Source: a virus
Length of the DNA stretch: 64,000 nucleotides
Virus record (IMG/VR): IMGVR_UViG_3300009130_000017
Span: 1-64,000 of that record
Direction: 5' to 3' (one strand)
The notes beneath the pieces were generated by a model that was not told the DNA's origin, ran no database searches, and worked only from the letters and a program-made list of their open reading frames with translations. Of the stretch, positions 1 through 64,000 are shown piece after piece. How positions within the stretch are numbered: position 1 is the first letter of the stretch; each line of letters starts with the position of its first letter. Position numbers and translations under genes: made by a program.

Positions 1-1
1 A

Positions 2-2131
2 GTTAATCAGGTGGGAGTGGGCTCCTACAGTCAACAGCAACAACAAAAGGAGCTTGGCCTATCCCCAGTTGAATGGAGCCGTGCGTATGCGCCTATTACC
101 TCCGCGTCACTTTACTTAGACAAACCAAAGACAAGCCTATATCTCTTGATGCCCGGTGATGAGATTGTATTGGGGTTCCAGCCGTCTCTCCAGGGCGGCA
201 ATCGTGGAAATAATACAATACCTATGAACCCGAACGTTAACCCATACGGTCCTTGGAGGGATGGGGTTTATGATAGACAAGGGATACCAACTGGATCTGC
301 TTACAATCCTGAGTGGAACTATGCTCTAGACTCCGCCCGATCTGAAAAAGTAGATTCTCGTGGTCAAGGTGGGTATCACCTTCGTCGTGGACCCAACAAG
401 GTAATAACACGTAATGCCAAGAATGTAAGCATAAATAACGCAAATATGGAGACTGTTTATGAGCCAAGGAGTTCATTTACACTGAAGAAGTCACGAAATG
501 CTAAGCTCGTTCTTTATGGTACTCTTCTTAGAAATAAAAAGCATCTACCACCTGATTCGACGGTCCCACCCCAGCGTACAAATGTTGTACATCAAGCTAT
601 TATGGGCGCCCCTGTAACTGACCAGTTCCAGATTGAGCCAACGTATGCTTACACAGGAAGCTATATTGCACATCATATTACGGGTAATATCCAATATACT
701 CAGAGAAATAGATATGATATGGCACTTCCCCAATTTACGGAAGGCATTAATCTTCTAATTCGATCTCCCTTTTCGCGCCTTTCACCATCTTACGTACCGC
801 TTGGTGGTCCCTATTCTGTATATGGAGAATATACCAGACGTGTTTATAGACCTAATGCCAGGGATAATCAAAAGACATGGTTCGGCCTTGGTCTACCTGA
901 TGCTGATGGAATCGCCGGAGATGCCGGCACTACACCATACTGGCCAAAGGCTCCTTCAACTTCGATAAGCATGGGAATTTCTGGGTCGATCCAGCGCTTT
1001 GTTCGATTGTCTGATGATAGTGAATATTACTATGATTCATTCCCTCCCAACCCATCCCGGATGTGGGATATAGACTTATTGATGTCAGGGGGTGTATCCG
1101 GGCCTCAAATCTCGGGACCCTCTCCCGAAGCCTTCGATTCGGCCCAAACGGATAAAACTCTCTCGTTTAATCTTGGTACTACATCATGGGTCTACACTTG
1201 GTCCACACCCTGGAATGGAGGCACGGAGGCGACTCCTAACGAGGAGCTCGACGAACGTCCAATGTGGCCAAACCCCTATTACTTACCATCATTTCCATTC
1301 GAGGAAAGGTATAGTACACTTAAAAGAGCAATCGTAACGACCGAAGGGCTGAATACATCTGGTTCACGAGCGTCTGTATTTGTTCCAAAAGACAACTATC
1401 AGAACGCGCTGGCTTGGAAGAGTGCATTGGCGAAATTATCAAATTCCGGTCGAACGTTCCCTACAGGCTCTCAGGCTCTCGTAACATCAATCAGAATAGC
1501 GGATGGGGTCAATGATCGTATGTTTGAGGCAATAAGCTGGGCAAAGCCCAAGGGCAACACTCAGGCATGGTCCGGCGCGAAAAAAGTTGATAATCCAGCT
1601 GGTCAGCTAAACATTGTCATGGCTTCTATATTTGGTTTCTGGAAAACAGAGTGGGGTGATCGTCCGCTTCCAACAGTCGGCCGACTGTTTCCAAACACAG
1701 ACACAACACAGATTGGTTTCACCAACTGGGCTCCAAAAGCACAATTGGATCATCCATCGGGATGGAAGTACGGCCTTATTAATTTTAGAAAGCAGTCAAC
1801 TTCTGCAGTGTTTAGGTATGATAGGTTCGGACAATTCAGGGATATGCTTGAGCAGAGGCAGTACTCGAGATTTTATGATACTGGAGACGAACACACTCCA
1901 GCAGGCTTGCAAGAACCGGCCGTATCATGTATTTTCGTAGACGGGGATGGGCTCCCACTTAGCGACCCCAGGGAGACGTCTTGCTTGAACGTTAGTAGCG
2001 AAATGACATCTTCTGTTCCTTACAAAGAGGGTGAAACATCACGGACCTTCCTATTTAGTAGACAGACAGTAACTATTAGTCCTCTTGTACAATCATTTAC
2101 GGCCTCGCCGTTCCTTAGCTCACTGGGCTGA
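2..2131 (+). CDS. Large virion structural protein, 5'-incomplete
   Basis: The frame is open to the left edge of the window (Val-Asn-Gln precede the first GTG at 11), so the true start probably lies upstream and only about 709 C-terminal residues are visible. There is no signal peptide, membrane segment or catalytic motif. The protein is rich in Tyr, Pro, Ser and Asn. It has a segment around residues 40-60 containing PGDEIVLGFQPSL and another around residue 165 containing AKLVLYGTLL, in the style of large phage structural proteins. I recognise that style but cannot tie it to a named protein. It is followed directly by three fibre-like genes, so a baseplate or fibre-attachment role is a reasonable inference. 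Function remains unassigned. Confidence 0.6.
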   Translation, partial: VNQVGVGSYSQQQQQKELGLSPVEWSRAYAPITSASLYLDKPKTSLYLLMPGDEIVLGFQPSLQGGNRGNNTIPMNPNVNPYGPWRDGVYDRQGIPTGSAYNPEWNYALDSARSEKVDSRGQGGYHLRRGPNKVITRNAKNVSINNANMETVYEPRSSFTLKKSRNAKLVLYGTLLRNKKHLPPDSTVPPQRTNVVHQAIMGAPVTDQFQIEPTYAYTGSYIAHHITGNIQYTQRNRYDMALPQFTEGINLLIRSPFSRLSPSYVPLGGPYSVYGEYTRRVYRPNARDNQKTWFGLGLPDADGIAGDAGTTPYWPKAPSTSISMGISGSIQRFVRLSDDSEYYYDSFPPNPSRMWDIDLLMSGGVSGPQISGPSPEAFDSAQTDKTLSFNLGTTSWVYTWSTPWNGGTEATPNEELDERPMWPNPYYLPSFPFEERYSTLKRAIVTTEGLNTSGSRASVFVPKDNYQNALAWKSALAKLSNSGRTFPTGSQALVTSIRIADGVNDRMFEAISWAKPKGNTQAWSGAKKVDNPAGQLNIVMASIFGFWKTEWGDRPLPTVGRLFPNTDTTQIGFTNWAPKAQLDHPSGWKYGLINFRKQSTSAVFRYDRFGQFRDMLEQRQYSRFYDTGDEHTPAGLQEPAVSCIFVDGDGLPLSDPRETSCLNVSSEMTSSVPYKEGETSRTFLFSRQTVTISPLVQSFTASPFLSSLG

Positions 2132-2154
2132 TTCAAGAGGGTGGCGAGAGATGA

Positions 2155-5100
2155 ATGGCCGATCAAGACAGAACAGACATAAGAAAAACTGATTTTCTTG
2201 TAATACGATCGCAACGTAATGATGACATCGTTAAGATCATCACGCCTCAAGCATTTCAAGTTGGCCTTCCTGGCGAGTCATCCGCAGATACTGAATTCGA
2301 CAAGTCACTGATCGTATACGGTAATATTAACGCTTCATCATTTGTCGCTAGTAATACGTATGTTACTGCAAGCGAGTCACTCGGCGCACCCACGATTAAC
2401 ACACAGCTTGTGAAATCGATTGCCCTGACAGGTTCTCTGACAAACTTAGCAGATGGCTCTTCATATCTAAAAGAAGGGTCAAATATCACTATTGCCACGG
2501 GCTCAGATGGACAGATTACGATCGGCGCATCTGGATTTTCTAACAATCCGTTGACAATTGGAAATGGATTGCAATTAGACTCAGGAACTACATATGACGG
2601 TTCTGCCGCTGTAACACTGACACCGGATTTTGTTAGTAACGGAGGTGTTAACGTAATCTCATCAGCTGGAATAAGGGTCGATTTTGATAATCTGTCCAGT
2701 GTCACTCCGACAACATCTGATCTAATAATGTTTGGAGACGTAACGAGTGGGGTATCAGGTTTTCCGAGAAAATGTACTGTTGCAACGCTTCTAGCTCTTG
2801 GTGGTGGCGGCTCTGTGAGCGCATTAACGATAGGCGCACCTCTACAACTACAGTCTGGAAATAGCACGTGGGACGGTTCGACTACAGATAGGATCCTTGT
2901 TGCGACGGGTTCTGGAGGCGGATTAGAGGTCAGTAGTGATGCACTAAAAATTAAGCTAGCTGATGCTAGTTTAGATCTCGCCGTAGCTGGGATTTCAATA
3001 AACTTAGATGGTACAACGTTAAGCGTTGGTGGGAGTGGTATAAGCGTCGCAAAGGTTCCCAACGCACTTTCAGAAACAACTGGTATTGCGAATTTTTCAT
3101 ATGATGGTTCTGGCACAGCCACGATTGGTATCGACACAACCACAGTCCCGATGCTAGCATCTAGTAACGCTTTTGTGGGGAACAATACGTTTTCTGGTAA
3201 TGATACTCACTCTGGTAATGATACCTTTACGGGTACAAACACATTTTCCGGGAACAATACATTCACAGGAACAAATACATTTGGTACAATTCTAGCAGTT
3301 CATGATGAGGTCTCCAGTGGAGTACCGTACCTTGTCGCTGGTAGCAATGTTACAATATCTTATGATACACCTACGACAGGACAAATCACGATTGCTTCCT
3401 CTCTTGGCACCGGTGGTACACTTAGTCAGGGTTCTGGTATTGGTACGTTCTCTTATGATGGAACTGGAAATGCGACAGTTGCAATAGATTCTACTAGTTT
3501 AGCACAATCGGGTGATAGAGCATCGTATGCAATTTTGTCAAATGGTGGAACTACAATCACGAAACAGCTCGTGGGAACGCTGGTCGATTTAGTTGATCGT
3601 ACTGCTATAATGAATGAGGGAACAGGAATTGACATAACATTCAACGGAAATACCAACCCTGCTGAAATTGCGATCAAGATTGATAGTAATACAATCAGTA
3701 CTGATGGGTCTGGAAATCTGAACGTACAGAAAGTCCCAAATTCTCTATCACAAGGGGTCGGAATCAAGGCATTTACGTTTGATGGTTCAGCGGCTCAAAA
3801 TGTTATTATCGATAATTCAGTTGTGGCTTGCTTGACTGGCTCACAATTTAGTGGTGATATTGGCATAACAGGATCTTTGGAAGTTGAGAAGAATTCAATT
3901 TTTCGTGGGTGGACATCTCTTGCCGGCAAGACTACCGCGCTAAATCTATCTGGGTCTTTGACGAAACTCATAGATGGATCATCATATCTAAGGGCTGGAA
4001 ACCAAATTGAGATAGTTACCCAATCAAACGGTAGCGTGTTAATATCATATACTATTGCTGGAGGTTCGCCCGGTGGAGGTAACAGCGATAAAAGGGCAGA
4101 GTATTTAGTTCTTACTCCAACGGGCTCTCTAACAGCAGAGCGGGTAATGACACCTGGGACTGGCTTAAAAGGAACCGATGGTGGCGCAGCTGGCGCATAT
4201 ACTCTAGATATTCTTGACTCCATTGTTGCCACACTTACAGGGTCGGTTTTTAGTGGAGCCGTAACAGCACCTGCATTTACAGGTTCTCTCCAAATGCTTA
4301 ACGACGGTACAACTCGGTACATAGTTGGAACCGGATCAGTGAATGTTTCAACCTCCTCAGCCGGTCAGGTAGTGGTTAGCTCTAGTGCTGGAAAGATTTA
4401 TTCTCCTGGTACCGGTATAAGGCTATCGGAAGATGTATTTTCCGTTAAAGATTCGATTGTCGCAACTCTAACCGGCTCCCAGTTTAGTGGAAATATTGGT
4501 GTTACTGGGTCTTTAGAGGTAGAGGGTAACGCGGTATTCCGGACAGGGTTAACAGGCTCCCTTCAGATGCTAAGCAATGGCTCCACGAGATATCTCATAG
4601 GCACAGGTGCAGTGAGTGTATCCACTGCGTCAAGTGGCCAAGTTATTGTTAGCGCAAGTCAAGGTCGTACCTACACAGCTGGAACAGGACTGAAACTTAC
4701 TAGCGATGTATTTTCTGTTAAAGATTCGATCGTCGCGACATTAACCGGCTCTCAGTTTAGCGGAAATGTAGGCGTGACAGGAACATTGGGCGTTGAGAGT
4801 AGTGCAATATTCAAGACAGGGTTAACAGGCTCCCTTCAGATGCTTAGCGACGGTTCTACACCATATCTTATAGGGACGGGAAGTGTTAGTGTCACTACAT
4901 CGTCATCTGGGCAACTGGTGATATCTTCTTCGAATACTGGAGGAGGTACCGTAAGCGTTTCCCAAGCTGGCAGTGATACCGTCTCTGGAGTCTCAAAGTT
5001 CGTATTTACTTCAAGCTTAGTGACGAATGATGGTGGCGGACAAGTTACGATTAAACCTGTCATTGGGATTGCCGAAGATGGCACTTATGGGGACGGCTTA

Positions 5101-8100
5101 TTTACAGACTTTGCTTATGGTACGGCTATTGGAACAGCTGTAGATAGGTTCAACGAAGTTTTACTTGATCTTGCTCCATCACCCGCTCCTGCTCTCGATA
5201 ATGTTGACTCAAGCGATACAGGTACAGCTGCATATCTTTCTTTCGGTTCAAGTGCAGCAGCTTCTGGATATACTGACGTTGGCTCATCAGCGGGTTACGG
5301 AATAGCAGTTGATGTAAATGGGCTATACGAAGTTGCGACAAATAGCGGCAATCTAAGGAGAGCAATTTTTACCGGTGCCACAGTAATGGATGGTACTCTA
5401 AATTCCGACGTTCCAGAAAATCGTTATGCCAATAATCAGCTCAATTATCCTCAATATTCATTTGGTGATGCAGATGTAGGTATAATACAACTTGAAGTTA
5501 ACGGTACAGTTATCCATACAGCTTCTTTATCTAGCACTTCTGTGGGTAGTGGTAACCCTGGAAGCGGTACATTTATTAGTACTGGGTCTAATGGCTCTGG
5601 GTTTATCAATCTTTCTCAGACAGGATCAGCAAAACAACAGGATGGGTCTTCATTCAATACGTTCAAACATCGAACAGGTGATTGGCAGGTAGGAACTGGG
5701 GACCAACGAAATGGGTGGAATTATTCTAGGGTTACGCGCGTTGTAAACAATATTACATCTTCATTAACAAATTACGTTGAGTGGGTAAATGATTCTAATT
5801 CTAGTGCATTAGCTGCCAGCAATAACCAGATTACAGCAGTCGATGCCGGCGGCCTTAAGCAACTATCAGGAGTTTCATTCTTTAGGTCTGGTACAGCAGA
5901 GTATCGTGTTGATGTGAGCAATGCATATAAGACATGTTACGACTTAAATGCGATTACATTTACCACCACAAATCTCAGTATTGCTAATATTGCAAAGCCC
6001 ACAATCAACACCGGAGCCGGCGAAAATTCTGAAAAGGTTCTTTCGTTAACAGGCTCTGCTACGATCACAGATGAGACTATGTTGAATGGGTCAGTATCGG
6101 CAGCTGTGACAGTCACTCATCCGCTGAAGGCAAATTTAACAGACGGCGGCTCAACTTCTGCTTCAGGATTTTTGCTATGGAACGTTACAGAAACAGCCAC
6201 TGTAACAAATGAAACGTTTACTGGTGAGACCTATAGAGCACAAAGTGGAAGTTTCGCAAATCAGACAGATGTTACTGGGGGATCTCTTGATTGGGATAGC
6301 TCAATTCATATGTCTGGTTCGGGTGGGCATGCCAATGGCTTGCTGGTCTATAATAATAAGTTGGTTGCACCTGATGAAGGATTATTAAGTGGAGACTTTA
6401 GAAATTCCACCGATGGTGGTTCTTTGGCTTTTGCACCTTCTGGTAATCCAAATTATAGTGGTATAAATTCCGGTACAAGAACATTTTATAGAAAATTCCG
6501 GAATACGGAAGGTGCGAATAGAGATTCATATACAATAGCATTAGCTGGATCCACAAACATCACCACTGCCGGCGGAGCACTTGGCGCGAATACCATAAAG
6601 ATATTTTCAAGACTTCCTGATGATGGAACCGGCACTTCAAATACGACTGGATGGTTAGACTGTTCTACTTTGTTTACTTCTGCATCTTATGTCGATGATT
6701 CTGGGTGTAGGGTATACACAAATGATACCAGCGTTCCAGCAACGCTATATTGCACTTTTGGCGTGAAGCATATCAGAAACAATGATTATCTTATGCTTAA
6801 GATTTTGGCAGATGCGTCGTGGACGGGGAATATTTCCGACATAACTGTTAACTTTGCTAATTCAGATGCAACTGATGCTTCTAACTTATCTACAATCTCA
6901 TCGACTGATGACGGCGAAGACGCAAAGTTAAGCTTTGGTTCAAGCAAAGCGATTCCCGGGTTTGCCGATGTAGGTTCTGGCGCCGGTGTAGGAAGCGCAG
7001 TCAATGTTAACGCAGAATATAACGACGGAGACCCTAACGCTCGTAGGCTTGGAATATTTGCTAAAACAACAGCAATAGATGGCCCACTAAATACAAACAC
7101 TTCGACCGGTGGTTTTGGCGAAGGAAATTGCGGCACGTTAAAACTTGAGGTTAATGGAAGTGAAATAGCAGCTGCAGAGATTGATTTGTCTGCCCTGGCC
7201 GGCTCAGGGTATCCAGGCTCGGGAGCCACTAGCGTAGTCAACGCAAGTGGTACAGGATTTACGAATGTATCAACCACCCAACCGCGGACCGGTTCAAATA
7301 ACTTCCCCAACTTTAATTACTATTTTAGGACTGCGAAGTTCAATGTAGCTGCGGCCGATCAAAGAGACGGATGGAATTACGTTCGAGCAATCCATACTCT
7401 GGCCGGTGTTGATAGGACTACGACTTACGTTGAGTGGGTAAATGATCCGTACACAACGGCAATGTCATTCTCCAATATTGGATTTGATGATTTCGGTGGA
7501 AGCTCTATATTCTATCTTTCTGGTGTTCGATATTTTGATAATTCAGCTTCTACTGTAACTGGTAGCCTCAAGGCAGCGGTCAGTGGTTCTCATTCTAACA
7601 TATACTCGAAATTGAATAATGCATTTTCTGTGACAGGAATGTCGAATGTTTCAATATCTCAAGTAATCTTTAGTGGAAGCGGGTACACTTATACAACTCA
7701 CAATAGTGATAGTACGGTACCGCTGCCTGCTCTTGATACGTCTGTTTCAGAAGGTCAATCAAACGACCTTCTTGTAACAGCATCATTCGGTTGCACTCTT
7801 ACGAATTCTCTTCCAGCTGATGCAGATTCTGTGACTGCGAAGTTTAGGGTTTATCATCCACAAAAGTCAAATTTATTATCGTCCGAGCAAAGTAAAAGTA
7901 CATTCTTGATTTATTCTGCTAGTGATTCCTCGACTAGAAATATAACCGAGAATTTCAGCGGAGAGCTTTACAGGTTGATATCTGCTTCTTATAGCACGAA
8001 AGCCGACATAACAGATGCTGCCAATGTCTGGAATTCTCAGAATGACATGAATACCGTCTCAAACTATGATGACGGCTTGTTGATATTCGATGGGAAGTTG

Positions 8101-8640
8101 TATTCTCCCAAGGCACAAGGAAATTCTGGAGACTTCAGAAATGTTGCAGATGGTGGCTCATATCAGGGGCCATACGGAAATATGAATTACAGCAGTCTGA
8201 CAAAAGCAACTAGAACTTATTATAGGGCTTTTAGAAATGATACAAGCTCAGATGTTGCACAAGTGATGCTCCAATTCACTGGGAGTGCTGAAATTATTCC
8301 AAGGAGCGGTGGATTTGCTTCTGGCTCTCTTGGTACAAATAATATGATTCACGTCGACGTTAAGATTCCCGGTAAGACCGCTTGGCTTGATTTAGCGAAA
8401 GCAGGTTCGGGTGCGGGTACATATAACGTCGATGGGAATGGCTGCTTAAAGGGCACCCCGGGTCAAACAATAAACGCGAATGGTGCCCAAACCCTTTGCT
8501 CTTTTCAGGGTGAAACATCAAACGGCACTGGTGGCGCTTCGGTTCCAGCCGCCGCGTCAGACTTTGTATTAATTAGAATAAACGCAGATGATGATTGGAC
8601 AGGTAATCTGGACACAATCCGCGTTCAGTGGAGCACATAA
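2155..8640 (+). CDS. Giant repeat-rich tail fibre/adhesin-like protein (2161 aa)
   Basis: This is a very large, Gly/Ser/Thr/Asn-rich, largely beta-predicted protein with the composition of trimeric phage fibres. Residues 1-1000 carry repeated modules: TGSL-x-L-x-DGSSYL followed by a TI or SV strand (near residues 95, 600, 720, 800, 890), GIxxFSYDG motifs (near 325, 425, 530), and a run of NTFSGN/NTFTGT hexapeptides (about 342-378) typical of beta-helical stems. Residues about 1010-2161 consist of two tandem copies of a module of about 565 residues. Each copy starts with LSFGSS-x-GxxDVGSxAG and later carries VEWVND, HPxKxNL and a GDFRN...DGGS stretch. ATG 2155 follows a GAGGG ribosome site. 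The next gene has related modules. Host-surface binding is inferred; no receptor-binding tip can be named. Confidence 0.75.
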   Translation: MADQDRTDIRKTDFLVIRSQRNDDIVKIITPQAFQVGLPGESSADTEFDKSLIVYGNINASSFVASNTYVTASESLGAPTINTQLVKSIALTGSLTNLADGSSYLKEGSNITIATGSDGQITIGASGFSNNPLTIGNGLQLDSGTTYDGSAAVTLTPDFVSNGGVNVISSAGIRVDFDNLSSVTPTTSDLIMFGDVTSGVSGFPRKCTVATLLALGGGGSVSALTIGAPLQLQSGNSTWDGSTTDRILVATGSGGGLEVSSDALKIKLADASLDLAVAGISINLDGTTLSVGGSGISVAKVPNALSETTGIANFSYDGSGTATIGIDTTTVPMLASSNAFVGNNTFSGNDTHSGNDTFTGTNTFSGNNTFTGTNTFGTILAVHDEVSSGVPYLVAGSNVTISYDTPTTGQITIASSLGTGGTLSQGSGIGTFSYDGTGNATVAIDSTSLAQSGDRASYAILSNGGTTITKQLVGTLVDLVDRTAIMNEGTGIDITFNGNTNPAEIAIKIDSNTISTDGSGNLNVQKVPNSLSQGVGIKAFTFDGSAAQNVIIDNSVVACLTGSQFSGDIGITGSLEVEKNSIFRGWTSLAGKTTALNLSGSLTKLIDGSSYLRAGNQIEIVTQSNGSVLISYTIAGGSPGGGNSDKRAEYLVLTPTGSLTAERVMTPGTGLKGTDGGAAGAYTLDILDSIVATLTGSVFSGAVTAPAFTGSLQMLNDGTTRYIVGTGSVNVSTSSAGQVVVSSSAGKIYSPGTGIRLSEDVFSVKDSIVATLTGSQFSGNIGVTGSLEVEGNAVFRTGLTGSLQMLSNGSTRYLIGTGAVSVSTASSGQVIVSASQGRTYTAGTGLKLTSDVFSVKDSIVATLTGSQFSGNVGVTGTLGVESSAIFKTGLTGSLQMLSDGSTPYLIGTGSVSVTTSSSGQLVISSSNTGGGTVSVSQAGSDTVSGVSKFVFTSSLVTNDGGGQVTIKPVIGIAEDGTYGDGLFTDFAYGTAIGTAVDRFNEVLLDLAPSPAPALDNVDSSDTGTAAYLSFGSSAAASGYTDVGSSAGYGIAVDVNGLYEVATNSGNLRRAIFTGATVMDGTLNSDVPENRYANNQLNYPQYSFGDADVGIIQLEVNGTVIHTASLSSTSVGSGNPGSGTFISTGSNGSGFINLSQTGSAKQQDGSSFNTFKHRTGDWQVGTGDQRNGWNYSRVTRVVNNITSSLTNYVEWVNDSNSSALAASNNQITAVDAGGLKQLSGVSFFRSGTAEYRVDVSNAYKTCYDLNAITFTTTNLSIANIAKPTINTGAGENSEKVLSLTGSATITDETMLNGSVSAAVTVTHPLKANLTDGGSTSASGFLLWNVTETATVTNETFTGETYRAQSGSFANQTDVTGGSLDWDSSIHMSGSGGHANGLLVYNNKLVAPDEGLLSGDFRNSTDGGSLAFAPSGNPNYSGINSGTRTFYRKFRNTEGANRDSYTIALAGSTNITTAGGALGANTIKIFSRLPDDGTGTSNTTGWLDCSTLFTSASYVDDSGCRVYTNDTSVPATLYCTFGVKHIRNNDYLMLKILADASWTGNISDITVNFANSDATDASNLSTISSTDDGEDAKLSFGSSKAIPGFADVGSGAGVGSAVNVNAEYNDGDPNARRLGIFAKTTAIDGPLNTNTSTGGFGEGNCGTLKLEVNGSEIAAAEIDLSALAGSGYPGSGATSVVNASGTGFTNVSTTQPRTGSNNFPNFNYYFRTAKFNVAAADQRDGWNYVRAIHTLAGVDRTTTYVEWVNDPYTTAMSFSNIGFDDFGGSSIFYLSGVRYFDNSASTVTGSLKAAVSGSHSNIYSKLNNAFSVTGMSNVSISQVIFSGSGYTYTTHNSDSTVPLPALDTSVSEGQSNDLLVTASFGCTLTNSLPADADSVTAKFRVYHPQKSNLLSSEQSKSTFLIYSASDSSTRNITENFSGELYRLISASYSTKADITDAANVWNSQNDMNTVSNYDDGLLIFDGKLYSPKAQGNSGDFRNVADGGSYQGPYGNMNYSSLTKATRTYYRAFRNDTSSDVAQVMLQFTGSAEIIPRSGGFASGSLGTNNMIHVDVKIPGKTAWLDLAKAGSGAGTYNVDGNGCLKGTPGQTINANGAQTLCSFQGETSNGTGGASVPAAASDFVLIRINADDDWTGNLDTIRVQWST
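4542..4844 (+). repeat. Direct repeat inside the fibre gene (period 273 bp)
   Basis: A 30-bp stretch is identical at 4542-4571 and 4815-4844, exactly 273 bp (91 codons) apart. The surrounding units are also similar in protein sequence: each runs through DSIVATLTGSQFSGN, GVTG and TGLTGSLQML. A third, more divergent unit lies just upstream, near 4220-4310. The repeats are coding and in frame, so unequal recombination would change fibre length without breaking the gene. Confidence 0.85.
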
Positions 8641-8642
8641 AA

Positions 8643-10820
8643 ATGGCTGGGAAGAGTCTTACTACTGCTACATTATTTGCTCAGAAAAAACTTCTGAACA
8701 AAGCGCAAACTAGTGTTCTAAAGTCTGATGCACAAGAAGTAATTGGGTCGAATATCCAGCCGGCCGCTGCAACTACATTCGGTCAGAAGATTCCAACGTC
8801 CCCTGCCCGAACTTTATATCTCATGCAGAGTGGTAGTCTTGGTGATCCGGCGACTGTCGAGTACGTACAGTTTAACATTGAATCTATAAGTGGAACAAGT
8901 TATGATGCGAATTCTGTAGATACAGGAGCTGGGCCCGAACCATCTACAACTGGACCTCACGGTTATAAATTAATATTGACTGGAAACTACGAAAGTCTTT
9001 CGCCCAATCCGAAGAAGGGTAATGGTATATTCGACAATGGGATGGACGTTTATACGACGATCGGCGGACTCCAGATTATCCCCCCTGTTTTTTCGAATGA
9101 TAGCCCAAACCCATACACAATTAAATTGTATAAGGGAGATCCCACTGATCCTACACAAGAGATTCCTTTAGAGAGTGAAATCGACTGGCAGCTGGATACC
9201 TTCAACGGTATTCTGTTTGTTCAAGACTATGATTCTTCAAATGTGCCTCTTTTTGCTAGGGCATTCATATATGTGGGAGATATGATTGATGCTGTCATCA
9301 CAAATACAGCTGGAGGAGATGCAGCAGCAGAATATCTTGTACTAACCCCAACAGGCTCACTTACGAATGAAAGGGCATTTACACCTGGTACAGGATTATC
9401 TGGTACTGATGGTGGAGCAGGTAATGCCTATACTGTGAAAGTACTAGACTCTGTTTTCGCTGCTCTTACTGGCTCGGTATTTTCAGGAACAGTCTCCGCT
9501 CCTGCATTGTCTGGGTCATTAACGAAGCTACAAGACGGAAGCAGTTATTTGATTGCTGGAAGCAATACGACAATAGTAACAGGTTCTTCAGGGGCCATTA
9601 CAATTTCTTCGACCGGGGGTATCGATGGTTCTGGAGCAGCAAACAGAATTGCCACCTGGTCAGATTCAGATACGCTAACATCCGACGCTGACTTTACGTG
9701 GAACGGATCTCTTTTAGATGTCCAGGGTGACGTAAATCTTAACGGAACAGTGGTGGTAAACCAGAGTGGTGTCGATAAAAACTTTAGGGTAGAAACTCAA
9801 AATAAAAGTAGCGCCTTACAGGTAGACGGTGAAACAGACCAAGTGCTTCTATTTTCTGGAAGTCTTTCTGACACTTCCGGCCACGGCTCGTCAGCAGCAG
9901 ACCCTGACCCAAGAGCGTTCAGTGACACTAATTTCTTTGTGTCAGGTTCTATTGATTCTCGAGACACTTCAAGAAGGGGCACCTCTGTTTTTGGTGGCGA
10001 TGTTGTAGTGTCTGGAACGCTATCTGTTAATAGGGGTCAAGCAGGTGTTGGTAGCATGTTTACCATTACGTCAGATGGTAAAGTCGGTATTGGATCTGAC
10101 ACTCCTTCTTACAAGCTTTCTGTTGGCGGAAATATGGACGTGGGAGAATACATCTACCACAAAAATGATGCCAATACCTTTATTCGGTTTCAGCCAGATG
10201 ATATAAACATTCAAGCTGGTGGTGTCGATCTTATAAGAATGACAGAATCAGGTGCCAATACACAGGTATTAATTTTGTCTGGTGGCGCCACCGCAGATCC
10301 GGATCCAGCTAGTTTTAGTGACACCAGCTTCTTTGTATCTGGAAGTATTGGTAGCATTGGAACATCATCAGGAGGTTCATCTGTTTTCGGAGGTGATGTA
10401 CTTGCATCTGGTTCACTAGTTGTCAAGAACGGCATAACAGGCTCTCTAACGCAGCTTTCAGATGGGACTTCATACCTAAGAGCTGGTTCGAATATAACAA
10501 TCACTTCTGGCTCAAATGGATCAGTTTCGATTGCCAGCTCAGCAGCTGGCGACAATAGATCAAAGGATGTTTATTTTATTAGTTCTGATGTCGATCCTGG
10601 CGATGCCGTTTCAGTATCATCATCAGACTTTTCCTCTGCATCTTATGATCCTGATAAAATTGACATATTTTTGAACGGTCAACTTGTACATTCTGGCTCT
10701 GTAGCACAGGTGAATGCTGGATCAAGAGACTATTATGTTAGCTCTGCAACATCCCTAAAGTTCTCTTTTAGAGTACAGATTGATGATATTCTTGACGTAA
10801 TTGTCTTTTCTGCAAGTTAG
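8643..10820 (+). CDS. Tail fibre-like protein (725 aa)
   Basis: This fibre-like protein shares modules with its upstream neighbour. EYLVLTPTGSLT, PGTGLxGTDGGA and LTGSVFSGxVxAPA occur in both, followed by TGSL-x-L-x-DGxSYL repeats. Residues about 400-460 and 540-590 are an internal duplication, each with DPDPxxFSDTxFFVSGSI and SVFGGDV. A KVGIGSDTPSYKLSVGGN segment (about residue 480) looks like the short strand repeats found before fibre tips. The C-terminal 75 residues carry IFLNGQLVHSG and end in a beta-rich domain that resembles the C-terminus of the 763-aa fibre-like gene downstream. ATG 8643 is preferred over an in-frame GTG at 8628, which overlaps the previous stop. Both remain possible because the GGAG at 8630 could serve only the ATG. 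Confidence 0.7.
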   Translation: MAGKSLTTATLFAQKKLLNKAQTSVLKSDAQEVIGSNIQPAAATTFGQKIPTSPARTLYLMQSGSLGDPATVEYVQFNIESISGTSYDANSVDTGAGPEPSTTGPHGYKLILTGNYESLSPNPKKGNGIFDNGMDVYTTIGGLQIIPPVFSNDSPNPYTIKLYKGDPTDPTQEIPLESEIDWQLDTFNGILFVQDYDSSNVPLFARAFIYVGDMIDAVITNTAGGDAAAEYLVLTPTGSLTNERAFTPGTGLSGTDGGAGNAYTVKVLDSVFAALTGSVFSGTVSAPALSGSLTKLQDGSSYLIAGSNTTIVTGSSGAITISSTGGIDGSGAANRIATWSDSDTLTSDADFTWNGSLLDVQGDVNLNGTVVVNQSGVDKNFRVETQNKSSALQVDGETDQVLLFSGSLSDTSGHGSSAADPDPRAFSDTNFFVSGSIDSRDTSRRGTSVFGGDVVVSGTLSVNRGQAGVGSMFTITSDGKVGIGSDTPSYKLSVGGNMDVGEYIYHKNDANTFIRFQPDDINIQAGGVDLIRMTESGANTQVLILSGGATADPDPASFSDTSFFVSGSIGSIGTSSGGSSVFGGDVLASGSLVVKNGITGSLTQLSDGTSYLRAGSNITITSGSNGSVSIASSAAGDNRSKDVYFISSDVDPGDAVSVSSSDFSSASYDPDKIDIFLNGQLVHSGSVAQVNAGSRDYYVSSATSLKFSFRVQIDDILDVIVFSAS

Positions 10821-10876
10821 GTTGTTTGCTAACAATCTCCATAGTTACATCTATAATTGCTGAAGCGTGGATTTCA

Positions 10877-11101
10877 ATGAAAGATAATCAAAACGACCTG
10901 TATGAGACGTCAGACCTTGGTATTGCTGCATATCTCATTATCAAGGGACGGCAACTTATATTGGCAGAAAAGAGGCCCGGTAGATATTCTTTCACTTTTT
11001 TAGGGAAGGATGAGTGCCAAAAATTGGCTGTACAGTACGTTAACACTGAATTCTCTCGCTTCGACGCTGCTCTAAAAAATCTAAAAAGCGTCATAAAATA
11101 G
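10877..11101 (+). CDS. Small DUF5659-like phage protein (74 aa)
   Basis: This small protein begins with the pattern YETSDLGIAAYLIIKG and continues with a Gly-Arg turn, TFLGKDECQKLAVQYVN and a C-terminal LKNLKS helix. The layout matches what I recall of DUF5659, a small phage and bacterial domain of unknown function. ATG 10877 gives the usual compact length. An upstream in-frame TTG at 10826 would add 17 residues not typical of the family. No strong ribosome site is visible before either start. It sits between two fibre genes. Its role is unknown; the assignment is by pattern memory only. Confidence 0.6.
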   Translation: MKDNQNDLYETSDLGIAAYLIIKGRQLILAEKRPGRYSFTFLGKDECQKLAVQYVNTEFSRFDAALKNLKSVIK

Positions 11102-11206
11102 ATTTTTGCTTTATATTTAAGTGTGTTAGTCATTAGTTTCGTCAGTCGCTTTGTTTGTATGTAAAGTTTCTTAGTTTTTAACAACTATAAAACAAGGAAA
11201 ATTTTT

Positions 11207-13498
11207 ATGGCTTCTAATACACAATTAAGACTATTACAGATGACCGGTTCATTCGGTATCGGTGCTGGTCAAATTAACGATTCAACCGCACAGAAAGCGC
11301 AAACAGGCTCTATTGCCTCAGCGGATCTTGGTGAGTCGTTATCTTATATGGCAGCTGCTATCCGCCGTATTCACGGGGGTGATTGGTTCTCTAATCAGAC
11401 AGCAGGTGTCTTCTCACAAACGTTAACACCAAGTACTATTGGTGGTTTCGATCTTGGTTCTACGGGCGCAGAATGGGGTGACATTTTTGTTGCCGACGGT
11501 AAGAAATTAGCTCTCGGTAGCGGTCAAGAGTCTTTCATCATTGATAAAGGTCCTGGTCTTCAAATCGGTTCATCCGAAGTAATCGATATCGGTATTGACG
11601 CAAACACGTCAGATATCAATATTGGTACTATCAACCAGGCTAAAACAATCACAATCGGTGACGATGCTTCAACGAAAGTTGATCTTAACGCCCTCGCGAT
11701 TGAACTTGATTCTGCTGGAAGTATTGTTCTTAACTCTACCACGACAACCACTCTAGATTCTACTACTGGAATGTCTTTAGACGCTGGTGCTGCTTCTAAC
11801 TTCACCACTTCTGCTGGCGCTTTAACGCTTGACGGTGCTGCTGGTGTGAGCATCGTTGGTAACGCTGCTGAAGTTGATGTTACGACGAGTGCTGCTCTTG
11901 ATCTTAACTCTGGCGCAGGTTCATGGGATGCATCTACACTATCATTAGACGCAACTGATGATTCAAACTTCACTGTTACAACTGCAGCTAAGGATCTTAC
12001 CCTTGCTGTTGCCGGCGGTGGAGCTCAGAAACTTCAGCTTGATTCTGCTGGTACAGGTACAGACGCTATCGATATCAGCGCTTCTGCTGGTGGTATCGAC
12101 GTTGACGCTGCTGCTGCTGTTGACATTCTTGCTGGAACCACAATGACCATTAAGGGCGCAGGCGCTTCCATATATGGTGATGATACTGCAACCCTCGATT
12201 TCGACGGTGCAGGCGCTGTTTCTGAAACTGGCATGACTTCGTTTGTAATCACACCAGGCGGTGTTACTACACTCGGTGGTACCGGACTCGTTACGCTAGA
12301 CTCTTCTGGCGCAGCAAATGACATCAATATTGGTGTCGAAGCCGCTGCTAAGGATATTGTTATCGGTAATGCTGCTTCTGCGAAAGTTGATGTTAATGCT
12401 CTTGTCATTGAGCTTGATGCTGCTAGCAAGGTTGTAGTAGATGCTGCTAGTACTGATGCTGATGCGGTAGCTGTCACGTCCTCTGGTGGTATTGATATCG
12501 GCGCTGCGGGTGGTGCTGTGGATGTTACTACATCTGCTGGGAATAACGCTATTAACGTTCTCCCACACGGTACCGGTACATTGACACTTGGTGCTGATGC
12601 TAATACCAAGGTTGACGTTAACGCTCTCGCTATTGAGCTTGATGCAGGCGCAACTGGTGTTCTTATCGACTCCCTTGGTGGTGTTGCTGTCAATGCAGAT
12701 GATAACTCTAGACTTGATCTCTCTACCGCGGCGAAGGGTTGGGAAATCCGCGCAACTGGTGGCGGCACAAACAGAGTTTCATTGATCTCTAGTGGTACTG
12801 CTGCTAATTCTGTTGAGATCCTTGGTGGTGGTGGTGTTCAAATCCATGCTGATCCTGGAAAATCGATTAATGCTGGTACTGGTGGACAAGCTGAGCTTTT
12901 TGTCACTCCGCACACTACTGCTGCTGACTCTAAGATCTCCATGGTTGCTGAGAACGGTACTGCTGTCAACATAACAACACCTAACAGCAACGCTCTGTCT
13001 CTTCAGGCGCCTGCTGGTGGTTGCCACCTTAGTGGTGATGCTCTGATTTTCTCCGGCTCTGGTGTTAACGCGATTACTTTCGCTGCTGATGGATCGATGA
13101 CTTCTGGTGTTGGTAACAAGGGTATTCTCTTTGCAGACCACGCTGAGTATGCCACATTCCGTGCTAACAGTGGAATGAATGCTGGTACTACAGTCATTGG
13201 TGCTATTAACACTCTTGCAAGTCAGGTTTCTGGTGCTACCGCTACGGTCTTCACCGGTTCAATCGTTGCTGATGTGGCTGCCGGCGGAAACGTTACAGTT
13301 GCTAAGCAGGCTGGTGATAATGCTAACCTGGTGACTACTTGCGGAATTCAGAAAGTACAGACGTATGTAAACGGTCAGTTACTCGTTTCATCTTCCATTG
13401 GTAAGACGAACGATTATCAAATCACAGCTAATAACACCATTCAGTTCCAATTTGGTCTGAAGATTGGTGATATGGTTATGGTTATCGACCGTTCGTGA
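11207..13498 (+). CDS. Repetitive beta-rich fibre-like structural protein (763 aa)
   Basis: Residues 1-100 form a distinct N-terminal region (IRRIHGGDWF, then DLGSTGAEWGDIFVADGKKL). A long Ala/Asp/Gly/Thr repeat region follows, of the kind that forms beta-helical stems. A unit with the core KVDxNALxIELD recurs near residues 155, 390 and 466. DI(N/V)IG and DLTL strands are interspersed. The last 85 residues contain TYVNGQLLVSSS and a FQFGLKIGDMVMVID ending. That ending parallels the C-terminus of the 725-aa fibre, so the two probably share a trimerising or capping domain. ATG 11207 is preceded by AAGGAAAA. Codons are more GC3-biased than in neighbouring unknown genes, and a strong terminator follows, which suggests high expression. 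Confidence 0.7.
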   Translation: MASNTQLRLLQMTGSFGIGAGQINDSTAQKAQTGSIASADLGESLSYMAAAIRRIHGGDWFSNQTAGVFSQTLTPSTIGGFDLGSTGAEWGDIFVADGKKLALGSGQESFIIDKGPGLQIGSSEVIDIGIDANTSDINIGTINQAKTITIGDDASTKVDLNALAIELDSAGSIVLNSTTTTTLDSTTGMSLDAGAASNFTTSAGALTLDGAAGVSIVGNAAEVDVTTSAALDLNSGAGSWDASTLSLDATDDSNFTVTTAAKDLTLAVAGGGAQKLQLDSAGTGTDAIDISASAGGIDVDAAAAVDILAGTTMTIKGAGASIYGDDTATLDFDGAGAVSETGMTSFVITPGGVTTLGGTGLVTLDSSGAANDINIGVEAAAKDIVIGNAASAKVDVNALVIELDAASKVVVDAASTDADAVAVTSSGGIDIGAAGGAVDVTTSAGNNAINVLPHGTGTLTLGADANTKVDVNALAIELDAGATGVLIDSLGGVAVNADDNSRLDLSTAAKGWEIRATGGGTNRVSLISSGTAANSVEILGGGGVQIHADPGKSINAGTGGQAELFVTPHTTAADSKISMVAENGTAVNITTPNSNALSLQAPAGGCHLSGDALIFSGSGVNAITFAADGSMTSGVGNKGILFADHAEYATFRANSGMNAGTTVIGAINTLASQVSGATATVFTGSIVADVAAGGNVTVAKQAGDNANLVTTCGIQKVQTYVNGQLLVSSSIGKTNDYQITANNTIQFQFGLKIGDMVMVIDRS

Positions 13499-13543
13499 AA
13501 CTAGTATAAACTCATGAGTTTCATGGGTGTTGACCTATTTTCT

Positions 13544-13572
13544 GGGGGCCGTCTTTGACGGCCCCCTTTTTT
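13544..13572 (+). terminator. Rho-independent terminator after the 763-aa fibre gene
   Basis: A perfect 10-bp stem, GGGGGCCGTC / GACGGCCCCC, with a TTT loop is followed directly by six T. It ends the fibre transcript 46 bp after its stop codon. Confidence 0.93.
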
Positions 13573-13597
13573 ATATGTTGTGAAACATTTGTATAAT
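13570..13597 (+). promoter_or_regulatory. Promoter-like element TTTATA-N16-TATAAT
   Basis: TTTATA at 13570-13575 and a perfect TATAAT at 13592-13597 are 16 bp apart, immediately after the terminator and 33 bp before the next ATG. Similar TTTAY-type elements occur before 23303, 44963 and 55614. The match is by eye only. Confidence 0.45.
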
Positions 13598-13630
13598 ATT
13601 GGTGTCTAGATAAGTCAAAAGGAGTGAGAT

Positions 13631-14194
13631 ATGCAAGATAACGAGTTTGCTGATATGCTTGACAAAAAAATAGCTGATTTAGTCGAGCGTCGCCGAGAGG
13701 TGACGGATAGACTTTTGGATGGTAATTTTCATGCGCAAACCGTCGCGGAAAGTATTAACGACGCATTAGATAGACTTGAGCAATTAGCATCACAGCAAGA
13801 ATTGGATATGATCGAAGAATTACTTTCTTTGCTTCAACAAGTTCCAGGCCTCGTAAAAAGCGTTTGGTCAACCACTATTGAGAATACAAGGGTTTATGAC
13901 CAAGAAATTGCACGATGGAAGGAGATGAGTGCCTATTATACACAATTTACCCAAAATAAGAAAAAAGAAGAAGAGGGTAAGAAAAAAGAAGAAGAGGGTA
14001 AGAAAAAAGAAGAAGAACCCTCGACCTCTCAGCGTGAGCAAATAGCTAATGGGGATATCTCTGAGCCCACTAGAATGGATGCCATAAGAAGACAACCAGG
14101 CCAGAGACCTTCGATGCGCTTATCTCGATTTAGACAATTGTCTGCTGAAATTGATAATGAGGAAACAACCGACGCAGATGATTCAAGAGGGTAA
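13631..14194 (+). CDS. Charged, coiled-coil-like unknown protein (187 aa)
   Basis: I do not recognise this protein. Residues 1-105 are helical and heptad-like (LDKKIADLVERRREVTDRLL, then a Leu-rich EELLSLLQQV stretch). Three consecutive KKKEEEG-type units follow at residues about 110-129, then a disordered, basic-then-acidic tail. It has a strong ribosome site (AAAAGGAGTGA) and is the first gene after a terminator and a promoter-like element. It is therefore likely expressed with the downstream run of structural genes. A chaperone-like or connector role would be speculative. Confidence 0.6.
   Translation: MQDNEFADMLDKKIADLVERRREVTDRLLDGNFHAQTVAESINDALDRLEQLASQQELDMIEELLSLLQQVPGLVKSVWSTTIENTRVYDQEIARWKEMSAYYTQFTQNKKKEEEGKKKEEEGKKKEEEPSTSQREQIANGDISEPTRMDAIRRQPGQRPSMRLSRFRQLSAEIDNEETTDADDSRG
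13958..14017 (+). repeat. 21-bp tandem repeat (2.9 copies) coding KKKEEEG
   Basis: Unit AAGAAAAAAGAAGAAGAGGG-T repeats at 13958-13978 and 13979-13999, with a partial third copy at 14000-14017, all in frame. It creates an alternating Lys/Glu helix linker and is prone to copy-number change. Confidence 0.9.
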
Positions 14195-14205
14195 TACTTA
14201 TACCC

Positions 14206-15147
14206 ATGGCTGGCATATTAGATAAGAAAACACGCTTTATGGATTCGTTCCTTACCACGATGGGAAGGGAACAGATGGCGAAGGGTGAGCTTAATTTTGC
14301 ATTCGCAATCTTTTCAGATTACGCTACATTCTATGAGTCTTCTCTAGAAGATCCAGATATAGCATCAGACGCTGTTAATCGAGTATTTTTTGAAGCTGCC
14401 AATCGACCGCAGGATCTAGTAATACCTGAATTTGATGATGATGGTGGGATTATTTACCCTGCTGGTGATTTTGATATGGTCAATGGTCAACTCAAGATCG
14501 TGACCGGTTCTTCGAACGCCAGCTTAACAGGAGAGTCTTTAATCACATCTGCCTCCGCTGCGATTAGTGACTGTATAGAGTCATTTGCTGCTATGCAGCC
14601 TTTACGGACGGAAGAGGTCCTTACTGACAGCACAGGATTTGAATTAAGCCAAAATACCGGAGAATTTTTAGTTACTACAAATCTACCTATTTCTCCTGGA
14701 GTTCCAACACAGATAAGTCTTTCTAATATTGAGAGCTTGTGGCAAGATAAGAAATTAACACATGTTCCAAATTACCAATTTAAGCCACCCGTTAACAAAA
14801 TTTCTAAGAAAGAGTTACGTACTTACCCCAAGCTTCAGCAACCGGCTCCGCATACATTTACTGATCTTGAGACCGAACTTGGCGCTAATGACCCAAGCGG
14901 TGAAACAGGTGTTGGGCCGCCAATCAGCCTAACATTTCCAGCGACCAGTAATGACAATAATCTTGTATGTCAGGTATGGGAAGTTTGTAGTGGCAGTATA
15001 AATAAATTACGCATGATTGATTTTGGGGAATTTGAAGACGGAGACCCATATAGTCCTGGTAAGCATGTCTTCTTTGTTGGAAAGCTATTCACTGATGATG
15101 GTGGTGGATCAACTTTCTTAAATCTATTTACTGTGGTTTTCGATTAA
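14206..15147 (+). CDS. Phage structural protein with LDxxTR-MGREQMAKG N-terminus (313 aa)
   Basis: The first 45 residues (LDKKTRFMDSFLTTMGREQM, then KGELNFAFAIFSDYATFY) follow a pattern I associate with a group of large-phage virion proteins that open with a T-x-x-G-R-x-x-(L/M) helix and a FAxFSD or FAxGDD strand. The 236-aa gene at 23303 opens in a similar way (VLTDYGRELLSRNDGSFSI...FAFGDDEVDY), so the two may be distant paralogs. The rest has no motif I recognise. The likely site is baseplate or tail, inferred from its location among other large virion-type genes. The stop overlaps the next start (TAATG). Confidence 0.6.
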   Translation: MAGILDKKTRFMDSFLTTMGREQMAKGELNFAFAIFSDYATFYESSLEDPDIASDAVNRVFFEAANRPQDLVIPEFDDDGGIIYPAGDFDMVNGQLKIVTGSSNASLTGESLITSASAAISDCIESFAAMQPLRTEEVLTDSTGFELSQNTGEFLVTTNLPISPGVPTQISLSNIESLWQDKKLTHVPNYQFKPPVNKISKKELRTYPKLQQPAPHTFTDLETELGANDPSGETGVGPPISLTFPATSNDNNLVCQVWEVCSGSINKLRMIDFGEFEDGDPYSPGKHVFFVGKLFTDDGGGSTFLNLFTVVFD

Positions 15148-17678
15148 TGATTTTTACACTCCCAACGATGAAAGACACCATGTCATTCGAGTCTTTTCCT
15201 GCTCGTCTTGTTGCTGTCACTGGGGAAAATGGTCAACGAATGTTTTTATATGAAATAGAAATGGCCGTTGATATTGAGAAGTGCATCTATAATGATGGCT
15301 TGACTATAGACATTGATATTCTTCCGAAGAAGCCCACCCCTATACTTGATAGAAAGCCTTCGAAAGTTAGCAGTGGTAGAGCTTTTACTCGAAAAACAAA
15401 AACCATGGAGCGTGATCTAAGGAAGGAGAAAAAGCTCAGACAAGAGAAGATTATTTGTCATAAAAAAGTTGACCTAACGAAATATGTTAGTAATTCTTTG
15501 GCGAAATTAATAAAACGAAGAAAATCACAAAAGAATACCAGGCTTGCAGCTGGTAGAAAAGGGCAATTTTCTTCTGTCTCTGGAGTGACTTCTGGAAAGA
15601 TGGCGTCTGTTTCATCAAATCCACTTGCGTCTTCACAAATTCTGATTGGGTCATCGCCTATTGCTTCCCCTCTAGCATCGCAGCCTGTGGCCACCACAAT
15701 ATCACAAAGAACTGTCATTCCGCTAAAGAGTATATCTAATTCTTTCCTTTCAGCAAAAACGGACCCTGCTCAGATAGCCAAGACCTCAGTGACACGTCTT
15801 CCATCGGCAGTTGGGGAGAAAGCACAAAGCTTTCTATTTACTCCCACATTGAAAACAGCGCCATTACCAATGTTTCGAATTTTTACCAAGAAGAAAAAAA
15901 TAAAATTCAGGGTGACAATTCTTGAAAAACGGTTGAAGTCTTTAGCAACTTATTACATCCGAGCAAGGCTGAGGAATGATAAGAGGGTTAAGCTGGAAGA
16001 GATCGGAACTGTCATTCAGCACTCCAAATTGTTAAATGATTATCTTACGCCTATAAAAGAGCCTCATATCGAAGCATCTATAATAAAAGCTGGAAAGATA
16101 TCTATCGGTGTTAGACAGGTAGACAATAAAGCAAAGTCTGTCCGCGTTTTTCGACGTACTGGACCTGCTGAGACCGGTGGCTCAGATGGTGGCTCTTCTT
16201 GGTCTGAGATTATTGAAACACCTCTACTTAGCACTGATGATGAGCTTCGATTCATAGATGATTTTGCAACAAGCAGAACAGTTATATATAGGGCCGTTGC
16301 CTTGGGGGAGAATATGAGGTCCGCGGAAGACTTTGGTTCTGCCGTACTACTGCCTATTAAAGAAATGAAGGTTGAGCAAACAACAGCACTATCTGCTGTC
16401 GCCACTGTTAATAATAATGGCGAGTCTGTGAGGATAACAGTTTCAGATATACCCACAGATGCAGTGTGTGTAATGCTCAGAAGGTATGATATGACTTATC
16501 ACTCATACTCATCCTTCCAGTCGGGAAAATCTGCTGGATTTGAGTTTGTGGGTTCAACCCCTGAGCAACAGCAGCAATATGTTGTTGGTGATTCAGACGC
16601 CAGTGTATCGTGGGTCGATAGACGAGTAAAGCTAGGACGAGATTATCGTTATGTGCCTATCGCAATAATGAAAAGAGGTAAAGAGGTTATTGGAACTGAT
16701 GCACTTATGGAGCTTCCGAATTCCACTGAAGATAACGATAAAGTTTCTCTCACGGCCCCTCGTCCAGTTACCATAGTTAAGAATCAAATTCCAGCAATTT
16801 CTTTTGAACTTAAAGCTGCGTTTACAGATTTTGGATTTGAAGAAGTAAAGTCTGCTCTTCAGACGGGTGATCAAGTTACTCTTTTCGATCAAGACCTTTT
16901 TCAAGAAAGAAGTAATTTTGCCGAATTAATAAATTTCTTGGTTGAGAGAGAAAATTTCGTGACGGGAGAAGTTGAGTCTTTTGGTGTGCATCAGCAGGGC
17001 CCTTTTGAAGATAATATTGAGACTCAAGCTGAAAAGAATGTCGCACCTCTACAGGTAGGAGTAAGATATGGGTATAGAGTGACAGCTCTTGTTAGGTCTG
17101 CTGAATCATTGTTCCCGAAGCTTGCGTCATCAACAGTTAATAGCGACACTCTTCTAAAATACAAGAGGGCAATCGGTAAATTTCGAAATCCTCTCGCTCT
17201 CCGAAGAGGTACGCTACAATCTACCTCTCGTCAAAATAATATGAATGCTCCCAGTAAAATTGAACCTGTGGATCCGTTCCTGGCCGGAAGAACTAATGTG
17301 CAAAAGAGGGTAGAGGTGAATATCCCCATTCCGTCGAAGCCTGGATTTAAGGTGATAAGTGAGAATCGTGGAGATAATCGACTAGTCAAATGGACATATT
17401 ATGGGCATCTGAATCAAATTGATCATTTTCAGATTTTTGCATGTACCGACGGAGGAAGACAATTATTGGGGACTGTCCATGCAGATTCTGCGTCTGCTAA
17501 TTTCATGTTTAGACATTTTACGAGAGGATATTCTACTTCTTATTTTTATGAAGTACATGCCATTAAATTAGACTATAAAGTTAAGGACCGATATCGATCT
17601 GCTGTTATCAAACCAAAACAGTATGACAAGCAATTAAAGCGTGGCTCCAGGACTTCTAAAAAGATAGTGAGATTATAA
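15147..17678 (+). CDS. Large unknown protein with FN3-like domains (843 aa)
   Basis: ATG 15147 overlaps the previous stop in TAATGA. Residues 1-250 are basic and partly disordered. Residues about 310-400 look like a beta-sandwich repeat (SVRVFRRTG ... VIYRAVALG). Residues about 730-835 form a good fibronectin-III-like unit (KPGFKVISENRGDNRLVKWTY ... FQIFACTDGG ... SYFYEVHAI). FN3-like modules are common accessory domains of phage tails and baseplates, where they bind surfaces or brace assemblies. The gene begins a three-gene run with the 1257-aa and 598-aa proteins, overlapping or nearly abutting them. No enzyme motif is visible. Confidence 0.6.
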   Translation: MIFTLPTMKDTMSFESFPARLVAVTGENGQRMFLYEIEMAVDIEKCIYNDGLTIDIDILPKKPTPILDRKPSKVSSGRAFTRKTKTMERDLRKEKKLRQEKIICHKKVDLTKYVSNSLAKLIKRRKSQKNTRLAAGRKGQFSSVSGVTSGKMASVSSNPLASSQILIGSSPIASPLASQPVATTISQRTVIPLKSISNSFLSAKTDPAQIAKTSVTRLPSAVGEKAQSFLFTPTLKTAPLPMFRIFTKKKKIKFRVTILEKRLKSLATYYIRARLRNDKRVKLEEIGTVIQHSKLLNDYLTPIKEPHIEASIIKAGKISIGVRQVDNKAKSVRVFRRTGPAETGGSDGGSSWSEIIETPLLSTDDELRFIDDFATSRTVIYRAVALGENMRSAEDFGSAVLLPIKEMKVEQTTALSAVATVNNNGESVRITVSDIPTDAVCVMLRRYDMTYHSYSSFQSGKSAGFEFVGSTPEQQQQYVVGDSDASVSWVDRRVKLGRDYRYVPIAIMKRGKEVIGTDALMELPNSTEDNDKVSLTAPRPVTIVKNQIPAISFELKAAFTDFGFEEVKSALQTGDQVTLFDQDLFQERSNFAELINFLVERENFVTGEVESFGVHQQGPFEDNIETQAEKNVAPLQVGVRYGYRVTALVRSAESLFPKLASSTVNSDTLLKYKRAIGKFRNPLALRRGTLQSTSRQNNMNAPSKIEPVDPFLAGRTNVQKRVEVNIPIPSKPGFKVISENRGDNRLVKWTYYGHLNQIDHFQIFACTDGGRQLLGTVHADSASANFMFRHFTRGYSTSYFYEVHAIKLDYKVKDRYRSAVIKPKQYDKQLKRGSRTSKKIVRL

Positions 17679-17679
17679 G

Positions 17680-20600
17680 ATGCCAGACTTAATTTCGGAT
17701 ATGAAGCTAGATTCTCTAGTAAACGTAGAAAAAGAAGAAGTGGTATCATTAATTGAGCTTCTATTAGGCAATCAAGCCACGACGTATAATAAAGAAAAAG
17801 AGCGAGCAAGAAATACATCCACACCCGGTGTGAAAGTCAAAAGTCGAAAAGACCGCAGACGGTCGGGAAGAAGCGCAAAAACAAGAAATAAGCAAAAGTC
17901 AAAGACTGGTTCATCTGTACAAAAGATGGAACAACTACGAGTAGCGAATATTCGTCAAGAAAAAAGAAAGCAGGCCCTCTTAAAATACCAAACGCAAAAG
18001 GGACAGAAAAAGACTTCACCCACCTCAGACCAGGCTGGTGATGCGGCATCATCGAAAAGGGCTGATACTAAGAGGGCTGAGAAAGAAGCCAATTCAATAG
18101 AGATCAATCCCGCAATGCGACCAGTTATTCTTGCGTTGATAGACTTCAAGCCTGTTTTTGATTCAGAATCAAATGTGACAGCTGTCGGTAATACGATTAA
18201 GGCAAAAAGGGCTGCTCGTGCTTTAAGAGTAGAGAACCTTTTAGATATCGATACATCAGAAGAATTAATAGGAGAATTGGACTGGCTCGCTGCTCATGTT
18301 TCAAATTTGGCGGCACAACAATCTTTTCTTGATTCACTTGATGCAACCAATATAGAAATGTATGAAGAGGCATTGTCAGCATTTGAGCTTGATTCCGCGT
18401 CTGTTTCTTCGGCTTCGAATACAGAGGTTTTATATACACTGATAAGAGACTACTGCTATTCATTAACATCTTGTACGCCACGCTTACTTGAATTATCGAC
18501 AAGAGAGTTCGAGGCTGGTTCTAAACTTGTGAAATGGGAAGGAGACCCGAATTATGTACGAAGGTCTTTGTCTTTCTCTACAGCCATTGGGGGGTTATAC
18601 GATCGTCTACCAGAAGATAGTGAGATTGGACTCCGGCAATTATTGGCGACAATTTCTAGAGAGCTGTTGTTGTCTTATAACAAACAACAGAACAATATTG
18701 ATGATGCAGATGCAGAGATATACCCTAAAGGACAAGGCAAAGCATATCAGGGATATGGTTTCTGTTCTTATCTAAACGTCTATCCAGGTACCTCAAAATT
18801 TCAACCACTTACCAAAGGAGTGTCTGAGAGCGATGCTTTTGGGACGTTTAATATGAATGGATTATTATATCCTTCCGTAGTGAATGGTCAAAAAGTTGCA
18901 GTCTATCCTTTCGAAAAATCTGAGTTAATCACATCCTCTCGTTATAAAAGCACTGACTCTGCTCCTGATGAAGTCAAAAAGATTTATGCCGCACAAGAAC
19001 CAGAGGCAGGACTAGCACCTTATTCAGAGATATCTTCAAGGTGGACAGATGCTAAAACAACAATCGAGGATTTGCTAGACACAGAAATGCTTGGCCTTGA
19101 TGGCTCACCAGGATCAGAGGTCTTGGAGGTGATTTGCAGAAATATAGTGCTAAAGTGTTTGGAGGCGTTACCCGAATCCTCAGCATCCTCAGCCGGTGTT
19201 TCTGATGCTTTACAAATTGCTTGGCTGTGTGCAGCTGGTAGGGATTCAGAAGCATGGCAGTGGTTATTTTTATATTTGGCGTTTTTGCAGGATCAAGTGT
19301 CGGGTGTAGCAATAACGGGAGAGCAAACAAATTTAGCTGCTCTTTCGTGGGTGGTTCGAAATGATTCAACTCTCATACAGTTGATAGGGAAACCGAGCTC
19401 CAGTACTTCAAAGACACAATTCTTTAGCGTGCCTGAATCAACAATATCTGTCACACCCAAACCAGACGATTGGTCGAACCCAACGACAATCGACCCAATG
19501 TCTGTGAAACAAAAAACAGAATTAGCTGAGGGGGAGTCATCAGAAAACTCATCTCTCCAATCATATTTTGACTTAACGTGGGAAGAGGTCTGTGAGCTGT
19601 GCGCGATGGGAATGCGCGCCAAATTATCTACAACAACCAATTCGACCGAGGACGAGTTATCAGACAAGACGACTGCGAAGGTTGATGATTTTAAAGAAGC
19701 CCTGATGGCGCTTTCCACTACATCTGACTCAATATTCTTAAGCTTACTAGAGCTATTAAATGATGCTGTGTTTTTATTCGGGAATAACTGCATTGACGAT
19801 CTAGAGTTGACGAATTACAGTCAGTTTCCCGCTAATCGATTACATGGTTTCATAATTCAAGCGGCCGCGAAAACTGCATCATTTTATATCGACGACCTTA
19901 CTTCAACCAGCGGCGCCATGTCGTCAGTTTTTGAAAGCTCTGCTTCTGATATTATCGCGTCTAGTGTATCCAAAGTTTCGAGTGGTGGTGGGTTGAAGAT
20001 TATGGGCCCGAGAATGGCTGCATCATGGAGCTCATCAGCAGAGTCTGGTACTTCAATTGCGGGCTTAAATATGACGTTCCAATATGCTGGGGTGGCTGAT
20101 CGTAAATCTGCATTGGAGACATTTCTTGACTCTGAAGAACAAGACGCCACACTTTTAGAAGAGCAGTCTTCTGCTCTATCTCGTACTTTCTCTGCATTAG
20201 ATGAAAATTATGAGTTTATATCAGGCTTTATAGAGTCTTTAGACTCTTACTTTTCGAATGTAAGGGACACATTTTCTGCTATTGTTGATGTAATTGTGGC
20301 AGATATAGACGAAGAGACAGAGGGGACACAGACCCTCATTGATAGAATTAGAGAGGGGCTTCCTTTATCTACTGATATGTGTAAGATGCTTCTAAATTAT
20401 ATTAGGGTTTATGATTCTTCTGATTCTACTTATCAAGACATTCGCACTAGAGATAAGGCTTTAGTATGTTCTAATGTGGCATTTATGTCAAGTATCCTAC
20501 AAGAAGAAGATTTTTGTGAGCCTGACAAGTTAAAGTATATGGTGGTTGGAATTCCAGCCGGTTGTCTTGACATGACAAAAGAAGATCCTGTTGATTTAGA

Positions 20601-21453
20601 AGAGGTTGATAGAGAGATAACAACGCCTTCAAGAAATAATTTTTCGGTGTCAATAGAAAAAGTCGACTTGACACGACCTGAGTTAGAGTATGAAGACAAA
20701 GAGTATTTATTTTCTAGAAACCTCTTTATCAATCAAATCGATGACAGCACAGAGGGTGAGATAATCGTAAACTTTGATAGTATCGATAAAGATTTCTCTG
20801 TGACAGAACAAGCAGAATCCGGACTTTCCTCTGAAACCTATAGCGATGAGCAAGTGAATAATCTTAAAAATGATTTCGCGCTTAAACTGTACTCTGATCT
20901 CTTTTTGGATTTAGACTTTTTCGAAGATGCTTATCCCAATGGCTCATCTCAGCGTAGGGATGTGCTAACTGGATCCATATCATTACCATCGCTGGATGGA
21001 GTAGATAAAGATGCAAATGCATTTTTATCAGGTAGTAATATAGCGTTTGATACAGATGATAGGAAGATCGAGGGCTTCACATTTTATTCTGAGGGCTCTG
21101 AAATGCTAAACATGGATTTGTTTAAGGACCTAGACCCCGTTGCGTTCTCTGTGTATTCTTATCTTAATTCTTATGGTACTGTTGCCAACGCGTCTGCAAA
21201 GAAAGATTCGTTAAAATATGGCACAATATTTGAGCGGGTTGTGGCGATTCCATTTGACCCTACATCATTTGAGGTTGAGATATCAACAGAAGACGAAACC
21301 TCTGCTGAGACGAATGCAAAAAATGAAAAGCTCACAGAGGCTGAAACTGAGGTAGGTATTGGATTGGAAACATCACAAGGCGTTGAGATGGCTAATTATA
21401 GGGTATATGTAACTATACCAGACACAGGAAGTGAGGAGACCACGTCAGAATGA
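17680..21453 (+). CDS. Very large unknown virion-type protein (1257 aa)
   Basis: I do not recognise this protein. The first 40 residues include a short helix (EEVVSLIELLLG). Residues about 38-150 are strongly basic and low-complexity (many Lys, Arg, Ser), and the remaining 1100 residues are acidic, helical and rich in Ser, Asp and Glu. There are no cysteine clusters, membrane segments or nucleotide-binding motifs. It starts one base after the previous stop, and its last four bases overlap the next start (ATGA), so the three genes from 15147 to 23246 are probably translationally coupled and act together. A structural or assembly role is inferred from size and position only. Confidence 0.6.
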   Translation: MPDLISDMKLDSLVNVEKEEVVSLIELLLGNQATTYNKEKERARNTSTPGVKVKSRKDRRRSGRSAKTRNKQKSKTGSSVQKMEQLRVANIRQEKRKQALLKYQTQKGQKKTSPTSDQAGDAASSKRADTKRAEKEANSIEINPAMRPVILALIDFKPVFDSESNVTAVGNTIKAKRAARALRVENLLDIDTSEELIGELDWLAAHVSNLAAQQSFLDSLDATNIEMYEEALSAFELDSASVSSASNTEVLYTLIRDYCYSLTSCTPRLLELSTREFEAGSKLVKWEGDPNYVRRSLSFSTAIGGLYDRLPEDSEIGLRQLLATISRELLLSYNKQQNNIDDADAEIYPKGQGKAYQGYGFCSYLNVYPGTSKFQPLTKGVSESDAFGTFNMNGLLYPSVVNGQKVAVYPFEKSELITSSRYKSTDSAPDEVKKIYAAQEPEAGLAPYSEISSRWTDAKTTIEDLLDTEMLGLDGSPGSEVLEVICRNIVLKCLEALPESSASSAGVSDALQIAWLCAAGRDSEAWQWLFLYLAFLQDQVSGVAITGEQTNLAALSWVVRNDSTLIQLIGKPSSSTSKTQFFSVPESTISVTPKPDDWSNPTTIDPMSVKQKTELAEGESSENSSLQSYFDLTWEEVCELCAMGMRAKLSTTTNSTEDELSDKTTAKVDDFKEALMALSTTSDSIFLSLLELLNDAVFLFGNNCIDDLELTNYSQFPANRLHGFIIQAAAKTASFYIDDLTSTSGAMSSVFESSASDIIASSVSKVSSGGGLKIMGPRMAASWSSSAESGTSIAGLNMTFQYAGVADRKSALETFLDSEEQDATLLEEQSSALSRTFSALDENYEFISGFIESLDSYFSNVRDTFSAIVDVIVADIDEETEGTQTLIDRIREGLPLSTDMCKMLLNYIRVYDSSDSTYQDIRTRDKALVCSNVAFMSSILQEEDFCEPDKLKYMVVGIPAGCLDMTKEDPVDLEEVDREITTPSRNNFSVSIEKVDLTRPELEYEDKEYLFSRNLFINQIDDSTEGEIIVNFDSIDKDFSVTEQAESGLSSETYSDEQVNNLKNDFALKLYSDLFLDLDFFEDAYPNGSSQRRDVLTGSISLPSLDGVDKDANAFLSGSNIAFDTDDRKIEGFTFYSEGSEMLNMDLFKDLDPVAFSVYSYLNSYGTVANASAKKDSLKYGTIFERVVAIPFDPTSFEVEISTEDETSAETNAKNEKLTEAETEVGIGLETSQGVEMANYRVYVTIPDTGSEETTSE

Positions 21454-23246
21454 GTGTAGAATCAATCCCAAGTCAGCCGCTTCCTATTTTTGATGTTCCT
21501 GAAATGCAGAATGTGAAAGCAGTATTTAGATATAACTTTTTCGTTGCAGATGAAACTGTTGATGAGTCTGGTAATGATGCTGTAAACGGAAACCTTTCAT
21601 CTAGATTTAAGCGAAAAGGAACCGTTGACATTACGAATCTCAATTCCAGACAGCCTCGCTATGCAACATTAACCTTTGGATTGAAGGATTCAAAGAAGAG
21701 TATGCTGGCAACGAAGAACTCGTCTATAAAGTCATCAGTGGATGAAATTCAATGGGCTTTGCGGAATGGAAAGATCTTTACCGAAGATGAGGCAGCCGGT
21801 TTGAATTTTACTGCATTATGCGCTGGAAATCTTCAGTTACCCACCAATATAGAAAATCTGCTTAGAATGCGGCTTAATTCTTTGGGGACTGATGAAGCAA
21901 CTCCCTTAGAGCTTTTGACAACAATTGCAGAAACCAGTAATGTCGACTCGAATTTACTCGAGAGTTTATTACCACCATCGCTAAATGAGGAGGCCGATGA
22001 GTCTTCGTATACTGATTTTTTTGGGGAGGAGTCAAGGTCTTCAACTCTCATGATGCTAAATTCGACGTATGCTCCGTATGCGCGACGAACATCAGCCCAG
22101 AGAGGAACCTCTCTGGGAATGGCCCAGATAGTAGAAGACTATATGGCTTCACTAAGAAAATCGACAGCAATTTCTGATAATCCCGCGCTATTAAGCAATG
22201 ATGAATATCTTTTTGATATTCCTTATGTGGATTTAGAAGAGGTTGAAACTGAAGACTTTGTTGCAGAAGCAGATGTTGTTGGTTTTGTGATTCAAAAAAA
22301 GAGAGTATATAAGGGGGTTAGATATCCAATGCCGCCAATCATTGCTCTAGGACAACGTGTAAGAACAGTGTATGATTCACAGATTGCGTATGGTCAGACA
22401 TATGAGTATACTGGATATACAATCGCCAAATTTAGGGTACCTGCTACAGATGTTGAAGGAAATACATTTATAAAGACATTTCTAGTTTCTTCGAAGCCAG
22501 CTCCGATGACTTCGATAACCGCCAAAGAAGACCGCCGCCCGGATCCACCGACCGATATTAATTTTTATTTTGAATATGACAAAGAGAATCTGGTTATTAC
22601 TTGGGCACCACCAGTCAATCCTCAGCGTGATGTGAAGTATATTCAGGTTTTCCGGAGAAAGTCTATTCATGATCCGTTTACACTGATCAAGCATTTCGAC
22701 TTTGATGACTCTGTGGTAAGATCCAATCCCAGAGAGCATATTGACCCAAGTGTAGATAAAGCGGTTCAGAATATGCCGACCTTTTATATAGATAGTGAAT
22801 TCAATAAGACGACGACGTATATCTATGCTCTTGTAGCAGTTGATGCCCGGCAGTTAAGTTCGAAATACTCTACCCAAATAAAGGTGAGTTTTGATAAATC
22901 TAAGAATAAGATAAGAAAAGAATTTATGTCGTATGCTGGGGCCCCTAAGCAGTATCCAAATTGGTTCTTAAAGCAAAACTTCTTTGTTGATACGATGAAA
23001 GACAGCTCTCACAAAGCATGCCAGATTTACTTTAATCCAGAAGCTTATACACTTCTTAAAAATGGAAGGGAAGTAATTCCAGCTTTTTGCACTACATCTA
23101 TAGACCCCTTGTCAAAGTACGTATTTCAGTTCATAAATACTGACAGGTTGCTTGACCAGAAGTTAGAAGTTACGATTGATGATTCAATTTTAGTAGAGAC
23201 GCCAGTAGAGCAAAAAACTACATTAGAGCAAGATATAAGTGAGTGA
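21450..23246 (+). CDS. Unknown structural-type protein with FN3-like domain (598 aa)
   Basis: The start overlaps the previous stop (ATGA). The N-terminal 300 residues are without a recognised motif. Residues about 360-480 form a fibronectin-III-like sandwich. It opens with RRPDPPTDINFYF, then NLVITWAPPVNP, VKYIQVFRRKS, and closes with TYIYALVAVDARQLSSKYS, which includes the usual Trp and the Tyr-corner-like Tyr. A final domain follows (QYPNWFLKQNFFVDTMK). With the 843-aa neighbour it makes two FN3-bearing proteins flanking the 1257-aa protein. A tail or baseplate accessory is likely; no direct evidence places it. Confidence 0.62.
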   Translation: MSVESIPSQPLPIFDVPEMQNVKAVFRYNFFVADETVDESGNDAVNGNLSSRFKRKGTVDITNLNSRQPRYATLTFGLKDSKKSMLATKNSSIKSSVDEIQWALRNGKIFTEDEAAGLNFTALCAGNLQLPTNIENLLRMRLNSLGTDEATPLELLTTIAETSNVDSNLLESLLPPSLNEEADESSYTDFFGEESRSSTLMMLNSTYAPYARRTSAQRGTSLGMAQIVEDYMASLRKSTAISDNPALLSNDEYLFDIPYVDLEEVETEDFVAEADVVGFVIQKKRVYKGVRYPMPPIIALGQRVRTVYDSQIAYGQTYEYTGYTIAKFRVPATDVEGNTFIKTFLVSSKPAPMTSITAKEDRRPDPPTDINFYFEYDKENLVITWAPPVNPQRDVKYIQVFRRKSIHDPFTLIKHFDFDDSVVRSNPREHIDPSVDKAVQNMPTFYIDSEFNKTTTYIYALVAVDARQLSSKYSTQIKVSFDKSKNKIRKEFMSYAGAPKQYPNWFLKQNFFVDTMKDSSHKACQIYFNPEAYTLLKNGREVIPAFCTTSIDPLSKYVFQFINTDRLLDQKLEVTIDDSILVETPVEQKTTLEQDISE

Positions 23247-23249
23247 ATG

Positions 23250-23276
23250 TTTACTACGTTTTTAGAGATGTATAAT
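23250..23276 (+). promoter_or_regulatory. Promoter-like element TTTACT-N15-TATAAT
   Basis: TTTACT at 23250-23255 and TATAAT at 23271-23276 lie in the 56-bp gap between two genes, 27 bp before the next ATG. The 15-bp spacer is shorter than optimal. No terminator precedes it. Confidence 0.4.
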
Positions 23277-23302
23277 TAAACCCTGAGGAGTGGAGGAAGC
23301 AC

Positions 23303-24013
23303 ATGGGCTTTTTAGACAACAGTACGAATAATATTATAGTCGATGCCGTCCTTACCGACTATGGTAGGGAATTGTTATCGAGAAATGACGGCAGTTTTTC
23401 AATAGTGAAGTTTGCTTTTGGCGACGATGAAGTTGATTATGCAACAATACAAAAGTTCGGAAGGACTGTTGGTAAGGAAAAAATAGAAAAAAATACACCG
23501 GTTTTTGAGGCTCAAACGAACCAGAATTACGCCTTGAAGAACAAATTAATAAGCCTTTCCAACCCGACGCTTGTTAAGTTACCCAGCGTAACTTTGTCAG
23601 GTGATGGTGTTACTGGTGGTGCCGTGGCTTTTAAGAGGACTGGCTCAAGTTCCCAACGAACAATCACATTTACGCAAACAGTTACAGATGAAAATACGCT
23701 AGATCCAGAATTAAGAGACCAGACGTTCTTGGTGAAACTTCCTTATCGCTTTCTGGAATTGGTGGGAACAGACAATACACCAGACTCTATTGACTCGAAT
23801 GACATTGCGACATACATTGTCACAAGAGATAGTTCTACAACGGCGATCGGTGGATCTAAGTTGACCCTTAATATTAAGACACGTTCGATATCTGATAGCG
23901 TTTTTACTTATTACGGCGACGCAGACAACAAGTCTCAGATTTCAAGCACACTGCGGGTTATCGGTGTACAGTCTGGTGTTGTTTCCGAAATGACCGTGTC
24001 GATAGCGAAGTGA
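23303..24013 (+). CDS. Virion structural protein of the MGFLDN...FGDDEVDY type (236 aa)
   Basis: The protein begins MGFLDNSTNNIIVDAVLTDY and GRELLSRNDGSFSIVKFAFG followed by DDEVDY. This is an N-terminal pattern I recall in many large marine phages as a conserved structural protein of unknown place. The remaining 180 residues are beta-rich (LVKLPSVTLSGDG, then FTQTVTDENTLD, then YIVTRDSSTT). The ribosome site is long and strong (GAGGAGTGGAGGAAG), and a promoter-like element lies just upstream, so it may start its own transcript. Neighbours downstream share VRLDF-type C-termini. It is probably part of the baseplate or fibre network. Confidence 0.65.
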   Translation: MGFLDNSTNNIIVDAVLTDYGRELLSRNDGSFSIVKFAFGDDEVDYATIQKFGRTVGKEKIEKNTPVFEAQTNQNYALKNKLISLSNPTLVKLPSVTLSGDGVTGGAVAFKRTGSSSQRTITFTQTVTDENTLDPELRDQTFLVKLPYRFLELVGTDNTPDSIDSNDIATYIVTRDSSTTAIGGSKLTLNIKTRSISDSVFTYYGDADNKSQISSTLRVIGVQSGVVSEMTVSIAK

Positions 24014-24023
24014 GGAAAGATTA

Positions 24024-25367
24024 GTGGCTACCTTTAAAGAAATTTCAGCAGCAGACGTTAAGACATCACGTTCTGTATTAAACCAACTTGTAGATGTTAT
24101 CCAGGAAGATATATCTGGGTCTGCAACAAGAAGGACCTATCAAATGTGGGTAACGGGTGGTATCGGTCCCGGTGTTACTTCTTCATTATACCAAACAGTA
24201 TATGATCAAGACTTCTCACTACAGACGGCGAACCCTATACTGGATATGACTTGTGGTCTTTGGGTTTCAGGATCAACGGTGCTTAGTTGCTCTTCTGGGC
24301 TTGATGCAAATGGAAAGATGCTATTCCCTTCAAGCTCGTTAATGATGAGAGAAAAAATAGACATTTACAAGCAGTACGCGGCCAGCTTGCTGGGGAATGC
24401 TGATGCAGCCTTCGCTACTCCTTTTGGCAGCTCAACAGCAACCGACTTGGCTGATGCTGTGGTCTTTCTTTCTTTTAAGAGGTTATTCACTCGTGATAAG
24501 ATAAAGCGAGAAACTTTCGCTCTTAAGATGTATGCATCCGCTTCAGAAACGCAGTTTCCAGATTGCGGGCAGGAGCAATATCTATTACCCTCTGCACAGT
24601 CTGGCGCCGATGCTCCTGCTCTATCTATTGCCAACTCCTGGTGGGGATCCCCGAACTTAAATAAAACGTCTACTGGTTCGGTTAAAATTTATACTGACTT
24701 CGGATCCTCAGCAAACCGTCGACGTACCTTTGGTGGGGAAGTCGGAGACTTGGTTGATTCTAGTGATACGACAAAGAAGATTGGGCTTGTCTTTTATGAT
24801 GCAGGCACTATCGTTCTTAACGTCGCGAGAGCAATAAACGCTGCTCAATATGCAAGTGGTACAATCGACGGTATGACAGCCACTGCTGGTGCGACGAATG
24901 CGAATGTACCTCGTGGTAAGATGGTCTTAGGTCATGGTAATGGAACAATGACCCGGTGGAGCGCTGATGATGCCAATCTAGGTAGTAAAGCTCAGTTTGT
25001 TCCCGACTTATTCACATCAGGATCGATCGATGATATTGTCAAGCATTTTGCCACTGCACGATTTAGTTCTGGATCATTAACTGCTACGACGTTCCAGAAT
25101 AATACGAACATTAACTCAACGTTAATATTCTGTAGAGCAACAGCTGATGAATTCAATTATTCATCAAATCCAACGTACACTGACACCAATAACAGAATAA
25201 GAGTTATTGACGAGGGCCAGGAAGACGTTCAGCGATCCTTCAGTTTTATAACGACTGTTGGATTGTACGATGTAAACGACAACCTACTGGCTGTCGCAAA
25301 GCTTTCTAGACCGATTGAAAAGAACGATGAAAAGGATCTGACCGTCAGGGTAAGGCTGGATTTCTAG
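24024..25367 (+). CDS. Virion structural protein ending VRVRLDF (447 aa)
   Basis: The start is GTG 24024, with GAGGAAAGA as ribosome site; no better ATG is near. The N-terminus (FKEISAADVKTSRSVLNQLV) and DISGSATRRTYQ resemble a group of conserved structural proteins of large marine myoviruses, by memory. The C-terminus runs FITTVGLYDVNDNLLAVAKL and then ends VRVRLDF. The following gene ends in a clearly related block (YITNVNFLDENLNVI ... VIRVKLDF). The shared C-terminal strand block suggests that both dock onto the same partner in the virion. Enzyme motifs are absent. Confidence 0.62.
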   Translation: MATFKEISAADVKTSRSVLNQLVDVIQEDISGSATRRTYQMWVTGGIGPGVTSSLYQTVYDQDFSLQTANPILDMTCGLWVSGSTVLSCSSGLDANGKMLFPSSSLMMREKIDIYKQYAASLLGNADAAFATPFGSSTATDLADAVVFLSFKRLFTRDKIKRETFALKMYASASETQFPDCGQEQYLLPSAQSGADAPALSIANSWWGSPNLNKTSTGSVKIYTDFGSSANRRRTFGGEVGDLVDSSDTTKKIGLVFYDAGTIVLNVARAINAAQYASGTIDGMTATAGATNANVPRGKMVLGHGNGTMTRWSADDANLGSKAQFVPDLFTSGSIDDIVKHFATARFSSGSLTATTFQNNTNINSTLIFCRATADEFNYSSNPTYTDTNNRIRVIDEGQEDVQRSFSFITTVGLYDVNDNLLAVAKLSRPIEKNDEKDLTVRVRLDF

Positions 25368-25378
25368 CGAGGGTACCA

Positions 25379-27970
25379 ATGTCCCTTTTTAGGCTTGACA
25401 AAAATTACTTTGACAGTTTTAAGATACTCACCAAACCAAAGCGGAAGTTTATTTCTGGTTCTGGTGAGCTTGTCGGAGCTGTTAAGGTTTTCCCATTAGC
25501 GGCAATGGGTATGAAGGAGGTTCCAAAAGAAGCGGCTCCTGATTCGCCTCCCCTTGCAGATAGCTTGGAAGAGTATCGCCTCTCTGTTTTAGCGATATCA
25601 TCTTCCGCATCAACTGCGTCTATATCATATGATGAGATAGACAAGTACATGTTACTTGTAAATTCGGCCAGCGTTTCTGCCAAGCGACAAAAAGAAGTAG
25701 AAATTCTACGCTTTGAGCCCTCATTTAAATTTACTAGTGATACTCTAAGAAAAAGGGTCATCCAAGAAGTTTTATTCCCATTTTATAGACCACAATACGG
25801 GTCAACGTGTAATTGGGCTTTCACAAATTACCACACGCTTAATTTCTTTAATACAGATGAGCCAGAAAGAACGTATTGGGAGGAACGTACTGTCCCCATG
25901 GGTCCCGCACTTGCTCGAATTCCTTCTAGCTCTGTATTGATATATCCAGCAATGTCAGCTAGCGGTAATGCTTCTGTTGATAATCAGATAAATGGCTTGA
26001 CTCCATATCGACCAACCGGTTCATTTTCTTTTGAATTCTATATCAATCCCAGATATACATCATTTACTCGTGGTGGAGATTTTAAGGCTGGAACAATTTT
26101 TCATATGTCTAGCTCCTTTGCTCTATCGCTAGTTTCGGGTAGCTCACGAGACGCAAATGGTTATGTAGATGGGTATAGGCTGCTATTGCAGTTGTCTCAC
26201 AGTGCAGATATTCCTCCTTCGGAGATCACATTAGAGACATCAGACTACAGCGCTGAAGCTGGACATCTGATTTATTCATCATCTAACAATTCTCTAAAGA
26301 GGAACCATTGGCACTATTGTTGTGTTCGATGGAGTCATAATGACCAGAATTCTACTGGATCATTTTTTATTGACGGTGAAAACCGTGGTGAATTTCTTAT
26401 TAAAGATACGTTCTTAACTGCCAGTGGATTAACCCAATCCGGAAGCTGGTTACAAGCGACGAATCTATCATTACCTACCTCAGCTGATAGTCCAGGTGAT
26501 TCTTCACGGGGTGGTACTGGCGGTAAGCGTGGCGCACCTGATGCTTTATTCGTTGGCAACTATTATACTGGTCCGAATAATGATTCTCCTGATTGGGGGG
26601 GTGCTAGTAGTGATTCATACGTAGCACAATTCTTCAATCCACAGGCTGCGTATACTGACGGTATTAAAGATTTTTATCCAACCGTCGACAGAGAATCAAA
26701 CGATGCACCACCGAATCCTGAGATATATTCTTTTGATCACCCACTACAAGCTGAGCTCCATGAGTTAAAGATCTATAGCCGGTATAGAAATGATGGAGAG
26801 ATTTTAACGTCCAGCGTGGAAGGAATTGAGAACCTTTATACTGCTTCATTAGATGGACTAGAATTTTACGTTCCACCATTCTTTGTAAAAGATACACGTC
26901 TTCGTGATATATTCCAGACTCCGTTTCAAACAGTAAGAGGCTCGACTGACGATCCGTTTAACGTTCCACTTTCTTTTGGCGTTGGTGGTCACTATCTCAA
27001 TCTTGAGAATTTTACGAAAGAGCTTGTAAAGAACGAGTGGCCTCGCTTATACGCCCTATCAGGAAGCACCATTGATTCGAATACGGGTTGGCAAAGTTGT
27101 AATTATTTCCTGTTTTCGTCAGGAAGTGTTAGGAAGAGAAATCTTACGATTCTTCCATGTGATAACGGAAGGTTTAGCCAGAACTTTAATCTTCTTGAGC
27201 AGATGGTCACTTCCTCGAATTCTTTAAGCTTGTTTGTTGATGATCAAGGGACAAGGCGGTTAAGCTTAGTGAGCTTAAATAATCTTCTTCCAACCGGGTC
27301 GATTGGGGAAGGTCTCTTAGGCGCTGAAAAAGAGGGGTCCATTTCCGCAGCACTGGCTGGCCCTACGCCTGACGACCCCTCTATCCCTGCGGGTGCTATA
27401 TTGACGATCTATAATAGGACCCGCGATCCATCTTCGAATGAAGTCTCTTTTTTCGATGCTAGCAATCTATTCTACGGTAATAAGATCGATCCCTTCACCT
27501 ATTATCTTCGTGATCCTTTAGTGACTGGATCTGCTGGTAGGGTAAAGATTACATTACGGGATAATGGCCGAGGTAACCTCTATAGGTGCGACGCTACAGG
27601 CAGTCATGCAACTTGGTCGACTGTGGGTACGCTAATGTACGAGGAGGGCTTAGCAGTTGTAAAGACACCAGTTATACCGCGCTTCGGAAGAGATCGCTTT
27701 GAGGTCGATCTAACAGGTCAACAGAATATTTACAACTTGAGGATGAGTGTTCCAGCCGAAGAAGGAAACCTCGACCTATCAGTAAACCCAACTTTCCAGA
27801 GTCTTGCCCCCTCCGGCCTGACTGCAGATGCATTATCAGATTTTACTTACATAACGAATGTTAACTTTTTAGATGAAAACCTTAATGTAATACTTAAGTC
27901 TAATTTCTCTCAAGCTGTGGTGAAGAGAGTCGACGACAGGTTCGTCATAAGAGTAAAACTGGATTTTTAG
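25379..27970 (+). CDS. Large virion protein with LamG/ConA-like domain (863 aa)
   Basis: Residues about 210-345 look like a LamG/concanavalin-A-type jelly roll: GSFSFEFYINPRY, a strand pair ending LVSGSSRDANGY, then the typical HWHYCCVRWSHN and GSFFIDGENRGEF. Such domains often bind glycans. The C-terminal 40 residues (YITNVNFLDENLNVILKS and VIRVKLDF) match the end of the preceding 447-aa protein. The middle (residues 350-820) has no recognised domain. A carbohydrate-binding or host-contact role for the LamG-like part is an inference. The TAG stop overlaps the GTG start of the resolvase gene, so translation into the DNA-processing cassette is probably coupled. Confidence 0.65.
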   Translation: MSLFRLDKNYFDSFKILTKPKRKFISGSGELVGAVKVFPLAAMGMKEVPKEAAPDSPPLADSLEEYRLSVLAISSSASTASISYDEIDKYMLLVNSASVSAKRQKEVEILRFEPSFKFTSDTLRKRVIQEVLFPFYRPQYGSTCNWAFTNYHTLNFFNTDEPERTYWEERTVPMGPALARIPSSSVLIYPAMSASGNASVDNQINGLTPYRPTGSFSFEFYINPRYTSFTRGGDFKAGTIFHMSSSFALSLVSGSSRDANGYVDGYRLLLQLSHSADIPPSEITLETSDYSAEAGHLIYSSSNNSLKRNHWHYCCVRWSHNDQNSTGSFFIDGENRGEFLIKDTFLTASGLTQSGSWLQATNLSLPTSADSPGDSSRGGTGGKRGAPDALFVGNYYTGPNNDSPDWGGASSDSYVAQFFNPQAAYTDGIKDFYPTVDRESNDAPPNPEIYSFDHPLQAELHELKIYSRYRNDGEILTSSVEGIENLYTASLDGLEFYVPPFFVKDTRLRDIFQTPFQTVRGSTDDPFNVPLSFGVGGHYLNLENFTKELVKNEWPRLYALSGSTIDSNTGWQSCNYFLFSSGSVRKRNLTILPCDNGRFSQNFNLLEQMVTSSNSLSLFVDDQGTRRLSLVSLNNLLPTGSIGEGLLGAEKEGSISAALAGPTPDDPSIPAGAILTIYNRTRDPSSNEVSFFDASNLFYGNKIDPFTYYLRDPLVTGSAGRVKITLRDNGRGNLYRCDATGSHATWSTVGTLMYEEGLAVVKTPVIPRFGRDRFEVDLTGQQNIYNLRMSVPAEEGNLDLSVNPTFQSLAPSGLTADALSDFTYITNVNFLDENLNVILKSNFSQAVVKRVDDRFVIRVKLDF

Positions 27971-28518
27971 TGTCTTATATCCTTGGGTTAGATATATCAA
28001 CCTCTAATGTAGGTTGGTGTATCTTAGAAGAAAACACTGGTGAGTTTGTAGATGCTAGTGCGATAGTGCTTACAAAGATTCCCTGTATATTTCAAAAGGC
28101 AGAGTGTGTAAGACAACAATTGAAAAAAATAAGAGAGCATTATACTATTAAGCATATAGCGATAGAAGAGAACCTGCAAGCATTTCGTCCAGGGTTTTCT
28201 AGCGCTAAAACCATTGTAACTTTAGCGAGGTTCAACGGAATGGTAAGCTTAATGTCTTATAACGTTTTCGATATGTCTCCGTCTTTTATCAATGTTAATC
28301 ACGCAAGGAAGGTTGTAGGGTTAAAGATAGATAGAAAATCTGAGACTAGTACGAAAGATCAAGTACTTGAATTCGCAAGAAGAAGAATAGCTAATTTTGA
28401 ATGGCCTATGCGAACCATGAAGTCAGGACCAAGAAAGGGTCTTGTACTCTTCGCTGATAGCTGTTATGATATATCAGATGCCTATATTATAGCTTCTTCT
28501 TGTGTGCAAAATGAGTGA
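27970..28518 (+). CDS. RuvC-like Holliday junction resolvase (182 aa)
   Basis: This is an RNase H-fold nuclease expected to cut branched DNA such as Holliday junctions. The acidic residues are in the RuvC order: Asp8 in GLDIS with the following TSNVGW, Glu66/Glu67 in IAIEENL, and Asp163, Asp167 and Asp170 in the C-terminal DSCYDISDAY helix. Length fits RuvC (about 170). The start is GTG 27970, inside the previous stop. In T4-like phages a resolvase (T4 endonuclease VII, a different fold) clears branches so that the terminase can package. This protein could fill that role, since the terminase lies 5 kb downstream. The fold assignment is strong; the exact substrate is inferred. Confidence 0.82.
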   Translation: MSYILGLDISTSNVGWCILEENTGEFVDASAIVLTKIPCIFQKAECVRQQLKKIREHYTIKHIAIEENLQAFRPGFSSAKTIVTLARFNGMVSLMSYNVFDMSPSFINVNHARKVVGLKIDRKSETSTKDQVLEFARRRIANFEWPMRTMKSGPRKGLVLFADSCYDISDAYIIASSCVQNE

Positions 28519-29485
28519 TGATCATCTAATAAGAAAAAGGGTCAATTTGATCCAGCGTGCATTCGGTACTTCTATCCTTGATAGAGATGGTGTGAATGTT
28601 GCGGTGAGTTGTGTGAATGGGAAGTGTTCTTCTTATGGGAGTCAAACGAAGAAGAAGCTAACGCTTAGAGTCGATAATGAATTTTTCCACTGCTGGGTTT
28701 GTGGCTTGCGGGGTAAAGGGTTAGCTTATTTCTTTAAGAAGTATAAACCGAATTATTATAATACGGCATCGGGCATTTTTGAAAAAAAAGTTACAGAAAA
28801 AAAGGAAGATGAACTCCCTCCTGTAGCTTTACCTGAAAACTTCTCTTTACTTGCAACGTTAACGAACCGATCAGATCCTGATTTGAAGGCGTGTTTAAAT
28901 TATCTTTATAACCGAGGGTTTTCTAACAGAGACCTCTGGTATTATCGACTCGGCGCCGTATCTTCTGGTAGATTTCGTCGAAGGATTATTATTCCATCAT
29001 TCGATTCGGATGGAACTCTTAATTACTTCACTGCTCGAGCAATCGATCCTGATGTGGGTAGAAAGTACATGAACCCTCGAGTAAAGCGAAGCGAAATAAT
29101 CTTTAATGAGATAAACATCGATTGGGATGATGAGCTTACGATTGTAGAGGGTCCATTCGATCTGATGAAAGCTAACCAAAACTGTACATGTTTGTTGGGC
29201 AGCTCATTAACAGAAAAACATTTTTTATTTCAGCGTATAGTAGCTAACAGAACACCAGTACTGCTTTCATTAGATCCGGATGCAAAAAAGAAAACTCAGG
29301 ATATTGCAAAGCTCTTGAATTCTTTTGATGTGGGTGTAAGGGTTGCAGACGTTCGACCCTTTAGCGATGTAGGTGAAATGCCTATTGGTGAATTTGAGAA
29401 ATATAGAGAGGATGCGAAGCCATGGACAGAGATGGATAGATTGAAAAGTATGATCAGTTCTATCAAGTCGGGTTCGCTAATATGA
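28511..29485 (+). CDS. DNA primase, gp61/DnaG-like with zinc finger and TOPRIM (324 aa)
   Basis: It makes RNA primers for lagging-strand synthesis. An N-terminal zinc-binding site is formed by Cys34, Cys39, Cys61 and Cys64 (CVNGKC ... FHCWVCGLRGKG). A TOPRIM domain follows, with the catalytic Glu near residue 213 (IVEGPFD) and the metal-binding LDPDA near residue 254. The size matches T4 gp61 (342 aa) and is far shorter than bacterial DnaG, which carries a long helicase-binding tail. ATG 28511 is preferred over an in-frame GTG at 28502; it overlaps the resolvase stop by eight bases. Its place inside a structural cluster is unusual for T4-like phages, where primase belongs to early replication genes. 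Confidence 0.82.
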   Translation: MSDDHLIRKRVNLIQRAFGTSILDRDGVNVAVSCVNGKCSSYGSQTKKKLTLRVDNEFFHCWVCGLRGKGLAYFFKKYKPNYYNTASGIFEKKVTEKKEDELPPVALPENFSLLATLTNRSDPDLKACLNYLYNRGFSNRDLWYYRLGAVSSGRFRRRIIIPSFDSDGTLNYFTARAIDPDVGRKYMNPRVKRSEIIFNEINIDWDDELTIVEGPFDLMKANQNCTCLLGSSLTEKHFLFQRIVANRTPVLLSLDPDAKKKTQDIAKLLNSFDVGVRVADVRPFSDVGEMPIGEFEKYREDAKPWTEMDRLKSMISSIKSGSLI

Positions 29486-29497
29486 GAGGGTTGAATA

Positions 29498-32400
29498 TTG
29501 TCTTTTAAGTGCGCGCATTTTGCGGATATACATTTTCGAGGTCTAACAAGACATGAAGAGTATAGAAAAGTTTTCAATCAGGCATACGATAAACTGCGTA
29601 TATTGAAGCCTGACGTAATTTTCTTGGGTGGTGATATTGTACACTCAAAGACTCAGGGGATAAGTCCTGAGCTCATTGAAATTCTACGGTGGTGGCTGAC
29701 ATCTCTTGCTGAGATAGCTCCGGTTCACATTATATTAGGAAACCATGATGGGTTGATGCTTAATGAAGATCGTCTTGATGCGATTACTCCAATTGTTAAA
29801 ACCTTAAATAATCCGCGTGTATTATTGATGAAAGGAACCGGCGTCTATCCAACGGGGGTCGATGGGTACAACTGGTGTACGTTCTGTTGCTTCGATGTGA
29901 AGTCTTGGCCTAATCTTACCCCTCCAAACGAAGGTGTCAATCTGGCCCTATATCATGGGCCCGTAAATGGATCATTAACTGATCAAGACTGGGAGATAAA
30001 TGGGGATAGTATTAAGGCTGATTTTTTCAAGGATTACGATTTTGCATTACTTGGAGACATTCATAAGCGACAATTTTTGACAGACACTATAGCATATCCA
30101 GGATCACCAATTCAGCAGAACTACGGAGAAGATGTAGAGAAAGGGTTTTTATTTTGGGATATTAAAGATAAAAAAGATTTTAGTGTGAAGTTTATCCCGC
30201 TCCACAACCCTCATGCATTTCGTACAATATCTTGGATGGGAGACATCATTCAGACGCTTGACCAGATTCCTGAGGAATGGTCTGGTTCGAGATTTAGAAT
30301 TGCGCACAAGGGAATAAATCAACTTGACTTTCGGCAGCTTCAATCTGCTCTAAAAGAAAAGTTTGACGCATTTGAAGTGGTGTCGAAGAATGAATCTTCA
30401 TCGATTGTTGGCGGGGAAGTGGAGATAACCACTTCCATTGGGAAGATCAGTAGAAATGATCTTAGAAGTTTCACACAACAAGATATGTTGATGACTGACT
30501 TTGTTTCTAAACTCGAGATGGAAGATGAAGATAGAGAGCAACTACGACATCTACATAAAGATATTTTTAAGCGATGTGTCCAGCAAGTCACAAATAAATC
30601 ACATCAGTGGAGGCTCAGAAAACTATCATTCGATAATACTTTTGGCTACGGCGAAGAGAACGTAATCGATTTTGATGCCCTAAGCGGCATAACAGGGATT
30701 TTTGGAAAAAATCGTTCTGGAAAATCCTCTATCCCTGGTACACTAGTGTATTCGTTATTTAACTCCACTGACCGTGGAGTTCTTAAGAACCTGCATGTGA
30801 TCAATAATAGGAAAACATTTTGTCGAGCAACAACAGATTTCTCCGTTGGTGGTGAGATGTATAGAGCAGATCGACAGACAATAAAGAGGGTGAGTAGAAA
30901 AGGTTCAGTGTCAGCACCCACAAACCTGAACCTCTTTAAGATTGATGAGTCCGGGGAACCCATCGAGGATAATACGGGCGAACAAAGAAGAGAAACGGAG
31001 AAAGTACTAAGAACTCTTGTGGGTAGTGTTGATGATTTTCTAATGACGTCATTTGCATCTCAGGGTGAAATGAATGCTTTTATTAGAGAGGGCTCCACTC
31101 GACGGAAAGCCATCTTAACAAGATTTCTAGACCTGCAGATGTTTGATGACATGCTTAAGATTGCGAAGAACGAGATGTCCGAGCTTAGGGGAGAAATGAA
31201 ATCGGCTCCTGATAAGAATTGGAGCATTTTAGTTGATGAGCAAAAAGATCTTCTCGAGTCTTTTATGGATGAGCGTAGTGAAGTAGAGGATGAGCTAGGT
31301 GAGCTTAAGGAGAAGAGAGATGATCTTAAGATAAAACTAGCTGCGCTTCCATCCGCTGGAAAATATACAAAAGTTCAGATTGGTGAGCAGGTCCAGAAGC
31401 TTAATACTTTAGAGGGAAAAGCAAATAATTTCAAAAAACAGATCATTACACTTTCGACAGAAAGAGATGCAGTATCTAAAAGGCTTGAAAAAATTGAAGT
31501 GATTCGAGAGCAATTCCCGATCGATGAGCTAAGGGCTCAAGCTACACTTTTGTGCGACCTCAAACAGCAATGTGAATTATCAGAAGCAAATCTAAATTTA
31601 GAATTACAAAGACTTGAGTCGAAAAAGAAGCTCCAGAAAAAGCTAAAACCGTGCTCTTGTGCTGCGCATGCTCCCAATTGTAAGTATGTAAAAGACGCAA
31701 TGAAGAATGAGAATGAATTGGGGGATCAGAAGGCTGTCGTTTCGACTGCGAGAAAAGAGCTCCGAGCTATCAAGTCCAATCTTGAAAAATTACAGTCCGC
31801 TGGAATCAGCGAGAAACTAGAAAAGTATGAACAAATTCTTCAGCGTGATCAAGAGCTGAAATTAGAAAATTCAGAAATGAAACTGCAAATGAAAGAACTT
31901 GAGTCTAGTCATCAGGAGATTAAGACTTCTCTAACTGCTGGTAAAGAATTACTACGTGAAATGCGCTTACGGTCGGTGGATGATGAGAAAGATCAAGAAG
32001 TGATAAAGATGCAAGGTGATTTGTCAAGTATCGAAAACCGTATTTCCGAGTTAGATGGTAGCCGGTTATATCTTGCAGAGCAAATCAGTGTTACAAAACA
32101 GACATGTAATAATCTAAATGAAGAAAAAGATCGATTTGGTACGATCAAGTCAAGGTGGGAAACCTATAATACATTTAGCCAAGCAGTCGATAAGAAAGGG
32201 ATCCCGTTAACGATCTTGTCATTACAGTTACCCCAGATTAATTCTGAGTTAACGAAGATACTTCAAGGTGTTGTGAATTTTGAGTTATCCCTTGAGGCAG
32301 ATGCCGATTCGAACAATATGGATATTTTTATAGACTATGGCGACTCAAAGAGAATTATAGAATGCGGATCTGGGATGGAGAAGATGATTGCGTCTCTTGC

Positions 32401-32647
32401 ACTTCGAGTCGCACTAATAAACATTTGTAATGCACCTCGTAGCGATGTGCTTATAATTGATGAGGGATTCGGTGCATTGGATGACAAGAATATCGAAGCT
32501 TGTTCCCGTCTTTTGATCTCACTTAAGAAGTATTTTACGAATATCCTTATTATTTCTCATGTTGACGCAGTAAAAGATATTGTGGATAACGTTTTAGATA
32601 TTCAAAAGGTAGGAAAGGATGCAAGAGTCACATATTCAGGAGCATGA
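29498..32647 (+). CDS. Mre11-Rad50 (gp47-gp46) fusion nuclease/ATPase (1049 aa)
   Basis: One polypeptide carries both halves of the recombination exonuclease that T4 encodes as gp47 and gp46. Residues 1-340 are a calcineurin-type nuclease: Asp10/His12 (ADIHFRG), Asp46 (GGDIV), Asn82-His83-Asp84 (GNHD), His153 (YHGP), Asp187/His189 (GDIHKRQ). The Rad50/SbcC part follows. It has Walker A near 402-409 (GKNRSGKS), long coiled coils (about 540-900) interrupted by a Cys hook near 718-728 (PCSCAAHAPNC), an ABC signature near 956 (GSGMEKMIASLALR) and Walker B near 984-995 (VLIIDEGFGALD). Translation starts at TTG 29498, seven bases after GAGAGGG. It likely resects DNA ends for recombination-driven replication and repair. 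All catalytic motifs look intact in both halves. Confidence 0.88.
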   Translation: MSFKCAHFADIHFRGLTRHEEYRKVFNQAYDKLRILKPDVIFLGGDIVHSKTQGISPELIEILRWWLTSLAEIAPVHIILGNHDGLMLNEDRLDAITPIVKTLNNPRVLLMKGTGVYPTGVDGYNWCTFCCFDVKSWPNLTPPNEGVNLALYHGPVNGSLTDQDWEINGDSIKADFFKDYDFALLGDIHKRQFLTDTIAYPGSPIQQNYGEDVEKGFLFWDIKDKKDFSVKFIPLHNPHAFRTISWMGDIIQTLDQIPEEWSGSRFRIAHKGINQLDFRQLQSALKEKFDAFEVVSKNESSSIVGGEVEITTSIGKISRNDLRSFTQQDMLMTDFVSKLEMEDEDREQLRHLHKDIFKRCVQQVTNKSHQWRLRKLSFDNTFGYGEENVIDFDALSGITGIFGKNRSGKSSIPGTLVYSLFNSTDRGVLKNLHVINNRKTFCRATTDFSVGGEMYRADRQTIKRVSRKGSVSAPTNLNLFKIDESGEPIEDNTGEQRRETEKVLRTLVGSVDDFLMTSFASQGEMNAFIREGSTRRKAILTRFLDLQMFDDMLKIAKNEMSELRGEMKSAPDKNWSILVDEQKDLLESFMDERSEVEDELGELKEKRDDLKIKLAALPSAGKYTKVQIGEQVQKLNTLEGKANNFKKQIITLSTERDAVSKRLEKIEVIREQFPIDELRAQATLLCDLKQQCELSEANLNLELQRLESKKKLQKKLKPCSCAAHAPNCKYVKDAMKNENELGDQKAVVSTARKELRAIKSNLEKLQSAGISEKLEKYEQILQRDQELKLENSEMKLQMKELESSHQEIKTSLTAGKELLREMRLRSVDDEKDQEVIKMQGDLSSIENRISELDGSRLYLAEQISVTKQTCNNLNEEKDRFGTIKSRWETYNTFSQAVDKKGIPLTILSLQLPQINSELTKILQGVVNFELSLEADADSNNMDIFIDYGDSKRIIECGSGMEKMIASLALRVALINICNAPRSDVLIIDEGFGALDDKNIEACSRLLISLKKYFTNILIISHVDAVKDIVDNVLDIQKVGKDARVTYSGA

Positions 32648-32873
32648 TTTTTTCGTACCGCTTGATTGCCCTATTTGCGATTTAATGATGAGAGACATGA
32701 GGGATTCTGTACAATATTTAGAGACCAAGTGCTGTATTCAGTGCTGGATATCGCTTGTAGAACCATTGCGGAAGCTACACAAAGATAAGAGTTATTTCCC
32801 AACAGATGAAGATATTTCAAGCCACAGAGAAAAGTTGGCTCAATCTGAAATAATTAAAAACGAGGAGTTTTAG
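32619..32873 (+). CDS. Small Cys-rich, probable zinc-binding protein (84 aa)
   Basis: This acidic protein contains DCPICDLMMRD and then CCIQCW, two Cys pairs about 20 residues apart that could hold a zinc ion. ATG 32619 lies 29 bases inside the end of the Mre11-Rad50 gene and has a good ribosome site (GTAGGAAAGG). The two are therefore probably co-translated. The HDFFVPLDCPIC pattern recalls small conserved proteins of large marine phages with no assigned function. A DNA- or protein-binding adaptor to the nuclease is possible but unsupported. Confidence 0.65.
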   Translation: MQESHIQEHDFFVPLDCPICDLMMRDMRDSVQYLETKCCIQCWISLVEPLRKLHKDKSYFPTDEDISSHREKLAQSEIIKNEEF

Positions 32874-32876
32874 AAC

Positions 32877-33245
32877 ATGTTAACATTAGAAGAAGTAAGA
32901 GCGCTTGGCGAGGTCTTAAATACGACCTGGGGCAGATCGAGTAGCAACATGAAAGTGACCCACAGTTTAGAAGGTGATCGCTTAGATCTCCTTATGCAAT
33001 CGATCGTTCACTTCGATGGCTCACGTTCACTGAACCCACAAGTTATTAGAGAGCGAGAAATTGCGAATTCAATTTTCACCGACGCGTTAAAGAAGGTCAA
33101 AGCAGACTTTAAAGATGTAACAGGCAAAACATTAACGCTTAAGGAAATGTCTCGTGATGATGATGTTGAGCTAATACAAGCAACTTCTAACAGCCCAAGA
33201 AAGATTGCATATTATCGGTGTCAATTAAGACTGCAAGTCAGTTGA
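32877..33245 (+). CDS. Conserved phage protein next to terminase (122 aa)
   Basis: This small mixed alpha/beta protein has the strand LEGDRLDLLMQSIVHFDGS, a helix with TDALKKVKADFK and the C-terminal SPRKIAYYRCQLRLQV. I recall similar proteins in T4-like marine phages without a known role. It has a strong GAGGAG ribosome site and sits six bases before the terminase large subunit. By position it could be the small terminase subunit or another packaging factor. It lacks an obvious helix-turn-helix or the long central coils of T4 gp16, so the assignment stays open. Confidence 0.6.
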   Translation: MLTLEEVRALGEVLNTTWGRSSSNMKVTHSLEGDRLDLLMQSIVHFDGSRSLNPQVIREREIANSIFTDALKKVKADFKDVTGKTLTLKEMSRDDDVELIQATSNSPRKIAYYRCQLRLQVS

Positions 33246-33251
33246 GGTCTT

Positions 33252-34847
33252 ATGCCACCTCAGAGCAAGCAAAAACAAGTTGCGGAGATTGTTAGGTGTG
33301 GTAAAGATCCCACTTATTTTATCAATCGGTATGTTCAAATTCAGCATCCAATCCGGGGAAGAATTCCGTTCCATACTTTTCCATTTCAAGATGACTGTCT
33401 AGAGCATTTTAATGACCATCGCTTCAATGTGGTCGTTAAGTCACGACAGCTGGGGCTTTCCACCTTGTCTGCAGCATATGCTGTCTGGATGGCACTTTTT
33501 AGAAAAGATAAAACCATTCTTGTTATTGCGACAAAATTAGCGGTCGCTCAGAACTTCATTAAGAAAGTTAAGATCGCTTTGTCTGGTATCCCTAAATGGA
33601 TGTGGATTACAGAAATAACTGCAAAGAATACACAGGCTATAGAGTTTTCGAATGGGTCGGCAATAAAAGCTGTCCCAACATCAGATGACGCTGGACGTTC
33701 TGAGGCTTTGAGTCTACTAATAGTTGACGAGGCTGCATTCATTCGTAATTTTGATGAGCTCTGGAAAGGGCTATACCCAACTCTTTCGACTGGTGGTCGA
33801 GCGATAGTTGTGAGTACACCTAATGGAACAGGTGGGCAATATTACGACATCTACCACAATGCCGTTAACGGTGAAAATGAGTTCAATGCAATAAAGCTCC
33901 CATGGGATGTCCACCCCGAGCGTGGTGATGAGTGGTTTGAGAATGAAGCAAAGAACCTGAATAAACAGCAAATCGCTCAAGAGCTTTTATGCGACTTTCA
34001 GGCATCAGGTGAGACCTTCCTTGCGACTGAAGATATTGAGAAATTACGAATGCAGGTAAGAACACCACTGGAGAAGTGGGGTCCTGAAAACAACGTATGG
34101 GTCTGGAAATACGCATTATCAGATCATCAATATATCATTTCAGCAGACGTCGCCCGCGGAGACGGGAATGATTATTCTACATTTCATGTTATAGATACAA
34201 CAGTGTCTGAAGTTGTGGTAGAGTTTAAGGGCAAAGTACCTCCAGACCAGCTAGCTTATTTGTTGGTGGAAGCTTCGAAGAGATATGCAGATGCGCTAAT
34301 ATGTCCTGAGAATAATACATACGGCTACGCCGTCTTGATGAAGTTAAAAGAGCTAGGGTGCAGAAACATCTACTTTAAGAAAGAAAAAGATAAGTTCAAT
34401 GCGCTGTATGGTGACGGCTCTATAGGCAAAGCCGGCTTCGCTACACAAGGGAACAGTCGACCACAGATCCTTACAAAATTAGAAGAAGTGATAAGAAATG
34501 ATAAGATATCTGTTTATTCTTCTAGACTTATTAGCGAGCTCAAGACGTTCATTTGGAACAACAATAAAGCTCAAGCTCAAAGAGGGAAAAATGATGATCT
34601 TGTTATGTCACTTGCAATCGGAGTTTGGCTTTATGAGGCAAAAGGAAAGAAGCAGGTTAAGAAGGTTGATATGAACGCCGCGATGTTAGCAGGGTTCGCT
34701 TTAAACAAACGCAGCGAGCCAAAGCATAAGAATATGTCACCCTTTAATCAGCAGGTTGGTATACTTACTGCAAGAGGTATGCCTGTCTCCATGGGCGAGG
34801 ATCACCCCGCATTGTCGGGGTCTGCGGATTTTAAGTGGCTTCTGTAA
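33252..34847 (+). CDS. Terminase large subunit, gp17-like (531 aa)
   Basis: This is the DNA-packaging motor ATPase and headful nuclease. The ATPase half has a Walker A variant near residues 60-69 (VVKSRQLGLST) and Walker B plus catalytic Glu near 155-160 (LLIVDEAAFI), followed by the coupling motif (VVSTPNGTGG). The RNase H-like nuclease half has acidic residues in SADVARGDGNDYS (near 298), CPENNTYGY (near 352) and KNDDLVMSLA (near 448). The length is close to T4 gp17 (610 aa). The portal gene follows 27 bp downstream, the standard order. A plain ATG is used with a weak GAGG ribosome site. Confidence 0.93.
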   Translation: MPPQSKQKQVAEIVRCGKDPTYFINRYVQIQHPIRGRIPFHTFPFQDDCLEHFNDHRFNVVVKSRQLGLSTLSAAYAVWMALFRKDKTILVIATKLAVAQNFIKKVKIALSGIPKWMWITEITAKNTQAIEFSNGSAIKAVPTSDDAGRSEALSLLIVDEAAFIRNFDELWKGLYPTLSTGGRAIVVSTPNGTGGQYYDIYHNAVNGENEFNAIKLPWDVHPERGDEWFENEAKNLNKQQIAQELLCDFQASGETFLATEDIEKLRMQVRTPLEKWGPENNVWVWKYALSDHQYIISADVARGDGNDYSTFHVIDTTVSEVVVEFKGKVPPDQLAYLLVEASKRYADALICPENNTYGYAVLMKLKELGCRNIYFKKEKDKFNALYGDGSIGKAGFATQGNSRPQILTKLEEVIRNDKISVYSSRLISELKTFIWNNNKAQAQRGKNDDLVMSLAIGVWLYEAKGKKQVKKVDMNAAMLAGFALNKRSEPKHKNMSPFNQQVGILTARGMPVSMGEDHPALSGSADFKWLL

Positions 34848-34874
34848 CCCTTATAATGGTTGGTGAGGAATTAG

Positions 34875-36827
34875 ATGGCAAGTAAAGGAAATATCTTTCA
34901 ACGATTAACAAAGCTTTTTCGTTCAGGACCAGTAGTTAAAAGAAGAGTTCGTCAAAATGTTCCTGGTCTTTCGACCTCTGCAGCGGAAGTCTTTAAGCGC
35001 TCTCATAATGATGTTTATAACAATACACTTAGCGCTTATGGTTCATTTGACAGGATGTCTCGCTACTCTGATTTCGCAGAGATGGAAGCTACACCTGAGA
35101 TTGCTTCAGCACTAGATATCTACGCTGAAGAAACTGTAAGTCCTGATGAGCATGGAAAGGTTCTCCATATTTTTTGTGAAGATGAACTTAAGAAAGAATT
35201 ACTAGAGACACTTTTTTATGACACATTGAATGTTGAGTTTAACCTCGTGATGTGGGTAAGAAATCTCTGTAAATACGGAGACTTTTTTCTTTTTAACGAT
35301 GTGGACCCCAAGTTCGGTATTGTGAATGCTTATCCTATTCCAATTTCCGAAATGGAGAGAGAAGAAGGATTTGACCCTGAGAATCCAGGTGCTGTACGAT
35401 TTCGGTGGATCACACAAGGAAATACTGTTTTAGAAAATTGGCAGATATCTCATTTTAGACTCTTGGGCAATGACGCATTTTTGCCGTATGGCTCATCAGT
35501 GCTTGAGTCAGCTAGAAGGATTTGGCGCCAATTAATTTTAATTGAAGATGCAATGCTGGTTTATCGTGTCATTAGAGCGCCTGAGCGTCGAGTGTTCTAT
35601 ATCGATGTGGGCAATGTCGCGCCTGAAGATGTTTCCGACTATCTTGAGCAAGCGACCACAACCCTTAAAAGGGCGCCAGTTGTTGATCGATCAAACGGAA
35701 AAGTTGACTTAAGGTACAACCCTCTTTCGGTTGATGAAGATTATTTCATTCCTGTTAGAGGTGGTGATTCGGGAACGAAGATTGACACTCTTGCTGGTGG
35801 CCAAAACACAGCTGCGATTGAAGACGTCGAATATATTCAGAAGAAGCTTTTTGCTGCCCTAAAAATACCTCGAGCTTATTTGGGTTATGATGAAGAGATT
35901 GGAGCAAAGGCAACTCTCGCACAGGAAGATATTCGTTTTAGCAGAACGATTCAGAGAATACAAAAGACCGTTATTGCTGAATTAAATAAAATTGCAATGA
36001 TCCACCTCTACGTTCATGGGTATGATGCTGAAGATCTTATAGATTTTGAGCTAAAGCTTTCTAATCCTTCGTCTGTTGCCCAAATGCAGAAGCTCGAATT
36101 AATCTCCCAGCGTTTTGATATTGCTGGTAAGGTTCCTGAAGGTATGCTCGATCGTCGATGGGTACAGAAGAATGTACTTGGGCTTACTGATAAGGTGATA
36201 GAAGAAATTCACGAAGGTAAGATGAAGGACAAGATCGAGGATGGTGAAGTTGAAAATGCTGGTGCTGAAGAAGGCGGTGAAGAGGGCGGCGGTGGCGGTG
36301 ATGAGGGTGGAGGTGGCCTATTCTCGGCAGATATTCCTGAAGATGGTCAGCTCCTGACAGCACTGCCTGCCGACGGAGACAAGATTAGACCTGATGATGA
36401 TGAAGACGAAGAAGACGATATAATCGATATATCCAATCTCTCTATCAATGATCCTGATGCTCCGATAAAGGCGCAGTCTGCAGTTCAACAAAGAAGTAGG
36501 AAGTCCTCGGGAGGACCTCTGAAGACGCACATGCCAGATTTTAGATCGATGGTCACCCATAAGCGACCACAGGACTCTATGAGAAAACCATTTGGAGATG
36601 ATTATCTTCGAACTCAATTTGAGGGAACAGAATGGGAAGAACAAGATAGTTATAAGAGAAACACCGGTGTACGACCGGTAATAACACCAGAACTAAGGGG
36701 TACATTCAGATCATTATCTTCAATCCTTACTCCTGAAGGCGGAGTGCTTCTATCTGAAGCGGATTTAAGTGAGGAAGACAATTTCGACCTCGATGAATAC
36801 GATGCCGGAGACATAGATGAAAGTTAA
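34875..36827 (+). CDS. Portal protein, gp20-like (650 aa)
   Basis: It forms the dodecameric portal ring at one capsid vertex, through which DNA enters and to which the neck attaches. Recognisable T4 gp20-family stretches include MSRYSDFAEMEATPEIASAL with DIYAEE (residues 55-85), ISHFRLLG, RIWRQLILIEDAMLVYRVI, RAPERRVFYIDVGN and IPRAYLGYDEE. The latter half adds a Gly/Glu-rich low-complexity stretch (residues about 455-490) and an acidic tail, making it longer than T4 gp20 (524 aa). The ribosome site is GAGGAATT. The last 11 bases overlap the next gene. Confidence 0.92.
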   Translation: MASKGNIFQRLTKLFRSGPVVKRRVRQNVPGLSTSAAEVFKRSHNDVYNNTLSAYGSFDRMSRYSDFAEMEATPEIASALDIYAEETVSPDEHGKVLHIFCEDELKKELLETLFYDTLNVEFNLVMWVRNLCKYGDFFLFNDVDPKFGIVNAYPIPISEMEREEGFDPENPGAVRFRWITQGNTVLENWQISHFRLLGNDAFLPYGSSVLESARRIWRQLILIEDAMLVYRVIRAPERRVFYIDVGNVAPEDVSDYLEQATTTLKRAPVVDRSNGKVDLRYNPLSVDEDYFIPVRGGDSGTKIDTLAGGQNTAAIEDVEYIQKKLFAALKIPRAYLGYDEEIGAKATLAQEDIRFSRTIQRIQKTVIAELNKIAMIHLYVHGYDAEDLIDFELKLSNPSSVAQMQKLELISQRFDIAGKVPEGMLDRRWVQKNVLGLTDKVIEEIHEGKMKDKIEDGEVENAGAEEGGEEGGGGGDEGGGGLFSADIPEDGQLLTALPADGDKIRPDDDEDEEDDIIDISNLSINDPDAPIKAQSAVQQRSRKSSGGPLKTHMPDFRSMVTHKRPQDSMRKPFGDDYLRTQFEGTEWEEQDSYKRNTGVRPVITPELRGTFRSLSSILTPEGGVLLSEADLSEEDNFDLDEYDAGDIDES

Positions 36828-37674
36828 ACATAATAAAAAAAGAAATGTTGGCCTGATTTTTGCGCAATTATCTCAATATATTTCCGAAGCCTTAGTTGAA
36901 GGGAAGGTTAAGAAAGCAAAGAAAGCAATTGACATTCTTCAGAAACACTTCATACCCGGGAGCGAGCTGTTCAAAGAGTTTCGATTATTTCGCGCTATGA
37001 TGATCACTGAAGTCCCCTCACCTGCATTAGCAAGCTCCATTATCACTGAGGCAAAAACAGCGGCTAGAAATCTAGATATTAAGGTTTTAACGCAACAAAA
37101 GTCTTCCTTAATTAAAGACATCAATTACGTATTGGGAGAGAGTTCCTTTTATAATAGGCGTGTTGAAGACTATAAGGAGTTTGCCACCGTGCAAACTCTT
37201 CTTTCTCAATGGAGGTCACCTACACCTGACATTGTTGTGGCCAGTCGCTTTGAGGGAGAATTACATTCATACCTTTTGAAAGAAAAGAACAACAGGGACC
37301 TTGCGGATCTTAAGACGCCTCAAGCGAATCGTCTTGTTGTGGAGATTATGCATAAGAAAATAGAAGAAAAATTTGGCTCTTCCTTTTCGCAAGATCAAAT
37401 CGATCTTTTGAGAGAGTATGTTTTTTCAGAGAATGATAGCGACGCCTTTCGATCTAAGTTGGCTTCAATTAAAAATAGCACTCTTAATTCTCTTAGTGAG
37501 TATTCCTTAATGTGTGAAAACAAAATATTAACGAATCAACTTGACGAAGTTAAAGGCGCGGTTCAAACCCTCGATGTAGAGAAATTTGACGATGATTCTA
37601 TATCAAAATATTTAACATTAATGAAGCTTACTGAAGAGCTTACCACAGGAGATGAGTCAAATGGCAGACCTTAA
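36817..37674 (+). CDS. Unknown head-region protein between portal and protease (285 aa)
   Basis: This is a largely alpha-helical protein with a basic N-terminus (MKVKHNKKRNVGLIFAQLSQ) and several heptad-like helices. Similar-sized helical proteins occupy this slot in some marine T4-like phages, as far as I recall. T4 itself has the small core proteins gp67 and gp68 here. It overlaps the portal gene by 11 bases and the protease start region by 14, which suggests translational coupling and a role in prohead assembly. That role is inferred from position; no motif proves it. Confidence 0.6.
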   Translation: MKVKHNKKRNVGLIFAQLSQYISEALVEGKVKKAKKAIDILQKHFIPGSELFKEFRLFRAMMITEVPSPALASSIITEAKTAARNLDIKVLTQQKSSLIKDINYVLGESSFYNRRVEDYKEFATVQTLLSQWRSPTPDIVVASRFEGELHSYLLKEKNNRDLADLKTPQANRLVVEIMHKKIEEKFGSSFSQDQIDLLREYVFSENDSDAFRSKLASIKNSTLNSLSEYSLMCENKILTNQLDEVKGAVQTLDVEKFDDDSISKYLTLMKLTEELTTGDESNGRP

Positions 37675-38278
37675 GTTATTGACAGAGTGGACTCCCTGGA
37701 ATTATTCGAAAGAAATGATTGAAGAATCAAAGGCCCAGAACGGTGGGAAGCTTCTTATGAAGGGAGTCCTACAGAAATCTGATACCTTAAATCAAAATGG
37801 CAGAGTATATCCAAGAGCTATTCTCGAAAGAGAAATAAGAAATTATCAGAAGTTTATTGCAGAGAACCGGGCCCTCGGTGAGTGTGATCATCCCGACAGT
37901 TCTGTAGTTGAGCTTAAAAATGCATCTCATATTGTTAGAGAAGCGTACATGGATGGCGATGTTTGTTATGGTATCGTTGAGCTATTAGACACACCTTCAG
38001 GAAAGATTTTACAAAGTCTTGTGGAGTCTGGCGTGACGTTAGGCATTTCATCTAGAGGGGTGGGATCTACAAAAAGGCAGGGTGATACAGATGTTGTTCA
38101 AGATGATTTCCAGCTTATTTGCTGGGACTTTGTTTCAGAGCCCTCCACCCCCGGTGCATTTATGATGCGTGAAGGTAGAATTCGAGAGGGAGATCTTAAC
38201 AAGGTTTTCAATAAGACAGACAGAATCCACAGATTATTCAACGAAGTATTAGATTGGGAAGGAGAGCAAGATGAGTAA
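37661..38278 (+). CDS. Prohead maturation protease, gp21-like (205 aa)
   Basis: This is the serine protease that cleaves scaffold and capsid proteins during head maturation. The herpes/T4-type catalytic set is visible: His in GECDHPD (near 75), Ser in GISSRGVGS (near 128) and the conserved acidic stretch WDFVSEPSTPGA (near 157). GRVYPRAILEREI is a family signature. ATG 37661 is chosen because AGGAG at 37647-37651 is nine bases upstream; an in-frame ATG at 37652 abuts that site. The size matches T4 gp21 (212 aa). It likely cuts after Glu in (Leu/Ile)-x-Glu motifs, as in T4. Confidence 0.9.
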   Translation: MADLKLLTEWTPWNYSKEMIEESKAQNGGKLLMKGVLQKSDTLNQNGRVYPRAILEREIRNYQKFIAENRALGECDHPDSSVVELKNASHIVREAYMDGDVCYGIVELLDTPSGKILQSLVESGVTLGISSRGVGSTKRQGDTDVVQDDFQLICWDFVSEPSTPGAFMMREGRIREGDLNKVFNKTDRIHRLFNEVLDWEGEQDE

Positions 38279-38807
38279 CACATGGCCTCGACCCGGCCTT
38301 GGTATGGTCGGCGAGTATCAGCGTAGCGGGTTACCGTTCGTCACCTCTTCAAATGGTGCTGAATTAACGAATTCTGGTGGAGAAGTAGTACAGATTAGTT
38401 TCCCAAGAGTAACTAGATGGTTCGAAGTTAGGGGATTAGATGCCAGTAACGCTTCTGCAGAAATTAGAATTGGATTTACTGAAAATGGAGTTCAAGGTGG
38501 GGGTGCCGTCACTGGCTCCATCCCCACTGGAGACTTTGATGAGATAACAGGTTTGCAGAAGTGGGTCAAAGTCGAGCCCCTTCCAAGTGCAGAAGCTCAG
38601 AAGGGTACTCATGCGAATTATTTCGTTATACCGAGTTCAGAAACTTCTGAAGCGCCAGCAATGCGATATGAATTAATGTGCACCGACATCTTCTTGACAA
38701 TGCACTCTGCTCATGACAGTGGGTTTTGTGTTATTGCCGGCTTAACAGATATTCCAAGAAGTGCTTTGAACCTTACAGGTTCTAACGGATACCAAGGTAT
38801 AGGATAA
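38271..38807 (+). CDS. Small beta-rich head-region structural protein (178 aa)
   Basis: This protein is Gly/Ser/Thr-rich and beta-rich. It opens GLGMVGEYQRSGLPFVTSS and has a central FPRVTRWFEVRG strand and a C-terminal SGFCVIAGLTDIPRS. The pattern (VGSYQxSGxP near the start, LTxIP near the end) is one I recall from conserved virion proteins near the protease and capsid genes of marine T4-like phages. It may be a capsid surface or decoration component. The ribosome site is GGAAGGAGAG, and it overlaps the protease stop by eight bases. Confidence 0.62.
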   Translation: MSNTWPRPGLGMVGEYQRSGLPFVTSSNGAELTNSGGEVVQISFPRVTRWFEVRGLDASNASAEIRIGFTENGVQGGGAVTGSIPTGDFDEITGLQKWVKVEPLPSAEAQKGTHANYFVIPSSETSEAPAMRYELMCTDIFLTMHSAHDSGFCVIAGLTDIPRSALNLTGSNGYQGIG

Positions 38808-39232
38808 TGGCAAAGATCTCTCGTGATATGTTGAAAGCTGTGGTAAAGGAATGTCTTTTTGAGATTCTTTTAGAGTCGACAGGTGATTCTCGTGAGTCAT
38901 TGGTGGAATCTCGTCGTCCAGCTCCCAAACGTAAGAGTTCTAGAGCGAGAACGTCTCGCCCTGCTCTTGATTCAATATCTTTTAATAAGAAACCATCTAA
39001 ACCAGAAGTCAGACCGGTCGACGTGAGCGGCATTACATCTGATCCTGTGATGGCATCTATCTTTCAAGACACAGCAGCTACGACCTTGGTAGAGCAAGCA
39101 GCTGCTGAGCGTGGAAAACCGGGTCAGGTCACAGGCCCTGGAATTTCTCTTGACGGTGGTTCTAGTGACAGTCCCCTTAGCGAAGCTTCAAAAAATTGGG
39201 CTTATCTCGCTTTTCATGATAAATCTGAGTAA
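38807..39232 (+). CDS. Unknown small protein (141 aa)
   Basis: I do not recognise this protein. It begins with an amphipathic helix (SRDMLKAVVKECLFEILLES), then a basic disordered region (RRPAPKRKSSRARTSR) and an Ala/Gly/Ser-rich tail. The first helix resembles that of its downstream neighbour (LTPTLLRKLVMEEKKKIQES) in size and charge, which might reflect a common docking peptide. It starts in the TAATG overlap with the previous stop. A prohead-core or head-linked role is inferred from location only. Confidence 0.55.
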   Translation: MAKISRDMLKAVVKECLFEILLESTGDSRESLVESRRPAPKRKSSRARTSRPALDSISFNKKPSKPEVRPVDVSGITSDPVMASIFQDTAATTLVEQAAAERGKPGQVTGPGISLDGGSSDSPLSEASKNWAYLAFHDKSE

Positions 39233-39280
39233 AGAAGCACCTCGTTCGAAATACATAGAAATAGTCTGGAGGAAATCATA

Positions 39281-39553
39281 ATGGCTAAAAAAATCAAATT
39301 GACACCCACTCTTTTAAGAAAGCTCGTCATGGAAGAAAAAAAGAAGATCCAAGAGTCGCTAGAGCAAGGCGAAGAGAGTGTTGAAAAAGTAGATGCAGAA
39401 GAAGTAGATGCAGGTGAGTACGCTGATTCTCTCGAAAAAGATATCGACCATATTGCTGCATTAAAAATTCAAGAGCGTATACTTAAGAGAAAATACGTTA
39501 AAGTACAAGAAGCGAAGAAGCGACTTGTTCGAAGAGTTAAAAAGAGTCGATAA
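39281..39553 (+). CDS. Small helical, highly charged protein (90 aa), possible prohead core component
   Basis: The whole chain is predicted helical and strongly charged: a basic start (AKKIKLTPTLLRKLVMEEKK), an acidic middle (EESVEKVDAEEVDAGEY) and a basic end (KRKYVKVQEAKKRLVRRVKK). Size and charge resemble T4 prohead core proteins gp67/gp68, but sequence similarity cannot be judged by eye. It has a very good ribosome site (TGGAGGAAA), so it is probably well expressed with the scaffold. Confidence 0.58.
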   Translation: MAKKIKLTPTLLRKLVMEEKKKIQESLEQGEESVEKVDAEEVDAGEYADSLEKDIDHIAALKIQERILKRKYVKVQEAKKRLVRRVKKSR

Positions 39554-39580
39554 TCTTACTAATATTATAGGAGTAAATAA

Positions 39581-40063
39581 ATGCCCACACATACACAAAC
39601 AATCGTAGAGACGCTGCCAACAGAAAATGGACAGGGCTCAACTAGCACGGCAACTGTACAAGCTTGTTTCCCCGCGTCACCAATGTATACAGGTGATATA
39701 ACGGATGATGAGAGAAAAGCTATATTTCAAGAGCTTGTTTTGGATGGCGTTGTAAATGATGGCGGGCACACCTTTGGCGAGTTCAATCGTGACTATGTCG
39801 ATGCTCCTAATATTGCTGACGTTGAGTGGGGTGGTGGTGGATTACCTGGTAGTCCCTATGCTCCAAACCCAGTATCTCCCGGTCCAGGAAGCATAAATGC
39901 TTCAGAGCAGGCCGATCCTCCAGAAGGGTGGTGTCAAACCCCGCCCGAGCAATGGGGTACAGGTGTAGGGTCCCAACTTCAACCCAGTGAAGCTTCCGCC
40001 CAGCAATCGGGTGGAACACTTGGTGACTATGTTATGGGTAAGGCCTGGGGTACTAGTTCTTAA
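39581..40063 (+). CDS. Unknown Pro/Gly-rich protein (160 aa)
   Basis: I do not recognise this protein. It starts with a Thr-rich segment and has a middle with ITDDERKAIFQELVLDGVVN. A Pro/Gly-rich linker (GGGGLPGSPYAPNPVSPGPG) precedes a C-terminal LGDYVMGKAWGTSS, which may be a short docking motif. There is a strong ribosome site (TAGGAG). The stop overlaps the next start in TAATGG. Position among head genes suggests a virion or head-assembly role. Confidence 0.55.
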   Translation: MPTHTQTIVETLPTENGQGSTSTATVQACFPASPMYTGDITDDERKAIFQELVLDGVVNDGGHTFGEFNRDYVDAPNIADVEWGGGGLPGSPYAPNPVSPGPGSINASEQADPPEGWCQTPPEQWGTGVGSQLQPSEASAQQSGGTLGDYVMGKAWGTSS

Positions 40064-40665
40064 TGGGCGTAACGCCAAGTAATCCAGATAGTCCGATAAG
40101 CATCGGCCGTAGAAGAGGTAGCAATCTAGATTATAGAGATGACCTCGGCTACGGCCGAGTTTCTTCTAAGTTCCATGACCCACGGACGAAGGGTTCTGTT
40201 TATCCCTATGTTGAAGAAGATGAATACGACGAAGAGATAGACTTGGGACTGGAAATCGATATATTGGATAAAATCTTAAACAAGTTTACAACGCCTTATA
40301 AAAGCGATGATTCGCTGATTGGTAGATCAGCTGATCACAATGCTAAGGTTGACGGTAATAAACCACTAGCTCCGATTCAGCAAGAGATTGCTACTGCTAG
40401 CGGGATGGTACCTTTTCCAACTATGTATAAAAAAAGAATACAGGTCGGCGGCGGAGTCGCCGGTGGCGGACAAAAATATGTTCGGGGTTCCGATAGGGTG
40501 AAAACCGGAACTTGGGATGGTTATTCGCATGCTCCAGAAGAACTCGGCGGCCCCGAGGGAGTTAATATTACTTTCGACGAATATATTAACGATGAAGAAG
40601 ATGCGAATATTGTAAAGCTACGAAAAGTAGTTCGAGGAATACTTGACCAACAAGAAGAAGCGTAG
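40063..40665 (+). CDS. Unknown acidic head-region protein (200 aa)
   Basis: I do not recognise this protein. The N-terminus is polar and disordered. A strongly acidic helix follows (YVEEDEYDEEIDLGLEIDIL with DKILNKF), then a Gly-rich hinge (VGGGVAGGGQKYVRG), then a C-terminal helix ending VRGILDQQEEA. It starts in a TAATG overlap with the previous gene and is the last small gene before the scaffold. A connector between scaffold and portal or capsid is conceivable, but no evidence beyond position supports it. Confidence 0.55.
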   Translation: MGVTPSNPDSPISIGRRRGSNLDYRDDLGYGRVSSKFHDPRTKGSVYPYVEEDEYDEEIDLGLEIDILDKILNKFTTPYKSDDSLIGRSADHNAKVDGNKPLAPIQQEIATASGMVPFPTMYKKRIQVGGGVAGGGQKYVRGSDRVKTGTWDGYSHAPEELGGPEGVNITFDEYINDEEDANIVKLRKVVRGILDQQEEA

Positions 40666-40737
40666 AAATTACAAATATAGGAAATCTCGTTTCGTCCGCA
40701 ATACTTAACTGTAAGTGCACACAACATAGGTGGATTC

Positions 40738-42255
40738 ATGTCGACAAATCTTTATAAAGAGGCGATCGCCGAAGCGCAGCAATTAAAGCTGCTAGCGGAG
40801 CAAAACGCTAAAAATAAAATTATAGAGGCACTCACCCCTCGCATTCAAGCGATGGTGGAGTCCCAATTGTTATCAGAGCAGGAAGAAATCCAGCTGGTCG
40901 ACATTGAAGGACCGATAGCTGATGTGGTTCCTGATGAATTAGTAGACGAGGAAGAGGGAGAGATCGAATCTTCCATTCATATCGATAATGCCGATGGTGT
41001 TGTCAACCTTACTGTCTCTGAAACATTCCAAAAGAATTTGGGAAATTTAAAGTCCCAATACACAAACTCTAGGTCTTCCGATCAAAATAAGCTAGCCGAA
41101 AGAATTGCAAGGCTTCGTAGGAAGGTTAGGAGAATGGATGCATTGCTGTCCGGAATAAACGCAACTGCATTATCCGAACAGCAAAAGTCTGTAATTAAAA
41201 AGTCATACCAAAAATTATTGGCGGAAGCCGTAACTTTGCGCTCAGAGGCAATAGTTAGTTCTAGTAACAAGAGTCAAGGCAACCGTCTAGCAATATTCGA
41301 AACATTAAAGGAGATGAATATAATGACTAACAAACGCAGCCGCGCCATCTTCAACCAACTTTTTGAAGCTGGACTCGGCGAATTAGATGAAATGGAATTG
41401 GTCCTCAGTGATGAGGATCTCGAAGCTCTTGGTGTCGAAGACGCTGAAGAAGCGGATGTCGATGCTCTTGATTTAGAGCTTGTCGCTGATGTCGGTGAGG
41501 AAGAAGCCGGTGAAGAGGAAGAAGCCGAAGGTGAGGAAGAAGAAGCTGCCGGTGAAGAAGAAGAAGCCGAAGGTGAGGAAGAGGTCGCCCTTGATCTTGG
41601 AGAGGTTTTTGAAATTGATCCTCGCATGTTGAAGATGGAGCTTCGTAAGCTTCGTAGAATGCGTGAAGCTACTGAGGGAAGTGTTGAAGCTTCCGATATG
41701 GCTGACCAGTTTGGTGGTGGTGAGATTGAAGATGAGTCTTTCATCGATGTTGATGAAGATGATCTCTTGAACGCTCTCGCTGATGAGCTTGGTGATCCTG
41801 GTGTTCCTACCCCAACTGTAGAGTCTCGCCGTCGTCGTGCTAGAGCAAGAAGCCGTAGAAGAATGGCTGAGAGACGCTCCACCCGCCGCAGCGCAACCCG
41901 CCGCAACACAACATCTCAAGTCCGCGAGAATCGTGCTCTTAAGCAGCAGCTCGCAGAAATGAATCTTTTTAACGCAAAACTGCTTTATGTGAATAAACTG
42001 ATGCAAAATCGTAATGTAAGTTCAAAGCAGCAGCGTGCCATAGTCGAGGCTCTTGATAATGCCAAGACAATCCGTGAAGCAAAGCTCGTATACGAAAGTA
42101 TTACTCGTTCGCTTAACAACAAGAAGTCCCTCAGTGAGGGCAAGAGAAGAGTTCTTGGATCTTCTAGTAAGCCGACTCGCAGAGGCTCAGCCGCTGTAAA
42201 TGAGAATGGCCAGACTGATCGATGGGCAAAACTCGCTGGTATTAAAAACAAATAG
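40738..42255 (+). CDS. Prohead core/scaffold protein, gp22-like (505 aa)
   Basis: This is the internal scaffold around which the capsid shell assembles; it is normally degraded by the prohead protease. It is highly helical. A Glu-rich stretch at residues about 255-285 (runs of EEEAGEEEEAEGEEEE) is followed by a strongly basic stretch at about 360-385 (RRRRARARSRRR). The C-terminus, NLFNAKLLYVNKLMQ ... AIVEALDNAKTIREAKLVYE ... RWAKLAGI, matches the pattern of T4-like gp22 homologs. It is longer than T4 gp22 (269 aa). It lies directly before the capsid gene, as in T4. A strong internal ribosome site and in-frame ATG at residue 196 may give a second, shorter product. Confidence 0.85.
   Translation: MSTNLYKEAIAEAQQLKLLAEQNAKNKIIEALTPRIQAMVESQLLSEQEEIQLVDIEGPIADVVPDELVDEEEGEIESSIHIDNADGVVNLTVSETFQKNLGNLKSQYTNSRSSDQNKLAERIARLRRKVRRMDALLSGINATALSEQQKSVIKKSYQKLLAEAVTLRSEAIVSSSNKSQGNRLAIFETLKEMNIMTNKRSRAIFNQLFEAGLGELDEMELVLSDEDLEALGVEDAEEADVDALDLELVADVGEEEAGEEEEAEGEEEEAAGEEEEAEGEEEVALDLGEVFEIDPRMLKMELRKLRRMREATEGSVEASDMADQFGGGEIEDESFIDVDEDDLLNALADELGDPGVPTPTVESRRRRARARSRRRMAERRSTRRSATRRNTTSQVRENRALKQQLAEMNLFNAKLLYVNKLMQNRNVSSKQQRAIVEALDNAKTIREAKLVYESITRSLNNKKSLSEGKRRVLGSSSKPTRRGSAAVNENGQTDRWAKLAGIKNK
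41307..41325 (+). promoter_or_regulatory. Internal ribosome binding site and ATG within scaffold gene
   Basis: TTAAAGGAGATGAATATAATG contains AAAGGAG about ten bases before an ATG at 41323-41325. That ATG is in frame with the scaffold (codon 196) and would yield a 310-residue C-terminal form starting MTNKRSRAIFNQL. The shorter form is close to the size of T4 gp22 (269 aa). The site is stronger than the ribosome site of the full-length start. Confidence 0.6.
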
Positions 42256-42285
42256 ACGCTAAATCTTTAAAGGAGAAAAAAGAAA

Positions 42286-44190
42286 ATGTCGAAAAAGTTC
42301 ACACTTGACACACTGACCGAAGGAATTCGTCAGCGTCACCAAGGCGAATCTAACAAGCGCCTTACAGAAAAGTGGGCTCGGACTGGTCTTCTTAGAGGTC
42401 TCGAGAGCGTCCATCGTGAAAACATGGCAACGCTGCTCGAGAACCAAGCTGGACAGATCCTTCGTGAGCAAAACACCCTTGGTGGTGGTGGGCTCCAGCC
42501 TTCTGCGGCTTCCGGAGATATCCGGGGCTTTACTAACATCGCTTTCCCAATCGTTCGCCGAGTCTTCGGTGGTCTGGTTGCTAACGAGTTAGTTTCAATC
42601 CAACCTATGAGCCTTCCTTCTGGACTGCTCTTCTATCTTGACTACACCTACGGTACAAACGTCGGCGGTGAAAATGATGGTATCGGTTCTGCAAGCAAGA
42701 ACACATACGATGCTGGACAGTCAATTTATAATAACCCTGCTGGTATGGGTGTTCGTTCCGGGTCTCTCGGTACCGGTGGTCAGTATGACCTCGCTGGTTC
42801 TGGCTACTCTCGCGTTCACACCGGCTCTAACTTGACCCTTGGTAACAAGAACGCATTCGTTCTCGGTACCGCGTCTGCCCAGAGCCGTTCAACAACAGTC
42901 TCGGGCGGTGCTGGTTCAACCGGTGCTGATGGTCGTTTCCTTCAGTTTGACCCACAGGTCTCCCAACTGATCGATGATGATAGCAACCCTTACTTCTTCG
43001 TTACCGTTGATCTTGGCGCCCTTGGCTCCAACTTCGACGTAACAGCTGTTAAGGAAGCTGCTCTCGTATTGACTGGTTCTTCGTTGAACTCCGCATCTGA
43101 CATGGCTGTTCCTGGCGAGATATTCCAGGGTGGTCAGGGAGTATACAATATCCGTCGTCTTAACCAGCTTATTAAGTCTGGTACTAAGTCTGGTCCGGTT
43201 TCTCCCGATCCAATGGCTACAGCACAGAAGGCTAAGTCTGCTCTTCTGATGGTTGTTTCTGGAACTGCTCTTGGAAGTGGAGATTATTCAAGCTTCCGTC
43301 TTACCTATCCCAAGACCAACACACTGAGTGTTGATTCCTCTGATGGCGACACTCTCGTTGTTCCTGTCTTCGAGTCCAACTTCAGTCAGACAAACGCGCA
43401 GCCTCAGATTCCTGAGATTGACATCAAGATCGAAGCGATCTCGGTTGTTGCTCAGACTCGTAAGCTCCGCGCTCGTTGGTCACCAGAACTCGCACAGGAC
43501 TTGAATGCTTACCACAGCCTTGACGCTGAGGTTGAGCTTACTCAAATCCTCTCTGAGCAGATTGCTCTTGAGATCGACCGCGAGATCCTCAACGACCTCC
43601 TTATGCAGGCCGATACGAACTACTACTGGAGCCGTAAGCCCGGCGACTTCGTTAACAAGAAGTCTGGTGCTGCTGCTGTCAAGGCATCTTCCCTCGCTGG
43701 TGGACCCGCCTTTACCGGTACTGTTCGCGAATGGTACGAGACTCTTGTCGAGACCATTATCGATGTTGCTAACGAGATTCACCGTAAGACCCTTCGTGGT
43801 TCTGCAAACTTCATCGTTGTTTCCCCTGATGTTGCTACTGTCCTTGAAGCCTCCGTGCTTTACAAGCCAGTTTACAGCATCGACGGCGACGGTCAAGTTG
43901 CTCCCGGTATGAGTCTTGGAGCCGAGAAGGTTGGTACACTGAGCAACCGTTTCACAGTCTACAAGGACCCCTACTTCCCACGCAACAAGATTCTTGTTGG
44001 ATACAAGGGTGGTAGCTACCTCGAGACTGGGTATGTATATGCTCCTTACGTGCCACTGATCGTTACTCCTACTATCTTCGCTCCCGAAGACTTCACTCCT
44101 CGCAAGGGCGTGATGACTCGGTACGGCAAGAAGATGGTACGTTCCGACTTCTACGGTACAGTAACATGCCTTGGTATGGACGTCATCTAA
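42286..44190 (+). CDS. Major capsid protein, gp23-like (634 aa)
   Basis: It forms the capsid shell hexamers. Family landmarks include FPIVRRVFGGLVANELVSIQ followed by PMSLPSGLLFYLDY (residues 85-120), KTRKLRARWSPE-type and EIDREIL motifs in the HK97-fold core, and a C-terminal VGYKGGSYLETGYVYAPYVP with KGVMTRYGKKM. The N-terminal 60 residues are helical and charged, like the delta region of T4 gp23. LRE at 59-61 is a good (Leu/Ile)-x-Glu cleavage candidate, close to the T4 site at Glu65; LLE at 50-52 is another. Codons are strongly C-ending compared with its neighbours, and the ribosome site is AAAGGAG, both signs of very high expression. It is followed by a terminator. Confidence 0.95.
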   Translation: MSKKFTLDTLTEGIRQRHQGESNKRLTEKWARTGLLRGLESVHRENMATLLENQAGQILREQNTLGGGGLQPSAASGDIRGFTNIAFPIVRRVFGGLVANELVSIQPMSLPSGLLFYLDYTYGTNVGGENDGIGSASKNTYDAGQSIYNNPAGMGVRSGSLGTGGQYDLAGSGYSRVHTGSNLTLGNKNAFVLGTASAQSRSTTVSGGAGSTGADGRFLQFDPQVSQLIDDDSNPYFFVTVDLGALGSNFDVTAVKEAALVLTGSSLNSASDMAVPGEIFQGGQGVYNIRRLNQLIKSGTKSGPVSPDPMATAQKAKSALLMVVSGTALGSGDYSSFRLTYPKTNTLSVDSSDGDTLVVPVFESNFSQTNAQPQIPEIDIKIEAISVVAQTRKLRARWSPELAQDLNAYHSLDAEVELTQILSEQIALEIDREILNDLLMQADTNYYWSRKPGDFVNKKSGAAAVKASSLAGGPAFTGTVREWYETLVETIIDVANEIHRKTLRGSANFIVVSPDVATVLEASVLYKPVYSIDGDGQVAPGMSLGAEKVGTLSNRFTVYKDPYFPRNKILVGYKGGSYLETGYVYAPYVPLIVTPTIFAPEDFTPRKGVMTRYGKKMVRSDFYGTVTCLGMDVI

Positions 44191-44218
44191 TCTGATTAGA
44201 CGAAGTCATTATTATTCA

Positions 44219-44250
44219 GGGGCGGTCCTTTCGGGGTCCGCCCCTTTTAT
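44219..44250 (+). terminator. Rho-independent terminator after major capsid gene
   Basis: The stem GGGGCGG / CCGCCCC is extended by inner pairs around a TTTC loop and followed by TTTTATTTT. It lies 29 bp after the capsid stop codon. Confidence 0.9.
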
Positions 44251-44279
44251 TTTGGTAATTCAAGCGCTTGTGTTATATT
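44251..44279 (+). promoter_or_regulatory. Extended -10 promoter-like element TGTTATATT
   Basis: TGTTATATT at 44271-44279 matches an extended -10 (TGnTATAAT-like); the same nine bases recur at 44929-44937. The -35 candidate TTTGGT at 44251-44256 is weak. It lies directly after the capsid terminator and upstream of the decoration-like gene. Confidence 0.35.
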
Positions 44280-44289
44280 TAATGGCAAG

Positions 44290-44332
44290 CCCCTAGCACG
44301 GACATAAGGCGGACCCCACACGCTAGCTAGGG
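44290..44332 (+). other. Structured leader hairpin upstream of decoration-like gene
   Basis: CCCTAGC (44291-44297) can pair with GCTAGGG (44326-44332) around a 28-base loop. The loop contains GGCGGACCCC (44308-44317), which is an exact complement of GGGGTCCGCC within the preceding terminator (44233-44242). The leader therefore has at least two possible folds. Function is unknown. Confidence 0.4.
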
Positions 44333-44375
44333 AATCATGTGGACAAGTAACTCTATAATAAAAAAGGAGAAAATT

Positions 44376-44837
44376 ATGCCGAAAATACTAGTAACAGCCG
44401 CAAAGGGCTTGTACCAAAACACCGGAACAGCTGGTGCAACAGGTACGAACGGAACACTCTCGGGTCACCGTTCAATGGTCGAAACACTAACAGCCAACAA
44501 GACACTGGATGCAGAAGATAGTGGAAAAGTTTTCCTCATCGCCACAGACAGCTTGACAATAACACTTCCTGCCACAAAGTCTGGGCTGGATTATACATTC
44601 GTCAACAGCGGCGGCGATGGAAATAACATCATTACAATCAGCCCGAACGCAAGTGACGCCCTCCACGGAACGATCACTTTAGCTGCTTCGGTTGTTGAAT
44701 TGTCGGGTACTGACGATAAAGACCTTATCAACACCAAGGCCACTGCAAACACCGGTGATATGGTGAGAATAGTCGGTGATGGTTCCGCAGGATGGTATGT
44801 CGTAGGATCTACTGGAATCTGGGCTAGCGAGGCATAG
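44376..44837 (+). CDS. Probable capsid decoration/virion protein (153 aa)
   Basis: This small beta-rich protein contains ETLTANKTLDAEDSGKVFLI, ITLPATKSGLDYTFVNSGG and DMVRIVGDGSAGWYVVG. The pattern is often seen in short phage head-fibre or decoration proteins encoded just after the capsid gene. ATG 44376 is chosen because AAAAGGAGA sits six bases upstream; an upstream in-frame ATG at 44337 lacks a ribosome site and would add 13 atypical residues. It stands alone between two terminators with its own promoter-like element, consistent with high expression. Decoration is inferred from position, size and fold type. Confidence 0.65.
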   Translation: MPKILVTAAKGLYQNTGTAGATGTNGTLSGHRSMVETLTANKTLDAEDSGKVFLIATDSLTITLPATKSGLDYTFVNSGGDGNNIITISPNASDALHGTITLAASVVELSGTDDKDLINTKATANTGDMVRIVGDGSAGWYVVGSTGIWASEA

Positions 44838-44880
44838 ACCGATCAAATTTAGACCCTATATAAACGATTAGCAAAACTAA

Positions 44881-44907
44881 ATGCCGCCCTCCGGGGCGGC
44901 ATTTTTT
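44881..44907 (+). terminator. Rho-independent terminator after decoration-like gene
   Basis: The stem ATGCCGCCC / GGGCGGCAT with a short TCCG-type loop is followed by six T. It lies 44 bp after the stop codon. Confidence 0.92.
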
Positions 44908-44909
44908 AC

Positions 44910-44937
44910 TTTACTGTTGTGATTGTTATGTTATATT
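44910..44937 (+). promoter_or_regulatory. Promoter-like element TTTACT-N16-TATATT
   Basis: TTTACT (44910-44915), a 16-bp spacer and TATATT (44932-44937) with an upstream TG (extended -10) lie just after the terminator and 26 bp before the next ATG. Confidence 0.45.
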
Positions 44938-44962
44938 GTAATTTCCTGGAGGATAGGACGAC

Positions 44963-45205
44963 ATGGCAACTACGAGCAAGGCAACTACGCCTAAGGCAAC
45001 GACAAAGAAAACGACGACCCGAAAGACTACCACAAACCCAACACCTGCGAAGCAAACTCAGGTGACGAACACTTCAGATAGTCGGATTGAAGCTCTTGAA
45101 AATCGGGTTAAAGCTCTTGAAACTAGAAATGTCAAGATCTTAAATCTTTTGCGCAAGTCCGCAAACATTCGAGATTGGCAACTTACCGAGGCTGGTCTAC
45201 ACTAG
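44963..45205 (+). CDS. Small basic Thr/Lys-rich protein with coiled coil (80 aa)
   Basis: Residues 1-40 are low-complexity and basic (Thr/Lys repeats such as TTKKTTTRKTTT), resembling histone-like tails. Residues 43-68 form a short coiled coil (RIEALENRVKALETRNVKIL). It has a strong ribosome site (TGGAGGATAGG). A DNA-binding or internal-head role would fit the basic tail, but the sequence gives no proof, and it could equally be a small assembly factor. I do not recognise a family. Confidence 0.6.
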   Translation: MATTSKATTPKATTKKTTTRKTTTNPTPAKQTQVTNTSDSRIEALENRVKALETRNVKILNLLRKSANIRDWQLTEAGLH

Positions 45206-45241
45206 AGCTAGCTTTCGCTTGCGCTTCGAAGAAGACATTTG

Positions 45242-45272
45242 TCACCCTACATAATAGTTATCAGTAGGGTGA
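45242..45272 (+). promoter_or_regulatory. Hairpin masking the ribosome binding site of the neck gene
   Basis: TCACCCTAC (45242-45250) and GTAGGGTGA (45264-45272) form a perfect 9-bp stem with a 13-base loop. The 3' arm holds the only Shine-Dalgarno-like bases (TAGGGTG) before ATG 45276, so folding would hide them. No T-run follows, so it is not a terminator. Confidence 0.65.
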
Positions 45273-45275
45273 TGA

Positions 45276-46451
45276 ATGTCTTCTTTTGCTTATACTAAAA
45301 ATCCAACTCCTTTTAGCTTTTTTGATACTGATACCGAGTTCCAGACAGAAGCTGATGCTATGGTTTCGTTTGTCAAGAGAAAGTTAGGCGATGATATTCT
45401 CAGTGTTGAGCTAACAAAAAAGCAGATGTGGGCATGCTTTGAAGAGTCTTTTCTGGAATATGGCCGCATAATCAATGAAGCAGACGCAAAGTCACAGTTG
45501 GCAAATCTTCTTGGATACACAACTGGAAGTAATAAGACTGGACTTTTTCCAAAACAGAATCTCGAATTCCTTCTTCGAATGGCAGAACCATATTCTATGG
45601 AAGCTGGAATTGGTGGGTCTTATAACGAGGTTTCCGGCTCGATTCAGTTGGAATATAAACGACAAGACTATAATATATACGATGAGCTAAAAGATGGTGA
45701 TGGGAATCTTATTGTTTCAAGCAGTAGAAATTCTCCTCGTACAAAAATGAGGATCAAGGAAGTTTTCCACTTCAGCCCCCAGGCAGCCTATAGATTCTTC
45801 GATACGACGTCAGCTGTCAATTATCTTAATAATGAATTCAGTTTTGAGTCGTTTACTCCTGAGACGATTTTTTACGTCTTACCAGTCTTTGAAGATGTTC
45901 TCCGCGCTGGCCAGATGGACATATCGAACCGTGTAAGAAAATCAAATTATTCTTATAGAATTATTGGTGAAAGGATTCGAATTTATCCAATGCCTACTGA
46001 GCTGACTGGGTCAAATAACCCAATGAAGCTTTGGATTCGAGTCGCGTTTGCGCCGAATCCGTATGATCCTGACATTCAGGATGATACGATTTATGGGACG
46101 TCTAATCTGTCGAATGTTCCTTTTGGGCGGATGAGCTATAAACATACCAATTCTGTTGGCCGACAGTGGGTTCGGGAATATACACTTGCTTTGTGTAAAG
46201 AGCTTTTAGGGTTAGTCCGTTCTAAATTTGCCACTGTTCCTATACCGTCTGGTGACTTGAATCTCAACGGAGCTGATCTAGTTTCGCAAGGTCGCGAAGA
46301 CCAGACAAGGTTAAGAGACCAGCTCGTGGAATTACTTGACAGCTTAACTTATAGCAAACTCTTAGAAGGACAAGCTACAGATGCAGAAAATATTATGAGA
46401 GCCCTGAAGGCAATGCCAATGCCGCTGGGTAAATCTATCGTTATTAAGTGA
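45276..46451 (+). CDS. Neck/head-completion protein, gp13-like (391 aa)
   Basis: This protein probably binds the portal and closes the filled head for tail joining. Characteristic stretches are an N-terminal FVKRKLGDDILSVELTKKQM region, MRIKEVFHFSPQAAYRFFDT, and a C-terminal WVREYTLALCKELLGLVRSK with PSGDLNLNGADLVSQGRED. This C-terminal pattern is one I associate with gp13 homologs of T4-like phages. It is larger than T4 gp13 (309 aa). The order gp13-like, gp14-like, gp15-like, sheath, tube parallels the T4 head-to-tail cluster. Its ribosome site lies in a hairpin. Confidence 0.68.
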   Translation: MSSFAYTKNPTPFSFFDTDTEFQTEADAMVSFVKRKLGDDILSVELTKKQMWACFEESFLEYGRIINEADAKSQLANLLGYTTGSNKTGLFPKQNLEFLLRMAEPYSMEAGIGGSYNEVSGSIQLEYKRQDYNIYDELKDGDGNLIVSSSRNSPRTKMRIKEVFHFSPQAAYRFFDTTSAVNYLNNEFSFESFTPETIFYVLPVFEDVLRAGQMDISNRVRKSNYSYRIIGERIRIYPMPTELTGSNNPMKLWIRVAFAPNPYDPDIQDDTIYGTSNLSNVPFGRMSYKHTNSVGRQWVREYTLALCKELLGLVRSKFATVPIPSGDLNLNGADLVSQGREDQTRLRDQLVELLDSLTYSKLLEGQATDAENIMRALKAMPMPLGKSIVIK

Positions 46452-46461
46452 GGGTTGAAAG

Positions 46462-47136
46462 ATGGCAAGACTCTTTATAACTCCGCGCGAACAAGATCTT
46501 ATCTCTGATTTGACTAAAGAGATAATGAAAGATGTAGTGGGTCAGAAGGTCTACTATTACGCTGTTCGTACAGACGTGACGCAAATTCATGATGTTTATG
46601 AAGAAGCTATCGACAAATATTTCGATCCGCCACTGGAAATAGAGGCCCAAGTTTTATGGTCTCCACAGACAGTGGTTACTAATCGTTTCGGTTCTGAGCA
46701 ACTTTATACAATAGAAGTGTATCTTCACTACAAAGACTTAATAGATAGAGATATAGACGTTCAAGAGGGCGATTACTTTTCATACGGTGAAACGTTCTTT
46801 GAAATTACCTCCCTCACATGGCAGTCTAATATCTACGGAGAGATTGAATATATGACAGGCGTTAAGCTTCTTGGGAAGCAAGCCAGAAAAGGACTTATTG
46901 ATAAACCCCCGATTGGTCCTACTGATGAAGGCTATTATCCAGGAGATCCCGACGCTATCCAACGCACGTTTATTCAACAGAGAGGCTTTGCTGAAAATGC
47001 CGAAGGTCCCACCGGTGATAAGCGCGCATTAATTGAACAAGGAAAGTTGCAACTACCCCCCGAGCCAGCTCCGGCTGAGGTATCACCAGAGGGTTCTCCA
47101 GGTGAGATAAGTTCATCTTTCTACGACGAGAGTTAA
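46462..47136 (+). CDS. Neck protein, gp14-like (224 aa)
   Basis: The N-terminal half carries VGQKVYYYAVRT with HDVYEEAIDKYFDPPLEIEA, recalling gp14-type neck proteins. A beta-rich part follows (IDVQEGDYFSYGETFFEITS), typical of head-closure or adaptor domains, and then a Pro/Glu-rich disordered tail from about residue 185. It is ten bases downstream of the gp13-like gene, with GAGGG as ribosome site, and one base before the next gene. The gp14 assignment rests on order and a weak pattern match. A generic head-closure adaptor is the alternative. Confidence 0.58.
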   Translation: MARLFITPREQDLISDLTKEIMKDVVGQKVYYYAVRTDVTQIHDVYEEAIDKYFDPPLEIEAQVLWSPQTVVTNRFGSEQLYTIEVYLHYKDLIDRDIDVQEGDYFSYGETFFEITSLTWQSNIYGEIEYMTGVKLLGKQARKGLIDKPPIGPTDEGYYPGDPDAIQRTFIQQRGFAENAEGPTGDKRALIEQGKLQLPPEPAPAEVSPEGSPGEISSSFYDES

Positions 47137-47137
47137 T

Positions 47138-48466
47138 ATGGCGACAAGATATTCTTTAACAAAAGGGCAGTATCAGACAGTCGATTCCGGCTATGATAAT
47201 GGTGATGAAGCTAATGACTTCACAATGCCCTCTTGTACCATAGAAGACGTCGACCGCGGTGTTTTTGAGCTCTTTAATAAGGAATTACCTCTTTTCTACA
47301 AAAGAAAAGACCAGCAGAAGCGTATCCCCGTAATTTTCGCAACAGGTGAAAGATTTGCTATTCTTGCTAGAAATAAGCCATTACGAGACAAGTCCAATGC
47401 GCTGATTTTACCCTTAATATCAGTTATAAGAACCGGTATTGATCAAGAAGGTGCAAAAGGAGCTGGTCAATTTCAGGGCGGACCAATTACGGTAAAAGTG
47501 AAATTAAGCGAAGATGATTTGAGGTATCAAAGGTTACAAAACATTCATGGTTTCAAAAATTCGGACGAGTCCGCTATTGGAGCTTTTGCTAACCAGGATG
47601 ATGGAGATGGTGGGGGAACCACCAACGGTCGCCTTGCCACTAGAAGAGCTGCACCGTCCGTGACAGTCTCAAGCCGCCGCGGCACGCTCTTAACTCCTAA
47701 TCTTCGAAAGAATTTGGTAGAAATGATTCAGATCCCCCCTATCAAACAATACACTGCCACTTATGAAATTACGTTTTGGACACAATATACTCAAGAGATG
47801 AATTCAATGATCAATGTTTTGATGGGTGGGTATGTTGAGAATAGAAGACGAACATTTGTGATTGAAACAGAGACTGGGTATAGATTCTCTGCGTTTGTCG
47901 ACGCCGCGCTGACACCACAGAATAATTTTGATGATTTTACAGATGCAGAGAGATTAGTCAAATATAATTTCACAATGAGTGTAGCAGCTTATATGGTTGT
48001 AGCACAAGAGCCCGGAATGCCAGTGCCGTTTAGAAAAACAGTGTCTTCCCCTGATGTTCAATTTGGCGTAAGCCAAAATATTGGCGGCATTCCGGCCAGC
48101 CCACCACCCGCCGGTATCCCATCAGGAGATCCAATGGCATGGATTTTTGCAGGTGTCACACCAGCTGATGAAGGGAATCCCCCGGCAGGAATAGGGGCAC
48201 CGAAGGGCGCAGGGGCAATAGGTGGGTTCCCCGGTACCCCGACAGTTGAAGTGGGAGGACAGTCAGCGGCAAATCTTGCAGGTCCAGCGAGATTAACGAG
48301 TCCGAAGACTATAATTACAAGTATTAACCCCTTTACAGGAAAGAAAGAGCATCTCGAAATCATGATTTCAAGTGCAGATCCCAAAACGGGAGAAGCAGTT
48401 TTTAAGTTTAGTAAGAAGTCACCCAGTGGCATTGCTATTGATCTTGGGAAACTACTCAAAGATTGA
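47138..48466 (+). CDS. Tail completion/terminator protein, gp15-like (442 aa)
   Basis: In T4, gp15 caps the tail tube and sheath and joins the neck. Here IPVIFATGERFAILARNKPL (near 65-85), NALILPLISVIRTGI, IPPIKQYTATYEITFWTQYT and DAERLVKYNFTMSVAAYMV follow the gp15 pattern of a beta-sandwich with a central helix. The protein is longer than T4 gp15 (272 aa) because of an insertion (about 100-185) and a C-terminal Pro/Gly-rich extension (about 305-385, with PPPAGIPSGDP). It directly precedes the sheath genes, as expected. Confidence 0.65.
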   Translation: MATRYSLTKGQYQTVDSGYDNGDEANDFTMPSCTIEDVDRGVFELFNKELPLFYKRKDQQKRIPVIFATGERFAILARNKPLRDKSNALILPLISVIRTGIDQEGAKGAGQFQGGPITVKVKLSEDDLRYQRLQNIHGFKNSDESAIGAFANQDDGDGGGTTNGRLATRRAAPSVTVSSRRGTLLTPNLRKNLVEMIQIPPIKQYTATYEITFWTQYTQEMNSMINVLMGGYVENRRRTFVIETETGYRFSAFVDAALTPQNNFDDFTDAERLVKYNFTMSVAAYMVVAQEPGMPVPFRKTVSSPDVQFGVSQNIGGIPASPPPAGIPSGDPMAWIFAGVTPADEGNPPAGIGAPKGAGAIGGFPGTPTVEVGGQSAANLAGPARLTSPKTIITSINPFTGKKEHLEIMISSADPKTGEAVFKFSKKSPSGIAIDLGKLLKD

Positions 48467-48540
48467 TAAAGCTATATGAGACATTTAGGCATCGTACGAA
48501 ATAGTTATTTGTGATATAGAAGATCCAGGAGACCCGACTC

Positions 48541-51500
48541 ATGGCAGAGCAAACATTTAGATCCCCAGGTTTTTTCGAGCGCGAAATTGACGCGACCGCA
48601 AGAGAAACCTCAATCGTAGGCACTCCAGCAGGTGTTGTTGGAACCGCAGAAAAAGGTCCTGCATTCGTACCGGTAACGGTGGGAAGCATGACAGACTTTA
48701 TCAATAAGTTTGGCGATATTGATACGAATCGATTTGGTCCTTACGCTGTACAAGCATTCCTGGCCAACAGGACTGCTTTAACGTATATGCGGGTTTTGGG
48801 GGCTGGTGCAAATGAGAGCACCACCGATATTTCAAACACTCAAAATCTTGGCACTGTAAAAAATGCTGGATTTAAGATCGTTCCTGCGACATCGCAGTGG
48901 AACATTGATACCGCTAATGGTGGTGATGTAGGAAAGTACACCGACAGTTGCGTACAGTTTTTAGTGGCCAAACACTACGTTTCTGGTGCGACCGATTATT
49001 CTCACCCGATGTTCATTGATAACCCATCATTCAACATCTCTGGTGCAGGAACAGTTAATCTTGTTCGTGGTGTAATCTTTACCGCATCTGGAAGTCGTAT
49101 GCAGATTCTTGACATCGGTCAAGATTGGGCCGACAACCTTGATGCGCGCGCTGGCTTTACAAATGGTGGAAATCTTTTTGCGCTAGCAGTATCTTCATCT
49201 AGAGGTGGGGCTTACACATCGCAGTATGCTGCGACCGATAAGTACGGAAGAACGATCGCGGGACCAGGCGTAAAAATTATGACTGCATCGCTTGATCCTA
49301 CAAATAAGAATTACATCTCTAATATATTGAATACTGATCCCCTCAAGTTTTACGAGCATCAGCACCTTTTATATCTTGACTTTGCAGTTGAGGCTGAAAT
49401 TGCTGGCGTTGATGAGTCTGGTGGGGCATCCGCTGCTTATCCCCTTGGATTACTTTCTGGGTCAGGTGATAATCTTAATAATGCGCTTACCGGGGCATCA
49501 AGAAAAGCCCTAAGCGCATTCGGTCGCTTCGATACTAGATACACAACCGCAAAGACACCGCAGGTATTTTCGCAACCTTACGGTGGCACTGAATATCCCT
49601 TGGTTCACTTCGAGTCTCTTTCGGATGGTGAGTATGGAAGTAGTAACGTAAAGATTACTATAGCGAATCTACGGGCCTCTACGGATGGAAACTATCCATA
49701 CCCTGAGTTTGAAGTACAAGTTCGTAGGTTTGATGATTCCGATATGGACCCGCAAGTTTTGGAAACATATCCCGCTTGTAACCTCGATCCTACATCTGAA
49801 AACTTTGTTGCTCGAAGGATTGGTGACTATAAGGCACGGTATAACTTCGATGCTGAAAATGATGATGAAAAGAGAATTATCGTTACTGGTCGATATCCGA
49901 ACCTTTCGAATTTTGTTCGTGTAGTAATACACGAGTCAGTTTATAATCGCTTAGTTCCCAAAGATGCGTGCCCATTCGGCTTTAGCGGTGTCCCTGTTAT
50001 TAAGACATCAAACTCCATGACAGATTCTCCGAGGAGACGTCTTGAGATGGATGGTGTGTATTACGGCGCCGACGGTAGTGGCAGAATGTGGGGTGGCGGT
50101 GGATCATCGGCTGCTTCAGCTGGTCCATTGACAGGCTCTATTGTTCCCCCACTTCCGTTCCGCTTCAAGGTAACTCGTGGGAATGTTAAGAACAACTACA
50201 GTGGAATGGCTGGTGACCCAAGTTCAAGAGAGATTGTTGACCGCCGTCTAAACTGGGGTGTTAAGTGGAGCCGCTGTCCAGAAACGGGTAGTATGGCGTC
50301 TGCAAACCTCAATGTTAACGCATCAAACATCGCGAATCCGCTTATCAAGGCGTACACCAAGATGAATGGTATTGAGAAGCTTGATACGGTTACAACCGGA
50401 TCAGGTAGAGATGTTTTCAATGCGAACAAGTTCACATTGGCTCGAGTCGCTCTAGTTGGAACAGGTAGTAGTGGTCCTAATTTATTAACGTACGTTACAG
50501 GTACAGCGCAAGAGGTGATGAAAGAAGCATGCTATATTAGAAATGGTGTACCTGATTCGCAGACATATGCTGTTATGGATCCTGACAAGTCTGGCCAGGG
50601 CCGTGTAACTCTGGCAACACTGATTCAGTCCAGCTCAGTTAAGTTCAACCGATTCACTGCATATACTGCATTCAATATTCCGCTCTTTGGTGGATTTGAT
50701 GGTGTCAATATTCTTAATAGAGACATGTTCTACATGACAGATAGAGCGACTTCAACCGATGCAACGTCGGGTGGGTTAACCGGATTGGCTTCTGATGAGT
50801 TTAATCAAGGAACGATCGGTCTTGGTCCTAAGAACAGCGATGGTTCGATTACGAATCAGTCTGGTCAGGGCCGCTTGAACAACTATATCCAAGCTTATAG
50901 AAAAGCTGCTGAGATTATGACAGATCCAATGACCACAAGAATTAATCTTTTGGCCGTTCCTGGTATCCGTGATCCATATGTTACAGACCACGCAGCATTG
51001 AAGACGAAAGAATACTCCATGGCCATGTATGTAATGGATATTCCATCCTGGACTGAGAGTGAAACTCGTCTGTTCGGTGGTGAAGATAGCTCAAAGATTG
51101 CAAGCGCATCCTACTCATTACCAGATGTTAGAGAAACAGCTGAGCAGTTTGAGTCAAGAGTATTTGATAACAACTACACGGCAGCATATTTTCCAGATGT
51201 TTATATCACTGACAAGAACACGAATTCGAAAGTTCAGGTTCCAGCTTCTGTAGCCGTTATGTCCGCATTAGGGTATAACGATAAGGTCGCGTATCCCTGG
51301 TTCGCTCCAGCCGGTTTCAACCGCGGCGGACTTAGCATGGTAAGTAACACGTCCGTTAGACTGACAGCTGGTGATAGAGATGATTTATATGATGCGAGAG
51401 TTAATCCAATCGCGAACTTCTCGGATGGAAGCTTCGTAATATTTGGTCAGAAGACATGTCAACTAGCGAAATCAGCTCTTGACAGAGTTAATGTTCGAAG

Positions 51501-51795
51501 AATGTTACTTGAAGTTAAACGTCAAGTTGTTGCTATCGCTGACAAGATTCTATTCGAGCCTAACAATGACGCTACCAGAGCACGCTTCATCGGCCAGGTT
51601 ACACCACTCCTTGCGACTATTCAGTCCCAGCAAGGTATTGAATCCTTCAAGGTCGTGATGGATAACACTAACAACACATCAGAAGATGTTGAAAATAACA
51701 GACTAAATGGTCGCATCGTAGTCGTACCCACAAGAGCAATCGAATTTATTGCTATAGATTTTATCATAACAAATAGTGGTGTAGATTTTGCGTAG
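48541..51795 (+). CDS. Tail sheath protein, gp18-like, copy 1 (1084 aa)
   Basis: This is a contractile sheath subunit. The N-terminus (FRSPGFFEREID ... GTPAGVVGTAEKGPAFVPVT ... INKFGDID ... YMRVLGAG) and the C-terminal 200 residues (YNDKVAYPWFAPAGFNRGGL, VIFGQKTC, ALDRVNVRRMLLEVKRQV, FEPNND, IEFIAIDFIITN) are classic for the sheath family. These two parts build the conserved domain that interlocks neighbouring subunits. The protein is much longer than T4 gp18 (659 aa), so large outer domains are inserted in the middle. The ribosome site is AGGAGA. A second, divergent sheath gene follows after 35 bp. Confidence 0.93.
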   Translation: MAEQTFRSPGFFEREIDATARETSIVGTPAGVVGTAEKGPAFVPVTVGSMTDFINKFGDIDTNRFGPYAVQAFLANRTALTYMRVLGAGANESTTDISNTQNLGTVKNAGFKIVPATSQWNIDTANGGDVGKYTDSCVQFLVAKHYVSGATDYSHPMFIDNPSFNISGAGTVNLVRGVIFTASGSRMQILDIGQDWADNLDARAGFTNGGNLFALAVSSSRGGAYTSQYAATDKYGRTIAGPGVKIMTASLDPTNKNYISNILNTDPLKFYEHQHLLYLDFAVEAEIAGVDESGGASAAYPLGLLSGSGDNLNNALTGASRKALSAFGRFDTRYTTAKTPQVFSQPYGGTEYPLVHFESLSDGEYGSSNVKITIANLRASTDGNYPYPEFEVQVRRFDDSDMDPQVLETYPACNLDPTSENFVARRIGDYKARYNFDAENDDEKRIIVTGRYPNLSNFVRVVIHESVYNRLVPKDACPFGFSGVPVIKTSNSMTDSPRRRLEMDGVYYGADGSGRMWGGGGSSAASAGPLTGSIVPPLPFRFKVTRGNVKNNYSGMAGDPSSREIVDRRLNWGVKWSRCPETGSMASANLNVNASNIANPLIKAYTKMNGIEKLDTVTTGSGRDVFNANKFTLARVALVGTGSSGPNLLTYVTGTAQEVMKEACYIRNGVPDSQTYAVMDPDKSGQGRVTLATLIQSSSVKFNRFTAYTAFNIPLFGGFDGVNILNRDMFYMTDRATSTDATSGGLTGLASDEFNQGTIGLGPKNSDGSITNQSGQGRLNNYIQAYRKAAEIMTDPMTTRINLLAVPGIRDPYVTDHAALKTKEYSMAMYVMDIPSWTESETRLFGGEDSSKIASASYSLPDVRETAEQFESRVFDNNYTAAYFPDVYITDKNTNSKVQVPASVAVMSALGYNDKVAYPWFAPAGFNRGGLSMVSNTSVRLTAGDRDDLYDARVNPIANFSDGSFVIFGQKTCQLAKSALDRVNVRRMLLEVKRQVVAIADKILFEPNNDATRARFIGQVTPLLATIQSQQGIESFKVVMDNTNNTSEDVENNRLNGRIVVVPTRAIEFIAIDFIITNSGVDFA

Positions 51796-51830
51796 TATAG
51801 TTAAGAAGAGAATACAGGAGATTATTTCAA

Positions 51831-54800
51831 ATGGCTGAACTTACATTTAAGAGCCCGGGTGTTTCTACCAAAGAGATAGACCTTTCGGGTCCGACACAAA
51901 CCGGACCGAGCGGAGTACCAGCTGGAGTTATCGGAACAGCAGATCAAGGACGAGCATTTGTTCCAATAACAATGGCAACGTTCGCAGACTTTGTAGCTGA
52001 ATTTGGTAACACTGATGGCACAAAGTTTGGTCCTATGGCAATGAGACAATGGTTAACATATACTCAGGCTGGAACATATCTTAGAACCCTGGGTTGCGGT
52101 GATGGTAAGAAAAGGGAGTCGACAGGTGTCGTTACCAATGCTGGCTTCATAGTTGGTGAACAGTTACCGAAGGGTAACGGAATTCTTGGCGCCAATGTGT
52201 ACGCTGGCACAAGAAGTGGCGCGAACCCGGGCCCTCTCGGCAGAGCGCATTTTCTTGCAGTCTGTATGTCTGGTAGCAAAATGCCGAACTCTGATAAGAA
52301 TTACTTGCAAGAAGCAGGTCTTGAGTTAAGTGCTCCTGTCCTTCGTGGAGTTATTCTTGCAGCATCCGGTGTTTTACCCGCATTGAGCGCTTCTCGCGCC
52401 GCAGCGGGATCAGAGGGTACTCGTGGCACAGCTGGATATGGTGGTGGCCTTTTCTCAGGAAATAACCTTCCCCTTGGAGCTCCAACCGCACAGAATCTTG
52501 CCGCTGATACTGCATACGGGTCAGGTGGGACAAACAACGCTGGGTCCACACTCGGTGCCGTTGACATTGCTGGAGGAAAGCAAGAGTTTGTTCTTATGTT
52601 GAATGGGCACACTCATACAGATTCATTTCCTACAGTTATTACTGCTTCGTTTGACCCAACGGCTCCAAACTATCTTGGAAATGTTCTTAACACTGACCCC
52701 TTAGATGTTCAAAAAGCCGGCCATTATTTATATGCACATTGGCCAGTTTACCCTAACTTTGCCGTACCGACCGGCTCAAATTACATGGGTTATAACTATC
52801 AGCCCGCAGTTAATGCCGTGATTGGCTCTAGATTAACAAAGTACGAAGATATCGCTTTCCTTGTCACGTCTTCATTAGGAAGAAATGCCGGCAGCGCAAC
52901 GATTCCAGACTTTGAGGGATTCCGTGATAGATTCAGAACAGCACGTGCACCAAAAGTTATTTCACAGGCGTATGGTGGTTCTGAAAAAGATCTATTCCGT
53001 ATTTGGTGCTTGGACGATGGTGCCATTGGTAACCATCGCGTTAAGATTTCTATTGAGAATATCGTAAAATCAACAAACGTTAACAACAAATATTGCACAT
53101 TCGATCTTGCGGTTAGAGACTTTGAGGATACTGATGATCTTCCCGTGGTCATTGAGAAATTCCCTAAGCTCTCTCTTAATCCTCTCGATGAGAGATATAT
53201 CGCAAGAGTCATTGGTGATTACCACTTGTATTATGATTTCGATAAAAGGGCCGGTTCACAGAAGCTTGTTGTTGAGGGTTCTTACCCCAACCGCTCGAAC
53301 TATATTCGAGTTGAGCCAGTTGACGCATTAGACAAGGGAGAAATTCCCGCTGATGCTTTACCCTGCGGTTTCCGTGGTATTGATCACTTAGTAACATCAG
53401 GATCTAGTATCTTTAAGATGACATCTGCTGACTTCGCTCCAAACCTTGGTTCAGATACATTCCCAACCGCAAATATCGTACAGCCACCTATTCCATTCCG
53501 GTCTACGGTTTCAAGAGGAAAATCTCCTAGAAAAGTTCTCTCTTCCCAGCTTTACTGGGGTATCCAGTTTGAGGTGAAAGATAACATAGATGAGCCGAAT
53601 AAGAGCACAGTCATGGATACGTCCATCAAGAATTATGGAACGTATTTCCCAGACTTCAGGCAAGATCAGCAAGCAGCGATGGTTGGAGACAATGTCGGTA
53701 CAGCTGATAGTTCTGGTACCATATTTGATTGTGACCGTTTTAATAACAACAAATTCTCACTTGAAAATGTCCAAGTTGTTGTAACAGCGGCTGATAAAGC
53801 AGACTCCAACCAGTGGGCTGCTGCGACATATCGTCGAGCAGGCGCGGCAGAAAATATGGCAGATATTGACGGGTCAACAAAAACAACGGCTTCTGGACTC
53901 ACAAGACTTCTTAGCGTTGAAAAAGACTTTGGTCTTTCATCGGTTAGGAAATTCCTCAAGTTTACATTCATGGCCCAAGGCGGTTTCGACGGACTTAACA
54001 TCTTTGACAGAAATAAGTTCGACATGACCTCAACTGCCTGTAAGAGAGAGATGGACGACTCCACTCAGGGTGAAACCAGTGGACCGACTGTTGCAGCGTA
54101 TAGAAAAGCGCTAGATATTCTTGAGCAACGTTCAGATGTGAATATCCAGCTTCTAGCTATTCCAGGTATTAAGCACGAATCAGTTACAGATTATGCGATC
54201 ACGACTGTTGAAGATCGCTTTGATGCTCTTTATGTTATGGACATTGAGACAACGGACACCCTTGGTAACGTAGTTACGGGCTCAAATGAGATTGTTAGTG
54301 TAACCAACACGGTGGCAGATTTCACAAGTCGTAATCTCGACTCATCGTTCGCAGCCGCATACTTCCCAGATGTAATCATGGAAGAAGTTAATACAGGACA
54401 GAATGTTGTTGCCCCCGCAAGTGTTGCGGTCTTAGGTGCATTTGGTCTAAACGACAAGATTGCATATCCTTGGTTCGCGCCAGCTGGTTTCACTAGAGGT
54501 GCTCTTAAGCATGTTAGAGAAGCAAGTGTGAAGCTGAATAGAGGAAACTTAGATGCGCTATATGACGCTGATATTAACCCAATCACCGCATTCCCTCAAT
54601 CAAAGGAAGTCGTGGTTTTCGGCCAGAAGACACTTCTCGCAGCTCAAAGCGCTCTCGATCGTGTCAATGTTCGCCGCCTGTTAATCGATATTCGACGTCA
54701 GGTCCGAGCGATTGGAGATACATTCCTCTTCGAACCAAACAGGGAAGCAACTCTCGCGAGATTCTCCGCAGCTGTTAATCCGATTCTAGCCAGAATACAA

Positions 54801-54968
54801 CAACAGCAAGGTCTTGATAGGTTCAAGGTACAGATTGATGCAACCACAACAACACAGGCTGACATCGAGAACAACACAGTTAGAGGAAAGATATTCCTCC
54901 AGCCCACCCGTTCGGTCGAGTTTATATCACTAGATTTTGTGGTAACTAACGCCGGCATGGACATTTAA
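51831..54968 (+). CDS. Tail sheath protein, gp18-like, copy 2 (1045 aa)
   Basis: This is a tandem paralog of the preceding sheath. The N-terminus (FKSPGVSTKEIDLSG ... GVPAGVIGTADQGRAFVPIT ... YLRTLGCG) and C-terminus (LNDKIAYPWFAPAGFTRGAL, VFGQKT, ALDRVNVRRLLIDIRRQV, FEPNRE, VEFISLDFVVTNAG) align with copy 1 at roughly half identity by eye. The central regions differ more, including a distinct Gly-rich insert around residues 190-250. Both copies keep the interlocking core and have strong ribosome sites (AGGAG), so both are probably made in quantity. Whether they mix in one tail is unknown. Confidence 0.92.
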   Translation: MAELTFKSPGVSTKEIDLSGPTQTGPSGVPAGVIGTADQGRAFVPITMATFADFVAEFGNTDGTKFGPMAMRQWLTYTQAGTYLRTLGCGDGKKRESTGVVTNAGFIVGEQLPKGNGILGANVYAGTRSGANPGPLGRAHFLAVCMSGSKMPNSDKNYLQEAGLELSAPVLRGVILAASGVLPALSASRAAAGSEGTRGTAGYGGGLFSGNNLPLGAPTAQNLAADTAYGSGGTNNAGSTLGAVDIAGGKQEFVLMLNGHTHTDSFPTVITASFDPTAPNYLGNVLNTDPLDVQKAGHYLYAHWPVYPNFAVPTGSNYMGYNYQPAVNAVIGSRLTKYEDIAFLVTSSLGRNAGSATIPDFEGFRDRFRTARAPKVISQAYGGSEKDLFRIWCLDDGAIGNHRVKISIENIVKSTNVNNKYCTFDLAVRDFEDTDDLPVVIEKFPKLSLNPLDERYIARVIGDYHLYYDFDKRAGSQKLVVEGSYPNRSNYIRVEPVDALDKGEIPADALPCGFRGIDHLVTSGSSIFKMTSADFAPNLGSDTFPTANIVQPPIPFRSTVSRGKSPRKVLSSQLYWGIQFEVKDNIDEPNKSTVMDTSIKNYGTYFPDFRQDQQAAMVGDNVGTADSSGTIFDCDRFNNNKFSLENVQVVVTAADKADSNQWAAATYRRAGAAENMADIDGSTKTTASGLTRLLSVEKDFGLSSVRKFLKFTFMAQGGFDGLNIFDRNKFDMTSTACKREMDDSTQGETSGPTVAAYRKALDILEQRSDVNIQLLAIPGIKHESVTDYAITTVEDRFDALYVMDIETTDTLGNVVTGSNEIVSVTNTVADFTSRNLDSSFAAAYFPDVIMEEVNTGQNVVAPASVAVLGAFGLNDKIAYPWFAPAGFTRGALKHVREASVKLNRGNLDALYDADINPITAFPQSKEVVVFGQKTLLAAQSALDRVNVRRLLIDIRRQVRAIGDTFLFEPNREATLARFSAAVNPILARIQQQQGLDRFKVQIDATTTTQADIENNTVRGKIFLQPTRSVEFISLDFVVTNAGMDI

Positions 54969-55011
54969 ATTAAGAGCTATATAGTTATCTAAGAACAAGG
55001 AGTAACACAAA

Positions 55012-64000: not shown

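What the first reader, a model, noticed from the sequence alone, without database searches (positions are those of the whole stretch)
48541..54968. Two tandem, divergent long tail sheath genes
Both ORFs (1084 and 1045 aa) have complete sheath N-terminal and C-terminal core regions and strong ribosome sites, and their C-terminal 200 residues are roughly half identical by eye. T4 and most myoviruses have a single sheath gene (659 aa in T4). Two retained, diverged copies imply either a mixed sheath (alternating or zoned subunits) or two functional versions. Large, different central inserts would give the tail surface two kinds of outer domain. The very long tape measure implies a long tail that may need this.
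Basis: partly seen in the sequence, partly recalled or inferred. Interest (0 to 1): 0.72.

Follow-up and report, generated by a model that had tools for sequence, protein, structure and literature searches.

The report
Phage tail with two sheath proteins
A large group of uncultured T4-related phages carries two ancient, side-by-side versions of the protein that forms the contracting tail sleeve, both kept intact by selection, so their tails are probably built from two kinds of subunit; two-sheath phages were already known, but not this tandem, lineage-wide form.

Summary
ORFs 48541-51795 (A, 1084 aa) and 51831-54968 (B, 1045 aa) are both full-length tail sheath proteins with intact cores, homologous along their whole length (37% identical; last 200 residues 56%). 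Relatives show one ancient duplication: A and B form two sister clades beside single-sheath lineages. In 129 of 131 distinct relatives A is followed by B; both exceptions look like broken A ORFs. Both copies evolve equally fast under strong purifying selection (dN/dS about 0.04-0.07), diverge in parallel and share one tube gene. In one sub-lineage (L204) the interlocking cores were homogenised while the outer domains stayed A-type and B-type, which fits two subunits sharing one lattice. Two-component sheaths are already known (PaBG, Alexandravirus, Salmondvirus; PVC/AFP injection systems), so this is a new variant of a known kind. Whether A and B alternate or occupy zones cannot be told from sequence.

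The parts
48541..51795 (+). tail sheath protein A, 1084 aa
   Evidence: phrog_23 5e-64, PF17482, PDB sheath matches Z 19.7, A clade 100/100 in the core tree
51831..54968 (+). tail sheath protein B, 1045 aa
   Evidence: phrog_23 1.2e-57, PF17482/PF04984, PDB sheath matches Z 25.3, B clade 100/100 in the core tree
55012..55500 (+). tail tube protein (gp19-like), 162 aa; the only tube gene found
   Evidence: phrog_4542 1e-29; one tube per locus in 162 of 163 loci
55524..55551 (+). terminator-like hairpin that would close an A-B-tube transcription unit
   Evidence: 12-bp stem with T tail; no + strand site in the A-B or B-tube gaps, only weak sites inside genes
47138..48466 (+). 442-aa protein just upstream of A, conserved at that position; candidate neck or sheath-terminator protein
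   Evidence: conserved neighbour in relatives (159 hits); no PHROG or Pfam match, function inferred from position only
55614..56477 (+). T4-type baseplate hub protein
   Evidence: PF12322 1.5e-15, phrog_150 2e-19
57071..62650 (+). presumed tape measure protein, 1859 aa
   Evidence: position and length; no PHROG match; relatives vary in length
45276..46451 (+). head-tail adaptor Ad2-like protein, 391 aa
   Evidence: phrog_211 2.7e-10

Best explanation
A and B are paralogous tail sheath proteins from one old tandem duplication, and both are structural subunits of the same contractile sheath around a single tube. Both keep the N-terminal arm, the C-terminal interlocking core and the C-terminal strand by which sheath subunits polymerise, so they can share one lattice, as alternating or mixed rings in the body of the tail or as separate zones. 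They have divided the outer surface: A stays compact, B carries the variable and sometimes very large surface insertions. Shown: both genes complete, old, paired, under purifying selection, next to a single tube gene. Inferred: both in the virion, sharing a lattice, division of labour on the surface. Not determined: ratio and arrangement.
For: Sheath fold and core in both. One duplication: A and B sister clades, together 100/100 apart from single-sheath lineages. Pairing 129/131; exactly two sheaths in each of 16 long records of 77-369 kb. Equal divergence (0.47 and 0.485), mirror-tree r 0.84 with 0 of 2000 permutations as high, dN/dS about 0.04-0.07 in both. One tube gene, adjacent genes with good ribosome sites, terminator after the tube. 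L204: outer parts group with A (99/99) and B (100/94), cores group with each other (100/100; membership of the A or B clade rejected, p 0.003 and 0.0009); same arrangement in a second contig L246 and a diverged copy 1 in L247. B longer than A by over 100 aa in 17 of 72 nonredundant pairs, never the reverse; the large inserts examined all lie at about B residue 130-230, mostly 162-170, which aligns with T4 gp18 residues 129-136. Precedent: both PaBG sheath proteins were found in its virion proteome (PMC7412058).
Against: No virion proteomics or microscopy exists for this lineage. An arm-core covariation test favoured neither arrangement: arms correlate more with their own core than the other's (N arm 0.66-0.71 against 0.47-0.48), but lying in one protein gives the same effect. 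The L204 segment boundaries were chosen after looking at the windowed identities; it is one lineage. Model B is of moderate quality (pLDDT 69, pTM 0.63).
Confidence: 0.8

Rival explanations
1. Zoned sheath: one copy builds nearly the whole sheath and the other only one or a few special rings at the baseplate or neck, as thought for Pvc3/Pvc4 beside Pvc2. (A sub-case of two proteins in one tail, so it overlaps the best explanation.)
For: PVC and AFP have tandem sheath paralogues of which Pvc2 is the main component (PMC6748792, PMC8894135). Arm and core of the same protein covary most. In L200/L202/L205/L212 a third, fast-diverging copy lies after the tube, which looks like a specialised minor ring.
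Against: A and B are equally conserved, similar in length in most genomes, and both keep both arms; a minor copy might be expected to differ more. The L204 core homogenisation suggests general compatibility, though it does not exclude zones.
Confidence: 0.35
2. Alternative sheaths: A and B are used in different particles or conditions (for example two tail types), not together.
For: Two functional versions are formally possible; there are no virion data.
Against: Adjacent genes (gap 26-85 bp as a rule), no terminator between them, same strength of ribosome site, single tube, no sign of a switch; 102 of 103 loci in the first census.
Confidence: 0.05
3. One copy is a non-sheath derivative (for example a chaperone, cap or decoy) that kept the fold but no longer polymerises.
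For: Paralogues can change role; not testable without experiments.
Against: Handshake parts conserved in both; few fixed A/B differences (12 of 149 columns conserved in both), only one of them in the N-terminal arm; full sheath fold in both models.
Confidence: 0.06
4. Assembly or binning artefact (chimeric or duplicated contig).
For: The record is metagenomic.
Against: The same pair occurs in over 100 distinct, diverged sequences from many samples.
Confidence: 0.005

Closest known systems
Two-component tail sheath of Pseudomonas phage PaBG (Baikalvirus) and of Alexandravirus, Salmondvirus and Yoloswagvirus phages
   Same: Two diverged sheath paralogues (38% identical in PaBG) from a duplication, both in the PaBG virion (PMC7412058, PMC8472413).
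   Different: There the genes lie apart (gp76 and gp213 in PaBG; about 30 kb apart in JA29) and sheaths are ~550 aa; here tandem, ~1050 aa, T4-type, and a separate duplication (the one PaBG sheath tested falls with T4 and S-CREM1).
PVC/AFP contractile injection systems (Pvc2-3-4, Afp2-3-4)
   Same: Neighbouring sheath paralogues building one sheath (PMC8894135, PMC6748792, PMC12961389).
   Different: Three small proteins (354-451 aa), tube paralogues too, no head; distant in sequence.
T4 gp18 and cyanophage/T4-like sheaths
   Same: Same fold, same core, same gene order sheath-tube; 23-24% identity.
   Different: Single gene of ~660-750 aa.
Microcystis phage Mel-JY01 and Flavobacterium phages immuto
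   Same: Closest isolated relatives by sheath, terminase and capsid.
   Different: One sheath gene (709-812 aa).
LR756508, uncultured 484-kb phage
   Same: Two sheath genes near each other.
   Different: Its copies do not fall in the A or B clades; separate origin; tube about 7 kb downstream.

Membership tests
Tail sheath protein family (gp18-like), protein A | sheath core by sequence profile | tested here: met
   phrog_23 5e-64; PF17482 5.5e-10 above cut-off
Tail sheath protein family (gp18-like), protein B | sheath core by sequence profile | tested here: met
   phrog_23 1.2e-57; PF17482 7e-07 above cut-off
Tail sheath protein family | sheath fold from N-terminal to C-terminal domain | tested here: met
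   PDB second look: A Z 19.7, B Z 25.3, top 50 rows sheaths
Tail sheath protein family | N-terminal arm and C-terminal strand for the handshake kept | tested here: met
   both ends among the most conserved regions in both clades; by sequence only, the arms themselves are modelled with low confidence
Tail sheath protein family | forms the contractile sheath in virions | not testable with these tools
   no isolate
Two-component tail sheath (as a kind) | two sheath paralogues in one genome | tested here: met
Two-component tail sheath (as a kind) | both proteins in the virion | not testable with these tools
   needs proteomics
PaBG lineage of two-sheath phages | descends from the same duplication as PaBG's | tested here: not met
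   A and B are each other's sisters; the PaBG sheath tested groups with T4/S-CREM1 outside
PVC/AFP-type multi-sheath system | tandem sheath paralogues together with tube paralogues | tested here: not met
   single tube gene

The most novel reading that the evidence does not exclude
The sheath of this lineage is an obligate heteropolymer in the tail body (A and B in fixed alternation), in which A is the conserved scaffold and B a display subunit whose outer domain is a hotspot for large insertions, with core compatibility maintained by occasional gene conversion.
Probability: 0.3. Interest if true: 0.75.

Novelty: new variant of a known kind. Interest (0 to 1): 0.48.

Why it matters
Contractile phage sheaths are usually described as a one-protein machine. 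A whole environmental phage lineage that has kept two sheath proteins since its origin, and adds third copies repeatedly, shows that multi-component sheaths are a stable evolutionary solution and not a curiosity of a few jumbo phages. It gives a testable question (alternating, mixed or zoned) and natural cases (L204 core homogenisation, B-only giant inserts, three-copy genomes) that help answer it.

Tried and rejected
Long-tail explanation: tape measure candidates in two-sheath relatives run from about 640 to 1859 aa (some short ones may be split over two ORFs), and single-sheath relatives have candidates of 1006-1348 aa, so no link was found. 'Different central inserts': rejected, the middles are homologous. 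Gene conversion in general: rejected for the lineage as a whole, A-B identity within a genome 0.362 against 0.361 between genomes; found only in the L204 lineage. Arm-core covariation to tell alternating from zoned: inconclusive. Pfam on the giant B inserts: no domain recognised. In the tree the rows JA29_1 and JA29_2 were read in wrong frames and are to be ignored; the correctly read JA29 sheath fell outside, with T4 and S-CREM1. Third sheath elsewhere in the 77-kb record: none.

Full report
Observation. The two ORFs are at the stated places: A 48541-51795 (1084 aa) and B 51831-54968 (1045 aa), 35 bp apart, same strand. Both are tail sheath proteins by PHROGs and Pfam, by similarity to solved T4-type sheaths and by predicted structure: the A model (pLDDT 78, pTM 0.77) and the B model (pLDDT 69, pTM 0.63) both match sheath proteins throughout the 50 listed entries, from the N-terminal domain to the C-terminal core. 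A and B are 36.7% identical over 950 columns and 55.8% over the last 200 residues.

Surroundings. The window lies in a 77-kb virus record, probably a fragment, of a T4-related phage: terminase, portal, protease, capsid, adaptor, two conserved neck-side genes, A, B, tube, T4-type baseplate hub protein, presumed tape measure. Closest isolates are Flavobacterium phages immuto and Microcystis phage Mel-JY01 (terminase 39-41% identical; capsid), which have one sheath gene. A, B and tube have good ribosome sites, and a strong terminator-like hairpin follows the tube, with none in the A-B and B-tube gaps. There is one tube gene here and in 162 of 163 loci with a tube.

One old duplication. Five scans of viral contigs and one of genomes gave about 260 loci, some sharing contigs. 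Trees place A and B as two clades that are sisters (careful tree: A+B+C 100/100 against single-sheath lineages). Among distinct sequences with enough flank, 129 of 131 A genes are followed by B within 1.5 kb; the two exceptions look like A ORFs broken into fragments. Sixteen long records (77-369 kb) have exactly two sheath genes each (three listed matches are one ORF in two pieces). The single-sheath lineages with ~1000-aa sheaths (such as L227-L235, L138, L139) lie outside the clade. The first loci were found by similarity to A or B, so lineages with only one copy of another kind are under-sampled, but A-only or B-only members of these clades would have been found and were not.

Both copies are kept. 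In 41 nonredundant pairs the two proteins diverged at the same rate (median 0.47 and 0.485), their distance matrices agree (r 0.84; 0 of 2000 permutations as high, maximum 0.17), and there is no general gene conversion (A-B identity 0.362 within and 0.361 between genomes). dN/dS against close relatives is 0.044-0.073 for A and 0.055-0.074 for B (dS is near or beyond saturation, so these are rough).

Shared lattice. In L204 (and the identical pair in a second contig, L246; diverged copy 1 in L247) the interlocking cores of the two genes are closer to each other than to either clade (100/100; membership of A or B rejected, p 0.003 and 0.0009), while the outer part of copy 1 is A-type (99/99) and that of copy 2 is B-type (100/94). 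The simplest reading is gene conversion of the core with the outer domains kept apart: the cores are interchangeable and two outer domains are wanted. The boundaries were set after looking at the data, and this is one lineage.

Division of the surface. B is longer than A by more than 100 aa in 17 of 72 nonredundant pairs and A longer than B by that much in none (not phylogenetically independent). The large inserts (about 600 aa in all in the 1794-aa B of L079) sit mainly at B residues 162-170, which align to T4 gp18 residues 129-136, in the part that, from established knowledge of gp18, protrudes from the tail. No Pfam domain was recognised in them.

Third copies. At least three separate later duplications of B occur: L072; L108/L114; and L200/L202/L205/L212/L280, where the third copy lies after the tube and is very diverged. 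Its place within B is weakly supported because of its long branch.

Mechanism. Committed reading: both proteins are subunits of one sheath around one tube (confidence 0.8). Within that, alternating or mixed rings and separate zones remain open; the covariation test on arms and cores was inconclusive.

What is known. PaBG has two sheath proteins, 38% identical, both found in the virion, from a duplication (PMC7412058); Alexandravirus, Salmondvirus, Baikalvirus and Yoloswagvirus share this (PMC8472413); a survey noted that some phage genomes encode two sheaths (PMC9230969). PVC and AFP have several sheath proteins (PMC8894135; PMC12961389). No paper on a tandem T4-type pair was found in the held library, which lacks most subscription journals. 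The PaBG sheath tested falls with T4, so the duplication here is separate.

Verdict. A real two-component sheath lineage, with both proteins probably in one lattice; arrangement unknown. The tape-measure argument is not supported. New variant of a known kind; moderate interest.

Noticed in passing
L201:7224-7979, L254:6426-7456, L262:925-2002, L263:971-2064, L272:7120-8421: GIY-YIG-like homing endonuclease ORFs (242-376 aa, recognised by eye) lie between sheath A and sheath B; L203 has a similar ORF there.
   Followed up: partly
L200, L202, L205, L212, L280: A third, very diverged sheath gene follows the tube gene, giving the order A-B-tube-C-gp26.
   Followed up: partly
L079:3503-8887, L082:3497-8422: Giant sheath B proteins of 1794 and 1641 aa with about 560-600 aa inserted at the surface hotspot; no recognised domain.
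   Followed up: partly
L123 (LR756508) 11020-13494 and 14509-16983: An unannotated 484-kb phage genome has two sheath genes, both 824 aa, of another origin, with the tube gene about 7 kb further on.
   Followed up: no
window 2155-8640, 15147-21453: Several very long ORFs (2161, 843, 1257 aa) without any PHROG match upstream of the structural genes.
   Followed up: no
L028:1970-5093, L045:3064-6096, L065:5054-8203: Sheath A split over two or three ORFs, by frameshift, sequencing error or an insertion.
   Followed up: no
L144-L160: Bacterial genomes carry a sheath that is 618 aa in many of them, possibly an injection system or prophage tail.
   Followed up: no
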